From Armatimonadota bacterium (GTDB lineage Bacteria > Armatimonadota > Fimbriimonadia > Fimbriimonadales > Fimbriimonadaceae): a stretch of 64,000 nt of DNA. A program made the translations under genes and the position numbers. Location of the stretch: positions 535,153 through 599,152 of the forward strand of contig JAFDWU010000002.1 of NCBI GenBank assembly GCA_018268315.1. Reading direction: 5' to 3'. Of this stretch, positions 1-64,000 are shown one piece after another (positions within the stretch are counted from its first letter, which is position 1; the number at the start of each line of letters is the position of its first letter). The notes beneath the pieces were generated by a model. The model made no database searches. It was not told where the DNA came from and saw only the letters and a program-made list of their open reading frames with translations.

Positions 1-247
1 TTTCAATTTGAAGCGATCTGGGCTCCTCACCTAATTCGGCGCCAAGTATTCGTCTCAAAGTTCCTCGACCCAACGCAAATGTAATCGCCTTCCATCGGTG
101 TCCGTACCGTTCGAAGCGCGCGCGCTCAGAAGCTGAAAGCAGCTCAAAGCACGTCGAAAGCACCTTGGCATCTTCGGAAATTGGCGCTTGCCAAACCGTC
201 AAGCCAGCCTCATCGTATATCTTCTTGGCCCAAGGCGCGCCTTCCAT
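1..247 (-). CDS. 4'-phosphopantetheinyl transferase, Sfp type (partial, C-terminus outside window)
   Basis: Translating the minus strand from ATG at 247-245 gives 82 residues with no stop before the window edge. The segment LSASERARFERY, then FALGRGTLRRIL and EEPRSLQIE, is the usual N-terminal pattern of Sfp/AcpT-type phosphopantetheinyl transferases (an LS..E..R..R block, then F..GR..LR). The family moves phosphopantetheine from CoA to a serine on carrier proteins. Its ATG overlaps the stop codon of the NRPS-like gene (TAATG), so the two are translationally coupled, and the obvious target is that gene's carrier domain. The catalytic Mg-binding motifs lie beyond the window and cannot be checked. 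Confidence 0.8.
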   Translation of the reverse strand, partial: MEGAPWAKKIYDEAGLTVWQAPISEDAKVLSTCFELLSASERARFERYGHRWKAITFALGRGTLRRILGAELGEEPRSLQIE

Positions 248-3200
248 TAGTTGCTCAAGGCTACCGTCTCAGTAATCTCGTGGTGCCGCACCGGATCGTC
301 ACAAGCCTGCACCGGCGAACCGGTCCAGAACGTGTTGCTGGGAATGGTTTCTCCCTTCATAACAAGCGAAAGGTGACCGACATGAGCGTCGCTGCGCAGC
401 TCTGAGTCGCAGAGGATAACCGAGTAGTGGCCCACTGAGCATCGATCGCCGATGCGTATCGGGCCCATCTTCATTACACGATCCTCGAAGAGGTGGGCTT
501 GAAGAGGCGCGTTGGCGTTGATCGCCACATCGTGGCCAATTGTGATGAGATCCGTCTCTGTCCAGTCGGTCGTGTTGATGAAAGTCCGCTTGCCCACCGA
601 TGCGCCGAGGAACCTCATGAACCAAGCAAGGAACGGCGTGCCAACGAGCGCCTGCACGAAGATCGGTACTCCAAAGTCGTGAAGCACCGCCGAGTACGTC
701 TCCGCCCTGTATACAAATCCGCTCCAAAGCGGGCTCACCGCAGGCTCATACTTGCCAACCAGCACCCACTTGGTGAGTTTGCACATCGCAGCGGCTACCA
801 CCGACATGATAAGGAAGATGATGGGGCTTGCTAGCGTTGCCCACACAAGCGAGGACTCATTCCAAACCAGAACGAACAGCTCTAAGAAGATCGAAGCTGC
901 AATGAGCGAGAACATGCTTGGCAGCACGAGCCGGAATGCCTCATGAGCCAGACGGTGAATATACATCGACGTCGTGGGGCGATACGTTTTGCTGATATCA
1001 AATTGGTCGTGAACCTGCCTGTTCGGCATGCTGAACGCCGGTGAGCCAAGCCAAGCCTGCCCTTTTTCTGGGCCGCTTACCTTAGAATCCGGCCAAACGG
1101 AAAGCACGCCGAGCAGAGATTCATCTGGCACCGACGTTCCTTGCGGAAGCACCGCATCGTTGCCTAAGAAGACTCGCTTACCGACCACCGTCTTTTCGAG
1201 GAAGATCTGGCCGTTACGGCGAATCGGCATGCCGATGCTGACCTCGCTTGCCAAGAAGCTCTCCTCGCCCATCTCGAGGAGGTCATAAGGCATGCGCCGC
1301 GGCAGCGCGATTTCGCATCTTGGTCCGCACTTCATGCCAAGCGCCATACACCAGTTGCGGGCAAACAGCGAGTCGTAAATCGGCACGACCGCAGCAGAAG
1401 TTGCGTCTAAATGCCGGTCCGTAAACCACTTTCGAACCGAGTAACCGCTTGGAAAAGGCAGGGTGCCTGACTTGAGCCTTCCCAGCACGACCCACTTCAC
1501 CACCAGCGACTGCACGGCCGCTATCAGCACAAGGCCGATAGCGTAGACCGGCTCCCACAAATACTCTCTGAAGCCCACGCTCGCGCTATAAAGCGCGAAC
1601 CCGGTCACTACAAAGGGGACCGACTCGAGCATCGTCAGAACCAACACCAGCAGACTCTGAAGGATGCCAAAGAAGGCATATCGAATCATGGTGGGCTGCT
1701 TGGCCGGATCGTAAGATGGAATCAGCTGTCGATCCGCCTTGCCTGCGGGCGAGCCCGCCCACTCCTCGTAGGCGGGAACGGTGACCCCCATTCCCACGCA
1801 TGTCAGGTCTCGCAGCGTCGCCCCTTCTTCAAGCGCCGCGCCTCCGGCGACACCTGATCGAACGCCCACGATGCACCCATCGGCGATGCGGATTGGATAG
1901 ATGTGGAGTTCGCCCTGGCTAACCGCCCCCGCGTGAAGCCACGCGGAGTTCTCAAAGCTACAGTTATCGCCAATCGAGACTAAGTCCGGGCAGTCGATAT
2001 CCATCGACTCAAGCACGACTCGCTTGCCGACCTTCGCGCCAAGCAGCCTCATGTACAGGGCGGCGAGCGGTGTGCCCGCCAAGAAGCCGATGGGGGCGAT
2101 GGCGAGCAGTCGCCCGAAGAACCACCATCTCAGAAAAGTGCTGCCCCAAAGCGGATAGCGCCCCGGTTTGAACCGCCCGATAACCGTCCACTTAAGCACC
2201 ACCACCAGCCCCAGCACAAGCGGAACCATCGCCGCACGGATCGCAAGGCCCATGAGCACGGAGTTAGCCTCTGAATATCCAATATCCGAAAAGTAGATGG
2301 CAAGAACAATTGGCCCGAGCCATAAAAATCCTTGAATGCCAAAGAGGGTAAGCGCGCCAATTGCCTGTAGTATCTTCGCTAGCCGAAAGCGTCCGGGAGT
2401 CACGGCGTGAAACTCGGGCTGGTCGTGCTCCGAGCTGACGTTGGCATCCAAATGCGCAGCGAAGCTGCGCACGGTGGGATTCTCATATAAATCGATGACC
2501 GAAACCTTGCCCATCCCCGCCCGATCCCGCATCTGAGAGATGAACCTTGATGCCAACAGCGAGTAGCCGCCGAGATCGGTAAAGAAATCGTCGGCGCATG
2601 AGATTTCGCTGTCGGGGAATAGCTGCTTCCAGGCTTCGAGGACCAGGCCCTCGGTCTTGGTTCGTGGCGGGAGCACGTCGCGGTCGATGCGAATTGCCTT
2701 TCCGTGCAGCTTCTGGCATGCGTTCCGATCGATCTTGCCACTCGGCAGCAGGGGAATGCGATCCAGTTCCTCGACGACTTGCGGAACCATATAGGAGGGC
2801 AAGGCGGCTCGCATATGCCCCCAGAAGTTGGCTGCCGAGAATTCGGCGTCTGGCTTCAGGACAAGCAGGGCAGCTATGTGAGGTTCCGCCGCGCCGGTTG
2901 TCCGTAAAACGGCCGCCACCGAGGAGATACCGGGGAACGCTAGCGCATGACTTTCGATCTCGGTGAGTTCAACGCGGTGCCCGCGAATCTTTATTTGCGC
3001 GTCGATTCTGCCCAGCCAAATCAGGTCTCCGTTCTCCGCCAGCTTGACGCGATCACCCGTAAGATAGAGGGTCGGATTTCGCTCTTCCTGGGTTGCATAG
3101 GGATTCGGCACGAAACGCCCAACATCGAGATCCGGGCGGTTGAAGTAGCCGCTTGCAACACCAACGCCGGAGATAGCAAGCTGACCCTCGACTCCCGGTC

Positions 3201-4236
3201 CCAGGCGCTGCATTGACTCATCAAGAACGTAGCAGATGTAATTAGGCAGAGCACGACCGATATTGATGGGCTGGCCCGGCACGCAATAGCCGAACGTCGC
3301 ACCGACGGTCGCCTCGGTGGGGCCGTAGGTATTGATGATCTCCCGACCCGGCTTCCACCACCGCTCAACAATCGCCGCCGGCAAATTCTCCGCGCCAAAC
3401 AAGACTCTTCGTAAGGTTGGGATTTCGCCATCAACCATCGAAAGAAGCGATGGGGCGCAACTGATGATGGTGACCTTGTGGCGGTTTAGAAAGGCGAGGA
3501 GGTCGGGGCCGGAACGCACCTCGCGCGCGGTGGCGGAAATAAGTGTAGCGCCAGCAAGGAACGTTGGCCAAACCTCCTCGTGATGACCGTCCGATGCGGG
3601 CGAAAAGCCCTGCAAAACGCGGTCATGCGCTTCCACACGGATGCACACCTCTTGATCGCCAACTACAAAATTCGAAAGGCTTGCTTGGCTTATCGGCACA
3701 CCCTTGGGCCTGCCCGTGCTGCCGGACGTGAAGATGATGTAAGCAAGGTCGTCTGGCGAGAGGCTGATCTCTGCGCTTTCGTGGCTTAGCGCGGAGGCGT
3801 CCTCCATCAATTGCTCGACGCCAATGACAGGCACGCCTTCAAGCGGATGGCTTAGGCTCGGCTCGCTTGCAATAATGAGCTTCGGCGAGGCATCTTCCAG
3901 GCACTCGCGAATTCGAGTGGGCGGAGATTCTGAATCTAGCGGCACGTAGGCGGCGCCCGCCTTTAGGATTGAGATGAGGGTTAGAAGGGCGTCGATGCCT
4001 CTCGGCAGCACGAACGCAACCCGGTCACCCTTTCCGACGCCTTGGTCGATGAGAGCCCGCGCAATCTGATTCGTTCTGCTTTCAAGTTCGGCGTAAGTTA
4101 GCCCGAGGGTATCGGTCTGAATGGCAACGTGGTCGGGCTTTTCTTTCGCCCACCTGGAGATCGGCTCGAAGACATAAAAGCAGGGCTCGCCAGTGTTCGT
4201 GTTGGCTGGGTTCTCTGCTGTTAAGTCGGCTCGCAT
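247..4236 (-). CDS. Pls/PosA-family NRPS-like synthetase (adenylation + carrier + membrane/hexapeptide C-terminal region)
   Basis: This 1329-residue protein begins with an adenylation domain. The ATP-loop IIFTSGSTGRPKG is near residue 170, NTYGPTEATVG near 310, TGDRV and the GR-D-QIKIRGHRVE block near 400-430, and PSGKIDRNA near 505. A carrier domain follows, with Ser in DLGGYSLLASR near residue 570. From about residue 640 to the end there are paired membrane helices alternating with three left-handed beta-helix-like segments (LLGAKVGKRV, ALGMKCGPRC, FLGASVGKRT). This is the architecture of the epsilon-poly-lysine synthetase (Pls)/PosA family, where the C-terminal region handles chain formation without a normal condensation domain. 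The amino-acid substrate cannot be read from sequence alone. The product is probably a membrane-made homopolymer or short amino-acid conjugate (inference). It is coupled to the downstream phosphopantetheinyl transferase. Confidence 0.87.
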   Translation of the reverse strand: MRADLTAENPANTNTGEPCFYVFEPISRWAKEKPDHVAIQTDTLGLTYAELESRTNQIARALIDQGVGKGDRVAFVLPRGIDALLTLISILKAGAAYVPLDSESPPTRIRECLEDASPKLIIASEPSLSHPLEGVPVIGVEQLMEDASALSHESAEISLSPDDLAYIIFTSGSTGRPKGVPISQASLSNFVVGDQEVCIRVEAHDRVLQGFSPASDGHHEEVWPTFLAGATLISATAREVRSGPDLLAFLNRHKVTIISCAPSLLSMVDGEIPTLRRVLFGAENLPAAIVERWWKPGREIINTYGPTEATVGATFGYCVPGQPINIGRALPNYICYVLDESMQRLGPGVEGQLAISGVGVASGYFNRPDLDVGRFVPNPYATQEERNPTLYLTGDRVKLAENGDLIWLGRIDAQIKIRGHRVELTEIESHALAFPGISSVAAVLRTTGAAEPHIAALLVLKPDAEFSAANFWGHMRAALPSYMVPQVVEELDRIPLLPSGKIDRNACQKLHGKAIRIDRDVLPPRTKTEGLVLEAWKQLFPDSEISCADDFFTDLGGYSLLASRFISQMRDRAGMGKVSVIDLYENPTVRSFAAHLDANVSSEHDQPEFHAVTPGRFRLAKILQAIGALTLFGIQGFLWLGPIVLAIYFSDIGYSEANSVLMGLAIRAAMVPLVLGLVVVLKWTVIGRFKPGRYPLWGSTFLRWWFFGRLLAIAPIGFLAGTPLAALYMRLLGAKVGKRVVLESMDIDCPDLVSIGDNCSFENSAWLHAGAVSQGELHIYPIRIADGCIVGVRSGVAGGAALEEGATLRDLTCVGMGVTVPAYEEWAGSPAGKADRQLIPSYDPAKQPTMIRYAFFGILQSLLVLVLTMLESVPFVVTGFALYSASVGFREYLWEPVYAIGLVLIAAVQSLVVKWVVLGRLKSGTLPFPSGYSVRKWFTDRHLDATSAAVVPIYDSLFARNWCMALGMKCGPRCEIALPRRMPYDLLEMGEESFLASEVSIGMPIRRNGQIFLEKTVVGKRVFLGNDAVLPQGTSVPDESLLGVLSVWPDSKVSGPEKGQAWLGSPAFSMPNRQVHDQFDISKTYRPTTSMYIHRLAHEAFRLVLPSMFSLIAASIFLELFVLVWNESSLVWATLASPIIFLIMSVVAAAMCKLTKWVLVGKYEPAVSPLWSGFVYRAETYSAVLHDFGVPIFVQALVGTPFLAWFMRFLGASVGKRTFINTTDWTETDLITIGHDVAINANAPLQAHLFEDRVMKMGPIRIGDRCSVGHYSVILCDSELRSDAHVGHLSLVMKGETIPSNTFWTGSPVQACDDPVRHHEITETVALSN

Positions 4237-4562
4237 CTCGAAAATCTCGCCCGCTCATTGACGGGGGTTGAACCTGATAGCTTACACGGTCCTGACTTTC
4301 GGACGTTCCCTGCCCCTGCAGTGACTCAGGCTGTTCTCAAGTCGTGCCTCGTCAGACATTGGTTCGATTGGACGCAAGCCGTTATTGGAGAGTGCCGGTC
4401 TCTACAACCCAGCTCACCCGGCATTTTCAGGATGGTATCCGCCACCGGGTAAACCAATACATGCACGTCCGAGCAATATAACGTTAAATTTTGATGATTA
4501 ACGTCACAGTAAGTGCCTCAATGGACAAAAACCCTTGATCAATCTTCGTTCCAAGGGGAAAC
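4237..4562. other. Divergent intergenic region
   Basis: 326 bases between the start of the NRPS-like gene (minus) and the PEP-CTERM gene (plus). A short open frame at 4258-4452 has no recognisable product or ribosome-binding site and I do not accept it. The stretch before 4563 is AT-rich (around 4478-4510) and ends in a purine-rich AAGGGGAAAC just before the ATG, a good ribosome-binding site. No clear -35/-10 pair was found. Confidence 0.5.
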
Positions 4563-5298
4563 ATGAAATCACTTAAATCTATTGCCTTTGCTATCTTGAT
4601 GTGCCAGGCCACAGCTTCTTTCGCTGATTTTCACTATACGCATCGCGAACAGAGCTTCAGCGCTATCTTCACCGATCAAAACCAGTTCAGCGATGCCTAC
4701 TACGATAACAGCAACAGAGTCGCTGTTTACGCAGATTCAGCGGGTGAAACGCAGACTGACGTTTGGGCCACTCGCCCAGGAGCTCAGTTTTCTTCCTGTT
4801 TCAGCGATGGTGCGAATATCGCGATCACGAATGTGGACCCATCCGTATCCCAACAAATCGCCGTTAGTATCGCAAGCCTAACGAATCAGCTCGGGTGGTA
4901 CCAGCTGAATGTAACTCATCCGGGCATCGGCGGTGCGCTGTCGCTCGGTCAGGACAACGGATTCACGACACTAAATGCCAATTTTGGTGGCGGTGGAGCA
5001 CCGGATGACGGAAACCCATTCGATCTGGAAGCAACATTCGTCGGTGACTGGACCCATCTCGGCAACACCCAAGGCCACGCCCTTTACAGTTTCAACTCCG
5101 ATGCGCTGGCAACAAACGGCGTTTTACTTCGATGGAACGCTTACGCACCTGGTACTTCGCGACGAAAGCTACGTGAACGATGGGGCGCACAATGCCCAGG
5201 TCAGCTTTACGATGTACGGCGGCGCGGTCCCTGAGCCGACCACCATGACAGTGCTGGGGGCTGGCCTCGTAGCATTCCTTCGTCGCAGAAAGAGGTAA
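4563..5298 (+). CDS. PEP-CTERM secreted protein, interrupted by a +1 frameshift
   Basis: The reading frame opened at 4563 has a signal peptide (MKSLKSIAFAILMCQATASFA) and a secreted-type body. It then runs into nonsense ending at 5234. The frame ending at 5298 continues the sense and finishes with a textbook PEP-CTERM tail: VPEPTT, a hydrophobic stretch (MTVLGAGLVAFL), then RRRKR. The switch is needed near the TTTT run at 5122-5125. Removing one T gives NGVYFDGTLTHLVLRDES, joining the frames smoothly into about 244 residues. PEP-CTERM proteins are sorted by exosortase to the surface or to extracellular polymer; the body matches no family I recognise. The shift may be a sequencing error, a real pseudogene or slippage. 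Confidence 0.75.
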
Positions 5299-5423
5299 GT
5301 GAGTCTCGGAAATCAGCGAGGCGCGGGTCGAATCTTAGCCGACTCCTGATCCGAAGGGCGCCATTAAGCCAAGGAAGAAGGAACCTCGCTTGATGCGCTG
5401 CTAAGCGGCAGTGAGTGTAAGTC

Positions 5424-5452
5424 GCTCACCCGGGTGTTTCGCCCGGGTGAGC
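5424..5452. terminator. Perfect 11-bp hairpin between convergent genes
   Basis: GCTCACCCGGG at 5424-5434 pairs fully with CCCGGGTGAGC at 5442-5452 around a 7-base loop. It lies between the end of the PEP-CTERM gene (plus) and the end of the metal operon (minus), the expected place for a bidirectional terminator. There is no long T-run on either side, so it may not be a classical intrinsic terminator. Confidence 0.6.
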
Positions 5453-5462
5453 TTATTGAGCG

Positions 5463-5741
5463 CTACTTCGTAGGTTTCGGGGTCTTAATATGAGGCTTCG
5501 CCGCATACTTGGCGGGGTTCTTCTTGAACGTTGAAGGACAGTCGTTGCAGCAGAAGAAGTAGCGGTTGCCTTTGTAATCAGCGTACATCTTAGACTTCGT
5601 TGCCTTGTCCATGTCGAGCTTGTCGCCAGAGACCGGGCAGGTGATGATGTGCTTTGCAGTCTTGGAGACGCCATGTCCCATCTGGGCCATGGAAGCAACA
5701 GCGAGCATGAGAAGTGAAGCGGTAGTAATTGCGAGTTTCAT
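5463..5741 (-). CDS. Secreted YHS-domain metal-binding protein
   Basis: The 92-residue product has a signal peptide (MKLAITTASLLMLAVASMAQ) and a YHS-type domain: CPVSGDKLD near residues 35-43, YKGNRYFFCCNDC near 56-68 and F..NPAKY near 72-78. YHS domains occur in copper and heavy-metal proteins and use their cysteines to hold metal. It is the last gene of the metal-efflux operon, 23 bases after the cupredoxin gene. A periplasmic copper-binding or chaperone role is inferred from domain and context. A lysine- and proline-rich tail follows the domain. Confidence 0.78.
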   Translation of the reverse strand: MKLAITTASLLMLAVASMAQMGHGVSKTAKHIITCPVSGDKLDMDKATKSKMYADYKGNRYFFCCNDCPSTFKKNPAKYAAKPHIKTPKPTK

Positions 5742-5764
5742 AGTTTGGTATTCCTTTTGACGTT

Positions 5765-6163
5765 TTACTTGACGATGACCTTCCCTTGATACATGTTCAT
5801 GGAGCAGGTGAACTTGATCTCACCCACTTTGTTGGGCGTGAATTTAACAACGACCGACTTACCAGCATCAACCGTTTTCTTGAGTTTAAGGCTCTTGAAC
5901 TCGACAGTTGACCCGCAGCCCATGTTCTGCCCGCCCTTGAAGGTGATCTCAACCGGCTTGCCCTTGGCAACTTCGATAACCGCAGGGCTGTACTTGCCGT
6001 TATCGATCGTCACTGTGATAGCCTGAACGCCTTTGACCATTTTGGCCACCGCGGGACCATCGGCTTTGGGACTCCCCCCTTGGATAGCGGACGTAACGGC
6101 GAAAGTTTGGGCGGCTATCGCAAACGCAACAGCCAGAGTGAGAATGGTGGTTTGGTTCTTCAT
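5765..6163 (-). CDS. Periplasmic cupredoxin-domain protein
   Basis: 132 residues with a signal peptide (about residues 1-22) and one cupredoxin-like domain: ITVTIDNGKYSPAVIEVAKGKPVEITF, a GCGSTVEF segment near residue 82, then FTCSMNMYQGKVIVK at the end. Cys and Met in the C-terminal motif and the Cys near residue 83 are plausible copper ligands, but the classical His-Cys-His-Met set is not complete. The same end motif closes the RND adaptor in this operon, so the two domains are related. The start overlaps the pump stop by four bases (ATGA). Likely role: periplasmic copper binding and hand-over to the pump (inference). Confidence 0.8.
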   Translation of the reverse strand: MKNQTTILTLAVAFAIAAQTFAVTSAIQGGSPKADGPAVAKMVKGVQAITVTIDNGKYSPAVIEVAKGKPVEITFKGGQNMGCGSTVEFKSLKLKKTVDAGKSVVVKFTPNKVGEIKFTCSMNMYQGKVIVK

Positions 6164-9100
6164 GATAGATTACTTGATGGGTCGGGTCCGGGCTGGCCGG
6201 AATTGTCGGAGGCTTCCGTCACTGGCCAAGACCAGCTTCGGTTCATGAACGTTCTGTTCAGCCAGACGACGAAGTCGTCCACATACGTGTGCATGATGGG
6301 AATGTCGAAGAGGGACAGGATCGTCCCTACAATGAGGCCGCCAACGACGGCGGTCGCCAGCGGTTGGTAAGCATCGAGCCCGGTCTTTGGCGCGAGCGCC
6401 ACGGGCAGCATGACAAGCAGGGTGATGCTTGAGGTCATCAATATCGGGCGGAGCCTATCCGGGCATGCCCGCTTAATGGCGACATCGCGCGCCATTCCCT
6501 GGTCACGGTATCTCATGATGAGATCGATCATGAGGACCGCCGTCGTGATGTCCATGCCCGTCAACACGATGATTCCAAGAATCGATACCGTTGAGAACGA
6601 CTGATGCGCGATGAAGAGAGCCACGAAAACACCCGCAAGTTCCAATGGCAACGAGGCGATCATCTGCAGCGGATGCAGGAAACCTCGGAACTGGATGACG
6701 AGCACGAGATACATCATCGCAATCGATAGCCCGAGCCCGGAAACCAGGCGGCGGAAGCTATCCATCATCTGAGTCATATCGCCCCGCATTTCCATGCCGT
6801 AACCAGGCGGGAAATTGACCGGCTCGATGCCGAGCTTCTTGTTGCCGCCATAGGCGTTCGAGACCAGATTCATGACCACGTCCATACTTGGCAAACCGCC
6901 GATGCGGTAGTACCCGGTTACCCCGATGACTCTTCTGAGGCCGTCGTGCTCGATAACCGTTGGCGCGGACTGCGGGACAATATCGGCGATGGATTTCAAA
7001 GGTATCTGCTTCCCATCTGGCGTCGAAATGTATACCGATTCCAAGGCGTCCAGGCTTGAACGCTCATCCTTCTCATACCGAACCAGGATCGTGTTTTGGC
7101 GGACATTTGGGAGGCGGTAGTACTCGCTTGTCAATCCGCCCCGCGTAGCGTAGTAAGCCTGCTGCGCGATCTGGTCAGGCGAGAGCCCAACCTCCTGAGC
7201 CTTCTGCAAGTTCACGTCGATGCGGTAGTCGGGAACGCCCATCGCCCACGTTCGGCCCGGTTGGAACAACTCCGGCATCTTCTGCCCAACTTTGAGCACC
7301 TCGCCGCCTAATCGGTCAAGCTCCGCGAGGTCGGGTCCGTAGATGTTCACATGGACGGGAGCGGCAGACGTCGCCATGACATCGGAACCCATTTCCTTGA
7401 TTTGAAACCGGCGGATTCCAGGTATCGATTCGAGCGATTCCTTCTGGATGGCGTCGATCACCTTGAATATGTCGTTCTTGCGCCTGTCCTTATCGCTAAA
7501 CGTAAGCATGAATGCGGCCCCGTTCACGGCGGGCATCTGATAGCCGGTGAAGAAGGGGGACCACGTTTCGAACATCGATTCTGCGCCAAGCTCCACGCTC
7601 GCTTTCTCCACTTCTGGGTGCTTGCGGATAATCGCTTCGACTTGCCGAACGGCGCGCTCCGTCCCCGCGTAGGACGTGCCGGGATTCATCTCCAGAAAGC
7701 CCGAGGCCTGCCCCGTGTCGGCCAAAGGCATCATCTCCGAGCCGAGGAAATAGTAAAAGGAAAAGCCGATGATGAGGGTCGCCAGCACCCGCGCAAAGTT
7801 CGCGAATCGGTGCTCCAATAGCCAAGCGATCGCCCTGCCGTAGCTGGCTTCCAACCGGTCCAGGCCATTCTGGAACGGATCGACAACCCGATAAAGGAGG
7901 GCGAACACCGGCTTCTGCCGCTCGTTGGCCCTCACGTGCTCCGGTCTGAGGAGGTTCGCACAGAGGAGCGCCGTGAGTGTAAACGAAACCAGCATCGAGG
8001 CAAGCAGCCCAAAGATGAGCGGCCAAACCAGCTCGATGAACATGAGGCCGACGATCCCGCCTGAGAACAGTAGAGGAAGAAGGGCAAGGACGATCATCAG
8101 CGTGGAGGCGATAACCGCAAGCCGCACTTCGGCAATGCCGTCAATCGTGGACTGCTTGGGCGTCTTGCCCATCCTCAGGTGTCGCTCTACCGCGTGGATA
8201 TCGATAATGGAGTCATCGACAAGCCTTCCGATGCTCAGCAGAAGCCCGATGAGGGTGCCGCTATTGAAGGTCATCCCGAACGGAACCATCATCAGGACCG
8301 CCATCGCAAGCGACGTGGGAAGCGTGATTAGGGCGATAAGCGTGCCCCGCCACTCGCCGAGGAAGAGAACCAGCGCGATTGCGGTTAGACCGATCGCGAC
8401 GGCGAGTTCGTGCCAAACGTTGTCGAACAGGATGTCCACGAAATGCGCATTGTCATAAGCGGTCTCGAAGTGAAGGCCGGGGTTTTCAGACTCTATTTGC
8501 TTAACAACCTGCATGACCGCAGGCACAACGAGCGCCGAGCTTGCGCCGGGATTCTGAATGACGCTCACCTCGATGCCTTCCTTGGTCTCGCCGGAGGCGT
8601 TGTCGAGATAGTGGTAGCCCGAGCGTTTCTCCCAATGAGAGTCCTCAACTCGCGCTACGTCTCGCACGTAAATCACCCTCGGAATAGCGCTCCCGGCAGT
8701 GGGCCTGGCGCTAACCGGCGGAGTGGTGGCTCCCATCCCCATCCCGTTGGCTCCGCTTGAAGGACTTGCTTGTGCCGCGCCTACTGCTGTGACCGGATAG
8801 TTGAGCACGTCTTGGGCGCTCATCGCCCTCGTGTCCACCCGGACAATTCCCTCTCGCTCGCCGTTGGTGACAGTCCCACCCGACGAACTCACATTCGCGC
8901 GGTCTATCGCGTTTCGGACATCGAGGATGGAAAGGCCGTATGAGGCAAGTTTGTCTCGATCTACGATCACCTGAAGCTGCCGTCGATACCCGCCAAATGG
9001 AACAACGGCGTAGACGTCTTGCACCGTTTTCAGCTTGCGGACTACCGTGTTGTCGGCGAAATCCCGAACCTTGGCCATATCCCAGCCCTGAGCCGCATCG

Positions 9101-9579
9101 CCCTGAAGCGAAAGGGTCAGCACGGGCAGATTGAGGGGGTCGATGGGAATGACCCACGATGGCTTTAGGTTGGCGCCCGTTGATGGCAGCGTGGACTGAA
9201 CCACATTCATCAACGCCTGCACATCCGTTTGCGCCTTCTGCATGTCCGTGCCGTACGGAAACTCAAGCGTTACGATGGAGAAGCCATCTTGCGAAGTCGA
9301 GCGGACGTACCGGACTCCCTTCACGTTGATAAGCTGCTCCTCAATCGGCTTGGAGATGTAGATTTCCATCTCTTGCGATGAGAGGCCGGGCATCATCGTG
9401 ACGATGCCGACCATCGGGCTTTGAACGTAAGGAGCGAACCGCCTCGGCATATGGGAGACGGCGAGCCCTGCAAGCGCGAGCATCGCAACGTAGAACGCGA
9501 TGACCGCATAGGCGTGCTCAATCGACCACTTGTGGATCAAGTGGAGGGCATTGAGCTTGCGTTCCTTGCCCTCGCTCAC
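6160..9579 (-). CDS. RND-family efflux pump (inner membrane permease), probable copper/metal export
   Basis: The 1139-residue product has the RND layout: a first helix near residues 20-40, a large periplasmic loop (IDPLNLPVLTLSL, pore-domain repeats), helices 2-6 including GRLVDDSIIDIHAVERHL with the paired Asp typical of RND proton relay, a second periplasmic loop, then helices 8-12 (VLTGMDITTAVLMIDLIMRYRD, RLRPILMTSS). It would be the proton-driven trimeric pump of a tripartite complex with the adaptor and TolC genes just upstream. The metal assignment rests on the cupredoxin and YHS neighbours. The paired Asp in helix 4 is more like multidrug (HAE) pumps, so substrate is uncertain. GTG start, with the adaptor stop overlapping (GTGA). 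Confidence 0.85.
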   Translation of the reverse strand: MSEGKERKLNALHLIHKWSIEHAYAVIAFYVAMLALAGLAVSHMPRRFAPYVQSPMVGIVTMMPGLSSQEMEIYISKPIEEQLINVKGVRYVRSTSQDGFSIVTLEFPYGTDMQKAQTDVQALMNVVQSTLPSTGANLKPSWVIPIDPLNLPVLTLSLQGDAAQGWDMAKVRDFADNTVVRKLKTVQDVYAVVPFGGYRRQLQVIVDRDKLASYGLSILDVRNAIDRANVSSSGGTVTNGEREGIVRVDTRAMSAQDVLNYPVTAVGAAQASPSSGANGMGMGATTPPVSARPTAGSAIPRVIYVRDVARVEDSHWEKRSGYHYLDNASGETKEGIEVSVIQNPGASSALVVPAVMQVVKQIESENPGLHFETAYDNAHFVDILFDNVWHELAVAIGLTAIALVLFLGEWRGTLIALITLPTSLAMAVLMMVPFGMTFNSGTLIGLLLSIGRLVDDSIIDIHAVERHLRMGKTPKQSTIDGIAEVRLAVIASTLMIVLALLPLLFSGGIVGLMFIELVWPLIFGLLASMLVSFTLTALLCANLLRPEHVRANERQKPVFALLYRVVDPFQNGLDRLEASYGRAIAWLLEHRFANFARVLATLIIGFSFYYFLGSEMMPLADTGQASGFLEMNPGTSYAGTERAVRQVEAIIRKHPEVEKASVELGAESMFETWSPFFTGYQMPAVNGAAFMLTFSDKDRRKNDIFKVIDAIQKESLESIPGIRRFQIKEMGSDVMATSAAPVHVNIYGPDLAELDRLGGEVLKVGQKMPELFQPGRTWAMGVPDYRIDVNLQKAQEVGLSPDQIAQQAYYATRGGLTSEYYRLPNVRQNTILVRYEKDERSSLDALESVYISTPDGKQIPLKSIADIVPQSAPTVIEHDGLRRVIGVTGYYRIGGLPSMDVVMNLVSNAYGGNKKLGIEPVNFPPGYGMEMRGDMTQMMDSFRRLVSGLGLSIAMMYLVLVIQFRGFLHPLQMIASLPLELAGVFVALFIAHQSFSTVSILGIIVLTGMDITTAVLMIDLIMRYRDQGMARDVAIKRACPDRLRPILMTSSITLLVMLPVALAPKTGLDAYQPLATAVVGGLIVGTILSLFDIPIMHTYVDDFVVWLNRTFMNRSWSWPVTEASDNSGQPGPDPSSNLS

Positions 9580-11915
9580 TTAGATACCGCCTTGCCCTTG
9601 TACATATTCATCGGGCAAGTAAAGGCAAGCTCTTTGCCGGCAGGTTGAGCAGGGACTACCACCGTTACCGGCGTGTTGAGCGGGGTCTCGGCGTGAAGCC
9701 CAATCTCCGGAAAGTCGACTGACGTCGCGCAGGTGTCCTTGATTCTGCGAATGAAGATCAGCTTCGTGGGTTTGCCCGCAGTCAGCCTGATCGAGGAAGG
9801 CGTATAGCCTGCTTCTGTGATTTCGATGGTGACCGCTCCGTTTACCGGCTCGGCCAGCGCTTCAACGGGGCGGATTCTAGAACCCGCCGCCAATCCATAG
9901 GGCGAAACGACAACCTTATACCCCTTCTTTAGCCCGCCGCGTACTGCCGTGAAACCGCCTGATCGCCCTCCAATCTGCACTTCCTGACGCGCAACCGTGA
10001 ACTCCCCTCCGCCGGAAGGGGTTGCCACCCATGCGTAGCTAAGAGTCTCAGTGCCCTGCGTTTCGGTTTGAATGGCCTCCGTCGGAATCACTAAGGCAGA
10101 TGCCTGGCTCCCGACCGCGATCTCCAGCGACACATATTGCCCAGGAGAGAAGCGCCCGCTCTTGTTGTCGTAGATGGCCTCGACGGTCCCCATGCGGGAA
10201 GCGGGGTCAACCACCGGCGATACCGAGGTGACCTTGAGCAGCAATGGCTGCGGGTCGCTGTGAGACAGGAGCACGCGAATACCATCGCCGACGTGGATTC
10301 TTGCCAAGTCTTGCTGGGGCACGTTGGCCTGGAGCCTGACCGGAGACACCTGGGCGATTTTGAGGACGGATTGGCCAGGGTTTACAACGACTCCCGGGCT
10401 AATGAGGCGCTGAGTCACCACTCCGTCAACCTCAGCCCGAAGCTCCGCGTACGCCTTCTGGGTTGTAGCGCCCTTCAAGCCCGCCGCGGCCTCGTTCACG
10501 CTTGCTCGCGATTGCTCGATCTTCGCCCTGGCGCTCTGCACTCCCGACTTCGCGGTTTCCGCCTGAGCCTGTTTCGATTTGAGGTTGGCTTGAGCCTTTT
10601 GAACCCGGGTCGTGGCCGCGGCAACTTCAGCGGATGCGCGAGCGAACTCGCTCTTGGCGGCGCGAAGCATGGCGTTCGCCTTGGTAACCCGCTCCTTGGC
10701 GGAGGCAACCGCGGCATCGGCCTTTTGGGCGGTTGCCTGGGCTTGCTGCCACTCATCCTTGGAGACCGCGCCCTTCGCATAAAGCGTCCTCATTCTCTCC
10801 AGTTCCTGCCTTTGATAACCCTCGTCCGCCTGTGCGGCATTCAGGTCTGCGTCCGCCGATCTTGCGTCCGCGCTTGCGGATTCGACGCCGGATTCCGCCG
10901 ACGAGCTGCCCGCCTTCGCGGCGTCAAGCATTGAGCGGGCTTCGGCAATCTCAGACTGCGCAATCGAAATCTCAGCCTGCGATTGTTGCACCATGTTCAG
11001 CGACTGGCTGTACTCCGAATCGGCAACGCTTACGCCCTGGCTCGCCGAGCTTACGCCCGCAGCCTTTTCGGCAATCATCGGATCGATCTGGCTTGTGTCA
11101 AGGCGAGCAAGTAACTGGCCACGGCGGACCTTATCCCCCACGTAGACGGGCATCGAGACGATCGTTCCGCTAACGCGCGGGATCACCTCTTGCTCGACGA
11201 ATCCCACTACCTGACCGGAGTAGGTCACTGCCTCGGCAAAGGGTTGCTCCCGGGCTTCGGCGAGAGTGACGGGAAGGACCCCTTCCGGCGCAGGGGTGTT
11301 CATTTCCATGACCTGAGCCTCAAGTGGGGTCATTGCCCCTTCCCGACGGAAGCTTCGCACCGCCCAGACCGCAATCAGGAGAGCTGCCGCCAGTAGAGCC
11401 AACGGCAGAAGGGTCTTGCGGTTAACGGCCGCCGAGAGACTCGCCTTTTGGCCGGTCGCTCGCATGCGCCAAAGCACGAAGGTAATAAGGATTGCTGCCG
11501 TGAGGAGGTAGAGCCAGAGCGGCGACCCTGGGCTGCCTCCACCCGCCTCGCCGGTTGCCAGCTTCAGCACGGTTGAGCCCTGGCCCGACGGGCCGAGGAT
11601 GGAGATAGAAACGTCGTAACTGCCAGCCATCGCAAAGACCGCGGGCGCGGAATACGTTCCCAGCGTTGCTTCTTCCGAAGCGGTCTCCTCGCGCTCACCC
11701 ATCGACATGCCGGGCATCTTGGCCAACACTTTCACGGTTGCTTTCGAAACGGGCTTGTTCTGGCTGTCCGAAATTTGGAGTAGGAGCCTTGCTTTGCCCA
11801 CGGGGATAACCTCTGGGCTCGAATGAAGGGAGACTTTATAGGGTCCCGCAACGCCATCCACCGCAAAGGCGGAAACGGAAACTACGAACAGAATCAGACA
11901 GGTGATTACCTTCAC
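9576..11915 (-). CDS. Three-module RND adaptor: YtkA-like domain + HlyD-type adaptor + C-terminal cupredoxin domain
   Basis: 779 residues, much longer than a normal 350-450-residue adaptor. After a signal peptide comes an immunoglobulin-like YtkA/FixH-type domain (about 25-120, with MPGMSMGEREE). Two membrane helices follow near 133-150 and 168-187. The adaptor proper starts with VTYSGQVVGFVEQEVIPRVSG and VYVGDKVRRGQLLARLD, then a very long Ala/Gln-rich coiled-coil hairpin (about 280-500), the second lipoyl half (AELRAEVDGVVTQRLISPG) and beta-barrel. The last 90 residues are cupredoxin-like, ending FTCPMNMYKGKAVSK, matching the free cupredoxin protein. Start is GTG with AGGAGG upstream; it overlaps the TolC stop. 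It should bridge pump and TolC; the added modules suggest metal capture at the complex (inference). Confidence 0.85.
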   Translation of the reverse strand: MKVITCLILFVVSVSAFAVDGVAGPYKVSLHSSPEVIPVGKARLLLQISDSQNKPVSKATVKVLAKMPGMSMGEREETASEEATLGTYSAPAVFAMAGSYDVSISILGPSGQGSTVLKLATGEAGGGSPGSPLWLYLLTAAILITFVLWRMRATGQKASLSAAVNRKTLLPLALLAAALLIAVWAVRSFRREGAMTPLEAQVMEMNTPAPEGVLPVTLAEAREQPFAEAVTYSGQVVGFVEQEVIPRVSGTIVSMPVYVGDKVRRGQLLARLDTSQIDPMIAEKAAGVSSASQGVSVADSEYSQSLNMVQQSQAEISIAQSEIAEARSMLDAAKAGSSSAESGVESASADARSADADLNAAQADEGYQRQELERMRTLYAKGAVSKDEWQQAQATAQKADAAVASAKERVTKANAMLRAAKSEFARASAEVAAATTRVQKAQANLKSKQAQAETAKSGVQSARAKIEQSRASVNEAAAGLKGATTQKAYAELRAEVDGVVTQRLISPGVVVNPGQSVLKIAQVSPVRLQANVPQQDLARIHVGDGIRVLLSHSDPQPLLLKVTSVSPVVDPASRMGTVEAIYDNKSGRFSPGQYVSLEIAVGSQASALVIPTEAIQTETQGTETLSYAWVATPSGGGEFTVARQEVQIGGRSGGFTAVRGGLKKGYKVVVSPYGLAAGSRIRPVEALAEPVNGAVTIEITEAGYTPSSIRLTAGKPTKLIFIRRIKDTCATSVDFPEIGLHAETPLNTPVTVVVPAQPAGKELAFTCPMNMYKGKAVSK

Positions 11916-13195
11916 GGATTTCCTCCTGTGGCCCGCTTAAGCCGGGCGGTTGCAATCGACAGGTCGAGTCTCGCTTGCGCGAGCTCAGTTCTCGACCGGG
12001 TGAGGGCGTCCAACGCATCGAGCTGTTCCAGCAAGATCGCCTTGCCTGCTTCGACCCTCAGCTTGATGACCGTGTAGGCGGATTCCGCCGCAGTCTGGGC
12101 GGCCTCCGCCGAGGTCAAGTTCGCCATCGCGGTAGCCTGGTCAAGGGCGGCCTGGCGCACCTCTTTCTCAACCTGAAGCTCAGTTTCGGTTAGGTTTGCC
12201 GTCACGCGTTGCTTCATTGCCTTGGCCTTCTCCACCTCTGACTGAACTCGTCCACCATCCCAGATTGGGAAGCTTATGGCTAAGCCAAGCGTAAGGCCAC
12301 CCATATCTCGCCGGTTGGTGGCATCTGCCATGCCGGTAGCGTAAAGCCTTGGCAGGCCGAGAGCCCTTGCCGCAAAAAGCTCAGAAGCGGCGGCTTCGGT
12401 TCTCGCTCTCGCGGATAGGAGGGCGCCGCGCTCCTTACGGGCAGATTCAAGAAGGCCGGCAAGCGAAGGTTGGTCTATCTTTGCTACCGGCGCTCCCGAG
12501 AGTTCAACCTCCGTCTCCAACTTGAGCCCGATCGTTTGCTTCAGATCCAGCAGGGCTTTGGCCTCGTTGTTTCTTGCCGTCGCTAATCCGCGCTCGGATC
12601 GGCTCACCTCGGCGCGCACACGCTGAACGGATGCTTCAATGGCCGCTCCGCTCTCGACTCTCGCCTCAGTTGTCTTAAGCAGTTCGCGGGCGGCGTTTAG
12701 GTTGGCTTCCGCTGCAATCACGTCTTCATGCATGAACTCAACGCTATAAAACTCCTCGGTCACCTTCAGAGCCAGATCAGCCTCGGCTTCTCTGTAATCG
12801 CCCGCCGCGGCTTTGGATTGCCATCTTGCCGAATCCGCCATCGCTCGAACATCACCCGCAATGATGGGAATCATGAGCATCAGGTTCCCATCCGAAAAGC
12901 TGCCGGGAGGAATCTGCATCAAAGCCGAAGGTTCGGTTCTCGGGACCGATGTGAGGATCGATGAGTTGTTGCCGGTCGAAGCAAACCCGTTTGCAGATAC
13001 CCAGGGGCCGGCCATCGCCTTCGCCCCTCTTTCGGCAGCGAGAGCAAACGCGAATTCCGCCCTTGCAGCGCGCAGGACTGGGCTTGAAGTTCGTGCGAGG
13101 GAAAGCGCATCTTCAAGGCTCAGCGTTCTGGTCTGCGCCAGTGCGACATTCGCGAAGAGAAGCGACCAGCAGAGTGCAGTCAGGCTGCGATTCAT
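11912..13195 (-). CDS. TolC-family outer-membrane efflux protein
   Basis: 427 residues: a signal peptide (MNRSLTALCWSLLFANVALAQ), then two repeats of the TolC/OEP pattern rich in Ala, Glu and Arg (LSLEDALSLARTSSPVLRAARAE near residues 24-46; LLESARKERGALLSARARTEAA near 230-250; ESAYTVIKLRVEAGKAILLEQLDALDALTRSRTELAQARLD near the end). Length fits the family. It forms the outer-membrane channel of the tripartite efflux system encoded with it. The ATG overlaps the stop of the CpxP-like gene (ATGA) and its own stop overlaps the adaptor start (GTGA). Confidence 0.87.
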   Translation of the reverse strand: MNRSLTALCWSLLFANVALAQTRTLSLEDALSLARTSSPVLRAARAEFAFALAAERGAKAMAGPWVSANGFASTGNNSSILTSVPRTEPSALMQIPPGSFSDGNLMLMIPIIAGDVRAMADSARWQSKAAAGDYREAEADLALKVTEEFYSVEFMHEDVIAAEANLNAARELLKTTEARVESGAAIEASVQRVRAEVSRSERGLATARNNEAKALLDLKQTIGLKLETEVELSGAPVAKIDQPSLAGLLESARKERGALLSARARTEAAASELFAARALGLPRLYATGMADATNRRDMGGLTLGLAISFPIWDGGRVQSEVEKAKAMKQRVTANLTETELQVEKEVRQAALDQATAMANLTSAEAAQTAAESAYTVIKLRVEAGKAILLEQLDALDALTRSRTELAQARLDLSIATARLKRATGGNP

Positions 13196-13665
13196 CGCTT
13201 CACCTCTCGCTGCTGGGCGGAGTCAAGCACGCCGATGGCGGCTTGCCATTTTGCTTCTCGCACCGCATCAAATTCGCGGGAGAGTTGGGAGTAGTCATGA
13301 AGCCCAGCCTGGACCTGATCCATCCTTCCTCGTGTCGGGGTGATTCGCTGCATCGCCGCGAGCAGCCGGGATTTTTCTTGCTGCCAGCCCGAGTCGATCA
13401 TTTCGATGCGAGCCTTCTGTGAGGCAGTAAGGCCGAGCCCAGGATGACTTAAAAGCAAGCCAGGCTCGGGCTTCCAAAGTGGCTTGGTTGGCGCTGGCGT
13501 ATTGGCCCTCGCCACCTGCGGTGGAGGCGGGCTTACAAAGCTGAATGCTACGATGCCGAGCGCTGCTAGGAGCGCAACGATAGTGCCCGGCCCGAAGAGC
13601 CTGCCCTTGCTGTTGCATCCGCAGTTCGCAGAGCCGCACGTGTGTTTAGATGATGTTCGTAAAAT
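13192..13665 (-). CDS. Membrane-anchored CpxP/Spy-like metal-sensor protein, probable ATT start
   Basis: A conservative GTG start at 13515 gives 107 residues with the CpxP/Spy/CnrX look: a helical region LGLTASQKARIEMIDSGWQQEKSRLL and a Gln/Arg-rich tail. However, the frame stays open upstream through 50 more codons, and these encode a Cys-rich head (HTCGSANCGCN) and a good membrane helix (TIVALLAALGIVAFSFV) followed by a PPPP linker. No ATG, GTG or TTG is available there. An ATT codon at 13665-13663 lies 6 bases after GAGGGA (13677-13672) and would give 157 residues. Alternatively ATG at 13681 opens an 11-codon frame that one base change would join. Periplasmic metal sensing or chaperone role is inferred from family and operon. 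Confidence 0.65.
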   Translation of the reverse strand: MLRTSSKHTCGSANCGCNSKGRLFGPGTIVALLAALGIVAFSFVSPPPPQVARANTPAPTKPLWKPEPGLLLSHPGLGLTASQKARIEMIDSGWQQEKSRLLAAMQRITPTRGRMDQVQAGLHDYSQLSREFDAVREAKWQAAIGVLDSAQQREVKR

Positions 13666-13731
13666 GGTAATTCCCTCGCATAGTCATGTCCTGGCCGCGC
13701 ATAGCGATAAGTGGGCGGCAAGTGCCGGAGA

Positions 13732-14166
13732 CTAGCGAAGGGGAGGCGCACGAAGGCCGTTAAACCGTAAATTCGGGGGTCGGATTCTTTGGATTTCGAG
13801 ATGAATCGGCGTCGATTGAACTGACGTAATCGGAGCCATCGCTAAGGCGACTGAACTCGACAGTAGAGCCAGAGGCTCAGGCGATTCTGCAAAGCCCATC
13901 GCCTTCTCAGAAGGAAGAGTGGCTTGGGCCGCCAATCTGCAACCTGCTGACCTCGCCGACAACTCGGGCTGGGAGCCTCGGCTGGATTTAGTTTCCGTAG
14001 CGCAACACGCGCAGGCCTTATGCCCGCTCATCTTGCAAATAGCTTTAGCGGGGGTGGGCTGGGGAGAATCGGGACAGATGCACGCAAGCGCGCCTGAACT
14101 CATCTGAGAGATGAGCATGACGGTCGCAAGCAGAAATCGTCCGATAAGGTTCAACGTATCTTCCAA
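13732..14166 (-). CDS. Secreted cysteine-rich protein, first gene of the metal-efflux operon
   Basis: 144 residues from a TTG start (14166). A hydrophobic N-terminal segment (LIGRFLLATVMLISQMSSGALA) is followed by a Cys cluster: CIC near residue 29, then CKMSGHKACACC near 44-54. The rest is low-complexity and contains no domain I recognise. Clustered Cys and His in a secreted small protein ahead of a copper-type efflux operon suggest metal binding (inference). The start is uncertain, since no strong ribosome-binding site precedes the TTG and an internal ATG within the signal region is possible. Confidence 0.6.
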   Translation of the reverse strand: MEDTLNLIGRFLLATVMLISQMSSGALACICPDSPQPTPAKAICKMSGHKACACCATETKSSRGSQPELSARSAGCRLAAQATLPSEKAMGFAESPEPLALLSSSVALAMAPITSVQSTPIHLEIQRIRPPNLRFNGLRAPPLR

Positions 14167-14289
14167 CGCTCAGACAAGCTAATGAATTCCTGTCTGGCGT
14201 GTCCTGAGTTCAGTGTAGCAGGGCGGTCTTCTCTAGTAACTTAATGTCGTTGTAATTGATGACTTCCGGCCTACGCGATCCCATAAGTT

Positions 14290-16482
14290 CTAGCTTCCGG
14301 AGTTCGAACTCGAAGACGCTGGGGAGATCTTGACCACCGACTTCTTGAACTCGGGAATCTTGCTCACGGGGTCGAGAGCCCGATTCGTCAGCAAATTCGC
14401 CGACTGCGCGCCTGCCCAGTGATACGGAATGAAGATCGTGTCAGGGCGGATGGTGGTCACCACCTTCGCTTTCAGCACAAGTGATCCTCGCCGACTCTCA
14501 ACCTTCATATCCTGCCCGTCAACAATCCCGTACTGAGTTGCAAGCGTCGGGTGAATCTCAACGTATGGCTCGGGGCACAGATCAACGAGTCCACCAATTC
14601 GCCGGGTTTGGGTTCCACTCAGATACTGCGAAACCACGCGACCGGTAGTTAGGATGACCGGATATTCGTCATCAGGCTCTTCTGCGCTGGGGCGATAAGT
14701 CACCGCATTGAAGTGGGCTTTGCCATCGGAAGTCGGAAACTTCAGGTCCTCCCACAACCGCGGAGTGCCGGGATGCCCAATTTCAGGGCACGGCCAAAAT
14801 ACGCCCATCTCGTTTTCAATTCGCTCGTAAGTGATGCCGTAGTAGTCCGCGGTTCCGCCCTTGCTCGCCACCCTCAGTTCGTTGAATATCTCTTCAGATG
14901 AGGAGTAATTGAAAAATTGCCCCCGCCCTAGCCTTCGCGCCAACTCAAGGATGATCTCAGTGTCAGCGCGCGCCTCACCGGGAGGATCAACCGCTTTCCG
15001 GATGCGGATAACGCGCCCTTCTGCGCTCGTGCTGGTGCCTTCCTCTTCCTCGTGCAGCGATCCCGCAAGAACGTAGTCCGCGTGCTGCGCGGTCTCATTC
15101 AGGAAGAAATCAATAGCGGTGTAGAACTCCAGCCGACTAAGCGCTTCGCGCGTAAAGTTGGAGTCTGGAAGTGACACAAGGGGGTTGAAGCAGATGCTGA
15201 TGAGCACCTTGATCTCGCCCTCGTGGATCATATTCATCAGTTCCTGCGCTGTATGTCCCTTTTCGGGCAGCTCCGACTCAGGAATTCCCCACACATCAGC
15301 GATGTACTTGCGATGCTCAGGATTGCTGATATCGCGGTTGCCCGGAAGCTGATCGCATTTGTGGCCATGCTCGCGCCCACCCTGACCGTTGCCTTGGCCG
15401 GTGATGGTTCCGTAACCACAGCCCGGCCTGCCGATACGCCCGGTGGCGAGTACAAGATTGATGCAAGAAACCACATTGTCCACGCCTTTGGTGTGATGTT
15501 CGATACCGCGTGCGTGCAGGAGGAACGAAGTTTTGGCATGGCCCCACATACGCGCGGCTTTCTCGATATCCTCCACCTTTACGCCGCTGATCCGGCTGGC
15601 TTCCTCTACCGTCATCGCAAGCGCGGCCGCTTTCGTCTCCTCCCAGCCGCTGGTGTGGTCGCGGATGAAGTCGTGGTCAAGAAGGTTATCTTCAATCAGG
15701 ATGCGGAGCATCGCGAGCAGCAAGGCTGAATCGGCTCCCGGCCGAACCGGCAAATGAAGGTCGCAGGTTCTCGCCAAAGGAGTAATGCGCGGGTCGACCA
15801 TGATCAGCTTCGCGCCCTTGTCGCGAGCCCGCCAAATGTAGTCGGTGGTGATGGGAGAGCACTCGGCCACATTCGTGCCAAGGCACATGATGACTTCCGC
15901 ATCGAGAATGTCCGCCCACGAGTTGCTGGTTCGGTCAAGGCCAAAAGCCTTCTTGTTCCCCGCCCCTGCGCTCACCATGCAAAGCCGTCCGTTGTAGTCC
16001 AGCTCGCGCGTTTGAAGGGCGACTCTCGCGAACTTGCCGACGAGGTAGCTCTTTTCGTTCGTTAGCGATACACCCGAGAGCAGCGCCACCGAGTTCTTGC
16101 CATACTTCGCCTGAGCCGCTTGAATCGCCTCCACTGTGCGAGAGAGGGCTTCTTCCCAACTGGTCTTTACAAAACCCACGCCCTCCACTCGCTTCAGGGG
16201 AGAGGTGAGTCGGTCAGGATGGCCGCCCTGCATGTACCGCTTCACCCCTTTCGGGCACAGTTTGCCGCGGTTGAACGGGAACTCCTCCCATGGCTCGAAC
16301 CCGATGACGCTGTTGCCGCGCACCTTTAGCTGAATGCCGCACTGCTGACCGCAGAAGCAGCAATGGGTTTTGACCAGCTTTTCCGCCTCGCCACGGCCCT
16401 GCCAGCCGCCAGGCGGCTCATAGTTCAAATGCGGGCCGAACTCTTGGATCAGCGCTTCAGGGGAGGTTGGTAGCTTTGCCAT
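14290..16482 (-). CDS. narB: Molybdopterin nitrate reductase catalytic subunit, NarB/NasA-like
   Basis: 730 residues. The N-terminus carries a [4Fe-4S] motif C-x2-C-x3-C (CCFCGQQC near residues 41-48) with a fourth Cys in GKLCPKG near 75. The Mo-bis-MGD domains follow: the probable Mo-ligand Cys in [10 protein letters not shown] near 160, [13 protein letters not shown] and [28 protein letters not shown] near 345. The C-terminal cofactor-binding domain begins at [22 protein letters not shown]. There is no Tat signal, so the enzyme should sit in the cytoplasm and reduce nitrate to nitrite with a two-electron input. Neighbours NarK, NnrS-like and Crp/Fnr support nitrate. No nitrite reductase is present here, so assimilatory versus respiratory use is open. 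It lies 6 bases after the cytochrome b gene. Confidence 0.85.
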
Positions 16483-16488
16483 AAATCG

Positions 16489-17508
16489 TTAACCGACGAA
16501 GGGTTGGCCTTCGAACAAATTTGCTTGGTTGATCGCGATCAGCTTTCGCTTTTCTTGGGGCGACAAGTTCTGGTGAGAACCGAAATCAAAGCCGATCTCT
16601 TGCATTACGTCCACGAGATCGTCGTGATGCAGCTGAGACTGGTAGGCCTGGCCCGACCTTTCGCAAATCGCCTGCGGGCCGACAGAACCTTCCATCTTGT
16701 AGAACTGGACGCCCAACTGAGCCGGACGCTGGGCAATGTGGAAGAGCTTGCCAAACGGCATGTAGAGCAGGATGAGCACTACCGTGAAGGCGTGCAACAA
16801 GGATAGGAAGGAGAAGTGCGAACCCCCCATCAGCTTGTAGCTCGCCGTTAGCATTAGCCCGCTAACCGCAACCGCAAAGAGCAGGAACAGAGGCAGCATG
16901 TCGTTGTAAAGGGTTTGGACGGCCTGCGCGCCGTGTTCGAACATTCGTCGATGCATCGCAAAGCCCACTCCGATGAGAACGAAGACCGCGCTGAAGTTCA
17001 GCGCGTTGAACATTACAAAGCCGAGGGCGCTGTGCGGGTCGAACACGAACTGGCGCATCCCCATGAACTCGACCGCATAATCGCTTCCGGCCGGGCTGAA
17101 CTGCACCCAGCCCCAACTCAGCGGAAAGGTAACCGCGAACGCAAGCAGGCAGCCCCACGCCAAGCACATGTGTCCAATCCAGCGATTGCGACCGCGCCTT
17201 GCAATGAATAGCTGCAAAACGATGTTGTGGAAGGTCAGCTTGATAAGCTTGAAGAAATTTCCGATGAGGAAACGGGGTCGGAAGAACAGCCTCCACGAGG
17301 CCACAAAGTATTTCCAGGTCGGCGGACGTTGAATCCACATCAGGTAGCGATAGGCAAACCCAAAGGCGGCAAGAACGGTAGCCGCCGCATAAGGAGCAAG
17401 GGGCGCATCAAACCGCGAGAACTGCCCCGATCCGAAGTAGATTCCCAGAAAGACACCTCCGGCCGCCAAAATCCCGCCGGCGAGGGACACTGCCTGAGAC
17501 CGGCTCAT
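16489..17508 (-). CDS. NarI/HdrE-like membrane cytochrome b
   Basis: 339 residues with about seven hydrophobic segments. Membrane histidines are suitably placed for heme b: FHNI and WIGH near residues 93-115, GFAMHRRMFEH near 195-205, and LLHAFTVVLILLYMPFGKLFH near 240-260, where two His are separated by about 18 residues as in NarI and HdrE/DsrM cytochromes. The soluble C-terminal tail carries no cofactor motif. It probably oxidises quinol and passes electrons toward the NarB-like enzyme. That link is inferred from gene order: it lies between the Crp/Fnr gene (4-base overlap) and narB. Confidence 0.7.
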   Translation of the reverse strand: MSRSQAVSLAGGILAAGGVFLGIYFGSGQFSRFDAPLAPYAAATVLAAFGFAYRYLMWIQRPPTWKYFVASWRLFFRPRFLIGNFFKLIKLTFHNIVLQLFIARRGRNRWIGHMCLAWGCLLAFAVTFPLSWGWVQFSPAGSDYAVEFMGMRQFVFDPHSALGFVMFNALNFSAVFVLIGVGFAMHRRMFEHGAQAVQTLYNDMLPLFLLFAVAVSGLMLTASYKLMGGSHFSFLSLLHAFTVVLILLYMPFGKLFHIAQRPAQLGVQFYKMEGSVGPQAICERSGQAYQSQLHHDDLVDVMQEIGFDFGSHQNLSPQEKRKLIAINQANLFEGQPFVG

Positions 17509-18233
17509 TGAGACATCACCTCCGTCAGCTTAGCTTCATCGAGGATGGAGATGAGATGCTTATCGGTAGCGACAACGCCCTCTTTCTGCCACTTGCTGAG
17601 CACACGAATAGACGTCTCGGTAGTAGTCCCCGCCATCTCAGCGATGTCCTGACGCGTTAGCGGCACCTGAATATTAATGGCATGGCCGTTTCGTGCGCCA
17701 TAAGAATCCGCGAGGATGAACAGAATGGCGGCAATTCGCTGCTCAACCTTTCCCGACGAGAGGCGAGACATCATGTCGTGTGCGCGCCGTAGCCTTGGGC
17801 CCAAGTTACGTACCACTTGATCCTTCAGCTTATCGTTAGCCTGATAGGCGGCAATCAGATTCCGTGCCGACGCTTTCATGTACCAACAATGGGTGGCAGC
17901 AAGCGCGCTTAGCGGAAAAGAGCGCCCCTCAAGCACGACCATTAACCCCAGGCACTGACCCGGGCCAAGGAGTTCAACCGCCATTTCCTGGCCGCTCGGA
18001 TTCAACTTCGTCATCTTGATGAACCCCACGCCGATGATCGCCGCATATTCAGCGGGTGAGCCCGCGTGCCAAATTAACTCGCCGCGCTCCGCATAGGCCA
18101 TGAACGAGGATTCGATGAGGTCTTCGCGCTGGGCCTCGGTTAGCGGGTTCAGCAGTGTGCATGCTTGAAGCACACTCGCCTTGGTGGGCCGCTCCGGAAT
18201 TGATGAGAAGTCGGTAAGAACGGGGTCAGGCAT
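17505..18233 (-). CDS. Crp/Fnr-family transcription regulator of the nitrate cluster
   Basis: 242 residues: an N-terminal cyclic-nucleotide-binding-like beta-roll (about 25-140, with GELIWHAGSPAEYAAIIGVGFIKM and GPGQCLG), a dimer helix, and a C-terminal winged helix. The recognition helix lies in LTRQDIAEMAGTTTETSIRVLSKW near residues 190-213. The E and R of that helix correspond to the residues that read TGA half-sites in Crp and Fnr. No FNR-type N-terminal Cys cluster is visible, so oxygen sensing by Fe-S is unlikely; the signal could be NO, redox or nitrate-linked. It sits inside the nitrate operon and is the natural candidate for the three 16-base dyads upstream. Confidence 0.85.
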   Translation of the reverse strand: MPDPVLTDFSSIPERPTKASVLQACTLLNPLTEAQREDLIESSFMAYAERGELIWHAGSPAEYAAIIGVGFIKMTKLNPSGQEMAVELLGPGQCLGLMVVLEGRSFPLSALAATHCWYMKASARNLIAAYQANDKLKDQVVRNLGPRLRRAHDMMSRLSSGKVEQRIAAILFILADSYGARNGHAINIQVPLTRQDIAEMAGTTTETSIRVLSKWQKEGVVATDKHLISILDEAKLTEVMSQ

Positions 18234-19557
18234 GGGCTAGGACCTTCCTCTGCAACACGGGCGAAAAGACGTTGACCGCCCAGATAACGAGTCCCGTAAG
18301 TTCGATGAACCCGGTTACACCCATCGGGGCAAATGCATTCGGCGTGTAATCCGAGAGTATCTCTAGGCTCACGCGGCCCGCGTTGCCCAGGTTAAGCAGC
18401 CAGAAAGCGGTCGCCAACGGAGCAAGCCGTGAGATATCCAGATCATTCATTCTCGCCACTACGTGAGCGCCCACGCCAAGAATCATCTGAGAAATAAACC
18501 CAACCGTCACCGCGTGTCGGACGGCACCGATATACGCGTGGGAGAACGCCTGGCCCGTCCGCGCCAGATGCAGCGGCTCCAGAATAAGCAGGACGCCCGA
18601 AACGCCAAGCCAGAACATGCTGCCTCGGATGAACTTGTGGGACCTTACGCTGAACTCCAGCGGCTCAAACATTCGTAGCGCCACCAGAAGCACACCGGCG
18701 GACACCGCAAGCACTGCGCCTCCATTGAAGTAGAGGCCCTGGTGAGCTGGATCAAGATCGCCGCGGAAGTAAACAACCCAACCGACCATCCGCATCAGGA
18801 GCCCAACGGTCCAGCCGACGAAGCCCATCAGCGCGAGCTGCCGATGAGGCGCTTTCGCGCCGAAGCAATCGCTCATCTTCACGAAGGCCACGCCGAATAT
18901 CATCATGGCGACAAAGCCGAGGAATTGAGCTTCGCGATAGGGCGGGAAATACTCGGCCACGAAGCGAATTCGCTCCATCGGCGATCCCGAGTGCGAATAG
19001 AAGAAGTAGAACGGCTCGGCGATCGCCACCAACGGCCACCAGAACATGGAAGCGAACACGAAGGTCGTTGGCCACGTGAGCCCGCGCCCGTCGTTGTAGC
19101 GCGTTAAGGTTGTATTCGCATAGAACAGGATCACGCCCACGATCTGCAAAATCGAGGCGCCCACCCCTAGCGCCATCCCGACGCCCTGGTTACCGACAAC
19201 AATCGGTTCAGCAACAAACCGAAGAGTAACCGCTGCAATCATGCAGGCGAGGGATGAGTATGCGAGCTTGTAGAAAAGCTCAGCCTTGCTGCGCCGTGGC
19301 GCGTGCTGCTGAAGCGCGAACCCCATGATGAATAGCCCAACCCATCCGTAAAGCTGGGCGTTGGCATGAGCAAGGACGTAGGGCGTCCACTCTGGCGTTG
19401 TGTAGCTTCCCTTCATGCTGATGCCGGCGAGGGCAAGCGCTCCCAGGAGGCATCCTGCGGTAAGGACGCTCAGAACTCCGGCGAGGAAGAAGGGACGGTA
19501 CATCTCGGTGACTACCCGCTCATCGCTACGATTGACCACTTTCAGCGCGACTTGCAT
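18226..19557 (-). CDS. NnrS-like multi-pass heme/copper membrane protein
   Basis: 443 residues with about 12 hydrophobic segments and no large soluble domain. The N-terminal TEMYRPFFLAGVLSVLTAGCLLGAL and the His-containing HANAQLYGWVGLFIMGFALQQHAPR resemble the F-R-P-F-F and H-x-H...GF blocks of NnrS proteins. Further membrane His occur near the C-terminus (AVRHAVTVGFISQMILGVGAHVVARM). NnrS proteins are linked to nitric-oxide stress and denitrification regulons. Relief of nitrosative stress during nitrate use is the likely role here (inference). It overlaps NarK by one base (TAATG) and the regulator by eight. Confidence 0.72.
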   Translation of the reverse strand: MQVALKVVNRSDERVVTEMYRPFFLAGVLSVLTAGCLLGALALAGISMKGSYTTPEWTPYVLAHANAQLYGWVGLFIMGFALQQHAPRRSKAELFYKLAYSSLACMIAAVTLRFVAEPIVVGNQGVGMALGVGASILQIVGVILFYANTTLTRYNDGRGLTWPTTFVFASMFWWPLVAIAEPFYFFYSHSGSPMERIRFVAEYFPPYREAQFLGFVAMMIFGVAFVKMSDCFGAKAPHRQLALMGFVGWTVGLLMRMVGWVVYFRGDLDPAHQGLYFNGGAVLAVSAGVLLVALRMFEPLEFSVRSHKFIRGSMFWLGVSGVLLILEPLHLARTGQAFSHAYIGAVRHAVTVGFISQMILGVGAHVVARMNDLDISRLAPLATAFWLLNLGNAGRVSLEILSDYTPNAFAPMGVTGFIELTGLVIWAVNVFSPVLQRKVLAHA

Positions 19558-21065
19558 TAGCGCACCCCCGCTACCGGCTTAAGCGGAATCTCGTCCGCTT
19601 CATGGACGTCAGCTGACTCGTGTTGCATCTTCAGAATTGAGAAGTGCATCCACGCCATGGCAATGAGAGAAAGACAGGCGATCAGGAACCAGCAGGAGGT
19701 CCATAAACCGGTTGCCTTGAGGAACTGACCGAAGATGATTGGGAACACGAAACCGCCAAGGCCGCCAAGTACGCCCACCATTCCTCCAACTGCGCCAATA
19801 TCGTTCGGGAAGTAGGTTGGAATGTGCTTATAGACCGCCGCCATGCCCAGGCCCATCATGATGCCGGCGATGAAGAGCAGCGTCGAGAACACCATCCGAT
19901 TAGCCTGGAAATAGACATGCGTGAGTCCCCGGGCCAAAATCTGTTTCTTTGTGACGGTGTCGCCCACCTTGACCGATGGCTCTTGCCATGAGTGGAAGAC
20001 CGGCCACACCACCGTCTCACTGTCGTACTTCCCGACGTTATCCTCGCCTCTAGCCTTCAGGTTGTAGGTCACACCGCCCGCAACAACCTGCGAATTGGAG
20101 ACAGCAGTGACAACGCCCTTCTTATCGGCAAGGAGTCCTTCGCCCGGAGACGTGATTTCCATCTTCGGCGCAACCAGAAATAGGAAGAGAATCGAAACAA
20201 CGGAGAACACGATGTAGAGCGTTGAACGAGCGCCGATACGGTCGGAAAGGAAACCGCCGAGCGCGCGGGTTACCGCCGAAGGAATGCTGAAGGCGATCGA
20301 CATCGCGCCCGCCGCCGCTACCGTCAGCCCGTACACGTTCAGATAGTAGGGGATGAGCCACTGCGAAATTGCTACGAACCCGCCAAAGAGTACGAAGTAG
20401 TAAAGGCCGAAGCGCCACACGCGCACGTTCGCAAGCGGCTTCAACAACTCGCCCATTGTCCGGGCCTTCGCCTCACTCTTCTTCGGCACTGCCAGCAACG
20501 CGAAAATCACTGCCATCGCGATTAGCGCGCCTGCGTAGATCTGAGGAACCTGCCTCCAAGCCGCCATGTCCTCACCCTTGCGGGTCACCGAGTCGAGCAG
20601 CTTCGGAGCAAGCAGCGCGGTAACCGCGGTTCCGATATTGCCCATACCGAACAGACCAAGCGCGGTTCCTTGCTTTGCCTTAGGAAACCAAAGTGAAGTG
20701 TAGGCGACGCCCACTGCGAACGATGCGCCGCTGATACCGAACGCGAGACCACCTATCAGGAAGGTTGTGAAATCGCTTGCATAGCTTGTCAGATACATGG
20801 CGATACCAGCGATGACCATCACCGCGATGTACACCGGCTTGCCGCCGATCTTATCGGCGAGGATTCCAATGGGTAATCGCAAAATCGATCCCGTCAGGAT
20901 CGGGATTCCGATAAGCCAGCCAATTTGGCCCTTGTCGAAATGGACCACCTGGTGATCCTGCAAATAGGTGATTAACACTGCATAGAGCGTCCAAGCTGCG
21001 AAGCAGACAAGGAAGGCCAGCGTGTTAAGGAAAAGAACTCGATTCGCGTGTTTCTCGGCGTTCAT
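19557..21065 (-). CDS. narK: MFS nitrate/nitrite transporter, NarK type, with a periplasmic insert
   Basis: 502 residues, 12 membrane helices. The NarK/NasA pattern is visible: RLPIGILADKIGGKPVYI after helix 2, GISGASFAVGVAYTSLWFPKAKQGTALGLFGMGNIGTA in helices 4-5, and the second nitrate-signature-like GAVGGMVGVLGGLGGFVFPIIFG near residue 430. About 80 extra residues (about 305-387) lie between helices 9 and 10 on the outer face. They are beta-rich and contain VKVGDTVTKKQILARG, a lipoyl/barrel-like turn. The start has no strong ribosome-binding site, and a Crp-type dyad is centred 41 bases before the ATG. Role: nitrate import or nitrate/nitrite exchange for the NarB-like enzyme. Confidence 0.87.
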   Translation of the reverse strand: MNAEKHANRVLFLNTLAFLVCFAAWTLYAVLITYLQDHQVVHFDKGQIGWLIGIPILTGSILRLPIGILADKIGGKPVYIAVMVIAGIAMYLTSYASDFTTFLIGGLAFGISGASFAVGVAYTSLWFPKAKQGTALGLFGMGNIGTAVTALLAPKLLDSVTRKGEDMAAWRQVPQIYAGALIAMAVIFALLAVPKKSEAKARTMGELLKPLANVRVWRFGLYYFVLFGGFVAISQWLIPYYLNVYGLTVAAAGAMSIAFSIPSAVTRALGGFLSDRIGARSTLYIVFSVVSILFLFLVAPKMEITSPGEGLLADKKGVVTAVSNSQVVAGGVTYNLKARGEDNVGKYDSETVVWPVFHSWQEPSVKVGDTVTKKQILARGLTHVYFQANRMVFSTLLFIAGIMMGLGMAAVYKHIPTYFPNDIGAVGGMVGVLGGLGGFVFPIIFGQFLKATGLWTSCWFLIACLSLIAMAWMHFSILKMQHESADVHEADEIPLKPVAGVR

Positions 21066-21098
21066 GTTTCAATCTTGCGCCGGTTGGCGCGTGTCTGC

Positions 21099-21114
21099 TA
21101 TGACCGTCGTCATA
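21099..21114 (-). promoter_or_regulatory. Candidate Crp/Fnr operator 1 (before narK)
   Basis: TATGACCGTCGTCATA is a 16-base dyad with 5-base half-sites and a 6-base spacer (TATGA-N6-TCATA), the geometry of Crp-family sites. Its centre is 41 bases before the narK ATG, and it overlaps the last codons of the preceding small membrane-protein gene. Two similar dyads precede two other units of the cluster. Confidence 0.6.
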
Positions 21115-21346
21115 AGCGTTCTTTTTCCAGTCGGACGACTCCAAAGTACATCCAAACATTGACTCCGAAGCAGACAAGGCTCCCGATCGCCGCCGGGACC
21201 GCCATTGCCGGCTTGCCGTCCACCAAGTTTTCGACTACGCCGAAGCAAAGCCATATTTGGATCAGCACCAGCATGAGGTTGAAAAGGAGGAGGCCGATGA
21301 ATGTGGCCGATCTCTGCTCGTGGCGGGCCTCTTCGACTGATTTCAT
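21110..21346 (-). CDS. Small two-helix membrane protein of the nitrate cluster
   Basis: 78 residues with two clear membrane helices (TFIGLLLFNLMLVLIQIWLCF and AVPAAIGSLVCFGVNVWMYF) joined by a short charged loop. No cofactor motif and no family I can name with confidence. The ATG overlaps the stop of the Rieske gene (ATGA), so it is made with the Rieske and ferredoxin proteins and may anchor or stabilise their complex (inference from position). Confidence 0.7.
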   Translation of the reverse strand: MKSVEEARHEQRSATFIGLLLFNLMLVLIQIWLCFGVVENLVDGKPAMAVPAAIGSLVCFGVNVWMYFGVVRLEKERL

Positions 21347-21843
21347 CCTTCCTTCACCTCCTGGTGGCTTACGCCAAGCGCGTAGATTTCCGCGCCCCGG
21401 ACCTCAAGAAGAACTTTGGGTAGCGGACGCGGCGGCGGGCCCTGCAGCACCTGCCCATCCGTCAACGAGAATGCGCCGTTGTGGCATGGGCAATACAAAC
21501 GCTCATGCTCGGGTTGGTACTCAACCGGGCAGGAAAGGTGCGTGCAGCGCCGACTGTAAGCCACATATTCTCCCGCCTTGGGCTGAATAAGAACGCAAAG
21601 ATCCTGGGGCCGCGGATACGAGAATTGGAGCGAGCCGCCAACCGGCACGTCGCTAACATTGGCGATCATCGCCGGTTCGAAGCTGATACGCCCACGATTG
21701 ATGCTAGAAAAGACCGCCATCCCCACCGACCCGGCAGCAAGGCCGCCGCTGGCAAGCGTGAGGAACTTAAAGAACTCACGGCGCGAAACGTAGTTGTCTT
21801 CCACCCAATCGACGGGAAAGCTTTGCTTTAGTTCTTGATCCAT
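21343..21843 (-). CDS. Tat-exported Rieske [2Fe-2S] protein
   Basis: 166 residues. A Tat-type signal anchor begins near residue 20 (SRREFFKFLTLASGG). The Rieske ligands are CTHLSC near residues 105-110 and CPCHNG near 123-128, both complete (C-x-H...C-x2-H), and a PPPRPLP turn follows as in cytochrome bc Rieske proteins. It carries one electron outside the membrane or at its surface. It is cotranscribed with a four-cluster ferredoxin and a small membrane protein, so these may form an electron-transfer module with the cytochrome b and NarB (inference). Its start overlaps the ferredoxin stop by one base. Confidence 0.87.
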   Translation of the reverse strand: MDQELKQSFPVDWVEDNYVSRREFFKFLTLASGGLAAGSVGMAVFSSINRGRISFEPAMIANVSDVPVGGSLQFSYPRPQDLCVLIQPKAGEYVAYSRRCTHLSCPVEYQPEHERLYCPCHNGAFSLTDGQVLQGPPPRPLPKVLLEVRGAEIYALGVSHQEVKEG

Positions 21844-22439
21844 TACTTCAACCTCGAATTTGCCAGCAAGTCGGTCTTCCTAATTGCCGCGCCGCTGTCC
21901 ACCGTCATACTCTTTGTCCCCGGCGGGGCCATCAGCGAAACCTTCGTTTTGATCGTGCGCGAGCCGAAGTGGAATTCATTTATGGGTGTGCCGTGGCGCT
22001 GGGCGGCAATCTCTTCCGGAGTGCCAAAGAACAGCGCGCCAGAGGGGCAAACCGTTGCGCACATCGGCTTCTTGCCAACCGATGTACGGTCATAACACAT
22101 GTCGCATTTCATCATCTGGTCGCGCTGAACCTCGTACTTGGGAACGCCGAACGGGCAAGCAAAAACGCAGTTTAAGCACCCAATGCATCGCGGCTTGAGC
22201 GAGGACTGGACCACACCATCAGGCGTCCGCTTGATTGCATCAGCCGGACAGACCGCCGCGCAGGCGGGCTCATCGCAGTGCATGCAGATGATCGGCGTAG
22301 TCTGAACCGTATACCCGCGTTGAATCTGTTCAAGGTGGATCATCGAAGCCCCTGCATGGGTATCGCACTCCGCGCAGGCGGCGACGCACGCGTTGCACCC
22401 AATGCATCGGCTAGGGTCGATATAGAAGCGTTGCTCCAT
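21843..22439 (-). CDS. Four-cluster [4Fe-4S] ferredoxin subunit (NrfC/DmsB/HybA-like)
   Basis: 198 residues with four Cys groups: [11 protein letters not shown] near residue 12, [14 protein letters not shown] near 52, [12 protein letters not shown] near 86 and CDMCYDR with a distal CATVCP near 112-128. This is the standard electron-transfer subunit of molybdoenzyme complexes. There is no signal peptide, so it is cytoplasmic unless carried by a partner. First gene of a three-gene unit with the Rieske and small membrane proteins. A Crp-type dyad and a CATAAT -10 element precede it, and GGGGGTAAGTA just before the ATG can serve as ribosome-binding site. Confidence 0.85.
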
Positions 22440-22450
22440 TACTTACCCCC

Positions 22451-22492
22451 ATTATGCTGGTCTTGGCGGCCTGCGCCATGATGGCCGTCATG
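22451..22492 (-). promoter_or_regulatory. Candidate Crp/Fnr operator 2 with -10 element (before the ferredoxin gene)
   Basis: The dyad CATGATGGCCGTCATG (22477-22492) has the same CATGA-N6-TCATG geometry as the other two sites. On the minus strand a CATAAT hexamer lies at 22456-22451. The dyad centre to -10 centre distance is 31 bases, which fits a class II Crp/Fnr-activated promoter (site centred near -41.5). The dyad centre is 45 bases before the ATG and overlaps the end of the DUF7009-like gene. Confidence 0.6.
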
Positions 22493-22868
22493 GTTGACGG
22501 TGACGCGCCTTGAACCCCTCGGGCGCGCTGAACGTCTCGGTCTCCGGTTCGCCGGTCTCAGGAGGACGTTCGTGTGCGCACGGAAAATCCTTTTCCACGA
22601 AGTAGCGAATGGATGGCTCGTGGGCCGAGTTGAAGTAGATGCCCTCCCTGCTCGGCTCGCCTAGCCGTTTGATGTCAGCATGCGAGAGCTTGACGGTAAC
22701 TACCTCACCTTCAAGAATCAGTTCTGTTTCCTGGCTCGGCTTCACCTCAATCCCCCATCCGCTGGACCGGAATATCCGTTGGGCAACCGCCTGTCCGTCC
22801 AGAAGCATCTCCAACTCCGAGGGAGTGATCCTCATCCGCAGACTCTCAGGCATCCAGCGTACTTTCAT
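22488..22868 (-). CDS. DUF7009-like conserved small protein
   Basis: From ATG 22868 the product is 126 residues: MKVRWMPESLRMRITPSELE, a central region with SGWGIEVKPSQETELILEGEVVTVKLSHAD, and a C-terminal FVEKDFPCAHERPPE. The opening and the VEKDFPC..RP motif resemble the DUF7009 family of unknown function. A longer frame to 23042 would run into the porin gene and has no ribosome-binding site, so the ATG 20 bases after the porin stop is preferred. No signal or membrane segment. It is cotranscribed with the porin; role unknown. Confidence 0.68.
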   Translation of the reverse strand: MKVRWMPESLRMRITPSELEMLLDGQAVAQRIFRSSGWGIEVKPSQETELILEGEVVTVKLSHADIKRLGEPSREGIYFNSAHEPSIRYFVEKDFPCAHERPPETGEPETETFSAPEGFKARHRQP

Positions 22869-22888
22869 TGGGCTAATTGGAGGACGCT

Positions 22889-24052
22889 CTAGAAGCGATA
22901 TTGTGTTTGAAGGAAAACCCACGTCTGATTCGCCGCCGACCCTTTCAACACGTTGCGGACGAAGCTGCCGGGTTGGAAATATCCGAGGCCCGCGCTGAAC
23001 ACGAGGGTCTTCTGATAAGTGTAACTGGCCTCCACATCCCATTCCTGACCCACGTCTTTGCCGCTTCCACCGGTTGGGTCAACATAGGTCCCCCCCGGGC
23101 GGGCGTTGGCAACCCCATTGGCGGCATACCAGGCATCGGCGGCGTCAAAGAGCCACAGCCGGTGATAAGACGCCTTCCCGGTCACGTTCTGGCAAGGCTT
23201 GAAATCCGCTCCAATCGCCAACTCCTGCATGTTTCGCCATCCTTGCAGATCCATGGTTCCGTAAAACGGGTGGTTGGTGGGATAAAGGTTATCGAAAGTG
23301 CGCGTGCTGTTCGGCCCACCTCCGCCGGTGGCGAGGTTAGCTTCCAGAAAAGTGGAAATCTTGGGTTGAAACGCCTGGGTTGCGCGGGCATGAAGCGCAT
23401 ACGCTGAGAGGCGCTTACTGGCAACACTTCCGGTCTGCACGGCGCCCTCGGTTTCAAGGCTGAGGGGACCGCGACGCCATTTGCCGTTGTAATTGAGGGT
23501 TGTGACGTCCACATTGCCGGCGGCAATTTCGTCGTGTTTTTGCAGCAGCGCCACGTATTGGCTCCCGTGAGATAGGATCGCGCCGAAGATGCGCGCATTC
23601 GCCGGATAGGGAGAAGCGGTTCCGATCCTCGCCCCGAAGAATTCCATCGTCTTGGATTTCCAATCGATTCCATCAAACGACCTGGCGGTGTTGACCCATT
23701 CCAGCGTGCCAATTAGGCGCTGATCGCCAACGATGATGGGCTGGCGGCCGACGGTGAGAGCGCCGGTGGCATCTTTGTAGCGAAGGAACGCAAACCTAAG
23801 ATCGCTGTTGTGAGGGTTCGCATCGCCGCTTGGCTTCCAGTAGCGGTCGTCGGCGAATTGGTATTGCGCCTCGCCGGAAATCCCGCCCGGAGCGTTGAAG
23901 CGCGCGCCAAGCCTGATGCGGGCATATACGTCGCTTCGCGCATCCGAAGTCGCGGATGAGAAATCAACGTCGCTCCGCCTTTCGTAGCGGACGCGGGACT
24001 CGAGATAAGGCTGAAAGTCGATGGTTTGCTGCGGCAAGTTCGTAAGCACCAT
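22889..24052 (-). CDS. Outer-membrane porin, alginate-export-like barrel (no visible signal peptide)
   Basis: 387 residues of alternating beta-strand pattern ending in Phe (FLQTQYRF), typical of outer-membrane barrels. The segment LTVGRQPIIVGDQRLIGTLEWVNTARSFDGI near residue 100 is the signature of alginate-export-type porins, which occur beside nitrate genes in several phyla. It could admit nitrate across the outer membrane (inference). The N-terminus MVLTNLPQQTIDFQPYLE is not a signal peptide, and the frame is closed by TAG at 24088-24086 only 11 codons upstream. The 5' end therefore looks truncated or frameshifted. A Crp-type dyad lies 42 bases before the ATG. Confidence 0.78.
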   Translation of the reverse strand: MVLTNLPQQTIDFQPYLESRVRYERRSDVDFSSATSDARSDVYARIRLGARFNAPGGISGEAQYQFADDRYWKPSGDANPHNSDLRFAFLRYKDATGALTVGRQPIIVGDQRLIGTLEWVNTARSFDGIDWKSKTMEFFGARIGTASPYPANARIFGAILSHGSQYVALLQKHDEIAAGNVDVTTLNYNGKWRRGPLSLETEGAVQTGSVASKRLSAYALHARATQAFQPKISTFLEANLATGGGGPNSTRTFDNLYPTNHPFYGTMDLQGWRNMQELAIGADFKPCQNVTGKASYHRLWLFDAADAWYAANGVANARPGGTYVDPTGGSGKDVGQEWDVEASYTYQKTLVFSAGLGYFQPGSFVRNVLKGSAANQTWVFLQTQYRF

Positions 24053-24086
24053 GCTAGGAAGTTTCGACTCGTTTTCGGCCCGCCGC

Positions 24087-24102
24087 TATGACCGCGATCA
24101 TA
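24087..24102. promoter_or_regulatory. Candidate Crp/Fnr operator 3 (between porin and mobA)
   Basis: TATGACCGCGATCATA, TATGA-N6-TCATA, lies in the 84-base gap between the divergent porin and mobA starts. Its centre is 42 bases before the porin ATG and 42 bases before the mobA GTG, so it could serve both genes. Same motif and spacing as the other two dyads of the cluster. Confidence 0.58.
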
Positions 24103-24136
24103 CGCCCTGAAGCGCGGGTTCTGGCAGAATGAACTT

Positions 24137-24694
24137 GTGCTGCGGGATGTTGAGGCGGTGCTGCTGACGGGCGGCCAAAGCAAGAGGATGGGCCAGGACA
24201 AGGCTTCTCTGATAATTCATGGAGAGCCGATGGGGCGTCGCATCGCGCGCGAGCTTGCAGCCGCGGTTGAAAAGACGACCGTCCTCGGGCGCGAGGCAAT
24301 TCCTGGTTACGCCTTTCAGCTCGATGAGGAGGAGTTCGGCGGGCCGCGATCGGCGCTTCGCGCGTTCACTCCGTCGCTTGCTTACGTCTTCGTGGCGTCC
24401 TGCGATTTGCCTTTGTTTCGTTCTGAAATCGTTGGGTTTCTGCGGGAGCGGATCGACGGCTTTGAGGCGGCGATCTGCCGCTGTGAGGGGGAGTTGCAGC
24501 CCTTGTGCGCCCTTTACGCGCGGTCGGCGTTTGATTCGCTTGTTGCGAGTCCGGCTTCCGAGCGCCGGCTCATACGGTGGGTTGAGCAGCTAAGGCTGCG
24601 GGAGGTGGATGACGAGGAGTTGCGACTGGGGGGCATTGATCCGAGGTGGGTAAGGAGCGCGAATACGGCGGGGGAACTTGAACGCCTTCTTTGA
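24137..24694 (+). CDS. mobA: Molybdenum cofactor guanylyltransferase MobA-like
   Basis: 185 residues from a GTG start. The N-terminal nucleotide-binding loop VLLTGGQSKRMGQDKASL (residues 8-25) is the MobA/IspD-type motif, followed by FGGPRSALRAF and YVFVASCDLPLF with the metal-binding Asp. MobA adds GMP to molybdopterin to form the guanine dinucleotide cofactor used by NarB-type enzymes, which explains its place next to the nitrate genes. It is transcribed divergently from the porin and shares the intervening region containing operator 3. A related NTP-transferase is possible but less likely here. Confidence 0.83.
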   Translation: MLRDVEAVLLTGGQSKRMGQDKASLIIHGEPMGRRIARELAAAVEKTTVLGREAIPGYAFQLDEEEFGGPRSALRAFTPSLAYVFVASCDLPLFRSEIVGFLRERIDGFEAAICRCEGELQPLCALYARSAFDSLVASPASERRLIRWVEQLRLREVDDEELRLGGIDPRWVRSANTAGELERLL

Positions 24695-24790
24695 GTGAGT
24701 TAGCCCACATGCCCACCATTTGGGTGATATCAACCATATTTTGGGTGATTGTGCGGTACTAGGAAGCTTAGGCAGATTACTGTCGCTTGT

Positions 24791-24810
24791 TGGCGGGAAT
24801 GGGTAGGAAT
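24791..24810. repeat. att direct repeat, distal copy
   Basis: TGGCGGGAATGGGTAGGAAT is identical to 40203-40222, the 3' end of tRNA-Sec (CCA, discriminator, acceptor strand and part of the T arm, read on the opposite strand). Identity stops at both ends, so this is the attachment core left at the far side of the island. Confidence 0.85.
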
Positions 24811-24890
24811 TCCAAAATCTGAGTTCAACCTAGCCTATTTTAGGTTCAATTGGTTGCAGGTTTGTGTTGGAAAGTGCAGGTCAAAGCTCC

Positions 24891-24917
24891 CAATTACCCA
24901 ACATTTCACCCAACATT
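24891..24917. repeat. Arm-type repeat, left copy
   Basis: 27 bases holding two ACCCAACATT units, matching 40156-40182 at 26 of 27 positions in the same orientation. Its placement near both island ends suggests integrase or excisionase arm-binding sites. It overlaps the 3' end of the nuclease gene. Confidence 0.6.
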
Positions 24918-25868
24918 TTCAGGCGGGTTTCCTATTGCCTTGGGATGGCGAGCACAGGCACGAAAGATGCAGCCCTGGCAGCGCCAGGTTTCGGTTGTCG
25001 TCGGAAACGCCGCATCAATGTCTGCCTCTCCCGAACCAACCATCCTAAGCCCTTCGGCAACCACCCCTATTTGATGCCTCCACGCTCGCTCAAGCCTCGC
25101 CACGAGAGACATGTCAACCTTGGTCCTGCCCAAGTAGTTCGCCGAAAGCCAAACTGCAATTAGCTCCATATCTTCATAGGGAACTCCCCATTCGCGATGA
25201 GCAAAAATCGCATAGCCGTGAAGCTGCTCGATGGCTCCTTGCTCCCCATTGGCCACGTCACCAGTTTTCCAATCGTAGATGCGCAGTCGGCCAGGCTCGA
25301 CGGTCATGAAGTCGTACTTGGCATATACCTTCATCCCTTCCAATTCAAACGAAGGGATTACGCCGCTTTCTGGCACACGCCATGTCTCGGTTGGAAGCGA
25401 ATCAAGTTCGCTCCTTAGCGGCAGTTCGAACCACCTCTCCACTAACTGTTGAGCCCTTCGTCTCAAGTCAGTCAGTTCATGCTCGGTCAGAGGCGAGTTG
25501 TAGTAGAAACGATCAACCGCCTGACGCTGCTTGCTCTTGGGCCACCTGTCCCGATTTAATGCGGCAGCAACCCATTCGGCTGAAAACCTTAGGTAGCCGA
25601 CCATCACTCTCTCGACAGCCTTACCAATGCCGTTGGGCCACTTCCCTTCGCGCAACCTATGCCTCAGCGCCGCCGTGATTGCGTCATCCACTACGCGACC
25701 CAACAGCGCCGAACTAGGCAGCAGATTTCCTTGACGCTTCAGTTCCCAAAATTCCTGGCCTGAGGCAGCCACATCAGGTTCATAGCGAAACAGCCACTGC
25801 CTCCGACACTCCTTGAATGCCTTGTGGTTCAAATAGGAGATTGATGGGCCGTGATCGATTTTCGCCAC
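24906..25868 (-). CDS. PD-(D/E)XK nuclease with probable Fe-S cluster (Cas4/AddB-like)
   Basis: 320 residues from a GTG start. A Cys near residue 20 (FKECRRQWLFRY) and a C-terminal WRCQGCIFRAC supply the four-Cys pattern of Cas4/AddB-type Fe-S nucleases. The active-site core is visible as KYDFMTVEPGRLRIYDWKTG near residues 185-205 (D then D-W-K) and QLHGYAIFA near 215. This family makes exonucleases acting on DNA ends in repair, CRISPR adaptation or defence. It is the last gene at the left island end and is transcribed away from the defence operon. No CRISPR array or cas genes are present, so a stand-alone island function, defensive or recombinational, is likely. Confidence 0.78.
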   Translation of the reverse strand: MAKIDHGPSISYLNHKAFKECRRQWLFRYEPDVAASGQEFWELKRQGNLLPSSALLGRVVDDAITAALRHRLREGKWPNGIGKAVERVMVGYLRFSAEWVAAALNRDRWPKSKQRQAVDRFYYNSPLTEHELTDLRRRAQQLVERWFELPLRSELDSLPTETWRVPESGVIPSFELEGMKVYAKYDFMTVEPGRLRIYDWKTGDVANGEQGAIEQLHGYAIFAHREWGVPYEDMELIAVWLSANYLGRTKVDMSLVARLERAWRHQIGVVAEGLRMVGSGEADIDAAFPTTTETWRCQGCIFRACARHPKAIGNPPENVG

Positions 25869-26040
25869 TGCTTAGCCCCAACCGATTGTCCAATGCCGAA
25901 CGCCAACCGAATTCATTTAGATTGCAATAGTATGCACAAACGTGGTCAAGTGGGTACCCTAGTTCCCTGCATTTGCTAGGCTCAGGAGGCAATCAGATAT
26001 TCGAGCCAGCGATTGTAAGAAGTCCTGGAAACCTCAAATC

Positions 26041-26319
26041 GTGGCTAAAGAAATCAAAACCAAGAGTTCCTTTGGAACAATACGCGTCGATCACGTCAGC
26101 CCGCCACTTTCGGGAGATACTCCGAAGGGAATTAACCTGGTGATCTCATTTGAGGAGGCATTGAAGCTCCACCTCGGCCTGCTTCAAGTTCTTGGCAAGC
26201 TCAACGGGTACAACCGTAACACAGCCGAGGGAAAAGCAAGCGCCATAAACCTCTGCTTGTTTACGGATACAAATCGGCTCACCATTAACGAAGACAAAGT
26301 GAAGCAGCCCAAGAAGTAG
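26041..26319 (+). CDS. Small hypothetical protein upstream of the defence operon
   Basis: 92 residues from GTG, no signal or membrane segment. The sequence reads like a real compact protein (GTIRVDHVSPPLSG, then an amphipathic helix FEEALKLHLGLLQVLGKLNGYN) but I do not recognise a family. It lies 61 bases before the PLD-helicase gene in the same direction, so it may be cotranscribed. Ribosome-binding site is weak. It could be a specificity, regulatory or antitoxin-like accessory protein; nothing in the sequence decides. Confidence 0.5.
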   Translation: MAKEIKTKSSFGTIRVDHVSPPLSGDTPKGINLVISFEEALKLHLGLLQVLGKLNGYNRNTAEGKASAINLCLFTDTNRLTINEDKVKQPKK

Positions 26320-26380
26320 CCTGTCGGTGTAGTAACGGCAACTCAGTAAGCAAATCCGAACGACTACCGCTGAATAGCAA

Positions 26381-29300
26381 ATGCCACGTATATTCGATAA
26401 CATTGATCTGCCGTTCTTGCCATCTCTTGAAGAGATGCTCGGCACTGCGGTATCGGCAGACTTTTGTGTCGGCTTCTTCAACCTTCGCGGATGGAACCGA
26501 CTGGGGCAGGTGGTTGACGAGCGCTTTAGCGGCCAAGACGCCAGCCGATGCCGCCTGTTGGTCGGCATGCAGTCTCTAGGCGAAGACGAGGTCCGTCAGG
26601 TGTATAGCCTTGTGCAAGAAGACGCCCTCGACGCTGCCAAGGCGATTCAACTTCGCAAGCGCATGGCCGAGCAGTTCCGCCGGCAGCTAACGATTGGAGC
26701 GCCGTCCGAACTCGACGAATTCAACCTCCAACGTCTTGCGCGTCAGCTTCGATCCGGCAGGCTCGTGGTGAGGCTGTTTCTCCGTAACAGCCTCCACGCT
26801 AAGCTTTACCTCACCCACCGCCAGGACGTTGCCGCGCCGATAGTGGGTTTCGTTGGAAGCTCGAACCTCACGTTCGCCGGACTCATGAAGCAGTTCGAGC
26901 TCAATGTGGACGTGGTCGAAGGCGACGCCGCAGCGAAGCTGGCACGATGGTTCGAAGACAGGTGGAATGACAAGTGGTGTCTCGACATCTCCGAAGAGCT
27001 TGCCGAAATCATCGAGGCAAGTTGGGCCAGACCGTCGATCATCCCGCCCTATCATATCTATCTCAAGATCGCCTATCACTTGGCGCAGGAAGCAAGGGCG
27101 GGTCTTTCCGAGTTCCGCATCCCGAAGGATTTCGGCAACCGACTCTTCGACTACCAGGTCGCGGCAGTTAAGATTGCCGCCCATCACCTCAACAACGACC
27201 GTCGAAAGGGAGTTGTACTCGGCGACGTTGTCGGTCTCGGCAAAACTCTAATGGCGACCGCGCTCGCGAGGATCTTCGAGGATGATCTCGGCCTTGAAAC
27301 GCTGATTATCTGCCCAAAGAACCTCGTTGAGATGTGGGAGGACTACGTGCACCGTTACCGACTTCGAGCCAAAGTCGTTCCGATCACGATGGTTGCCCCG
27401 CACACACGAGCAGGTTCAGACGGGAAGGAAGAAAGGTCAGGCGGACTCCACGACTTGCGCCGGTACCGCCTGGTGATACTCGACGAGAGTCACAACCTTC
27501 GCAACCGGGAGGGGAGTCGCTACCGCGCCATCCAGGAATACATCTCCCAAAACGAATGCCGCTGCATTCTTCTCAGCGCCACTCCTTACAACAAGGCGTA
27601 TCTTGATCTCGGAGCCCAACTTCGCCTCTTCGTTCCCGAAGGACATGACCTCGGAATTCGGCCCGACTTGCTCATCAAAGATATTGGTGAGGTTCAGTTC
27701 CAAGCCCGTCACCAGTGCCCGGTCCGAAGCCTTGCCGCATTTGAAAAGAGTCCGTATCCCGACGACTGGCGAGAGCTCATGCGCCTCTACATGGTTCGGC
27801 GCACACGCGGGTTCATCAAGGAAAACTACGCTCATACCGACGAGGCGTCGGGACGCAAATTCCTCGTTCTCGAGAACGGTGAGCGAACCTACTTCCCGGA
27901 TCGAATCCCGCGCACAGTGAAGTTTGAGGTTGACGACAAGGCCGGCGATCCCTACGCCCGCCTCTACAACACGGCCATCGTCACCCGGATCAACTCGCTC
28001 AACTTGCCGCGTTACGGACTCGGCAATTATATCGCCAGCACGCCAGCGACACCACCCACTCAGGCCGAAGCGAAGGTGTTGAGCGATTTGGGCCGCGCTG
28101 GCAAGAGGCTCATGGGGTTCTGTCGCACGAACCTGTTCAAGCGACTTGAGAGCAGCGGCCTTGCCTTCATTCAGTCATTGGAGCGGCACGTCCTTCGGAA
28201 TTACGTCTACCTTCATGCGATTGAGCAAGGGCTTCCTATCCCGATTGGCACAAGCGATCCGTCGATGCTCGATTCGGATGTGTTCGACAGAGACGCCGAC
28301 GACACTTCGTTTGCGGGCAGCATTTTCGATGACGGAGAAGATGCAACAGTGCCGGAGCCTCCATCAGTTCGCGAACCAATTTGCTCCGAGGAGGCGTTCC
28401 GTGAGAGGGCAGAAAAGGTCTACGACACCTACGCTTCACGCTACAAGCGCCGGTTCCGCTGGCTCAGACCGGAACTCTTCGTAGGGAAGCTCGGTGACGA
28501 TCTTCGTTCGGATGCCGAATCAATTTGCCAGGTGCTAAAAGATCACGGCCATTGGGATGCCTCAAAAGACAAGAAGCTCGGAAAGCTTTTCGAGCTGCTG
28601 ACGACGACCCATGCCAGCGAGAAGGTCATCGTGTTCACGCAATTTGCAGACACCGTTGACTACCTCACGACAGAACTCAAGAAACTCGGCTTGAAGGCCC
28701 TTGAGGGCGTCAGTGGAGATAGCGAGAACCCGACTCGACTTGCTTGGCACTTCAGTCCAGTCAGCAACGACAAACGCGATCTCGTGAAACCAAGCGACGA
28801 GCTTCGTGTACTCATAGCGACGGACGTGCTTTCAGAAGGTCAGAACCTTCAAGACGCTCACGTCGTGGTCAACTTCGACCTCCCATGGGCGATCATCCGG
28901 CTCATCCAACGTGCCGGTCGCGTTGACCGAATCGGCCAGAAGCATGAGCAGATCTACTGCTATAGCTTCTACCCAATGGACGGAGTTGACCGAATCATCA
29001 ACCTTCGAGGTCGAGTGCGGCAACGGCTCAGCGAGAATTCCGAGGTTGTCGGTGCTGACGAAATCTTCTTCGAGGACATGAAGGTCGATCACCGCTATCG
29101 CGATCTATACAACGAGAAGGCAGGCATCCTGGACCAAGACGACGACTCCGAAGTCGACCTGTCTTCTCAAGCGTTTCAGATTTGGAAGAACGCGACGGAC
29201 GCCGACCCATCGCTCAAGGCGGTCATCGAAGATCTTCCTGACGTTGTGTTCAGCGCAAAGGAGCACGTAAGCGAGCCCACTCGACCGAACGGGGCACTGG

Positions 29301-29827
29301 TTTACTTGCGCACCGCCGATGGCAACGACGCGCTGGCGTGGGTGAACGAGCGGGGCGATCCAGTGACCGAGTCACCTCTAGCCATCCTTCGCGCTGCCGC
29401 TTGTAAACCCGACACTCCTTCAAGACCGAAGGCGGCAAATCACCACACGATTGTTCGCTCGGCAGTTCAGCGAATGGTTGAAGAGGATTCCTTATCCGAC
29501 AAATCTGGTGGCCAGCTGGGAAGAGAATCGGGAGCACGTTTCAGAACGTACATGAGGCTCAAAGCGTATGCCGAGCATGTGAAGGGCACTCTGCTGGAAA
29601 GTGAGGAACTGCACCGAACCATCGAGGACGTCTACCGATTCCCGCTCAGGCAGTCTGCAACCGACACCTTGAACCGGCAACTAAAGGCTGGAATTGGAGA
29701 CGAGGCACTCTCAGAGCTTTGTATCGCGCTCCGCGATGAAGGACGCCTTTGCTTCGTGGAAGACGAACAAGAGGTTCACGAACCAAGAATCATTTGCTCG
29801 CTCGGACTCGTTGGGGGCACAAATTGA
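26381..29827 (+). CDS. Phospholipase D-like nuclease fused to SNF2-type helicase (defence)
   Basis: 1148 residues. The N-terminal region (about 1-200) is PLD-like, with LHAKLYLT near residue 138 and GSSNLT near 158, the H-x-K and following G-S-x-N pattern. The SF2/SNF2 helicase follows: motif I GDVVGLGKT near 280, motif II LDESHN near 367, motif III LLSATPYNK near 405, and the second lobe with VIVFTQFADTVDYL near 750 and RAGRVDRIGQ near 845. PLD-helicase fusions act as ATP-dependent restriction nucleases (for example R.NgoAVII-like enzymes) and in DISARM-like systems. Its stop overlaps the methyltransferase start (TTGA), so the two are coupled. Confidence 0.83.
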   Translation: MPRIFDNIDLPFLPSLEEMLGTAVSADFCVGFFNLRGWNRLGQVVDERFSGQDASRCRLLVGMQSLGEDEVRQVYSLVQEDALDAAKAIQLRKRMAEQFRRQLTIGAPSELDEFNLQRLARQLRSGRLVVRLFLRNSLHAKLYLTHRQDVAAPIVGFVGSSNLTFAGLMKQFELNVDVVEGDAAAKLARWFEDRWNDKWCLDISEELAEIIEASWARPSIIPPYHIYLKIAYHLAQEARAGLSEFRIPKDFGNRLFDYQVAAVKIAAHHLNNDRRKGVVLGDVVGLGKTLMATALARIFEDDLGLETLIICPKNLVEMWEDYVHRYRLRAKVVPITMVAPHTRAGSDGKEERSGGLHDLRRYRLVILDESHNLRNREGSRYRAIQEYISQNECRCILLSATPYNKAYLDLGAQLRLFVPEGHDLGIRPDLLIKDIGEVQFQARHQCPVRSLAAFEKSPYPDDWRELMRLYMVRRTRGFIKENYAHTDEASGRKFLVLENGERTYFPDRIPRTVKFEVDDKAGDPYARLYNTAIVTRINSLNLPRYGLGNYIASTPATPPTQAEAKVLSDLGRAGKRLMGFCRTNLFKRLESSGLAFIQSLERHVLRNYVYLHAIEQGLPIPIGTSDPSMLDSDVFDRDADDTSFAGSIFDDGEDATVPEPPSVREPICSEEAFRERAEKVYDTYASRYKRRFRWLRPELFVGKLGDDLRSDAESICQVLKDHGHWDASKDKKLGKLFELLTTTHASEKVIVFTQFADTVDYLTTELKKLGLKALEGVSGDSENPTRLAWHFSPVSNDKRDLVKPSDELRVLIATDVLSEGQNLQDAHVVVNFDLPWAIIRLIQRAGRVDRIGQKHEQIYCYSFYPMDGVDRIINLRGRVRQRLSENSEVVGADEIFFEDMKVDHRYRDLYNEKAGILDQDDDSEVDLSSQAFQIWKNATDADPSLKAVIEDLPDVVFSAKEHVSEPTRPNGALVYLRTADGNDALAWVNERGDPVTESPLAILRAAACKPDTPSRPKAANHHTIVRSAVQRMVEEDSLSDKSGGQLGRESGARFRTYMRLKAYAEHVKGTLLESEELHRTIEDVYRFPLRQSATDTLNRQLKAGIGDEALSELCIALRDEGRLCFVEDEQEVHEPRIICSLGLVGGTN

Positions 29828-32800
29828 GCAAGCTCAACGTCAACCGAGTCCGTGACTTACTCCAGGAATTTGCCTTTCAGGATCTCTTCGTTGAAGAGTT
29901 AGGTTGGAACAACCCTGGCACGAGACGGGCCGAGTCGCTCACGGTGGGAGACGAGAACTTCACGTATCGTGGCGTCGCAATACTTGGCGGCATCGAAGCG
30001 TTCGAAGTCAAAGGGGCTTCGGGAGTCATTCCAAGCCGTGCGACTCAGCTTGCCATCTCGAAAGAGATCGCCAAGGTCAGGTTTGAGCATGTGCTCATCT
30101 TCGTGGATGAGAAGCGGACGCAAAGCGTCTGGTTCTGGGTCAAGCGCGACGGCAACAAGCGCTTCCCCCGTGAGCACCACTTCTTCAAGGGGCAACCCGG
30201 TGACCTGTTCATTTCAAAGATCGCCAGCATGTCGGTCGATCTCAGTGAGCTTGACGATTCGGGCCAACTACCATTGCTCGAAGCAGCAAAGAAGGTCCAA
30301 CGTGCGCTTGACATTGAGCGCGTCATCAAGAAGTTCTTCAAAGACTACGATGACCAACGCGTCGAGTTCACGAAGCTCATCAAGGGCATTCCTGATGATA
30401 AAGACCGCCGCTGGTATGCCAGCGTTCTCCTGAACCGTCTCATGTTCATATACTTCCTTCAGCGGAAGTTCTTCATAGATGGTGGCGACGAGCTCTACCT
30501 AGAAAACAAGCTTCGGCAGAGCAAGTCAAGAGGATTAAACAGGTTTTACGGCGAGTTCCTCCAAGCACTCTTCTTTGAAGCGTTCGCCAAGCCAGAGGAA
30601 AAGCGCACGAAGGAAGCAAGGCAACTGACTGGTAAGGTGAAGTACCTGAACGGTGGATTGTTCCTGCCGCACCGGCTGGAGCAGAGGTATCAGATCGCAG
30701 TGCCAGATGAAGCATTCGACGAGCTGTTCAAGCTCTTCGGGCGCTACTCGTGGAACCTCAACGACGTGCCCGGAGAGAGCGACGACGACATCAATCCCGA
30801 TGTGCTTGGCTACATCTTCGAGAAGTACATCAACCAGAAGGAGTTCGGAGCCTACTACACCAGACCTGAAATCACCGAATACCTCTGTGAGCAGACGATT
30901 TACAAGCTCATTCTTGACCGAACGAGCGAGCCTGACGTTGAGGGATTGCCGCAGGGTCGCACGTATGAGTCCGTACCCGAACTCCTTGTGCGCCTCGATA
31001 AGCAGACGGCCCGGAAGCTATTACACGACATTCTGCCGGACCTCACCATTCTCGATCCCGCAGTCGGCTCGGGAGCCTTCCTCGTCGCCGCTCTAAAGAC
31101 ACTGATCACCGTCTACTCAGCAGTCATTGGATGGCTCAAATTCCACGACGACGCTTGGCTTGACGAGCATCTTCGAACGAAGATGAAGACTGACTTGACG
31201 CGGGTTCAATACGCGATCAAGAAGGCCATCATCACGGACAATCTCTACGGCGTTGACCTGATGGAGGAGGCGACAGAGATTGCCAAGCTCAGGCTCTTCA
31301 TGACTCTTGTGGCGTCGGCTCACACGGTCGACGACCTTGAACCACTCCCTAACATTGACTTCAATATCCTTGCTGGTAACTCGCTGATCGGCCTGATGCG
31401 CGTTGAGGACGCTGAATTCGAAGCTAAGCAGATTAAGCAAGCCAGTCTATTTGCGCCGACGAAAACCTATCGTCAGATTCTCGACGAGAGGAATAGAAAG
31501 GTCGATCAGTACCGACATGCAAGCGGTTATGTCGATGACCTTGCCTTCATGCGCGACGGAGTTCAGGAAATCGAGCAAGAAGCGCGGCCAATTCTCGCCG
31601 CCTTGCTGGAGCAGCGGTTCTCGGATCTTGGAGTCAAATTTGAGCAGGCCACATGGGACGAGAAGAAGTGGGAAGAGGGCAAGCCGATCAAGCGGGCGGT
31701 AACGGTCGAAGACATCGACAACCCTACCGACCCAGATGAAGGATTGAAGCCATTCCATTGGGGATTCGAGTTCGACCGAATTCTTCACTTGAGGGGAGGG
31801 TTCGACGCGATCATCACGAATCCGCCATGGGAGACGCTCAAGCCAATTTCGCGCGAGTTCTGCTACGAGCATTCCCCAGAGGCGAATCGAAGGCTATCTA
31901 CCGCAAAGGAGTTCGACGCACTTCTTAAGCAACTCTTGCGAGATGACGAGATTCGTGCGAGTTACCTCAAGTACCTCAGCGGCTTTCCGCACCAGAGCAG
32001 TTATTTTAGGGCGGCGTCCGAGTATTCCAACCAATCCGCAGTCGTCGGCGGCAAGAAGACTGGCACGGATGTCAACCTTTACAAACTATTCGTGGAGCGA
32101 TCCTACAGGCTCCTTCGCAAGGGTGGTCTCTGCGGAATCGTAATCCCGAGCGGGATCTACAGCGACCTTGGCACGACCGGGCTTCGCAGGTTGCTTTTTA
32201 CGCAAAGCAAGGTTACGGGCATCTTCTGCTTTGAGAATCGCAAAGAGATTTTTGAGGGAGTGCACCGGAGCTTCAAGTTCGTTGTTTTGAGCTATCAGAA
32301 GGGTGGCGAGACAGACGCTTTCCCGGCTGCATTTATGCGGCTCGACGTATCCGACCTGTCCAGGTTCCCTGAGTCAATCGGAATGACTATCACCCTCGAT
32401 ACAGTCAAGTCACTATCTCCAGAAACCCTCTCTGTCGTGGAGTTCCAACATCCTCTCGACGCGAAGATCGCTGCCGACATGCTCCGGTTCCCGATGCTCG
32501 GTGATGAAGTTGAGGGAGCTTGGCAACTCAAGCTCACCCGTGAGTTTGACATGACCAACGACGCCGCTCTTTTCGAATCGTCGCCATCCTCGGACAAGCG
32601 GATTCTGTATGAGGGCAAGATGATCTGGCATTTCACCCATCAATATGCTGACGCGCGTTACTGGGTGAAGGAGAGTATCGGAAGGAAGTCAGTCTTGGGG
32701 CGAACTCAGGATACCGGTCAGCTTCTCGACTACCAACGCTATCGATTTGCGCATCGTTCGATCACAGGCAATACAAATGAACGGACGATGGTCTGCTCGA

Positions 32801-33342
32801 TTCTCCCAAAGAATGTCTTCTATGGCCACAGCCTCAATGCATCGAAGCGGAACGGGGTTGCCTTGAGCGACAGTGAGCTCCTTTTCCTAGACGCATTGAT
32901 GAGTTCCTTCGTGGTCGATTACTCGTTGCGGCAACGTGTAGCCACGCAGTTGACGATGTTCTTTGTCTATCAATTGCCAGTTCCAAGATTGACAAAGAAG
33001 GACTCCGCATTTGCGCCGATCGTTCGGCGGGCAGCGCGCTTGGTTTGCACCACGCCTGACTTTGCGGATCTCTGGAATGAGGTTGATGCCGACATTGGGC
33101 TCCAGCCCAATAACTCTTCACCGAAACTCAAAGCGACACCCTGGAACGTTTCACTTGTGGCGACGGCATCGCATGATAGAGCAATACTCCGAGCCGAGCT
33201 CGACGGCCTTGTGGCCTGTCTCTACGAACTGACGGAAGAAGAGTTTAGACACGTGCTCTCGACCTTCCCGCTCGTCGATCCTGCTGTAAAAGACGCAGCC
33301 CTTGCCGCATTCCGCTCAGTTCAAGCGGGGAGGATTCAATGA
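29824..33342 (+). CDS. Eco57I-type N6-adenine DNA methyltransferase
   Basis: From TTG 29824, just after GGGGG and overlapping the helicase stop, the product is 1172 residues. A longer frame from 29749 is possible but would overlap the helicase widely. The SAM-binding motif DPAVGSGAFL lies near residue 412, the catalytic NPPWE near 665 and FGAYYTRPEITEYL near 345, all typical of Eco57I/type IIG and PglX-like enzymes. The N-terminal 120 residues carry FEVKG and a K-rich stretch that could be a nuclease-like fold, but this is not certain. It should mark host DNA so that the PLD-helicase spares it. Its stop overlaps the ATPase start (ATGA). Confidence 0.83.
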   Translation: MSKLNVNRVRDLLQEFAFQDLFVEELGWNNPGTRRAESLTVGDENFTYRGVAILGGIEAFEVKGASGVIPSRATQLAISKEIAKVRFEHVLIFVDEKRTQSVWFWVKRDGNKRFPREHHFFKGQPGDLFISKIASMSVDLSELDDSGQLPLLEAAKKVQRALDIERVIKKFFKDYDDQRVEFTKLIKGIPDDKDRRWYASVLLNRLMFIYFLQRKFFIDGGDELYLENKLRQSKSRGLNRFYGEFLQALFFEAFAKPEEKRTKEARQLTGKVKYLNGGLFLPHRLEQRYQIAVPDEAFDELFKLFGRYSWNLNDVPGESDDDINPDVLGYIFEKYINQKEFGAYYTRPEITEYLCEQTIYKLILDRTSEPDVEGLPQGRTYESVPELLVRLDKQTARKLLHDILPDLTILDPAVGSGAFLVAALKTLITVYSAVIGWLKFHDDAWLDEHLRTKMKTDLTRVQYAIKKAIITDNLYGVDLMEEATEIAKLRLFMTLVASAHTVDDLEPLPNIDFNILAGNSLIGLMRVEDAEFEAKQIKQASLFAPTKTYRQILDERNRKVDQYRHASGYVDDLAFMRDGVQEIEQEARPILAALLEQRFSDLGVKFEQATWDEKKWEEGKPIKRAVTVEDIDNPTDPDEGLKPFHWGFEFDRILHLRGGFDAIITNPPWETLKPISREFCYEHSPEANRRLSTAKEFDALLKQLLRDDEIRASYLKYLSGFPHQSSYFRAASEYSNQSAVVGGKKTGTDVNLYKLFVERSYRLLRKGGLCGIVIPSGIYSDLGTTGLRRLLFTQSKVTGIFCFENRKEIFEGVHRSFKFVVLSYQKGGETDAFPAAFMRLDVSDLSRFPESIGMTITLDTVKSLSPETLSVVEFQHPLDAKIAADMLRFPMLGDEVEGAWQLKLTREFDMTNDAALFESSPSSDKRILYEGKMIWHFTHQYADARYWVKESIGRKSVLGRTQDTGQLLDYQRYRFAHRSITGNTNERTMVCSILPKNVFYGHSLNASKRNGVALSDSELLFLDALMSSFVVDYSLRQRVATQLTMFFVYQLPVPRLTKKDSAFAPIVRRAARLVCTTPDFADLWNEVDADIGLQPNNSSPKLKATPWNVSLVATASHDRAILRAELDGLVACLYELTEEEFRHVLSTFPLVDPAVKDAALAAFRSVQAGRIQ

Positions 33343-34562
33343 ACTGGTTGCCGCTCAAGTCCGTTCGCATCGAGAATTACAAGGCAATAGTCGATTCGGG
33401 AAGACTCGAATTCAGTCCCTTTACTCTGCTGATTGGCAACAACGGCTCGGGCAAGAGCAGTCTGATCGAGGCTCTCGACGCCCTCCGATCACTGGGCACC
33501 GAGACCACAGACGACGCGTTTGTTGGCCCACGCGCAATTGAACACGTCGTCAATAAAGCAAAGAAACTCGGCCGCGTCTCAGAGAGTCAGGATATAGCCA
33601 GACCGTCCGAACGCCTTAGGTTTTCTGGAGCGGGCCGCTTATTCTCGAACGATCACCTTCACGGAATAGGAGGCGGTCGAGATATTCCCAGAGACGGAAT
33701 TGCTTTCAGCTTCCAGACGGAATTGGCGACCGTTCGCCAGGGAGAGAGCCTTCTCATCACCAAAGAACAATTGACGAGCTCCAGCGGGAAGTTGGAGCGC
33801 GATTCGACCGGTCTAATTGAGATCACAGATAGGGGCGAGAAGACTCCCTCCGATGCACGGGCCATCAGCCTAACGGATTCTATGTTGCGCTTTGAACTTG
33901 GCTCATACTTCACCTATTGGCAGATACTCGGGCTCGTACCGGAGCACATGGGCTTGCCAGTTCCGCGTCGCACGGCCCTTCGGTCGAAGACCTTGCTTCG
34001 GGACGGCAGCAATGTCGCGGAAATACTCAATCTGCTTGCGCATGACAACCGCGACATTTTCGACTCGATTGTCGATACTATGCGCCACATCCTTGGCTAC
34101 GCGGAGCGTATGGACCCCCGCCAGGATCTTGGTGCGATACGGAATCGCTTCATCGAACTTGATGAGCGAGAATTCACAGTCCCAGGTTGGATGTTGTCAA
34201 CCGGGACTTTGAGAATCATTGCTCTACTGATAGCCCTAAGGTGGCCCAAGTCGCCCACAGTTATTTGCATCGAAGAGATTGAGAACGGACTCGACCCGCG
34301 AACATTGAGCCTGCTGCTGGACGAGATAAAGTTTCGAACTGAGTCGAAGAAAATTCAAGTCATCGCGACCACTCATTCGCCTTATCTACTTGACCAAATT
34401 GAACTGGAACAGGTCATGATCGTTCACCGAGATGACGGGCAACCCAAGTTTCTCAAGCCGTCAAACAGCGAGCACGTAAAAGCTTTTGTCTCTCGTTTCG
34501 ACCCTGGCAAGCTGTACACAATGGGAGTTCTAGACAAGGCCGTGGAGGAGCTTCTGGGATGA
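33339..34562 (+). CDS. OLD-like AAA ATPase (AAA_21/AAA_15) of the defence operon
   Basis: 407 residues. The Walker A loop GNNGSGKSSLIEAL is at about residues 29-42, after KSVRIENYKAI as in SMC/Rad50-related ATPases. Walker B ICIEEIENGLDP is near 308 and the switch His ATTHSPYLLDQ near 345, a full ABC/OLD ATPase set. There is no TOPRIM domain in the protein; that function appears to be the next gene, which overlaps it (ATGA). Split ATPase plus TOPRIM-type pairs are seen in PARIS (AriA/AriB) and abortive-infection systems. It probably senses phage or foreign DNA (inference). Confidence 0.82.
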   Translation: MNWLPLKSVRIENYKAIVDSGRLEFSPFTLLIGNNGSGKSSLIEALDALRSLGTETTDDAFVGPRAIEHVVNKAKKLGRVSESQDIARPSERLRFSGAGRLFSNDHLHGIGGGRDIPRDGIAFSFQTELATVRQGESLLITKEQLTSSSGKLERDSTGLIEITDRGEKTPSDARAISLTDSMLRFELGSYFTYWQILGLVPEHMGLPVPRRTALRSKTLLRDGSNVAEILNLLAHDNRDIFDSIVDTMRHILGYAERMDPRQDLGAIRNRFIELDEREFTVPGWMLSTGTLRIIALLIALRWPKSPTVICIEEIENGLDPRTLSLLLDEIKFRTESKKIQVIATTHSPYLLDQIELEQVMIVHRDDGQPKFLKPSNSEHVKAFVSRFDPGKLYTMGVLDKAVEELLG

Positions 34563-35179
34563 AAGTCGGATTCGTTGTTGAAGGGTCCGATCGAAGTGCT
34601 GGGGACGTATTTGCGATCCGAGAGCTTTGCATTAGGCTTGCATCCGTCCACGGCGTAACACGGGTTCCAGAAGTCTTGGCTGGTGGAAGCAAAAAGGAAC
34701 TCAAGGAGAAGGCCCACGACCACCTAAGCAGCCTTCGCGAGCTTGGCTGCGAGCGGATTATCTTCGTCTGGGACAATAGCCCGCCGTGGACTCTTGACGT
34801 TGCTGAGCTTGACCATGACGTTGCGGAGTGGGAGCAAGGCATTAGGGACGTAATTATCGATAACGATGAGTCCTTAGATGGAGTGGAGCTCGTATGCGCC
34901 CGGCAAGAGGTCGAGGCTTGGTTTCTAGCCGACGGCACAGCGATCCGACAAGTTCTGAAGTCGATCCGCAACAAGAGCGGTATCAACATCAAGACCGTTA
35001 AGATTCCCGAGTCTGTTATGAAACCGAAGCGGCACTTTATTTGGAAGTACTGGGATGACCATTTTGGCCGCCAGCCGTATGGCACCGAATACCGGCTCCT
35101 CGCGAACCACGTTGGACTAGAAGCATTAAGATCGTGCCCATCCTTTGTGCGCTTTGAAGCGGCGGTGGTGGCTCCATGA
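34559..35179 (+). CDS. TOPRIM/DUF4276-like effector paired with the OLD-like ATPase
   Basis: 206 residues. It begins MKVGFVVEGSDRSAGDVFAI, with the Glu of a TOPRIM-type first motif, then RIIFVWDNS near residue 63 with the Asp-containing strand, and ARQEVEAWFLAD near 117, which resembles the C-E-..-E-W-L segment of DUF4276/RloB-type proteins. These TOPRIM-fold proteins act as nucleases or RNases in defence pairs. The start overlaps the ATPase stop, so the two proteins are made in step. The exact family is from pattern memory and could be another TOPRIM branch. Confidence 0.68.
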   Translation: MKVGFVVEGSDRSAGDVFAIRELCIRLASVHGVTRVPEVLAGGSKKELKEKAHDHLSSLRELGCERIIFVWDNSPPWTLDVAELDHDVAEWEQGIRDVIIDNDESLDGVELVCARQEVEAWFLADGTAIRQVLKSIRNKSGINIKTVKIPESVMKPKRHFIWKYWDDHFGRQPYGTEYRLLANHVGLEALRSCPSFVRFEAAVVAP

Positions 35180-35322
35180 TCGAAACTTGTGAAGTCAAAG
35201 CTGCTTCCGACATATTTTGGACCAGATCCGAACCTACAAGCGGCATGACGTCCTCCCTGGCCGACATGAGTAATTGTCGTCTTCCCTTGACCTTCCAAAA
35301 GGGGCCATTGCAACCCCCAATG

Positions 35323-35922
35323 CTAAGGTTCTACGTTCCTGTTTTTGGGGACGAACTCGACGAACTTCCAGCCCTCTTGCGTATCAATTCGACTCGCAGT
35401 CATGGGCTTATTGCGGCCATTGTCGGGAAGGTAAATGTGAACCTGCTCAAGTGGCCCACCGTTTGGCCCGCTTGCCTCTACCTTCTCGGTGCCTTGAATG
35501 CCGAGGTGCTTCATGAGGAGGCTCAGGTTGGCCGTCTTGTCTGCAAATTTGAACCGCTTTGTGCTGCCAATCCGCTTGCCATCCTTCACTACGTCTTGAA
35601 TGTCAATTCGCACCAAGGCAGCGGCAGTCTCCTCGTCCAGTTCGCACGTTGGCTTTAGGTTGCCCTCCGCATCGAAGAGCTTGCGAATATCGAAGAAAGC
35701 GAGCCGTGCAACCTCCTGTAGGACTCTATCAGCCGTAATCTGAGTGCGAACTTGCCTCTCTCGCTGTCCTGCCTGAATAGCTTCCACAACCTTAACATTC
35801 CTTAACAACCTTGAGCCCGCTGCCTCCGCAGTCTTGGCGCTGAAACCCGCCCTTATTGCCGCCTGCGTGGCGTTCAGGTCTATGAGATACTCCTGAGCGA
35901 ACCGGCTTTGCTTGTTCGTCAT
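35323..35922 (-). CDS. Phage terminase small subunit
   Basis: 199 residues. The N-terminal QSRFAQEYLIDLNATQAAIRAGFSAKTAEAAGSRLLRNVKV is the helix-turn-helix region of the Terminase_2 small-subunit family, which recognises the packaging start on phage DNA. No large subunit, portal or capsid gene is near. In phage satellites a lone terminase small subunit redirects a helper phage's packaging machine to the island, which suits this context (inference). It is transcribed toward the defence operon, convergent with the TOPRIM gene, and lies 18 bases after the HTH gene. Confidence 0.8.
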   Translation of the reverse strand: MTNKQSRFAQEYLIDLNATQAAIRAGFSAKTAEAAGSRLLRNVKVVEAIQAGQRERQVRTQITADRVLQEVARLAFFDIRKLFDAEGNLKPTCELDEETAAALVRIDIQDVVKDGKRIGSTKRFKFADKTANLSLLMKHLGIQGTEKVEASGPNGGPLEQVHIYLPDNGRNKPMTASRIDTQEGWKFVEFVPKNRNVEP

Positions 35923-35940
35923 GTGCAGCTCAAATGAAGA

Positions 35941-36252
35941 TCAAAGGCGTTGCTTCATGGCTCTCACGCCAGCGCACTCAATGCGCTTCTTGTACGCCTC
36001 GAGCTCTGCGCGCTTGACCAACGTCCGCTTTCCATGTTTGAACCAAGGAAGCTCGATGGGCCCGCCGCGAAAACCGCACAGCGTGTTGACATGAGACTTT
36101 GAGCAGCGCAATTCAACTGCAGCCTCTTCGAGTGTTAGCCAATCACCCTTCGTTTCAAGGAAAGGGATGCCCTGGGAAGGGCTCTGAGTTCGTTCTGATG
36201 ACTGATTTAGATTCATTGTTAGCTTCGGGGCCAACCCTGTAAACGCATTCAA
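35941..36252 (-). CDS. Excisionase/AlpA-like helix-turn-helix protein
   Basis: 103 residues, with a compact winged-helix motif in the C-terminal half: WLTLEEAAVELRCSKSHVNTLCGFRGGPIELPWFKHGKRTLVKRAELEAYKKR. This is the HTH_17/excisionase layout, with the wing residue pattern G-x-x-x-x-x-K-x-x-L-x-x-Y. Likely roles are control of excision or of island transcription. An internal ATG at 36216 would give a shorter form beginning MNLNQSSERTQS; neither start has a strong ribosome-binding site. Confidence 0.75.
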   Translation of the reverse strand: MNAFTGLAPKLTMNLNQSSERTQSPSQGIPFLETKGDWLTLEEAAVELRCSKSHVNTLCGFRGGPIELPWFKHGKRTLVKRAELEAYKKRIECAGVRAMKQRL

Positions 36253-36540
36253 GCAAAATCAGCCGCACGAACATATGGTTGCAACGGCTAACAAAAGGCA
36301 GCACAGTTGTCTGCATAATCCTAAGGACGTATTTTACCATGATTCAGATTCGGTTGAACCAAGATATTGCCTGTTATCAATGTGCTTCCCCTTGCTTACT
36401 GGAGGTGGGTATAATTCTACGTACTCGCGAAGTTGCTACGAGCGACGCCTAACGGCTAGGGATGGGTAGCTCTCATCTCCGAAAGATCACCTGTGCGATC
36501 TGCCGTTGGGCACCCTTAGTGCGCAGGAAGGCACAGCGGT
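36253..36540. promoter_or_regulatory. Divergent non-coding region of the island
   Basis: 288 bases between the HTH gene (minus) and the winged-helix-like gene (plus). AT-rich stretches around 36320-36400 fit a control region for both directions. Overlapping frames here (for example one beginning at 36462) do not read as protein. No operator or promoter could be defined. Confidence 0.4.
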
Positions 36541-37320
36541 TTGTTTCAGTACCTGGAATTCACGACGGACGAAAGCGTCGCCGATGTCGAGTTGACTGCC
36601 AAGAACCTAGTCACTCGCTACCCTCAAATCAAGTCGTTCGACTACGTTGCCATAGTGGAGGACACGATTGCGTTCGGAAAGGAGGTGGAGCGCCATATTC
36701 CAGAAGAGTCGTATCAGTGCCTTTTCACTTTGGGCCGACGCTTAAAGGGCCGTCTCCACCGCGATCTAAGGAATCAGCCGATGACAGCAGCTGCCCTGGC
36801 TCCGTTTGCGCTGGTTTTCGTAGACGCATTAGAATACTTCTCGCGTGGACTTTTCCCCGGTTGCTACAAGGACGGCATCTACTTTCACAGCGAGGAGAGC
36901 GTACTGACCGAATTTGAAGCAACATACAGCAAAATCAAGTACGGAAATTCGGGAGTTATGGATTACGCGATGGCGGAAGCAAAGGCTCACCCTTTGGTCG
37001 TTCCGTCTCTCCAGCCCCGTGCGAACCTTGTCTTGAGTCTAGCCTATTACCTCTCGCTCGAGAACCAAGGCGGCGAGTTTCAGTTGCCTGTCAAGCTTCT
37101 AGCCAACTGGTTAAGCGAAGGATACAACCGGATTTCGTCAATGGAGATCTCGAGGATCAATACTGTCCTTGAGAAGCGTGGCTATCTGGCAACCGACGGC
37201 TCGTACTCGTTCACAGGTGAGAAGGCGAAGAACTTCAAACTGAATCCCGGAGCGATCAAACTAGACGAATTGCCAACCTGTGAAGAAATGCTGTTAACCA
37301 AGAATGCCAAGAAAACCTAG
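36541..37320 (+). CDS. Island protein with C-terminal winged-helix-like region (possible replication or regulatory role)
   Basis: 259 residues from a TTG start, 9 bases after AGGAAGG; an in-frame stop lies just upstream, so the start is well bounded. The C-terminal 90 residues (LPVKLLANWLSEGYNRISSMEISRINTVLEKRGYLATDGSYSFTGEKAKNFKLN) look like a winged helix with a basic end. The N-terminal part is helical with no motif I recognise. It is followed by a repeat-rich non-coding block, the arrangement expected of a replication initiator and its origin, but this is only an inference. It could also be a regulator. Confidence 0.6.
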   Translation: MFQYLEFTTDESVADVELTAKNLVTRYPQIKSFDYVAIVEDTIAFGKEVERHIPEESYQCLFTLGRRLKGRLHRDLRNQPMTAAALAPFALVFVDALEYFSRGLFPGCYKDGIYFHSEESVLTEFEATYSKIKYGNSGVMDYAMAEAKAHPLVVPSLQPRANLVLSLAYYLSLENQGGEFQLPVKLLANWLSEGYNRISSMEISRINTVLEKRGYLATDGSYSFTGEKAKNFKLNPGAIKLDELPTCEEMLLTKNAKKT

Positions 37321-38055
37321 AGACTCACAGATATCCTGAAACTAAGAGAATTAGAAGAAGAACGAATATTAGGGGTATTTAAAGAGACACAGGGAATGCC
37401 CAAAATTAGGTTCAAATTCCACACCAAGCGCGCCATGCCAAAGGAAGATCCCAGCTCTTAGCGTGAGCCTCCAAGATTCTTTCCGGAGAGCCTGGAATGT
37501 GTTTGTTTCGAACGGCGTGAGCAGGTGAGGATATTGCAAGGCAAAGCAACCTCCGAAGATAAGGCCGACTGGAAGCTGCACCATGCGCGAGAATGCTGCA
37601 AATCAAGTGAGAATGCGTGAAAACAAGGTCCAATGCGGGCAAGTTAACGGTAAAGCAAGTAAACAGCTGCAAAAATGCGGGCGCTTACGCAAGTGGTCTC
37701 GCTTTTTCTTGAACCTGGGTCACGGGCTCTGTCGGGCTTTCCTGGCCGCCGATAGGGACGAATTATTGCAGTTTCTTTAGGCAATAAAAAAGGGGGAGTC
37801 AACACCGCAAGTTGAGACAAAGTGAGACGCCCAACGCCCGCGCCCGCGCGAGGGAAATTGCTAACAAGCCTGGTGGCGTATTCTTGAACCTGGCCTCCGA
37901 GATTTCTCCGGGATTGTTTGAACGTTATCGGGTACGAAAATTGGGTCGCCGTGGATGCAGGGAAAGGCAAGGTCTTGTGAGGTAGTTTGCGGGGACCTCC
38001 CCCGTCTCACCCCACGGATGAGGCGTGCGAATAGTTCTTGCAGTAAGATTGTTCT
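37321..38055. other. 735-base gene-free block of the island
   Basis: Short frames here have poor composition and no ribosome-binding sites, and I accept none. The first part (37321-37400) is AT-rich. The middle holds closely spaced short repeats (37589-37682). An A-rich AATAAAAAAGGGGG lies near 37782-37796. An origin or regulatory region is possible. Confidence 0.4.
37589..37682. repeat. Cluster of short direct repeats (possible origin iterons)
   Basis: Three different 8-9-base words each occur twice in 94 bases: GAGAATGC at 37589-37596 and 37609-37616 (exactly 20 bases apart), GCTGCAAA at 37595-37602 and 37666-37673, and AATGCGGGC at 37632-37640 and 37674-37682. The block lies after the winged-helix-like gene, as iterons of a replication origin often do. 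Confidence 0.4.
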
Positions 38056-38544
38056 ATGGCCGGTAATCATTGCCCAAGGTGCGGTGCACTAATGGCACCG
38101 ACGATGACTAACTGCCCTAAGTGCAAAATAGGAAGGGGTGGCAAAACTGTAGGCAATGGGCAACAAAACACGGACCTTCACAGGAGAGCAAGCCAATCGC
38201 ACGCCGGACCCGCTAGCGGTAAAAGGAAGGCTGATGCTATCGGCTCATGGATTGTGGCCCTCACCGTTGTCTTCTTCTTATGTCTAGCGGCCTACAGACT
38301 TGAACAAGCAATAGGGCAATGGCAAGCTGACCGGGAAGCCAGGGCACGATATGAATCTCCTGAATGGCAGGCTCAACTGGCTCACCAGAAAGAGGCTGCT
38401 GAGGAAGCGGCTCGGAAGCAAGAGAAAGAAGCTGATAGATGGGAGGCACGACAAAACGCGGAAATGATAGCTAGGAGTGAATGTGAGTCTCGCGGCGGTA
38501 TCTACGGTCCCTATCCTGGCCAATGTTACGTATCTCAGCGGTAA
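38056..38544 (+). CDS. Zinc-ribbon, single-pass membrane protein with coiled-coil
   Basis: 162 residues. An N-terminal zinc ribbon (CPRCG near residue 6, CPKCK near 20), a polar linker, one membrane helix (IVALTVVFFLCLAAYRLEQAI near 66-86), then a long Glu/Ala/Arg-rich helix (about 95-140) and a Cys-containing end (ECESRGGIYGPYPGQCY). I do not know the family. It is alone in a gene-poor part of the island. A possible membrane-linked island accessory; no function is claimed. Confidence 0.58.
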   Translation: MAGNHCPRCGALMAPTMTNCPKCKIGRGGKTVGNGQQNTDLHRRASQSHAGPASGKRKADAIGSWIVALTVVFFLCLAAYRLEQAIGQWQADREARARYESPEWQAQLAHQKEAAEEAARKQEKEADRWEARQNAEMIARSECESRGGIYGPYPGQCYVSQR

Positions 38545-39014
38545 TTTCCAGTAAGTTGGCTTCGACCTTTGTGAAACTCCTCCGTCTCCAAGTGGGTCAA
38601 ACCTCAGAGCCAAGTCCGTGACACTCTCAGCAGCTCGCAGGACTGCCTCAGCTTCAAGCAAATACTTCGCCCCACCCGTGTGGTTGGGACCCCCCCCACC
38701 CGTCGCCGAACGCCATAGCGGCTGACGGAGGATGCCCCAGCAGCTCAGCAGCAAACCGGGATACCTTACCCGGGACGTAGGACAGCAGAGAGCCGATATA
38801 TCTGGAGCCGTAGGCGCCGGTTACGGCTATTTGCCAGTGTTCGAAGAAGAGCCTAGAGCCTTCCGTTTGCCGAATCGCGCCAGCACCGCGACGAAGCTAA
38901 TGACTTCTAGGAGTTCCTGAGGAGACAACGACATCGAGAGGTTATTCGTGAATACCACGAATAGAGGTTCCCAAACGGATGGTGGAACCAGTTCCAAACC
39001 TCTGCCCCAGTTTG
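38545..39014. other. 470-base region without a supported gene
   Basis: Between the zinc-ribbon gene and the integrase stop. Short frames (for example 38732-38920) have no family resemblance or good start. A C-rich tract occurs near 38690. I see no RNA gene, hairpin terminator or repeat here. Confidence 0.4.
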
Positions 39015-40139
39015 TTAGGAGACGCACTGCATTGCCGCGCGGAGATCATCATCAGATGCTCTTAGGTAGTACCGCATCGTTGTCGCCAACGAAGAGTGTC
39101 CGGCAATCGCCATAAGGACGTGAGGCTTAACTCCCTGACCACCGTTGGCATTGTTCGCAAGATGCGTCAGGAATGTTGACCGGCAGTCGTGGTGAGTGGG
39201 AATACCGCTCTCTTCATCAAAGCCAGCAGCCAGCGCAACGTCCTTAAAGTAGTGCGAAGACTTCTTTGCCCCAATGAGCTTCCCGTTGCGAGTGCAGACG
39301 TACAACGAGTTTGCCCCTTTTTTGGCCTCTGAGAGGCTCTGTACGAGGCCTGGAGGTATCGGCAGGCTTCGATATCCCTTCTTGCTCTTAGGAGCCGTTA
39401 TTTGAACGCCCTTGCCAATTACGTATTGGGCCTGTTGTTGCACTCGCAACACGCCCGCCTCCAGGTCGATGTCGATCCAGCGAAGGCCTAAAGCCTCGCC
39501 CATACGCAAACCGAACTTCAAGCCAAGTAGGATCGGCCACTCCATACACGTCCCCTTGGAAGCATCCATCAGTCGCCTTTGTTGAGCTTCCGTAAGAATC
39601 ATCTTCGACTCTTCCTCGACCGCAACCTTTCTCAGCTTTACGTTCCGCGCGGGATTAGTCGGGATGAGACCGGCCTCGACCGCGCGAGTAAGGATCGACC
39701 CCAACGCACTCAAAGCATTGCCCGCAACGTTACGCCCAGCGGATGACGCCAGAGCAGTCGCGAACTGTTGAAGTTGCGGAACCGTGAGGGCATCCAGCCG
39801 AACCGCGCCAAGTTTTGTATAAACGTGATTGGATAGCGAGTAGGCATAGGCGTTCATCGTGGTCTCCGCCAACTCTTCGGGCCAAACCGTCTCGGCAACA
39901 TGCTCGCCCCAGCTCTTAACCGTCCAGGAGCCAGCCCTGCCCTCAAACCGCGTGAACTCGGTCTTTGCTTGATCCCTGTCAGCCGCAGCCTGCGTTTTTT
40001 CCTTGCGACTCCCAGCCCGCCGGTAGGTCGTTCCGTCTTTGCGCTGGAGTAGTAATTCCCAGTGCCAGCGGCCCGTCTTTTCGTTCTGCCAAAGGTTGGT
40101 TGCGGATCGTCGTTTTACAGTCTTCGTGTTGGTTGCCAT
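39015..40139 (-). CDS. int: Tyrosine-type site-specific integrase
   Basis: 374 residues. The N-terminal part has basic arm-binding (GRWHWELLLQRKDGTTYRRAGSR) and SAM-like core-binding segments. The catalytic domain shows Arg in GLKFGLRMGEALGLRW near residue 215, HDCRSTFLTHLA near 318 (H-x-x-R with His-Asp), GHSSLATTMRYY near 346 with the closing His and the nucleophilic Tyr. It catalyses integration and excision between the att repeats. It ends 63 bases from the tRNA-Sec gene, its target. AGGAAACCCACC before the ATG is the ribosome-binding site. Confidence 0.9.
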   Translation of the reverse strand: MATNTKTVKRRSATNLWQNEKTGRWHWELLLQRKDGTTYRRAGSRKEKTQAAADRDQAKTEFTRFEGRAGSWTVKSWGEHVAETVWPEELAETTMNAYAYSLSNHVYTKLGAVRLDALTVPQLQQFATALASSAGRNVAGNALSALGSILTRAVEAGLIPTNPARNVKLRKVAVEEESKMILTEAQQRRLMDASKGTCMEWPILLGLKFGLRMGEALGLRWIDIDLEAGVLRVQQQAQYVIGKGVQITAPKSKKGYRSLPIPPGLVQSLSEAKKGANSLYVCTRNGKLIGAKKSSHYFKDVALAAGFDEESGIPTHHDCRSTFLTHLANNANGGQGVKPHVLMAIAGHSSLATTMRYYLRASDDDLRAAMQCVS

Positions 40140-40155
40140 AAGGTGGGTTTCCTGT

Positions 40156-40182
40156 CAATTACCCAACATTTTACCCAACATT
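40156..40182. repeat. Arm-type repeat, right copy
   Basis: Same 27-base sequence as 24891-24917 with one mismatch: two ACCCAACATT units in direct orientation. It lies between the integrase start and the tRNA, where integrase arm sites are expected. Confidence 0.6.
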
Positions 40183-40202
40183 AGCCTTATTTTGAATCTG
40201 TA

Positions 40203-40222
40203 TGGCGGGAATGGGTAGGAAT
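40203..40222. repeat. att direct repeat inside tRNA-Sec
   Basis: Identical to 24791-24810. It covers the CCA end, discriminator base, 3' acceptor strand and part of the T arm of the tRNA-Sec gene, so the tRNA stays intact after integration. Confidence 0.85.
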
Positions 40223-40296
40223 CGAACCTACCAAGCCCGTTGTCGGACCACATCGGTTTTGAAGACCGAGCGACACACCAGCACCGATCCACTCCC
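40203..40296 (-). tRNA. selC: tRNA-Sec (anticodon TCA)
   Basis: 94 bases including an encoded CCA. The fold is the selenocysteine type: an 8-bp acceptor stem (GGGAGTGG with CCATTCCC), a 6-bp D stem (CGGTGC with GTGTCG, with wobbles), an anticodon stem TCGGT/ACCGA with loop CTTCAAA giving TCA (reads UGA), a long variable arm, and a 5-bp T stem around TTCGATT. The 8+5 arrangement and long extra arm separate it from other tRNAs. It implies that the organism makes selenoproteins. It is the insertion target of the adjacent island. Confidence 0.92.
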
Positions 40297-40325
40297 GAGT
40301 GACTTGTACCCGATGCGGGCTTCTG

Positions 40326-41141
40326 CTAGGAAGGACCGCGCTGGAAGGCGATCACGCGTGGGATGCCGGCGAGGTCGTTCGTCAAGGACTCGAATCGCCA
40401 TCCATGAGAGTTGAAGAGCGCGCGAACCCCTTCGCTCTGGTCGATGCCGAGTTCCAACGCGATGAAACCATCGGGCTTAAGATGCGCGGCCGCTCGCTCG
40501 GCGAGCATTTCATAAAACTCAAAACCGGTTGGGCCTGAGAAGAGGGCTTCAGGCGGCTCCCAGTCCCGCACTTGCGCCTCCAAAGCGCCCCTTTCGGCTA
40601 GGCTGATATAAGGAGGATTACAAACAATTACGTCGTAAACCCCCAGTCCGTGCAAACCATCGGCTTCGCGAATCTCAACCGAGGCTCCTAGGGCCTCCGC
40701 GTTCTCTCTTGCGGTCGAAACCGCAACCGGGCTAATGTCCGAGCCGGTGACCACCAAATCCGGCCGCTCCAACGCAATCGTAATCGCGACTGCCCCCGAG
40801 CCAACCCCCACCTCATGCACCCGGCCGCCTTGCGGTGCAAGGCGTAAGGCCGTTTCCACCAGCAGCTCAGTTTCCTGGCGAGGAATCAGAACCCCTGGCC
40901 GCACGGCAAACCGCCGACTGGAAAACTCCCGGTAGCCCAGGATGTACGCCAACGGCTCGTGGTTCGCCCGCCTCTGTAGTAACTCATCTATAAACTCAGG
41001 GAGCTCCGCGTCCTGATGGGCAAGGAGCGAAGCCCGGGACATCCCCAGCGCGTGGGCGGCAAGCACTTGTGCCTCCAATTTGGGGGACTCGACCCCAGAC
41101 AAAGCGGATTCAGCCAAAACCAGCCAATCGCGAACAATCAT
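40326..41141 (-). CDS. prmC: Release-factor glutamine N5-methyltransferase
   Basis: 271 residues of the HemK/PrmC family. The N-terminal helical domain is followed by REFSSRRFAVRPGVLIPRQETELLVE (residues about 70-95), the SAM loop VGVGSGAVAITIA near 108, and the catalytic VCNPPYIS near 172. PrmC methylates the Gln of the GGQ motif in RF1 and RF2, raising termination efficiency. The ATG overlaps the hflX stop (ATGA), so it is the last gene of that operon. Confidence 0.9.
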   Translation of the reverse strand: MIVRDWLVLAESALSGVESPKLEAQVLAAHALGMSRASLLAHQDAELPEFIDELLQRRANHEPLAYILGYREFSSRRFAVRPGVLIPRQETELLVETALRLAPQGGRVHEVGVGSGAVAITIALERPDLVVTGSDISPVAVSTARENAEALGASVEIREADGLHGLGVYDVIVCNPPYISLAERGALEAQVRDWEPPEALFSGPTGFEFYEMLAERAAAHLKPDGFIALELGIDQSEGVRALFNSHGWRFESLTNDLAGIPRVIAFQRGPS

Positions 41142-42391
41142 TGGTTGCTAAACCGGGCGAGCCGGTGGCGCATCTCGGCGACAAGCTCCGCCCTCACATG
41201 AATGCCGTCGTCTTTATAATCCACGCTAAGTACGCGACCGAAATCGTAGCACTCCTGAACCAACCCGGACTCCGAGTAAGGAACCACCGCTTCAATTGGC
41301 GCGAGCATCCCCTTCACCATCTCCATCAGCCGGTCCAGCATCCCGTCGATGCCGTACCCGGTCGCGGCGCTAATCACTGTTGAGTTGGGCCACTCGGCAG
41401 TGAGCTTTCGCGCCAGAAATGTATCGGCCACTAGGTCGATCTTATTGAACACCGTGAGCACCGGCTTATCCTCTGCCCCGATATCCGCCAGCGTCTCAAT
41501 CACCGCGTCCCGCTGCAATTCCCAGTTCGGTTGGCTAACGTCCACTATATGAATCAGCAGGTCGCTGCCTGTCACCTCTTCAAGCGTCGAGCGAAACGCC
41601 GCCACGAGCTGGGTTGGTAGGTGGCGGATGAACCCGACGGTGTCGGTGAGGAACAGCGAGTAGCCATCCAGTAAGTCGATCTTGCGCGTGGTGGGGTCAA
41701 GAGTTGCGAACGGCATCGCATCGGCCAGTAGCTCCGTGCCCGCCAGCCGGTTCATCAATGTAGATTTGCCCGCGCTGGTGTATCCCACCAGGCATGCGAA
41801 CGGGAAGGGGTGTTTGCGGCGGCTGGAACGCTGCTGAGAGCGAGTGCGCTTAACTTCCTCGATCTCCAGTTTCAGGCGCGCGATGCGGTCTCGCACCATA
41901 CGGCGGTCGGTCTCCAGCTTGGTTTCACCAGGACCGCGCATGCCGATGCCGCCCTTCTGCCGCTCGAACTTCGTGTAAACCGACATCAGCTTCGGCAGCA
42001 TGTAGGTCAGCAGGGCTAACTCCACCTGCAGCATGCCCTCTTTGGTCTTCGCGCGGCGCGCGAAAATGTCGAGAATGAGCTGGGTTCGGTCGATGACCTT
42101 GCAGCCAACCACCTCTTGGATATTGCGTTGCTGAATGCCGCTAAGCTCGCCGTCCACGACGACCACGTCGCAGCCGGTCTCCCGCACAACCGCGTTAAGC
42201 TCTTGCAGCTTGCCCTTGCCGATGAACGTGCCCTTGCTGGGGCGATCTAGCCGCTGGCGGAGCGACGCTTGCGGCTCAACATGAGCCGCCTCGCACAGGC
42301 CCTCAAGTTCCTCCTCTGCGAAATTGTCTTCTTCCTCGTACTCGTTAACGTAAACGAGAACAGCAGTTTCGGCAATAGAGGACTGAACCAT
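41138..42391 (-). CDS. hflX: Ribosome-associated GTPase HflX
   Basis: 417 residues. The N-terminal HflX domain (about 1-185, with GKGKLQEL and VVVDGELSGIQQRNIQ) is followed by the conserved GIGMRGPGETKLETDRR linker and the GTPase domain: G1 GYTSAGKSTLMNRL near 207, G3 DTVGFIRHLP near 252, G4 FNKIDL near 318. HflX binds the 50S subunit and splits stalled ribosomes under stress. It lies 8 bases after the barrel gene. Confidence 0.92.
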   Translation of the reverse strand: MVQSSIAETAVLVYVNEYEEEDNFAEEELEGLCEAAHVEPQASLRQRLDRPSKGTFIGKGKLQELNAVVRETGCDVVVVDGELSGIQQRNIQEVVGCKVIDRTQLILDIFARRAKTKEGMLQVELALLTYMLPKLMSVYTKFERQKGGIGMRGPGETKLETDRRMVRDRIARLKLEIEEVKRTRSQQRSSRRKHPFPFACLVGYTSAGKSTLMNRLAGTELLADAMPFATLDPTTRKIDLLDGYSLFLTDTVGFIRHLPTQLVAAFRSTLEEVTGSDLLIHIVDVSQPNWELQRDAVIETLADIGAEDKPVLTVFNKIDLVADTFLARKLTAEWPNSTVISAATGYGIDGMLDRLMEMVKGMLAPIEAVVPYSESGLVQECYDFGRVLSVDYKDDGIHVRAELVAEMRHRLARFSNQ

Positions 42392-42399
42392 GGACTTTG

Positions 42400-42936
42400 T
42401 TATAGGCGCGCGAACGTGTAGTGCAGTTCGATAGTGAATCCGCTGAAATCAAAATCGTCCCGCTTCTGCGCGCCGGTGTAGGAAGCGGAAAGCCGCCAAA
42501 CTTTATCAAAATTCACGCCAACTTCGGCAAGGCCGGCCGCGCCAAAGGTCTTGTTGGAAAAGCGAGTCGAGCTGCGGGTGATCGCATAGTCGTAATAGGC
42601 GATTCCACCGCCGAAGAGAACGTAGGGGCGGTACTGATCGGTGGTGCTTCCAAAGGACCGCTCAAGCACCGCAAGCACGGGCGCCACGAAGAACTTATTG
42701 CCATCCTTCTCAGCCGAAATTGCCGAAATATCGGCTGCGACCTTCCAGTTTGAGCCCGGCGCATGGCCGGAAGGCGAAACACCCACTTTGAGGATGCTTT
42801 TCCCAAACAGATTCTGAATTTCCGAATTTACGGGAAAGAACACGCCGCCGCTGACGGCAAGCGAAATCTTATCGGCGGAAAGAATGGCGGGCGCCAGAAG
42901 GGCGGCGCTGATGGCGATCAACTGTGGCTTGTTCAA
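42400..42936 (-). CDS. Small outer-membrane beta-barrel protein
   Basis: 178 residues from a TTG start with a signal peptide (MNKPQLIAISAALLAPAILS). The rest alternates polar and aromatic residues (KISLAVSGGVFFPV, YRPYVLFGGGIAYYDYAI, RLSASYTGAQ, GFTIELHYTFARL) and ends in an aromatic-rich strand, so an 8-strand OmpA/OmpW-like barrel is likely. No specific family or substrate is recognisable. First gene of the unit with hflX and prmC; divergent from mutL. Confidence 0.7.
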   Translation of the reverse strand: MNKPQLIAISAALLAPAILSADKISLAVSGGVFFPVNSEIQNLFGKSILKVGVSPSGHAPGSNWKVAADISAISAEKDGNKFFVAPVLAVLERSFGSTTDQYRPYVLFGGGIAYYDYAITRSSTRFSNKTFGAAGLAEVGVNFDKVWRLSASYTGAQKRDDFDFSGFTIELHYTFARL

Positions 42937-43028
42937 ATCTGGTTATCCTCACGGGCTCAACCGAGCCCTCAGGAAGTATGCCGCATTCGCCGCGATTTCG
43001 CCGTATGATGTCTCATACTCCAAGAAAG

Positions 43029-44795
43029 ATGAGCGCAGTAACGACCAGGGTCCGGCTCCTCGATCCTCACACCATCAACCAAATCGCCGCTGGCGAGGTG
43101 GTTGAGCGGCCCGCATCCGTGGTCAAAGAGCTTGTCGAAAACGCCCTCGATGCCGGAAGCACGCGCATCACGGTGGAACTGAAGGATTCCGGCACCACCC
43201 TCATAAGGATCAGCGACAACGGCTGCGGCATGTCCGCCGAAGATGCCGCCACCGCCCTTCAGCGCCATGCCACTTCCAAGATCGAGCGCGTTGAAGACCT
43301 GGAGAGGGTGGGCACCCTCGGATTTCGCGGCGAGGCGCTGCCTTCCATCGCCTCTGTCTCCCGCTTTAGCCTTGCCACCGCTGAGACTGACGGCCTCAGA
43401 ACCGTCATCCGCGCGGTTGGCGGCAAGATGGAGCCTGTAGAGCGGGCAAGCGGACCGAAGGGCACCGAGATCGTCGTCGAGGACCTGTTCTTCAACACTC
43501 CCGCCCGGCTTAAGTTTCTGAAAAGCTCTTCGACCGAGCTTGGGCTGTGTATCGAAACCCTTTCGCGCTACGCCATCACCTTTCCCAACGTAGCTTTCAA
43601 GCTGATCCACGGCGGGCACGTGGTGCTGGATACGCCAGGAGCCGGCGACCTTTTCTCAACCCTGGCCGAGGTGTGGGGCATTGATCTTGCTCGCAGCTTG
43701 GCGGAGATTTCGACTCAAATTGGGGGCATTGGTCTGCATGGGTTCGTGAGTCCGCCCCACGTCACCAAGTATTCGCGCGCCTACCAGTTCATCAGCGTTA
43801 ACGGCCGCCCGGTGAAGACGCGAACGCTCATTGCCGCCTTGGACCAGGCGTATCGAGACCTCACGCCGGAGCGGCGCTACCCGGTGGTGGCGTTGAACCT
43901 CACCATCGACCCGACGCGCATCGACGTGAACGTCTCTCCCACCAAGAACGAGGTGAAGTTCCAGCAGGAGGGACAGGCATTTGAAGCACTGCGAGTCGGT
44001 ATCAAGTCCGCGCTGATGGAGCATGGCCTTGCGCCCAACGCAAGCCAGATCGCAATCGCCAACGAGGCGCTGGCGGAAGTCCGCCGCAACACGGTGGACG
44101 AATCGTTCCTCGCTCAAGCGCCGCTCCAATTCTCCGCCCCGGTGTTTCAATCGCCATCCGAGCCGCTACAGACTTTCGAGGTCACTGCCTCCGAACGCTT
44201 CCCGTTCTCCAAGCTTATCGAAGGGCTGCGGGTGATCGGCCAGGCGATGAACACGTTCATCCTTGCCGAGACGGATCACGGCATCGCGATCATCGATCAG
44301 CACGTTGCTCACGAACGCGTGATCTACGAGTATCTGTGCGGCCTTAAAGGTCCGACCGCGATCGAAAGGCAGCCTCTCCTCACCCCGCAAACCCTGCACC
44401 TTGACCGCCGCAGCTCAGTGCTGTTCAAAGAGCGGGTTGACGAGGTGCGCGCCCTCGGCTTTGATCTGGAGCCGTTCGGCGGCGAAAGCTACCTGATACG
44501 CAGCGTCCCTGCCGCGCTTCGCGCCAAAGATCCGGTGAAGATGCTGCGCGAGCTTATCGACGAACTCGTTGAATCCAGCGTCAGCCGCAAACTAGTGCCC
44601 ACCCGCGAGCAGATTTGGATCATGTCCTCCTGCAAGATGGCGGTAAAGGCAGGCGATCCGCTCTCCCACGCCGAAATGGAGAAGCTCATCATCGATCTGG
44701 CGTCAACGGAAAACCCATACCTTTGCCCGCACGGACGGCCAATCACCATCTCGCTTACCAAAGACGATCTGTTCCGAAAATTTAAGCGGCTCTAG
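43029..44795 (+). CDS. mutL: DNA mismatch repair protein MutL
   Basis: From ATG 43029 the product is 588 residues. GHKL ATPase motifs are clear: LLDPHTINQIAAGEVVERPASVVKELVENALDAG near residues 9-42, DNGCGM near 62, and TLGFRGEALPSIASVS near 97-112. The C-terminal dimer domain (from about 400) begins FPFSKLIEGLRVIGQAMNTFILAE and ends CPHGRPITISL, with no DQHA(x)2E(x)4E endonuclease motif visible, only IIDQHVAHERVIYE. MutL links MutS recognition to strand removal. Longer starts to 42924 overlap the divergent barrel gene and are less likely. Confidence 0.9.
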   Translation: MSAVTTRVRLLDPHTINQIAAGEVVERPASVVKELVENALDAGSTRITVELKDSGTTLIRISDNGCGMSAEDAATALQRHATSKIERVEDLERVGTLGFRGEALPSIASVSRFSLATAETDGLRTVIRAVGGKMEPVERASGPKGTEIVVEDLFFNTPARLKFLKSSSTELGLCIETLSRYAITFPNVAFKLIHGGHVVLDTPGAGDLFSTLAEVWGIDLARSLAEISTQIGGIGLHGFVSPPHVTKYSRAYQFISVNGRPVKTRTLIAALDQAYRDLTPERRYPVVALNLTIDPTRIDVNVSPTKNEVKFQQEGQAFEALRVGIKSALMEHGLAPNASQIAIANEALAEVRRNTVDESFLAQAPLQFSAPVFQSPSEPLQTFEVTASERFPFSKLIEGLRVIGQAMNTFILAETDHGIAIIDQHVAHERVIYEYLCGLKGPTAIERQPLLTPQTLHLDRRSSVLFKERVDEVRALGFDLEPFGGESYLIRSVPAALRAKDPVKMLRELIDELVESSVSRKLVPTREQIWIMSSCKMAVKAGDPLSHAEMEKLIIDLASTENPYLCPHGRPITISLTKDDLFRKFKRL

Positions 44796-44823
44796 TCTAG
44801 CTTCCCGCTCGTCTTGAACCTTG

Positions 44824-45777
44824 ATGCAAGTTCGGCATTGGCGTTTTGGCATTTTCCTGGTGGCACTCTTAGGTCTGTTGATGGCAGGCTGCGGGGGCGG
44901 AGGCGGCAGTTCAACCCCTGCTTCGAAGCCAATTTACGTCGTGGATTCCGCCAACGGGCGAATCGTCAAGATGCGTGACATCACCGGCGCGGGATGGTCC
45001 ACGTTTGGCTCCTTCGGAACCGGCAACGGCCAGTTCAAGAATCCCACTTCAATTGCCTTTGACTCCAAGAACCGCATCTACATCGCCGATACCGGTAACC
45101 ACCGAATTGTGAGGGTGGACGACATGTCGGGCTCCAACTTCAAGACCCTCGGCTCGCTTGGTTCAGGAACGAACCAGTTCACGAGCCCGCAGGGAGTGGC
45201 AGTCGATAGCCTTGATCGCGTTTACATCGCCGATACCGGCAACTCGCGCATCGTGCGCGTGGACGACATCAGCGGCGCAGGATGGACCATTTACGCAAGC
45301 CCCGGCCCCGGCGTTAACCAGCTAAACCAGCCAAGCAGCCTCTTCATCACCTCAAGCGGAATCATCTACATCGCCGATTCAAGCAACGAGCGCATTGTCA
45401 GAATCAACGATCTTGTCGGCACCGGCTGGATCACCTACGGCCAGGCTGGCACGGGCGCGGGCAAGTTCACGCAGATAACGAAGGTGATGGCGGGGACGGA
45501 TAACAAGATCTACGCGGTCGATCCCAGCCAAGGCGTGATCCGCGTTGACGACATTGCCGGGTCTAACTGGAAGCTGTTGGGTCAGGGCGCCGATGTCTTC
45601 ACCGGTCTTGCCATGAACATTGACGGCTCTTACTGGGTGGGCGTGAAGACGCTGTCGGGAGTCGATCAGGTTAGACGCATCGCCGACTTCACCGGGAACG
45701 TTACCGCCAGCTACGGCGCAAGCGGATCGGGCCAAGGGCAGTTCAACACCATCACCGACGTAAGCACCGGACCCTAA
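44824..45777 (+). CDS. NHL-repeat lipoprotein
   Basis: 317 residues from ATG 44824. A lipoprotein signal ends in the lipobox LMAGC (Cys near residue 24), followed by a Gly/Ser-rich spacer. About five NHL repeats follow, each with patterns like FDSKNRIYIADTGNHRIVRVDD and GSLGSGTNQFTSPQGVAVDS, forming a beta-propeller. Such proteins are membrane-anchored scaffolds for protein binding. The stop overlaps that of the convergent PilZ gene. Confidence 0.82.
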   Translation: MQVRHWRFGIFLVALLGLLMAGCGGGGGSSTPASKPIYVVDSANGRIVKMRDITGAGWSTFGSFGTGNGQFKNPTSIAFDSKNRIYIADTGNHRIVRVDDMSGSNFKTLGSLGSGTNQFTSPQGVAVDSLDRVYIADTGNSRIVRVDDISGAGWTIYASPGPGVNQLNQPSSLFITSSGIIYIADSSNERIVRINDLVGTGWITYGQAGTGAGKFTQITKVMAGTDNKIYAVDPSQGVIRVDDIAGSNWKLLGQGADVFTGLAMNIDGSYWVGVKTLSGVDQVRRIADFTGNVTASYGASGSGQGQFNTITDVSTGP

Positions 45778-46511
45778 GCGGCGGCGGCACCCGCTCGGCA
45801 GCGAGCGCACTGGCACTTAACATCGGTGTGCGGCTCGGGTTTGCGGTTCGCCTTGGTTGAGGGTGTGATGAGCTCCCTACGATCCTTCAAAAGGTTTTCC
45901 CAAAGCTTTAGGCTGATCCGATCCGCAGCGGCAAGGCTCATGCCTACGCGATGGACTCCCGACGCAGTCGGCTGTTGATGCCGCACGATGCCCTGGAACT
46001 GAATGTACGACTTCTCAGTGTAAAGCCGAAGGCTATGGTCTCGTCTGTCCAGCTCGCGCGGCAGGATGAGGCCGATGCCACGCCCGGAGACGTCGTGGGT
46101 TGCCGCATAAATTGGCATGCTGCTGCCCTCGAAATGTACGGCCATGCCCATGAGTGCGCGGCGATAAGCTCGCCGCGGTGAGGTCAGCATGAGCTGAGAG
46201 GTGGCCAACATTCGGAACTGCCAAACGTTAACCGCTCCGAGCTCGCCTAGATGGTGGGACTGGCTACTAGGCTTGCCCGTCATATAGGCAACGAATGTGG
46301 CGGTATTCCGCTCGCCTTGAACTTGCACCAAGCATCGACTTCCAGGCGCCAATTCGACCGGGTCGAGGGATAGGAACTCGATATGATTCCCCTCTAGCTG
46401 GCTAAACCATCCGCCAACCCGCTCAATTCCGCCCTCCGGGTGGATGACGATGCGGGAGCCGCGCCAGGCAAGGTTCTGAAGCACCCCAATCTCATCCATC
46501 ACATCCATCAT
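45774..46511 (-). CDS. PilZ-domain protein (probable c-di-GMP receptor)
   Basis: From ATG 46511 the product is 245 residues. The N-terminal half is a YcgR-N-like beta region (SRIVIHPEGGIERVGGWFSQLEGNHIEFLSL). The PilZ signature is RRAYRRA near residue 115 and DVSGRGIGL near 141, which bind cyclic-di-GMP. A Cys-rich tail (CQCARC) closes the protein. The frame is open to 46733 but would overlap purN head-on; starts at 46565 (GTG) or 46499 (ATG) are also possible. It may control motility or exopolysaccharide (inference). Confidence 0.75.
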   Translation of the reverse strand: MMDVMDEIGVLQNLAWRGSRIVIHPEGGIERVGGWFSQLEGNHIEFLSLDPVELAPGSRCLVQVQGERNTATFVAYMTGKPSSQSHHLGELGAVNVWQFRMLATSQLMLTSPRRAYRRALMGMAVHFEGSSMPIYAATHDVSGRGIGLILPRELDRRDHSLRLYTEKSYIQFQGIVRHQQPTASGVHRVGMSLAAADRISLKLWENLLKDRRELITPSTKANRKPEPHTDVKCQCARCRAGAAAA

Positions 46512-46674
46512 CAGGAGTTGAGGGATAAGACTTTCGGTTACCCCAAAGACTTGCTCTTGCTTCACCGTACTTAAACAAATTGGCCTTGCCTGCACCCACG
46601 CACACTGAAAGGTTTTACAGGTTCCCGCGTCAGCAGCCAAATTCCATGGGCGCGAAGCGTCTCTCTTAACGAGA

Positions 46675-47253
46675 ATGATGCGCATCGCCATCTTGGTCGG
46701 CCCCCGAAGCAGAGGCACCAATATGGAAGCCATTATTCAGGCCGCCAAGAGCGGCGTCCTCCCCGCCACGGTTTCGATTGTGGTAGCCCCGCGCGAAGAC
46801 GCGCCCGCGCTGGAATTCGCCCGCGAGAATGGCGCCCCGACGCTGGTTCTGGCTCCAAACACAGATACCTACGCGGCAGACTTACAGGCAGCGCTTAGGG
46901 AGCATGGCGCTGACATCGTGTGCCTTGCCGGCTTCCTTTCGCTTCTTCCCGCTTCGATAGTGCAAAGCTATCGCGTGATGAACATCCACCCCGCATTGCT
47001 GCCCGCCTTCGGCGGGAAAGGCATGTACGGGCGCAAGGTGCACGAGGCGGTGCTGGCCGCAGGCGTTACAGAAACTGGCTGCACCGTTCATTGGGTGAGT
47101 GAGAACTACGATGAAGGAGAGATCATTCTGCAAAAGCACGTGCCGGTGATGCCCGACGACACCGCTGAAACGCTCCAGGCAAGGGTCCTAGAGCAGGAGC
47201 ATCGGGCCTACGTTGAGGCGTTGCAGATGGTATGCGGGATGCCCGCCTCATGA
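46675..47253 (+). CDS. purN: Phosphoribosylglycinamide formyltransferase
   Basis: 192 residues. It begins MMRIAILVGPRSRGTNMEAII and holds the catalytic region NIHPALLPAFGGKGMYG (Asn and His near residues 103-105) and the late ENYDEGEII with the catalytic Asp near 145. The enzyme transfers a formyl group from 10-formyl-tetrahydrofolate to GAR in purine synthesis. The stop overlaps the plsC start (ATGA). Confidence 0.92.
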   Translation: MMRIAILVGPRSRGTNMEAIIQAAKSGVLPATVSIVVAPREDAPALEFARENGAPTLVLAPNTDTYAADLQAALREHGADIVCLAGFLSLLPASIVQSYRVMNIHPALLPAFGGKGMYGRKVHEAVLAAGVTETGCTVHWVSENYDEGEIILQKHVPVMPDDTAETLQARVLEQEHRAYVEALQMVCGMPAS

Positions 47254-47906
47254 GCCCGCCCACTAACACGTATGAACTGCACGGCCCCATGATGCAGCGT
47301 CTGGGCTTGCCGCTGATGCGCATCCTCTTTGGCATTCTCTTCTTCTTCCTCGGGCCCTTTAAGTGCAAGGGTAAGTATCGCGTTCCCCGCAGCGGGGGCT
47401 TGCTAATTCTTTCCAACCACATCGCCGACGTCGACCCGATTATCGTCCAGATGGCTTGCCCGCGCAACGTGTACTTCATGGCGAAATCGGAGCTCTTCGA
47501 TATGAAGCTCATTGGCCCCGGCTTGCGGCTTTATAAGGTCTTTCCCGTAAAGCGAGGCGAGCCGGACAAGGCGGCAATACGCCGAGCAGTCGATCTACTG
47601 AATGCAGGACACACGGTTTGCATCTTTCCGGAAGGCGAGCTGAGTGAGACCGGCGAGCTGATTCCGCTTAAGCCAGGCGTTGCGCTTATCATCCGCATGA
47701 CGGGCGTGCCCGTCATCTGCGTAGGACTCAAGAACAGCAATCGCGTGTTGCCTTACGGCAAAGTTTTGCCTCGCCCGGCATTCCGGTGGATAACCGCCAA
47801 TTGGGGCGAGACAAGGACGTTTGCGAAGGACGCTGACAACGACGTCATCATGGGCTGGGCGGAAGCCCAGCTTAGAGAGTTGACGGATCAGGTTATCGAG
47901 GACTAG
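47250..47906 (+). CDS. plsC: 1-acyl-sn-glycerol-3-phosphate acyltransferase, PlsC family
   Basis: From ATG 47250, which overlaps the purN stop, the product is 218 residues. Motif I is NHIADVD (H-x4-D) near residue 52, motif III FPEGELSETG near 130, and motif IV VPVICVGLKN near 152. It has one hydrophobic N-terminal segment (LMRILFGILFFFLGPF). It makes phosphatidate for membrane lipids. The final TAG shares CTAG with the stop of the convergent ctaF gene. Confidence 0.85.
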   Translation: MSPPTNTYELHGPMMQRLGLPLMRILFGILFFFLGPFKCKGKYRVPRSGGLLILSNHIADVDPIIVQMACPRNVYFMAKSELFDMKLIGPGLRLYKVFPVKRGEPDKAAIRRAVDLLNAGHTVCIFPEGELSETGELIPLKPGVALIIRMTGVPVICVGLKNSNRVLPYGKVLPRPAFRWITANWGETRTFAKDADNDVIMGWAEAQLRELTDQVIED

Positions 47907-48355
47907 AAGCGACCGCGAACGTTCGCTTCGGTCTGCTCTTCCATGCTCTTCTTGGAATCGCCAACCGTTCCGCTGCGATCTCGAGCCAGAGCGCTGCCCT
48001 TATCATTTGCGTTCCAAGTTGGCACCATTTCATATTGGCGCGTCGCATAGTCGGCGAGCGTGAAGCCGAGCAGCGGTACCCACAGGAAGCCGAGGATCGC
48101 CCACAGCTTAACCAGGCTGGTGCCGTATCGCACATGCATGAAGTAGAGCACGACGAGGGTTGCCTTCGTGGTCGCAATTCCCATCGCCACGAGATTATTG
48201 CCCCATGATCCGAGCGGAATCTGCGCGGCCCAAACCGTGATCACCATCAAGACAAATAGCGCCCCAAGGGTCTTTAGATACGACGAGACCGGATGCACAT
48301 GGTGGTTATGCTCGTCGTGAGAGTCGTTATGCGGATCGAGGGTGAGTTCAGACAT
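47903..48355 (-). CDS. ctaF: Cytochrome c oxidase subunit IV (caa3 type)
   Basis: 150 residues with three membrane helices (TLGALFVLMVITVWAAQI, NLVAMGIATTKATLVVLYFMHV, LWAILGFLWVPLLGFTLADY) and a His-rich N-terminal region (HNDSHDEHNHHVH). The ATTKATLVVLYFMHV segment is the hallmark of the small subunit IV of bacterial caa3/bo-type oxidases, which aids assembly. Last gene of the respiratory operon, 6 bases after subunit III. Confidence 0.83.
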   Translation of the reverse strand: MSELTLDPHNDSHDEHNHHVHPVSSYLKTLGALFVLMVITVWAAQIPLGSWGNNLVAMGIATTKATLVVLYFMHVRYGTSLVKLWAILGFLWVPLLGFTLADYATRQYEMVPTWNANDKGSALARDRSGTVGDSKKSMEEQTEANVRGRF

Positions 48356-48361
48356 AAACGC

Positions 48362-49045
48362 TTACCTAGGAATCAAATAGAACAGCGGGAACAGGAATAT
48401 CCAGACAAGATCGACGAAGTGCCAGTAGAGGCCCACCATTTCGGTCGGCAGGAAGTCCTCGGTTACCAGCGGGTTCTTCTTGTACCAGAAGCCCATGAGG
48501 ATGCCGATGATCAGGATGCCGATGATGATGTGAAGGGCATGAAGGCCGGTGATGCCGAAGTACAGGCTCATGAAGAGCTGGGCTACGTTCGGATTCGCGC
48601 CATTCAGATGCTCAAGCTCGGGCCGGAAATTAGGGCCGGGGAATAGTTTATGCTCGAACTTTGCCCCGTACTCGAAATACTTCACGATTAAGAACGTGAA
48701 TGCACAGGCGCATGTAAGCGCCAGATTCATCAGCGTCTTCATGCGATCCTTCAGAGTTGCGAAGTGAACCGCCATCACCATGCTGAACGAGCTAAACAGT
48801 AGCACGGTGGTATTGAACGCACCCATCTTCCAGTTCAGTTCGTGATGGATCGCGTAGAAGTCGTCCTGATACCGCCACCGATAAAGGCAGTAGACCAAGA
48901 AGACGCCGCCGAAGAACATGATCTCGTTCACCATGAACGACCACATGCCGACTAGGTAAGCCTCGTTCTGCTGCTCGATATCCTCGAACTGGTGATGCAG
49001 GCCCGGATGATGATGTGCGTGGGTATCTACTGCTGTTGATGCCAT
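48362..49045 (-). CDS. ctaE: Cytochrome c oxidase subunit III
   Basis: 227 residues with five membrane helices, as in prokaryotic short-type subunit III. Characteristic segments are GMWSFMVNEIMFFGGVFLVYCLYRW, LNGANPNVAQLFMSLYFGITGLHALHIIIGI and the final GLYWHFVDLVWIFLFPLFYLI, the family's signature. It stabilises subunit I and its proton uptake. Three bases after ctaD. Confidence 0.92.
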   Translation of the reverse strand: MASTAVDTHAHHHPGLHHQFEDIEQQNEAYLVGMWSFMVNEIMFFGGVFLVYCLYRWRYQDDFYAIHHELNWKMGAFNTTVLLFSSFSMVMAVHFATLKDRMKTLMNLALTCACAFTFLIVKYFEYGAKFEHKLFPGPNFRPELEHLNGANPNVAQLFMSLYFGITGLHALHIIIGILIIGILMGFWYKKNPLVTEDFLPTEMVGLYWHFVDLVWIFLFPLFYLIPR

Positions 49046-49048
49046 TCT

Positions 49049-50725
<1,677 letters not shown>

Positions 50726-50731
50726 TTTTGG

Positions 50732-51865
50732 TTATCTTCCCTTCCCGTCATCGGCTAACGATCCTACTGCCAGTGCGCGAGGCTTCGGGTTGCCCATCGA
50801 CTTCTCTTCCTCACTTCCCAGCGCGCCAACCGCCATCCGCGGCTGCTTCTCCTTTCGCACCTTCTGCGAGACCGTGCCGAGGTTGCGCGAATCGCTCGCC
50901 ATTTGCGGCTTTAGCTGCGCGCTGCCGAGGCTTGCCACGTAGTCGATGAGGCTAACAACGTCTTCCTCGCTGATCTCGCCCTGGTACATCGGCATTGCGG
51001 GGCCGTAACCTGCCGTCAACCTGTCCCACGGACGGAGAATCGACTCGCGCAGATAGACCAGGTCCGCCTTAACGGTGGATCCGTTACTCATCTTTCGCAT
51101 GGTCCCGGCGATGCCGTTTAGGCTCGGGCCGCGCTCGGTGTCATGGTCGGTGTGGCAGTTGTTACATTTCATCTGGTCGAACTCCAGCGCGCCGCGCTCG
51201 ACGGAAGAAAGCTGGCCAACGCTCTCGCCTTGGTTCTGTAACCACTGAGCGTAATCTCGCTCCGACATCGCGGTTACCGTTCCGCCCATCTCGGCGTGCT
51301 GAGTGCCGCAATACATGTTGCAGAACAGGTGGTACGTGCCTGGCTTGGTGGCTTGGAACCACTCATAGGTGTAGCGCCCGGGCACAACCATGTACTGGAC
51401 TCGAAATTCGGGAATGTAGAACGCATGGATAACGTCCTGCGAAATCATGATCAAGCGCACCGGCCGCCCGACCGGCACGTGAAGCGAGTTGTTCTCGCGA
51501 ACGCCGTTCGGATGCTGGACATGCCACATCCACTGCTTGCCCATTACGAAGATGTCCATCGCATCCTTCGGAGGCGTGCGGACATCGATGAAGTTCTTGG
51601 TGCTCCAGAAGAAGATGCCGAGGGCAAGAATGAGCGGAATGATCGACCAGGTGAGCTCGAGCGCCAGATGCTCATGGACCGGGTCCAACCGGTTCACCTT
51701 GGTTCCCCGGCGGTATCTCACCGTCAGGAAGATCACTGCAATGAACACGATAAGCGTGAAGAGAACCGTCAGCGCGGTAATCGTGTAGAACAGCGCGTCG
51801 TGCGGACCGGCGTAGGTCGACGCCTGATCAGGCGCAAGCGGGAAATTCCAAATCGTACTATTCAT
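50732..51865 (-). CDS. ctaC: Cytochrome c oxidase subunit II with fused cytochrome c (caa3 type)
   Basis: 377 residues. Two N-terminal membrane helices (about 25-50 and 70-88) are followed by the CuA domain with VIHAFYIPEFR near 143 and CNMYCGTQHAEM near 183 (Cys, Cys, His, Met ligands), then a heme c domain with CNNCH near 234 and a distal Met in GPAMPMYQGEISEED near 288. A 60-residue polar tail follows. It accepts electrons directly through its own heme c. The family's usual N-terminal signal is absent, but a membrane helix serves. Confidence 0.9.
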   Translation of the reverse strand: MNSTIWNFPLAPDQASTYAGPHDALFYTITALTVLFTLIVFIAVIFLTVRYRRGTKVNRLDPVHEHLALELTWSIIPLILALGIFFWSTKNFIDVRTPPKDAMDIFVMGKQWMWHVQHPNGVRENNSLHVPVGRPVRLIMISQDVIHAFYIPEFRVQYMVVPGRYTYEWFQATKPGTYHLFCNMYCGTQHAEMGGTVTAMSERDYAQWLQNQGESVGQLSSVERGALEFDQMKCNNCHTDHDTERGPSLNGIAGTMRKMSNGSTVKADLVYLRESILRPWDRLTAGYGPAMPMYQGEISEEDVVSLIDYVASLGSAQLKPQMASDSRNLGTVSQKVRKEKQPRMAVGALGSEEEKSMGNPKPRALAVGSLADDGKGR

Positions 51866-52739
51866 TCTTAGGGGCGCCCTCCAATAGCTTCCTCGCGGCT
51901 TCTTCTCGCTTCGTTTGGATCGTCATAAGACAAATCCACGAGGCAAGCACGATGACCGTAAAGACGCAGGCCACATTTACAACCTGCTTAACCACCAGCG
52001 TCCGTTTGCCGGTGACGGGATCAATACTGATGCAACCAAGCAGGATAACGTTTGCCTTGGCGCCGATCTTGTTTTGCGAAGCGTCAGTGACGGCCGACTC
52101 GATGAAGTTGGTCGGGTAGTCCGCTCCGTAGAAGTACTTCGAAATTCGACCCTCGGGCGTGAGGACCATCGCCCCCGCCGGGTGGTAAACGCGGTGGTTA
52201 GGGGCATCCCAAACGTAGTGGAATCCCAGAGCGTCCGTCATCTTCGTGATGTCGGCGGGATCAACCGCCGTAAGGAAGTGGAAGCCAACTTCACTTCCGT
52301 TGGTTTTGCCCTTCAAAACGGCCGCGTAGGCATCGCGGAGGAATCCCGCTCGGGAGTGGGCAACGTCGTACTTCTCCTCCGGATTGATGCTGAAGAAGAT
52401 GATGTCGAAATCCTGGCCAAGTTTGAACTGCGTGTCCTTGTAAGCCGACTTCTTGCCGTACATCCTTGCGACCACGGCGACGATCTCTTGCTCTTCGATA
52501 TCGCACACGCTCTGGCAGGTGTAGAAAATTGGGAAAACGATTACCGGCCGCTTGCCGAGCAAGTCGCCAAATTTGATCTGCTGACCGGCGTCGTCGTAGA
52601 AGCGCAGGTCGGTTGGAACCTGTTCGCCAAGGCGCTGATCAATGCCCATCCGCTTGCCATAATCGGACGGCAACTGCGCGAGCGCAAGCACGCTAGCCAA
52701 AGCCGCGCAAAGGACCAGAATGAGGCGTTTAACGGCCAC
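51858..52739 (-). CDS. sco: SCO1/SenC-family copper chaperone with C-terminal membrane anchor
   Basis: The preferred start is GTG 52739, 8 bases after AGGAGG, giving 293 residues that begin with a signal peptide (MAVKRLILVLCAALASVLALAQ). A longer frame to 52811 lacks such a site. The thioredoxin-like domain carries CQSVC near residue 81 and a distal His (KVNHR..H in NHRVYHPAGAM near 165) for copper binding. A membrane helix (VACVFTVIVLASWICLMTI) near the C-terminus is an addition. It inserts copper into the CuA site of the downstream ctaC, which overlaps it by 8 bases. Confidence 0.85.
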   Translation of the reverse strand: MAVKRLILVLCAALASVLALAQLPSDYGKRMGIDQRLGEQVPTDLRFYDDAGQQIKFGDLLGKRPVIVFPIFYTCQSVCDIEEQEIVAVVARMYGKKSAYKDTQFKLGQDFDIIFFSINPEEKYDVAHSRAGFLRDAYAAVLKGKTNGSEVGFHFLTAVDPADITKMTDALGFHYVWDAPNHRVYHPAGAMVLTPEGRISKYFYGADYPTNFIESAVTDASQNKIGAKANVILLGCISIDPVTGKRTLVVKQVVNVACVFTVIVLASWICLMTIQTKREEAARKLLEGAPKNE

Positions 52740-53172
52740 CAGCGGGTCCTCCTGGTTTGGTCTGCGGGGCAGGAATCCAGTTTTGTCCAACTTCCGGAAT
52801 GCCCTTCTCAAGGGTTTCCTTCATCGCCTGGTCGACCGGAATGCGATAAATGCCCTTCTTAGGATCAATCGCGCCTGCGTGAGACAGTGCATGATCCTCC
52901 GCCCTTCGCAGGTCGGCAATGTCCGTCTTGGTCGTGATGTTCGACTGGAGCATTGGCGTGTTAGCCTGGAATTGGGTTCGCGCAACGTTCATCTTCCCGC
53001 TGAAGAAGTCGTGATTGAACATCCACAGAATGCCCACACACACGCCGGAAAGGATGGTGAAGACGGTGAACAGGGCTAACGCAATAACCACCGGGCGCAC
53101 GAAATCGACTTCTTCGTTCTCGTAGCCCATCTTGGCTAGCAGATTTGGATCGCGCTTCGGTCCGTGGCTCAT
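52729..53172 (-). CDS. Small single-pass membrane protein within the alternative complex III operon
   Basis: 147 residues with one membrane helix (VVIALALFTVFTILSGVCVGILWMF near 28-52), a short cytoplasmic head (KRDPNLLAKMGYENEEVDF), and a periplasmic tail with no Cys. The tail segment KGIYRIPVDQAMKETLEKG resembles an accessory segment seen beside cytochrome c oxidases. I do not recognise a named family. Its start overlaps the actF stop (TAATG) and its end overlaps the sco start. Its place suggests a complex III or oxidase accessory subunit (inference). Confidence 0.72.
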   Translation of the reverse strand: MSHGPKRDPNLLAKMGYENEEVDFVRPVVIALALFTVFTILSGVCVGILWMFNHDFFSGKMNVARTQFQANTPMLQSNITTKTDIADLRRAEDHALSHAGAIDPKKGIYRIPVDQAMKETLEKGIPEVGQNWIPAPQTKPGGPAGGR

Positions 53173-54365
53173 TAGTGGGCAACCTCCAAGATGCGGGGAT
53201 CGTACTGCGGCGTGGCCTTAGCCTTCTGGAAGTTCATTCCGAACACCCATAGCCAGAGGCCGGCGAAGCCCACAAGAGCGACAATGTCCCAAATTTGCGG
53301 AGTCGCATCTTTGCGAACCATCGCCACCACGATGTAGTACAGATCGACGAATCGGAAACAGAAAATCCAAAGCGCCAACTTAGCAAGCATCGAAGGGCGC
53401 GCTTTTGTACGCGGCGCCAGCAGCGCTAGGAAGGGCACGAAGAACTGGCCAAGCATCGTGGAAAGTCCAATCCACTGATAGCCGCCCAGTCCACGGTCAA
53501 CGTAATACTGCGCGATTGTTGGCAGGTTGCCGCTCCAGATGATCACCAACTGGCTGTAGTTGAAGTAAGCCCAGATCATCGTGAAAGCAAGCAGCAGGTT
53601 GCCGATGTCCCTTCTGCGATTTGCGGAGAATTGGCTTTCGACAAACGGCTCCTTGCCGTAGTTGCGGCAAGCCACAAAGGTCGCCATCGAGAGGGCGCTC
53701 AGTGCAGTGCCGTCCACGAAGATGCCGCCGAACATGGTGGAGTACCAGTGAGCGGAGAGCGCCATCACCCAGTCCGTGACCGCAAGCGTGAGCGTTACCA
53801 CGAACCAAACCAGCATCGGGGTTGCGAAGTTCGTTCGGCCTTGCTCCAGATTGAAGTCCTTGGTCTCGTCCTGCTTGATCGTCGACTGCCTCAGCTTATT
53901 GGCGATGAACGCCCAGCTAAGCAGAATGAACGCGGTGCGGAAGAGCACGAAAGTTGGCGTGTAGAATGCCGCGCGATGCTGCAGGGTTGGGTCTGCCGCG
54001 ACCTTCGCGGCATCTGCCCACGGATACAACTCGCCCGCCTTCAGCCAGATAGGAATGTAAAGCACCAGCAGGGCGATGAAGTTCGTCGCGCTGCCGCCTG
54101 CCTCGAAAATTCTAAGAAGCGGAAGCGCCCACTTGCCGCGCACCGAGTGGTGGAGCAATGTCCACCCGAAGCAGCCTATGCTCAGGCCCGTCCAGCACAT
54201 CCAGCCATAGAGGTAGGAAGTGATGGCCATTTTATCGCCGCTAAACACGAAGGCAAGGAGCGCTCCGAGGCCGATAATAGCAATCAGGCCGCCAAGCGGT
54301 CCAAGCTTTGCCAAGTTCAGCGGTTCGCCGGAACCAGTCGAGTGCTCTGCTGCGTGATCGCTCAC
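53172..54365 (-). CDS. actF: Alternative complex III membrane subunit ActF
   Basis: 397 residues with about ten membrane helices and no cofactor motif, the NrfD-like integral subunit of alternative complex III. Recognisable segments are SYLYGWMCWTGLSIGCFGWTLLHHSVRGKWALPLLR and QFVPFLALLAPRTKAR. It faces the quinol-oxidising core with ActC. GTG start overlapping the actE stop (GTGA). In operon order it is followed by the small membrane-protein gene. Confidence 0.87.
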   Translation of the reverse strand: MSDHAAEHSTGSGEPLNLAKLGPLGGLIAIIGLGALLAFVFSGDKMAITSYLYGWMCWTGLSIGCFGWTLLHHSVRGKWALPLLRIFEAGGSATNFIALLVLYIPIWLKAGELYPWADAAKVAADPTLQHRAAFYTPTFVLFRTAFILLSWAFIANKLRQSTIKQDETKDFNLEQGRTNFATPMLVWFVVTLTLAVTDWVMALSAHWYSTMFGGIFVDGTALSALSMATFVACRNYGKEPFVESQFSANRRRDIGNLLLAFTMIWAYFNYSQLVIIWSGNLPTIAQYYVDRGLGGYQWIGLSTMLGQFFVPFLALLAPRTKARPSMLAKLALWIFCFRFVDLYYIVVAMVRKDATPQIWDIVALVGFAGLWLWVFGMNFQKAKATPQYDPRILEVAH

Positions 54366-54952
54366 TTTGCGCCCTCCTTCTCAGTCCCGATAATGTCTTC
54401 CTTGTTCTCCGTGGTTAGGTCGCTCATTTTTGCGTTTTGGCTGCGCTGCAGAACTCGGATGTAGGCGACAATCGCCCAGCGATCCTTTGGCTCCACTCGC
54501 GAAGCGTAGGGGAACATCACGCCATAGCCGTTCGTGATTACATCGTAGAAGTGACCGACCGGCGCATTGCGCAAGCGGTCCGTGTGATAAGTCGCCGGCG
54601 GGCGCTTGAGGACAAGGCCGCGTTTTGCAATCATGCCTTGGCCATCGCCCAACTGCCCGTGGCAAGGCGTGCAGTAAATCCTGAACCGCTCCTGGCCGCG
54701 CTCCAGCAACTCCTTGGTCACCGGAAGCGGGAACTTGGTTACCGGCTTGCCGTCTACAATTCCTTTGAAGAAGGCATCGTCTTCTCGCAGCTTGCCGCGG
54801 GCGATCGTTCCTTCCTCGAACGCTCTCGCCGAGGCGTTATTGTTGTGGAACTCACTCTTATCCAAGGGCGCGAGCTTGGGCTGAACCCACATGTCGGTGT
54901 TGCAGCCCGCCATCATGATCAGGGCGAGAGGAATGAGGGCATTACGCTTCAT
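54362..54952 (-). CDS. actE: Alternative complex III monoheme cytochrome c ActE (lipoprotein)
   Basis: From ATG 54952, which overlaps the actD stop and follows GGGAGG, the product is 196 residues. The signal ends in lipobox LIMMAGC. The single heme c site is CTPCHG near residue 95, with a distal Met region (YGVMFPYASRVEPKDRWAIVAYIRVLQ). It carries electrons from the complex toward the oxidase. The longer frame to 54964 adds only MGGP and is less likely. Confidence 0.88.
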   Translation of the reverse strand: MKRNALIPLALIMMAGCNTDMWVQPKLAPLDKSEFHNNNASARAFEEGTIARGKLREDDAFFKGIVDGKPVTKFPLPVTKELLERGQERFRIYCTPCHGQLGDGQGMIAKRGLVLKRPPATYHTDRLRNAPVGHFYDVITNGYGVMFPYASRVEPKDRWAIVAYIRVLQRSQNAKMSDLTTENKEDIIGTEKEGAK

Positions 54953-55506
54953 TGGTCCTCCCATGCCACAGAGACCGAAGTGGCTTTGAGCTTCTTGAAG
55001 AATTCGATAACCTTTTCTTCATCGTAATTCGGATCGTGCGATTCCACCGCAAGGAAGAACCTATCTTGCGAGGCTCGCTCGAAGTTCGGCACGTTGAACA
55101 CCGGGTGGTACGGCATCGGAAGGCCGTTCATTGTGATCATCGCCAGCAGACCGGTGAGCGCGGAGAACAGAATCGTGCACTCGTACATAACCGGCAGGAA
55201 CGCCGGCCAGGAAAGGAACGGTTTGCCACCCGCATTGATCGGGTAATCGAATCCGCCGGTGTAGACCTCAAGCGTTATTCCCGTCATTGCGCCGATCACG
55301 CCGCCAAAGAACATCGCCCATCGCACTCGGTAATCCCGAAACTCGATGATGTCCGACAGACCATGGATCGGGAATGGCGTGTAGGCGTCCAGCCTGGCAT
55401 AGCCGGCTTCCTTTGCCTTCTTCGCCGCCGCGATCAGGGCGTCGCTGGTCTCGAATTCCGCGACCACGCCGTAGTTCTTTACAGGCTCCATCACTCCATG
55501 TGACAT
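54949..55506 (-). CDS. actD: Alternative complex III subunit ActD (DUF3341)
   Basis: 185 residues. The N-terminal YGVVAEFETSDALIAAAKKAKEAGYARLDAYTPFPIHGL block is the signature of DUF3341/ActD, followed by two membrane helices (FFGGVIGAMTGITLEVY, CTILFSALTGLLAMITM) and the end motif SQDRFFLAVES. It is a membrane-anchored subunit without cofactor. Three bases after actC. Confidence 0.9.
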   Translation of the reverse strand: MSHGVMEPVKNYGVVAEFETSDALIAAAKKAKEAGYARLDAYTPFPIHGLSDIIEFRDYRVRWAMFFGGVIGAMTGITLEVYTGGFDYPINAGGKPFLSWPAFLPVMYECTILFSALTGLLAMITMNGLPMPYHPVFNVPNFERASQDRFFLAVESHDPNYDEEKVIEFFKKLKATSVSVAWEDQ

Positions 55507-55509
55507 GGC

Positions 55510-56892
55510 TTAGTGAACCCCCGCGAGCTCGTGCTCAGAATCGTGCTTCTTCATGTGGTCAAGCTGCTCCTTGACTTCGAAGATGTTGATGGCCGGCAGG
55601 AACCTTACGAAAAGGAACATCAGGGTGATGAACATGCCGATCGAGCCACCGAACACTACGAAATCGAACAGCTTCGGATAGTACATCTTGTCTGCCGACG
55701 GCAGGTAGTTCCGAGTGAGCGACATCGGGATGATGACGAAGCGCTCCAGCCACATGCCGACGCTGACGATTAAGCTGACAATCCAGAGTGCGCCGATATT
55801 ACGGCGTGCCTTGTTCCACCACATGATCTGCGGGGCGATGCCATTGCAGAAAATAAGGGCATAGTAAGCGTATCGGTACGGACCGAATAGACGCCAGTTC
55901 AGCAGCGTCATTTCACCGGTTTCACCGCTGTACCAAGCGTAGAACAGCTCCAGCATGTAACCGTAGAACACGATCATGCCGGTAGCAAGCATGATCTTCG
56001 CCATCCAGTCGAGGTGCTTGGCGGTGATGAGGTCCTTCAAACCGTACATCGCGCGCACCGGAATCGCAAGCAGGAGCACCATCGCAAAGCCTGCGAAGAC
56101 GGCGCCAGCTACGAAGTAGGGCGGGAATACGGTGACGTTCCAGCCAGGGACGATCGATACGGCGAAGTCGTAGGACACGATCGTGTGGACCGAAAGAACC
56201 AGCGGCGTCGAAAGACCGGCAAGAATGAGATAAAGCTGCTGGTAGCGCTCCCAATGCTTAACCGACCCGCGCCAGCCAAGGCAGAGGAAAGCGAAGAGCT
56301 TCTTTACCCACATCGGCTTTGCGCGATCTCGCAGGGTGGCAAGGTCAGGGATGAGGCCCACGTACCAGAACACTGCCGAAACCGTGAAGTAGGTTGAAAC
56401 CGCGAAGACGTCCCAAATAAGCGGAGAACGCCACTGCGGCCAAACGCCCATGATGTTCGGATATGGGAACAGCCAGAAGTCGTTCCATGGTCGGCCTGTA
56501 TGTAACGCTGGATACAAACCAGCACACATAACCGCGAAGATCGTCATTGCTTCTGCGAAGCGGTTGATGGAGTTGCGCCACTGTTGCTGGAGCAGCAAGA
56601 GGATCGCGGAGATGAGAGTTCCCGCGTGGCCGATACCGATCCACCAGACGAAGTTGATAATGTCGAAGCCCCAAGCCGCCGGCTGGTTGTTGCCCCAGAT
56701 TCCGATACCTTGGTAAAGCAGCCAGCCAACGCCGATTGGCAGCAACTGCAGTACGCCAAAGGCGGCGAGGACGATCATGAACCACGTCTTGGTGTGCCGC
56801 TTGCTGTCGAGGACGACGTCCGTTACCATCTCATCGATGGTTTCGAGCGTCTGGCTCCCCATTATCAGCTTGTTGTTCATCGGTTCAGTCAT
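55510..56892 (-). CDS. actC: Alternative complex III membrane subunit ActC (NrfD-like)
   Basis: 460 residues with about ten membrane helices. The typical NrfD/PsrC-type segment FVWWIGIGHAGTLISAILLLLQQQWRNSINRFAEAM is near residue 85, and AGLYPALHTGRPW near 122. This is the quinol-binding membrane subunit of the complex. The ATG overlaps the actB stop by one base (TAATG). Confidence 0.9.
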   Translation of the reverse strand: MTEPMNNKLIMGSQTLETIDEMVTDVVLDSKRHTKTWFMIVLAAFGVLQLLPIGVGWLLYQGIGIWGNNQPAAWGFDIINFVWWIGIGHAGTLISAILLLLQQQWRNSINRFAEAMTIFAVMCAGLYPALHTGRPWNDFWLFPYPNIMGVWPQWRSPLIWDVFAVSTYFTVSAVFWYVGLIPDLATLRDRAKPMWVKKLFAFLCLGWRGSVKHWERYQQLYLILAGLSTPLVLSVHTIVSYDFAVSIVPGWNVTVFPPYFVAGAVFAGFAMVLLLAIPVRAMYGLKDLITAKHLDWMAKIMLATGMIVFYGYMLELFYAWYSGETGEMTLLNWRLFGPYRYAYYALIFCNGIAPQIMWWNKARRNIGALWIVSLIVSVGMWLERFVIIPMSLTRNYLPSADKMYYPKLFDFVVFGGSIGMFITLMFLFVRFLPAINIFEVKEQLDHMKKHDSEHELAGVH

Positions 56893-59800
56893 TAGGCTGT
56901 GATCTCCGTGTTCGGGTTGCGGACTTTGCCAAGGTGAGTGGTTCTCGGCCTTGTGTTAACTTCTTCTAGCAGCTTGTAGCCCCTTATGCTTGAGCGCAGC
57001 TTGCTGACCTTGCTATCCTTGTCGGCGATGTTGCCAAACACGATGGCTTGGGTCGGGCATGCTTGCTGGCAGGCGGTGATGATGTCGCCATCCTTCGGAT
57101 CCTGGCCCTGCTTCTTCGCCTCGATGCGCGCTTCGTTGATGCGCTGCACGCAGTAAGTGCACTTCTCCATCACGCCTCGTCCTCGCACCGTAACCTCAGG
57201 GTTGTTCAGCATCTTGAGGAGCTGAACTCCGTTCGGCTTGGGCTGCCTTGCCTCAGGCGGCTTCTGGGTCGTGAACTGGTCCTGGTTATCCGAGTAATTG
57301 AAGTAGTTGAACCGCCGGACCTTGTAAGGACAGTTGTTGGAGCAGTATCTAGTTCCAACGCAGCGGTTGTAAACCATCTGGTTCAGTCCCTCATGGCTGT
57401 GCACCGTTGCGCCAACCGGGCAAACCGGCTCGCAAGGCGCCTTCTCGCAATGCACGCACATGACGGGCTGCCAGGTCACCGTGGGATTATCGAGCGTTCC
57501 GCTGTAATACCGGTCGATTCGGAGCCAGTGAAGCTCTCGGCCACGGGCAACTTCCGTCTTGCCGACGGTCGGGATATTGTTCTCTGCTTGGCAAGCAAGG
57601 ACGCAGGCGCTGCAGCCGGTGCAGACGTTCATGTCTACCGTCATGCCCCACTGCGGGCCATTGTACTGCCAAATATCTTCTGGATAAAGGTTTGCCAGTT
57701 CCTTCGGCTCTTCCGGCTTGAACTTCATAAGCCCCGCCAGGGTCCATTCCTTCAGAACTTCGCGCTCATCATCAATGGTGTTGTGGCTCTGAGTCGTGGC
57801 CACCTTGTAAACCTGGGCAACACGGGTGATCGCGGCGGGAGCGAAGTGCATGGCGCCGGACGTTCTCATGCGGTAGACGTTGAATCCGCCCTTGCGCATG
57901 ATGTCCGAGCCTTCTTCATCGGACATTGCAATCGTTCCGGAAACCGTGCGGCCAAAACCGTAGTAAAGCGTGATGACGTCTTCCGGCTGGCCAGGAGTCA
58001 GGAACTGGGCCATCTTGATGGTCTTACCACCAATCTCCAGGTTCACCATCTCGTCGTCGTCCCCGAACTTCAAGCCCTTGGACATCGTTGGCGAAATGAG
58101 CGCCGGGTTATCCCAGACCACTTTAGTAAGAGGCCGCGGGAGTTCCATTAACCAACCAAGGTTCGCAAAGCGACCATCGAGGATGTAAGGATCGGGCAAG
58201 AACAGAACTTCGGTGCCGCTGATCGGCTTGCCGACCGTTGGCTCGATCGCCTTGCACGCAACCGTCTTTGCAGGATGCGCGGTGCCATCGATGAAGCCGT
58301 CGTGGATGCAGCGGTTCATCTTCTTCTCGAAGCCAGCGCCTGTGCCGAGCAGGGTTTCCATGGTCTGGACGAAGATCTCGTGATCTCGCGCGGCAGCGCC
58401 ACTCAGCGCGGCGAACATTTCCGGCGCGGAGCGCGTGTCGTCTAACGGAGCGCAAAGCGGCTGCGCGATAGACAGGGTGCCGTCGTAAGCCTTGGCAATA
58501 TTCCAGCCTTCCAACGTATGCGATGAAGGCAGGTGCCACTGGCACTTCTCCGACGTTTCGTCGGCATAGAGTCCGAAGCGAGCGCGAACTGGAACCTTGC
58601 CGAGCGCCTGCTCAAACTGGAGGTCAGCCGGGGTATCGAAGACCGGGTTTCCATCGAGAATTATCAGCGCCTTGACTGCACCGGAATTCATCTCTGCAAC
58701 CAAATTCTTCAATCCGGTGAGCTGATTCTCTGGGCGAAGCTGCACCGGCTCGATCATCTTGACCGTCTTGCCGAGGTTGCCAAGCGCAGCGTTCAGCGCA
58801 TGAACCATGGCGTGAACCTCAGCCGGCTGATGGTCGCCCGTGACCACGATGCTGCGGCCCGCATGCGCCTTCAAATCCTTGACAATGGAATCAAGCGCAC
58901 GGCGAGGAACACCGGGGGTATCTGGCACCGCTTTACCAGTCGCAATGGCAAGAAGCGCGGCGGCAACGCCCTGGATGCGGGAAGGCTTGACGCCCCAACG
59001 ATGGTCTGCCATCGCGCCAGTCGGGGTTACCGTGCTTTCAAATGCATAGAGCCGGTTCATCGTGTGGCCTTTCGAGCCAACCGTCTCAGGCACGTCTCGA
59101 CGTCGAGAAGCGAAGTCGCGGCTGTAAACCAACCAGCCGGGAAGGCTGGTCAAGAAATCGCCATCCAAGGAGACGATAACATCGGCGTCCTTGAAGTTGT
59201 AAATCGGGGTAACTGGCTGGCCGAACGCCTGAACCGCGCCATCGTGAACCGAATCTCTCGCCGTCGGCTCGTACTGAACCCACTTGACACCTGGATAAGC
59301 CTTCTGTAGCTTTTCGATTCCGCCAAGCATCATCAGGGAAACCACGGTCGGAGCCAGAATTCGCACGCCCTCGCCCTTGGTAGCCCGCAATGTATCGCCC
59401 ATTGAAGCGTAGAACGCTTCCCAAGTCGAGCCGAGGCCATCCTTCGTGACCATCTGCGAGCGGTCCGGATCGTAAAGCTCAAGGATCGCAGCCTGAATCA
59501 TCGGGTTGGCAGCGCCTAAGCTGCCTGGATGCTGCGGGTTGCCTTCAATCTTCGTTGGGCGGCCCTCGTGGCTCTCAACGAGCACGCCCGTTGCATAGCC
59601 ATTCAGAACAATAGAAGATGCGAAGTAAAGCGCGGTGCCCACCAGCATGTCTTCCGGCTGGCGGACGTAAGGAACAACCTTGCGCTCGTCAAGGAAAAAT
59701 CCACGGCAACCGGAAAGGCTTGCCAGCGCCAGGGATGCGCCCATGAACTTGATAAAGCTCCGGCGGTCCATCGAGAGCAGGTCTTTGCGGTTTGGAAACT

Positions 59801-59945
59801 CGTCTTCAGCGCTCGCCAGGTACTCCGGCGTCTTCGCCAGTTCATCGACGCTGCGATAGTATTTCTTGGCAGGATTGCTTGCCAACGTTTCCTCTACCGA
59901 TTCCAGATCGATCTTCTTACCCACTGCCTTCTCCTGATCCATCAT
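56892..59945 (-). CDS. actB: Alternative complex III iron-sulfur/molybdopterin-like fusion subunit ActB
   Basis: From ATG 59945 the product is 1017 residues. A Tat motif DRRSFIKF leads into a lipobox-like LSGC near residue 78. A molybdopterin-oxidoreductase-like domain without an active cofactor pattern (about 90-730) precedes a ferredoxin domain with four Cys groups: [11 protein letters not shown] near 780, [14 protein letters not shown] near 820, [12 protein letters not shown] near 850 and CTYC...CQQACP near 905-945. This fused layout is standard for ActB. It relays electrons within the complex. The start overlaps the actA stop (ATGA). Confidence 0.9.
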
Positions 59946-60691
59946 CGGTGACACACCCAGCAGTCGGCGAGTTGCTGCACTTTAACGCCGTATTGATTCA
60001 CGAGCTTCTTGCCCTTTTCGATTTCCTTTGCGTCGCCAGTTTCCTGCTCTTCACCGGCAAGGATTCCGTTTTCGCGAGGAGTCAACTCTTCTTTCGCCTG
60101 CATCTTCCAGTACAGGTCGAAAACCTGTTGGCGCGGAGTCTGGTTCGGCTTGGTCTCGTCCTTGTACAGATACTTCTCAGGGGCTCGGTGGCACTTCAAG
60201 CACCACTGCATCTGGAACGACTTGCCCTTCGCAGTAATTGGCATGTTCTGAACCGGGCCGTGGCAGTTATTGCAGTTGATGCCGCGCGCGACGTGAATGC
60301 TGTGGTTGAAGTAAACGAATTCAGGAGTCTTGTTCACCAAGTTCCACTGAATGGGTGTTCCGGTTTCGTAAGATTGGCGCACCGGCTCCAGGAGCGGGCT
60401 GTTCGTCCAAATCTGCGAGTGGCAACTCATGCACGTTTCGGTTGCGGGTAACCCTGCATAAGACGACTTCTCAACTGCCGTGTGGCAGTATCGACAGTCG
60501 ATGCCAAGTTCCCAGGCGTGGTGGGTGTGGCTGAAGGGCACCGGCTGGTTCTTTGCCGTCCCGACCTTGGTGTTCAGAGGGGACCTCGAGAACGCCGCCA
60601 GGGAGAGCCCGATCAAAACCGGCGTGAGCCCGCCCAGCACGATGCTGGTTCGAGCGTAGTTATTTGCGCTTGGTTTGAATAACTGAGCCAT
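59942..60691 (-). CDS. actA: Alternative complex III pentaheme cytochrome c ActA
   Basis: 249 residues with an N-terminal membrane helix (TSIVLGGLTPVLIGLSLAAF) and five heme c sites: CRYCH, CMSCH, CNNCH, CLKCH and CWVCH, the number expected of ActA. It passes electrons from the iron-sulfur subunit to the monoheme cytochrome. Nine bases after the ctaAB gene. Confidence 0.92.
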   Translation of the reverse strand: MAQLFKPSANNYARTSIVLGGLTPVLIGLSLAAFSRSPLNTKVGTAKNQPVPFSHTHHAWELGIDCRYCHTAVEKSSYAGLPATETCMSCHSQIWTNSPLLEPVRQSYETGTPIQWNLVNKTPEFVYFNHSIHVARGINCNNCHGPVQNMPITAKGKSFQMQWCLKCHRAPEKYLYKDETKPNQTPRQQVFDLYWKMQAKEELTPRENGILAGEEQETGDAKEIEKGKKLVNQYGVKVQQLADCWVCHR

Positions 60692-60700
60692 GAGTTTTTG

Positions 60701-62596
60701 TTAGGAAAGCACCGCCCGATCCACTGCCACCATCAGGAACAGAATTGCGAGATAGAGCATCGAGAACTTATAAAGCGAAACCGCATTGGGCCGGTTAACG
60801 CTTCGATACAGAGTCAGACAACGAGCAAGAAGGATTACGTTAAGCGCGATGACCGTGGTCATGTACAGCCAACCTGCGCTGCGCTGGAATAGCGGCATCA
60901 CGGAAACGATCGTAGTCAGAATCGCATAGAGGCCGATCTGGATTGTCGTTACGCGCTCTCCGTGAACCACCGGGAGCATCGGCACTCCGGCTTCCGCGTA
61001 GTCATCCTTAATCAGCAGGGCGAGAGCCCAGAAGTGAACCGGTGTCCACATAAAGATGATTGCGAACAAATAGAGAGCCAAAGGCGAGAGATCGCCGGTC
61101 ACTGCCGACCACCCAACCAGCGGAGGGAATGCCCCCGCCGCGCCGCCGATAACAATGTTGTGCCAGGTGCGGCGCTTCAACAGCATCGTGTAAACGATTA
61201 CGTAATAGACCAGGCCAGCAAGGGAAAGAAGGGCGGCAAGCAGGTTCGCAGTCGCGCAGAGCAGACCGAACGAGAGAACCGCCAGCCCGAGAGCGAAAAG
61301 GAGGGCTGAACGGGAGCTGATGTGCTCGGTAACCGTTGGGCGCTTCGAGGTCCGCTTCATCGTGCCATCGATGTCGCGGTCGATCACCATGTTAATCGTA
61401 TTCGCTGCGCCGGCAGACATGTATCCACCAAGCGTCACCCCAAGAACCAGCAACAGGCTCGGCCATTCATGGCGCGTGCCAGCTGCAGTGAAAAGCGCGG
61501 CAAGCGTAGTGAAGAGGAGAAGACTGATAACGCGCGGCTTGGTAAGGGCGATGTAATCCTTAACGAGCGCCTTTCCGACCGGCTTGTACTCGTCGATCAG
61601 CGCGAGATTCGGGTGCTCCATCTCTCGAACCGGAACATCGCTGCGCATGGCGGCAGTCGCCAAGGAGACAAAGGCGATCCACACTGCGTCGGCAGCCATC
61701 AGGTGGACAAGCTGCATCCACACAGGCGCCTGGATAGCGATGTTAACGAGCCCAAGGGAAAGCTGGAGCGTGTAAATCAACATCGTCCACTGGGCCGCCG
61801 CCTTGACATGGGGCGAAGGGCGAAGGTGAATGAGCATTCCGCTCATCAGCAACAGGTAAAGGAATACGGAAACTGAGATTAGCGGGTGCAACGGCTGAAG
61901 GCGGTTAAGATAGTGCGCGCCCGGCGCCATCGCGGTGGCAAGCACGTTGTCGGTCGGCTTCAGCATGTGGCCAAGCGCGGAAAGCGCCCCGCTCATGCCG
62001 AGAGCCAGGAGCAGAAATGCTCCCAATCCGAGGAGATAAGGGGCCGCGCCTTGCTCCCGCCGGCGAATTGTCACATCTGGAACCGAAAGGAGAGCCGCCA
62101 TGGTCAGGCAGGCGAGCAGGATAAAGGTGTTCGTGAGGTGAGAGCACATCGCGACGGCGCGATAGACGCTATCGTTATGGGCAACTAGCTTAAAGAGCAC
62201 CAGGCCCGCGCCCAGAAGCGCTTCCGTGACAGTAAAGAACAGTGCGCCAATTGCCGCCTTTCGCGCCTGGTGGAACTTGGGAAGCTTTGTGATCGCAAAG
62301 AGCGCAAGCGCGACTACCAAGATGAGGGCAACGCCCGAAGATGCACGGTGGCTAAATTCGATGATGCGGGTCAGCGTCGCATTTGTGGGAATTACCTGAC
62401 CACCGCAGTCAGGCCAGTGGTCGCCGCAGCCGTCACCGGAAAATGTGGCTCGCACATAAGCGCCCCATGCTACAACGCCGACGTTGTAGAGCAGAACGAT
62501 CCAAGCGAAGAGGTGGAATTTGCGAAGATTGGAGACAAGATCGCCAGACAAATGCGAACCTGCACCCACTCCTTCTCCACGGACCTTCAGAAACAT
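60701..62596 (-). CDS. ctaAB: Fused heme A synthase-protoheme IX farnesyltransferase (CtaA-CtaB)
   Basis: 631 residues. The first half (about 20-310) is CtaA/Cox15-like with eight membrane helices and [13 protein letters not shown] and EFSHRASSG motifs bearing the His and Cys of the family. The second half (about 330-631) is CtaB/Cox10-like: [37 protein letters not shown] near 405 and [19 protein letters not shown] near 530. The pair converts heme B to heme O and then heme A for the downstream oxidase. Both halves are normally separate genes; fusion also occurs in Thermus. First gene of the respiratory operon. Confidence 0.9.
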
Positions 62597-62616
62597 CCCT
62601 ATTCCAACCCTAAACG

Positions 62617-62622
62617 ACTATA
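62617..62622 (-). promoter_or_regulatory. Possible -10 element for the respiratory operon
   Basis: TATAGT on the minus strand, 20 bases before the ctaAB ATG. No good -35 hexamer lies 16-18 bases upstream, so support is weak. A TTTCAC-N6-GTGAAA inverted repeat (62664-62681) and a TCACCC-A-GGGTGA dyad (62703-62715) lie farther upstream, between this element and tyrS, and could be operators or termination hairpins. Confidence 0.35.
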
Positions 62623-62743
62623 CCAAGGTGACGTTGAGCTTTGCTGAAGGGGCGCAAAGCAACTTTCACGAAAAAGTGAAACCTCAGTACTGGTGAACTT
62701 CATCACCCAGGGTGAATGTCATGGTTTCTAACCACAACAGCGG

Positions 62744-63955
62744 CTACAGGACCAACTTGCGGAAGTTGTGTTTGCCAACTTTCAGCACTTTGCCAACCAG
62801 TTCTTGCACGTGTACCGCTTTGACGGGATCAGAAATCTTTTCGCCGTCAAGAGACACCGCTCCCGCCTCCATCAGCTTGCGCGCTTCGCTGTTGCTCTTG
62901 GCTAAACCAAGCGCGGAGATCAGGCTCGGCATCTTCAGGTAGCCATCGATCAATTCCGAAGCGGGGATCGTTGCTTCCGGTGCGTCAACCGGCTGCTTTC
63001 GCTGGCTGAACGTCTCTAGAAAATACTTGTCAGCTTCTTCGGCAGCTTCCGCACTGTGATAGAGGGTGACGAGTTCGCGCGCAATGCGACGCTTGACGTC
63101 CCGCGGATTCAAAGAGCCATCTGCGGCCTGCTTTAGAAGCGCTTTGTATTCGTCTACCGGCACATCTGTGCAGAGTTCGAAGTAGTTCTCCATCACGTGG
63201 TCGGGAATCGACATCGCTTTGCCGTACATGTCGTTCGGCTCTTCTGTGATCGCAATGAAGTTGCCGAGCGATTGCGACATCTTTTCCTTGCCGTCGGTGC
63301 CGAGAAGCAGCGGGCAGAGCATCGCAATCTGCGGCTCCATGTCGTATTGGCCCATCAGGTTCCGGCCAACGAGGATGTTGAACTTCTGATCGTTGCCGCC
63401 CAACTCAATGTCGCAATTTATTGCGATAGAGTCGTATCCCTGGCACAGAGGGTACAGGATTTCATGCATCGCCACCGGCTTATTCTCGTTAAGCCGATTT
63501 GTGAAATCGTCGCGCTCCAGGATGCGCGCAACCGTGTAGCGCGAGGTCAGCCGGATTACGTCCGCGAAATCCATCTTCCCAAGCCAATCGCCGTTGTAAG
63601 TAATTTCAGTCCTGTCGGGGTCGAGAATCTTGTAAACCTGCGTGCTAACCGCCTCAACGTTCCGTTGGACTTCCTCGCGGGTGAGTTGGGGGCGAGTTTT
63701 GCTTTTGCCGCTCGGATCGCCAATTTGGGCAGTAAAGTCTCCGATGATAAGGCAGGCTACGTGGCCGAGCCGCTGGAAATCTCTTAGCTTGCGAAGAACC
63801 ACCGCCCAGCCGAGAGTCACGTGGGCTACGGTAGGATCAACACCCAGCTTGACTCGCAACTGCTTGCCGGACTTGAGGCGCGCCACGAGGTCTTCTTCGC
63901 TGATAATCTCAGTGGTGCCCCGGCGCAGGAAATTAAGCTGATCTTCAATGGTCAT
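62744..63955 (-). CDS. tyrS: Tyrosyl-tRNA synthetase
   Basis: 403 residues. The class I motif HVTLGWAVVLRKLRDFQ near residue 45 corresponds to HIGH, and KMSQS near 233 to KMSKS. The C-terminal S4-like domain contains GLAKSNSEARKLMEAGAVSLDGEKI. Length and layout fit the TyrZ-type bacterial enzyme. The 147 bases to the ctaAB start hold two inverted repeats but no gene. Confidence 0.93.
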   Translation of the reverse strand: MTIEDQLNFLRRGTTEIISEEDLVARLKSGKQLRVKLGVDPTVAHVTLGWAVVLRKLRDFQRLGHVACLIIGDFTAQIGDPSGKSKTRPQLTREEVQRNVEAVSTQVYKILDPDRTEITYNGDWLGKMDFADVIRLTSRYTVARILERDDFTNRLNENKPVAMHEILYPLCQGYDSIAINCDIELGGNDQKFNILVGRNLMGQYDMEPQIAMLCPLLLGTDGKEKMSQSLGNFIAITEEPNDMYGKAMSIPDHVMENYFELCTDVPVDEYKALLKQAADGSLNPRDVKRRIARELVTLYHSAEAAEEADKYFLETFSQRKQPVDAPEATIPASELIDGYLKMPSLISALGLAKSNSEARKLMEAGAVSLDGEKISDPVKAVHVQELVGKVLKVGKHNFRKLVL

Positions 63956-64000
63956 GCGGAAGCAAGTAGTTTACTGCCAACGGAATTTTTCAAATCTTTC

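Follow-up and report, generated by a model that had tools for sequence, protein, structure and literature searches.

How is nitrate respiration controlled in this uncultured Armatimonadota bacterium, and where do its transcripts begin? A sequence-only reading of the window, the whole 64-kb stretch of DNA analysed here, had proposed that three matching 16-base dyads of the form NATGA-N6-TCATN define a Crp/Fnr regulon. Our analysis makes it very probable that the 242-aa Crp/Fnr protein encoded in the cluster would bind these dyads as operators and activate a nitrate-respiration regulon in class II fashion, and it points to a Crp/Fnr-type switch that probably recognises the unusual word TATGAY-N4-RTCATA. 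The genes and dyads of the cluster are the following.

14290..16482, − strand: NasC-like molybdoenzyme, probable nitrate reductase catalytic subunit, ending the narK-nnrS-crp run
16489..17508, − strand: 339-aa membrane protein in the narK operon, with weak NarI/QmoC similarity
17505..18233, − strand: Crp/Fnr regulator, 242 aa (Pfam PF13545, PF00027, PF00325)
18226..19557, − strand: NnrS-like membrane protein (Pfam match just under cut-off), with orthologues that have their own dyads
19557..21065, − strand: narK nitrate/nitrite MFS transporter, first gene behind dyad 1
21099..21114, − strand: Crp/Fnr dyad 1, TATGACCGTCGTCATA (TATGACGACGGTCATA on the − strand), strict motif, conserved before narK orthologues
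21110..21346, − strand: small membrane ORF, 78 aa, 40–49% identity in relatives
21343..21843, − strand: Rieske protein
21843..22439, − strand: 4Fe-4S ferredoxin subunit, DmsB-like, first gene behind dyad 2
22477..22492, − strand: Crp/Fnr dyad 2, CATGATGGCCGTCATG (CATGACGGCCATCATG on the − strand)
22488..22868, − strand: DUF7009 ORF, downstream of the porin
22889..24052, − strand: porin, Alginate_exp family, first gene left of dyad 3
24087..24102, no strand given: Crp/Fnr dyad 3, TATGACCGCGATCATA, between the divergent porin and mobA
24137..24694, + strand: mobA-like nucleotidyltransferase, first gene right of dyad 3

All three dyads are present where they had been placed, and the distances first given as 41, 45 and 42 bases measure 41.5 from the centre of dyad 1 to the first base of the narK ATG, 45.5 from dyad 2 to that of the ferredoxin ATG and 42.5 from dyad 3 to the porin start; in ferredoxin orthologues, the dyad is often at 42.5 from a GTG start. 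Two dyads do straddle a preceding stop, dyad 1 taking in the stop codon (TGA) with which the small membrane ORF ends and dyad 2 that of the DUF7009 ORF, and the regulator gene was rightly assigned to the same cluster, within the narK run. Dyad 3 likewise lies 42.5 bases from the GTG of the divergent mobA and probably serves both porin and mobA. The nnrS, crp and nasC genes of this genome each lack a dyad of their own; nasC in relatives has one at 41.5–42.5. The earlier reading had overlooked mobA facing dyad 3, as it had one further strict site elsewhere in the genome.

Three sites by themselves are insufficient to define a regulon. NATGAN6TCATN occurs seven times in the window, the four copies besides the dyads sitting inside longer ORFs, and the looser ATGAN6TCAT has 65 copies in the 2.8-Mb genome versus 9 for a reversed control. 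With 7 and 65 copies, the loose motif lacks specificity on its own, and we rejected its genome count as proof of a regulon; the loose sites C2:134228 and C4:18724, for example, lie within ORFs. The strict form TATGAY-N4-RTCATA has three copies in the 2.8 Mb (reversed control, none), two in the nitrate cluster and the other, our fourth site, between moaA-moaC-moeA and a second molybdoenzyme operon; nitrate or molybdenum-enzyme genes adjoin all three. Two one-mismatch sites in this genome (C2:233442 and C8:114133), both inside ORFs, were judged to be chance matches. The informative motif is TATGAY-N4-RTCATA, which refines NATGA-N6-TCATN. Random genomic scatter, the outcome that the sequence-only reading had itself set against its proposal, is what the loose pattern shows; the strict form does not show it.

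We compared 80 upstream regions of nitrate-cluster genes, drawn from the window and its relatives. De novo enumeration of all 5-mer dyads returned TATGA-N6-TCATA as the commonest (51 of 80), with the next unrelated dyad at 5, and CRP, FNR and NtcA boxes occurred in 0 of the 80. Dyads are conserved before narK, nasC, ferredoxin, nnrS, mobA and porin orthologues, and conservation before the same genes spans some 25 genera. With start codons picked by script, the 41.5/42.5 spacing recurs in 12 of 16 narK, 12 of 15 nasC, 10 of 21 ferredoxin and 4 of 9 porin upstreams. The Armatimonadota were sampled mostly as metagenome-assembled genomes.

The 242-aa protein is a member of the Crp/Fnr superfamily, with a sensor domain and a Crp-type HTH: it scores over the curated cut-offs for PF00027 (cNMP-binding-like sensor domain), PF13545 and PF00325. 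It has the only Crp_2 HTH over the Pfam cut-off in its genome, and the single-regulator argument rests on that cut-off. Its AF2 model (pLDDT 87.9) matches CRP, GlxR, NtcA and FNR with Z of about 18–23 over about 190 residues or more. The recognition helix reads TTTETSIR; Glu206 and Arg210 (E181 and R185 of CRP) do not vary among 20 orthologues, and the predicted site shows the TGA-N6-TCA core expected for Glu181/Arg185 contacts. The position of Arg180 in CRP (residue 205 here) is occupied by Thr or Val in orthologues, few of them having Thr. No FNR-type cysteine set (N-terminal and central, for [4Fe-4S]) was found, the only cysteines being Cys25, Cys94 and Cys116, none of them invariant in the 20 orthologues; nor were features of a cAMP-dependent CRP, the cassette Glu and Arg both being replaced in an alignment with GlxR and M. 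tuberculosis CRP. Neither TGTGA dyads nor DNR-type operators (TTGAT-N4-ATCAA or TTGA-N6-TCAA) occurred in any of the 80 upstream regions.

Four −10-like elements accompany the dyads.

21072..21077, − strand: CAAGAT, centre+29.5 of dyad 1, predicting +1 at the A of the narK ATG (leaderless)
22451..22456, − strand: CATAAT, centre+28.5 of dyad 2, predicting a leader of about 4–5 nt
24059..24064, − strand: AAACTT before the porin ATG, centre+30.5 of dyad 3, weak
24125..24130, + strand: CAGAAT before the mobA GTG, centre+30.5 of dyad 3

The predicted geometry is that of class II promoters, with a −10-like element 29–30 bases downstream of the dyad centre. Centre+29.5 is where hexamers with A2 and T6 are most frequent: 60% of near sites and 46% of far ones have them there, against about 5% at most other offsets, so that the peak is present also where the start codon is farther off. 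The class II spacing proposed earlier is borne out in this sense, and the CATAAT that had been singled out does lie 31 bases from dyad 2, centre to centre. The −10 elements are weak, as with CAAGAT of narK and AAACTT of the porin.

Because the dyad stands at a fixed distance before these genes, transcription of the nitrate-respiration genes most likely begins at the start codon or right beside it, and the mRNAs of the regulon are predicted to be mostly leaderless or very short-leadered. The start-anchored profile shows T at −1, and Shine-Dalgarno-like words precede 16% of near genes versus 49% of internal operon genes. The expectation of very short or no leaders holds in the cluster, where 0 to about 5 nt are predicted, and fails at the fourth site, with about 24 nt. 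Among other first genes in the sampled loci, the −12 signal is weak (9% versus about 5%, blurred by automatic start calls), too small for leaderless genes as a general trait here, which we rejected.

In the mechanism that we propose, a dimer of the regulator would bind TATGAY-N4-RTCATA centred at about −41.5 and activate sigma-70-type promoters in class II fashion, presumably in response to nitrate, NO or redox. The placement of dyad and −10 would put +1 at the start codon or a few bases from it at most, hence the absent or very short leaders. Targets would comprise narK (nitrate uptake), the NasC-like nitrate reductase with its Fe-S, Rieske and membrane partners, the porin, NnrS and MobA and, at the second locus, the second molybdoenzyme operon, with the divergent moaA-moaC-moeA as a possible addition. 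Since its gene lies in the narK run, the regulator should feed back on itself. The parts of this scheme with direct support at the sequence level are the motif, its conservation, its spacing, the co-occurrence described below and the single candidate regulator.

Dual regulation is common among Crp/Fnr proteins, and the protein might mainly repress, or activate some targets and repress others, with the spacing reflecting promoter overlap. A dyad at −41.5 does overlap the −35 region, and some dyads lie at other distances from the start; however, exact −41.5 spacing with a poor −10 is a hallmark of class II activation, a repressor would tolerate other positions, and the tandem dyads seen 46–65 bases apart in relatives resemble multi-site activation, all of which leaves this alternative unlikely. 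We give still less credence to a regulator of another family that binds the dyads beside a Crp/Fnr gene that is a mere neighbour. In its favour, strict sites are present in three relatives that lack a close Crp/Fnr orthologue (G014, G039 and G157), but strict sites occur in 24 of 24 relatives with the orthologue versus 3 of 17 without (p = 2e-8, overstated because related genomes are not independent samples). Within genus g41, G151 has neither orthologue nor strict sites and three sister species have both. A dyad also precedes crp genes in some relatives, at exactly 41.5 in candidate division FCPU426, and the TGA core with N6 fits the E181/R185 contacts of Crp.

Chance is hardly credible. Accidental dyads could arise near gene ends because the ATGA/TCAT half-site overlaps stop and start words, as the TGA inside two of the cluster dyads and the abundance of the loose pattern over its control might suggest; the comparative data already contradict this, with strict sites outnumbering the reversed control 3 to 0 in this genome and 103 to 1 in genomes with the orthologue, and with the spacing kept although the preceding gene varies among relatives. 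Since dozens of related genomes repeat both the word and its spacing, a chance origin of the predicted regulon is very unlikely. Activation by the cluster's own Crp/Fnr protein remains our preferred reading, and the regulon first proposed from three dyads gains support from conservation, orthologue co-occurrence, the single Crp-type HTH and the −10-like element at class II distance.

The predicted system is like E. coli CRP at class II promoters in fold, E181/R185 equivalents, N6-spaced TGA core and centre at −41.5. It differs in its half-site (predicted TATGA, not TGTGA), in Thr/Val instead of Arg180, in cAMP-contact Glu and Arg that are not conserved against GlxR, and in targets predicted to be leaderless. 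Control of nitrate respiration and the Crp/Fnr fold are common ground with FNR and DNR (TTGAT-N4-ATCAA), and DNR is among the nearest solved relatives of the regulator by sequence; here, however, A and not T stands before the T of the TGA core (TATGA versus TTGA), and the N-terminal cysteines and boxes of FNR are missing. NtcA also governs nitrogen genes and is a structural neighbour (Z up to 22.5), but its GTA-N8-TAC box is the one absent from the 80 upstream regions and it is not known to have Glu at position 181. HcpR, likewise a nitrogen-oxide Crp/Fnr type, has the motifs TGTGA-N6-TCACA, TTGAC-N4-GTCAA and GTAAC-N4-GTTAC, with Ser or Pro for Arg at residue 180 in the TTGAC-N4-GTCAA case, and like our regulator it has no FNR cysteines (Rodionov et al. 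2005, PMC1274295); none of the motifs listed there contains TATGA, and its phyla and targets are different. NnrR of alpha-proteobacteria shares nnrS and nitrogen-oxide genes as targets, but its motif is ctTTGcg-N4-cgCAAag (PMC1274295). The NnrR and HcpR operators differ from our consensus by published description, the scans having covered the TGTGA and TTGA types.

This is a predicted lineage-wide Crp/Fnr regulon of a kind already known, with a TATGA half-site that we did not find in the literature searched. In the open-access literature searched, the motif was not found written out in several spellings, no paper brought together Armatimonadetes, nitrate reductase and Crp Fnr (the slash in 'Crp/Fnr' limits the search), none connected leaderless genes with Fimbriimonas, and Armatimonadota go unmentioned in the anammox meta-regulon paper (PMC8510549); such absences do not establish novelty. 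On a broader idea we are evenly divided: a separate Crp/Fnr subfamily with the helix GTTVETxIR may read TATGAY-N4-RTCATA in several phyla (Armatimonadota, FCPU426, perhaps Nitrospirota, Omnitrophota and Chloroflexota) and control nitrate and nitrosative metabolism, its Armatimonadota promoters being placed with the start codon as +1.

What the analysis yields for nitrate respiration in Armatimonadota is an operator, a regulator and a set of targets that can be put to the test. It also pairs a predicted DNA word with a helix that has no site in the literature searched (CRP numbering: Thr/Val 180, Glu 181, Ile 184 and Arg 185), extending the known position-180 rule. Finally, the predicted class II promoters, which apparently fire on the start codon, make up a natural collection for studying activator-dependent transcription combined with leaderless translation.

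The system is, judging by its sequence, of an ordinary kind: a class II regulon of a Crp/Fnr protein, here in a phylum that has received little study. The sequence-only reading had proposed such a regulon from three dyads sharing ATGA-N6-TCAT, all of which are present, and its interpretation stands, with dyads conserved before the same genes in relatives and co-occurring with an orthologue of the regulator. The elements of the nitrate cluster are as follows.

21099-21114, dyad 1, before narK
22477-22492, dyad 2, before the 4Fe-4S ferredoxin gene
24087-24102, dyad 3, before the porin gene
Minus strand: narK, NnrS-like protein, Crp/Fnr regulator (242 aa), 339-aa membrane protein (weak NarI/QmoC similarity), NasC-like molybdoenzyme
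Minus strand: 4Fe-4S ferredoxin, Rieske protein, small membrane protein
Minus strand: porin, DUF7009
Plus strand: mobA, divergent from porin, with dyad 3 between

Counted to the first nucleotide of the start codon, the dyad centres lie 41.5 (narK), 45.5 (ferredoxin) and 42.5 (porin) bases away, where 41, 45 and 42 had been reported, and the TGA stops of the preceding ORFs do fall inside dyads 1 and 2. Dyad 3 is also 42.5 bases from the mobA GTG, which had been missed, with CAGAAT at the −10 place on that side. The ferredoxin gene has GTA at the codon aligned with its relatives' GTG start and uses the next codon, ATG, which gives the 45.5-base spacing and a predicted leader of 4–5 nt.

Conservation was assessed in sequences no longer than 20 kb, drawn from about 25 genera. 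Their gene order is reshuffled, yet narK, nasC, ferredoxin, nnrS, mobA, porin and some crp genes again have the dyad in front of them. A de novo count that assumed no motif (all 5-mer dyads, spacers 0–12) ranked TATGA/N6 first, in 51 of 80 upstream regions, followed by overlapping forms; the best unrelated dyad reached 5/80, and other spacings and CRP, FNR and NtcA boxes 0/80. ATGA-N6-TCAT itself occurs in 71 of the 80, and sites preselected by the ATGA core give the symmetric logo (C)TATGAY-N4-RTCATA(G). No match to the TATGA half-site was found in the open-access literature searched.

A genome-wide scan separated the two forms of the motif. The loose form has 65 copies in the window's own 2.8-Mb genome versus 9 for the reversed control and is therefore not specific, its remaining four copies in the window all lying inside longer ORFs; strict TATGAY-N4-RTCATA held up, with 3 copies versus 0. 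Two are in the nitrate cluster. The third, on contig 8, is flanked by moaA-moaC-moeA on one side and a molybdoenzyme-ferredoxin-cytochrome-Rieske operon on the other; the sequence shows GATAAT about 29.5 bases and an ATG 64.5 bases from its centre, and the predicted leader, of about 24 nt, includes an AGGA word. That divergent operon (L187:6990-15138), its promoter predicted to be leadered, encodes a type II DMSO-reductase-like enzyme, ferredoxin, cytochrome c and Rieske protein.

All 24 sampled genomes with a regulator orthologue (E < 1e-30; own genome included) carry strict sites, 103 in sum versus 1 reversed, as do 3 of the 17 without one (Fisher p = 2e-8, ignoring relatedness of genomes). 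In genus g41 the regulator and the sites are missing together from G151 and present together in G065, G099 and G177. Other strict sites in Armatimonadota relatives precede NrfH, decahaem cytochrome, second molybdoenzyme, nnrS and narK-like genes. G014 (contig 7, L074) and G157 have strict sites and no close orthologue; in G014 a 32%-identical Crp adjoins mobA and may read the same motif.

The Crp/Fnr gene of the nitrate cluster is the only one in its genome with a Crp_2 HTH above the Pfam cut-off. An AF2 model (pLDDT 87.9) indicates an ordinary Crp/Fnr fold, and the protein differs from FNR in lacking its cysteine set and from cAMP-dependent CRP in lacking the cAMP-contact pair. Across 20 aligned orthologues Glu206 and Arg210 (CRP E181, R185) are invariant, which fits the conserved TGA core; residue 209 is Ile, and residue 205 (CRP R180) is Thr or Val, fitting the change at the half-site position tied to residue 180 by Rodionov et al. 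(PMC1274295). From the motif and its conservation, both read directly, we infer binding, activation and a controlling signal.

Promoter geometry points the same way. Spacings of 41.5 or 42.5 occur in 12/16 narK, 12/15 nasC, 10/21 ferredoxin and 4/9 porin upstreams. Start-anchored alignment shows a preference for A at both −11 and −9, for A or T at −8, and for T at −7 and again at −1; dyad-anchored alignment puts the peak of A2/T6 hexamers at centre+29.5, or −12 if the centre is −41.5. They occupy that offset at 60% of near sites (start codon at the usual distance) and 46% of far sites, against about 5% at most others; far sites are a useful control because they keep the −10 place while their start codon lies elsewhere. 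Shine-Dalgarno-like words precede 16% of near genes versus 49% of internal operon genes, and the start sites we infer would leave most targets leaderless. Some relatives have a second dyad 46–65 bases upstream, an arrangement that by analogy resembles multi-site (class III) activation: before ferredoxin in L064, L140, L142, L143 and L144 (62 apart) and before narK in L104, L127 and L060.

Among named genomes, the nearest ones that encode the regulator belong to Armatimonadota, and most carry the label Fimbriimonadales, Fimbriimonadaceae or Chthonomonas; the regulator's recognition helix, GTTVETxIR, also occurs in proteins of Nitrospirota, Hydrogenothermaceae and others. A candidate division FCPU426 genome (G187) has 15 strict sites versus 0 reversed, one (L181:5287-5302) exactly 41.5 bases before a crp gene. 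A Nitrospiraceae bin, with a Crp that shares the GTTVETxIR helix, has a strict dyad (L176:2254-2269) 70.5 bases before a ferredoxin-hcp operon, the names (hcp, hybrid cluster protein-like) being read off the translated start. Among AT-rich Hydrogenothermaceae genomes, most have strict-site counts close to background.

At 14290-22439 of the window, the NasC-like molybdoenzyme is grouped with a DmsB-like ferredoxin, Rieske, small membrane and NarI/QmoC-like membrane proteins, kept together in relatives and possibly forming an unusual quinol-linked nitrate reductase. Adjoining the cluster, at 24906-35658, are large ORFs unlike it in character, among them a helicase-like one of 1148 aa and one of 1197 aa; they are perhaps a defence island. 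A Fimbriimonadales-type nitrate cluster with dyads also appears in JADZEW010000018.1 (L148), titled Methanoregulaceae archaeon SJ84, probably a wrong title or a mixed bin.
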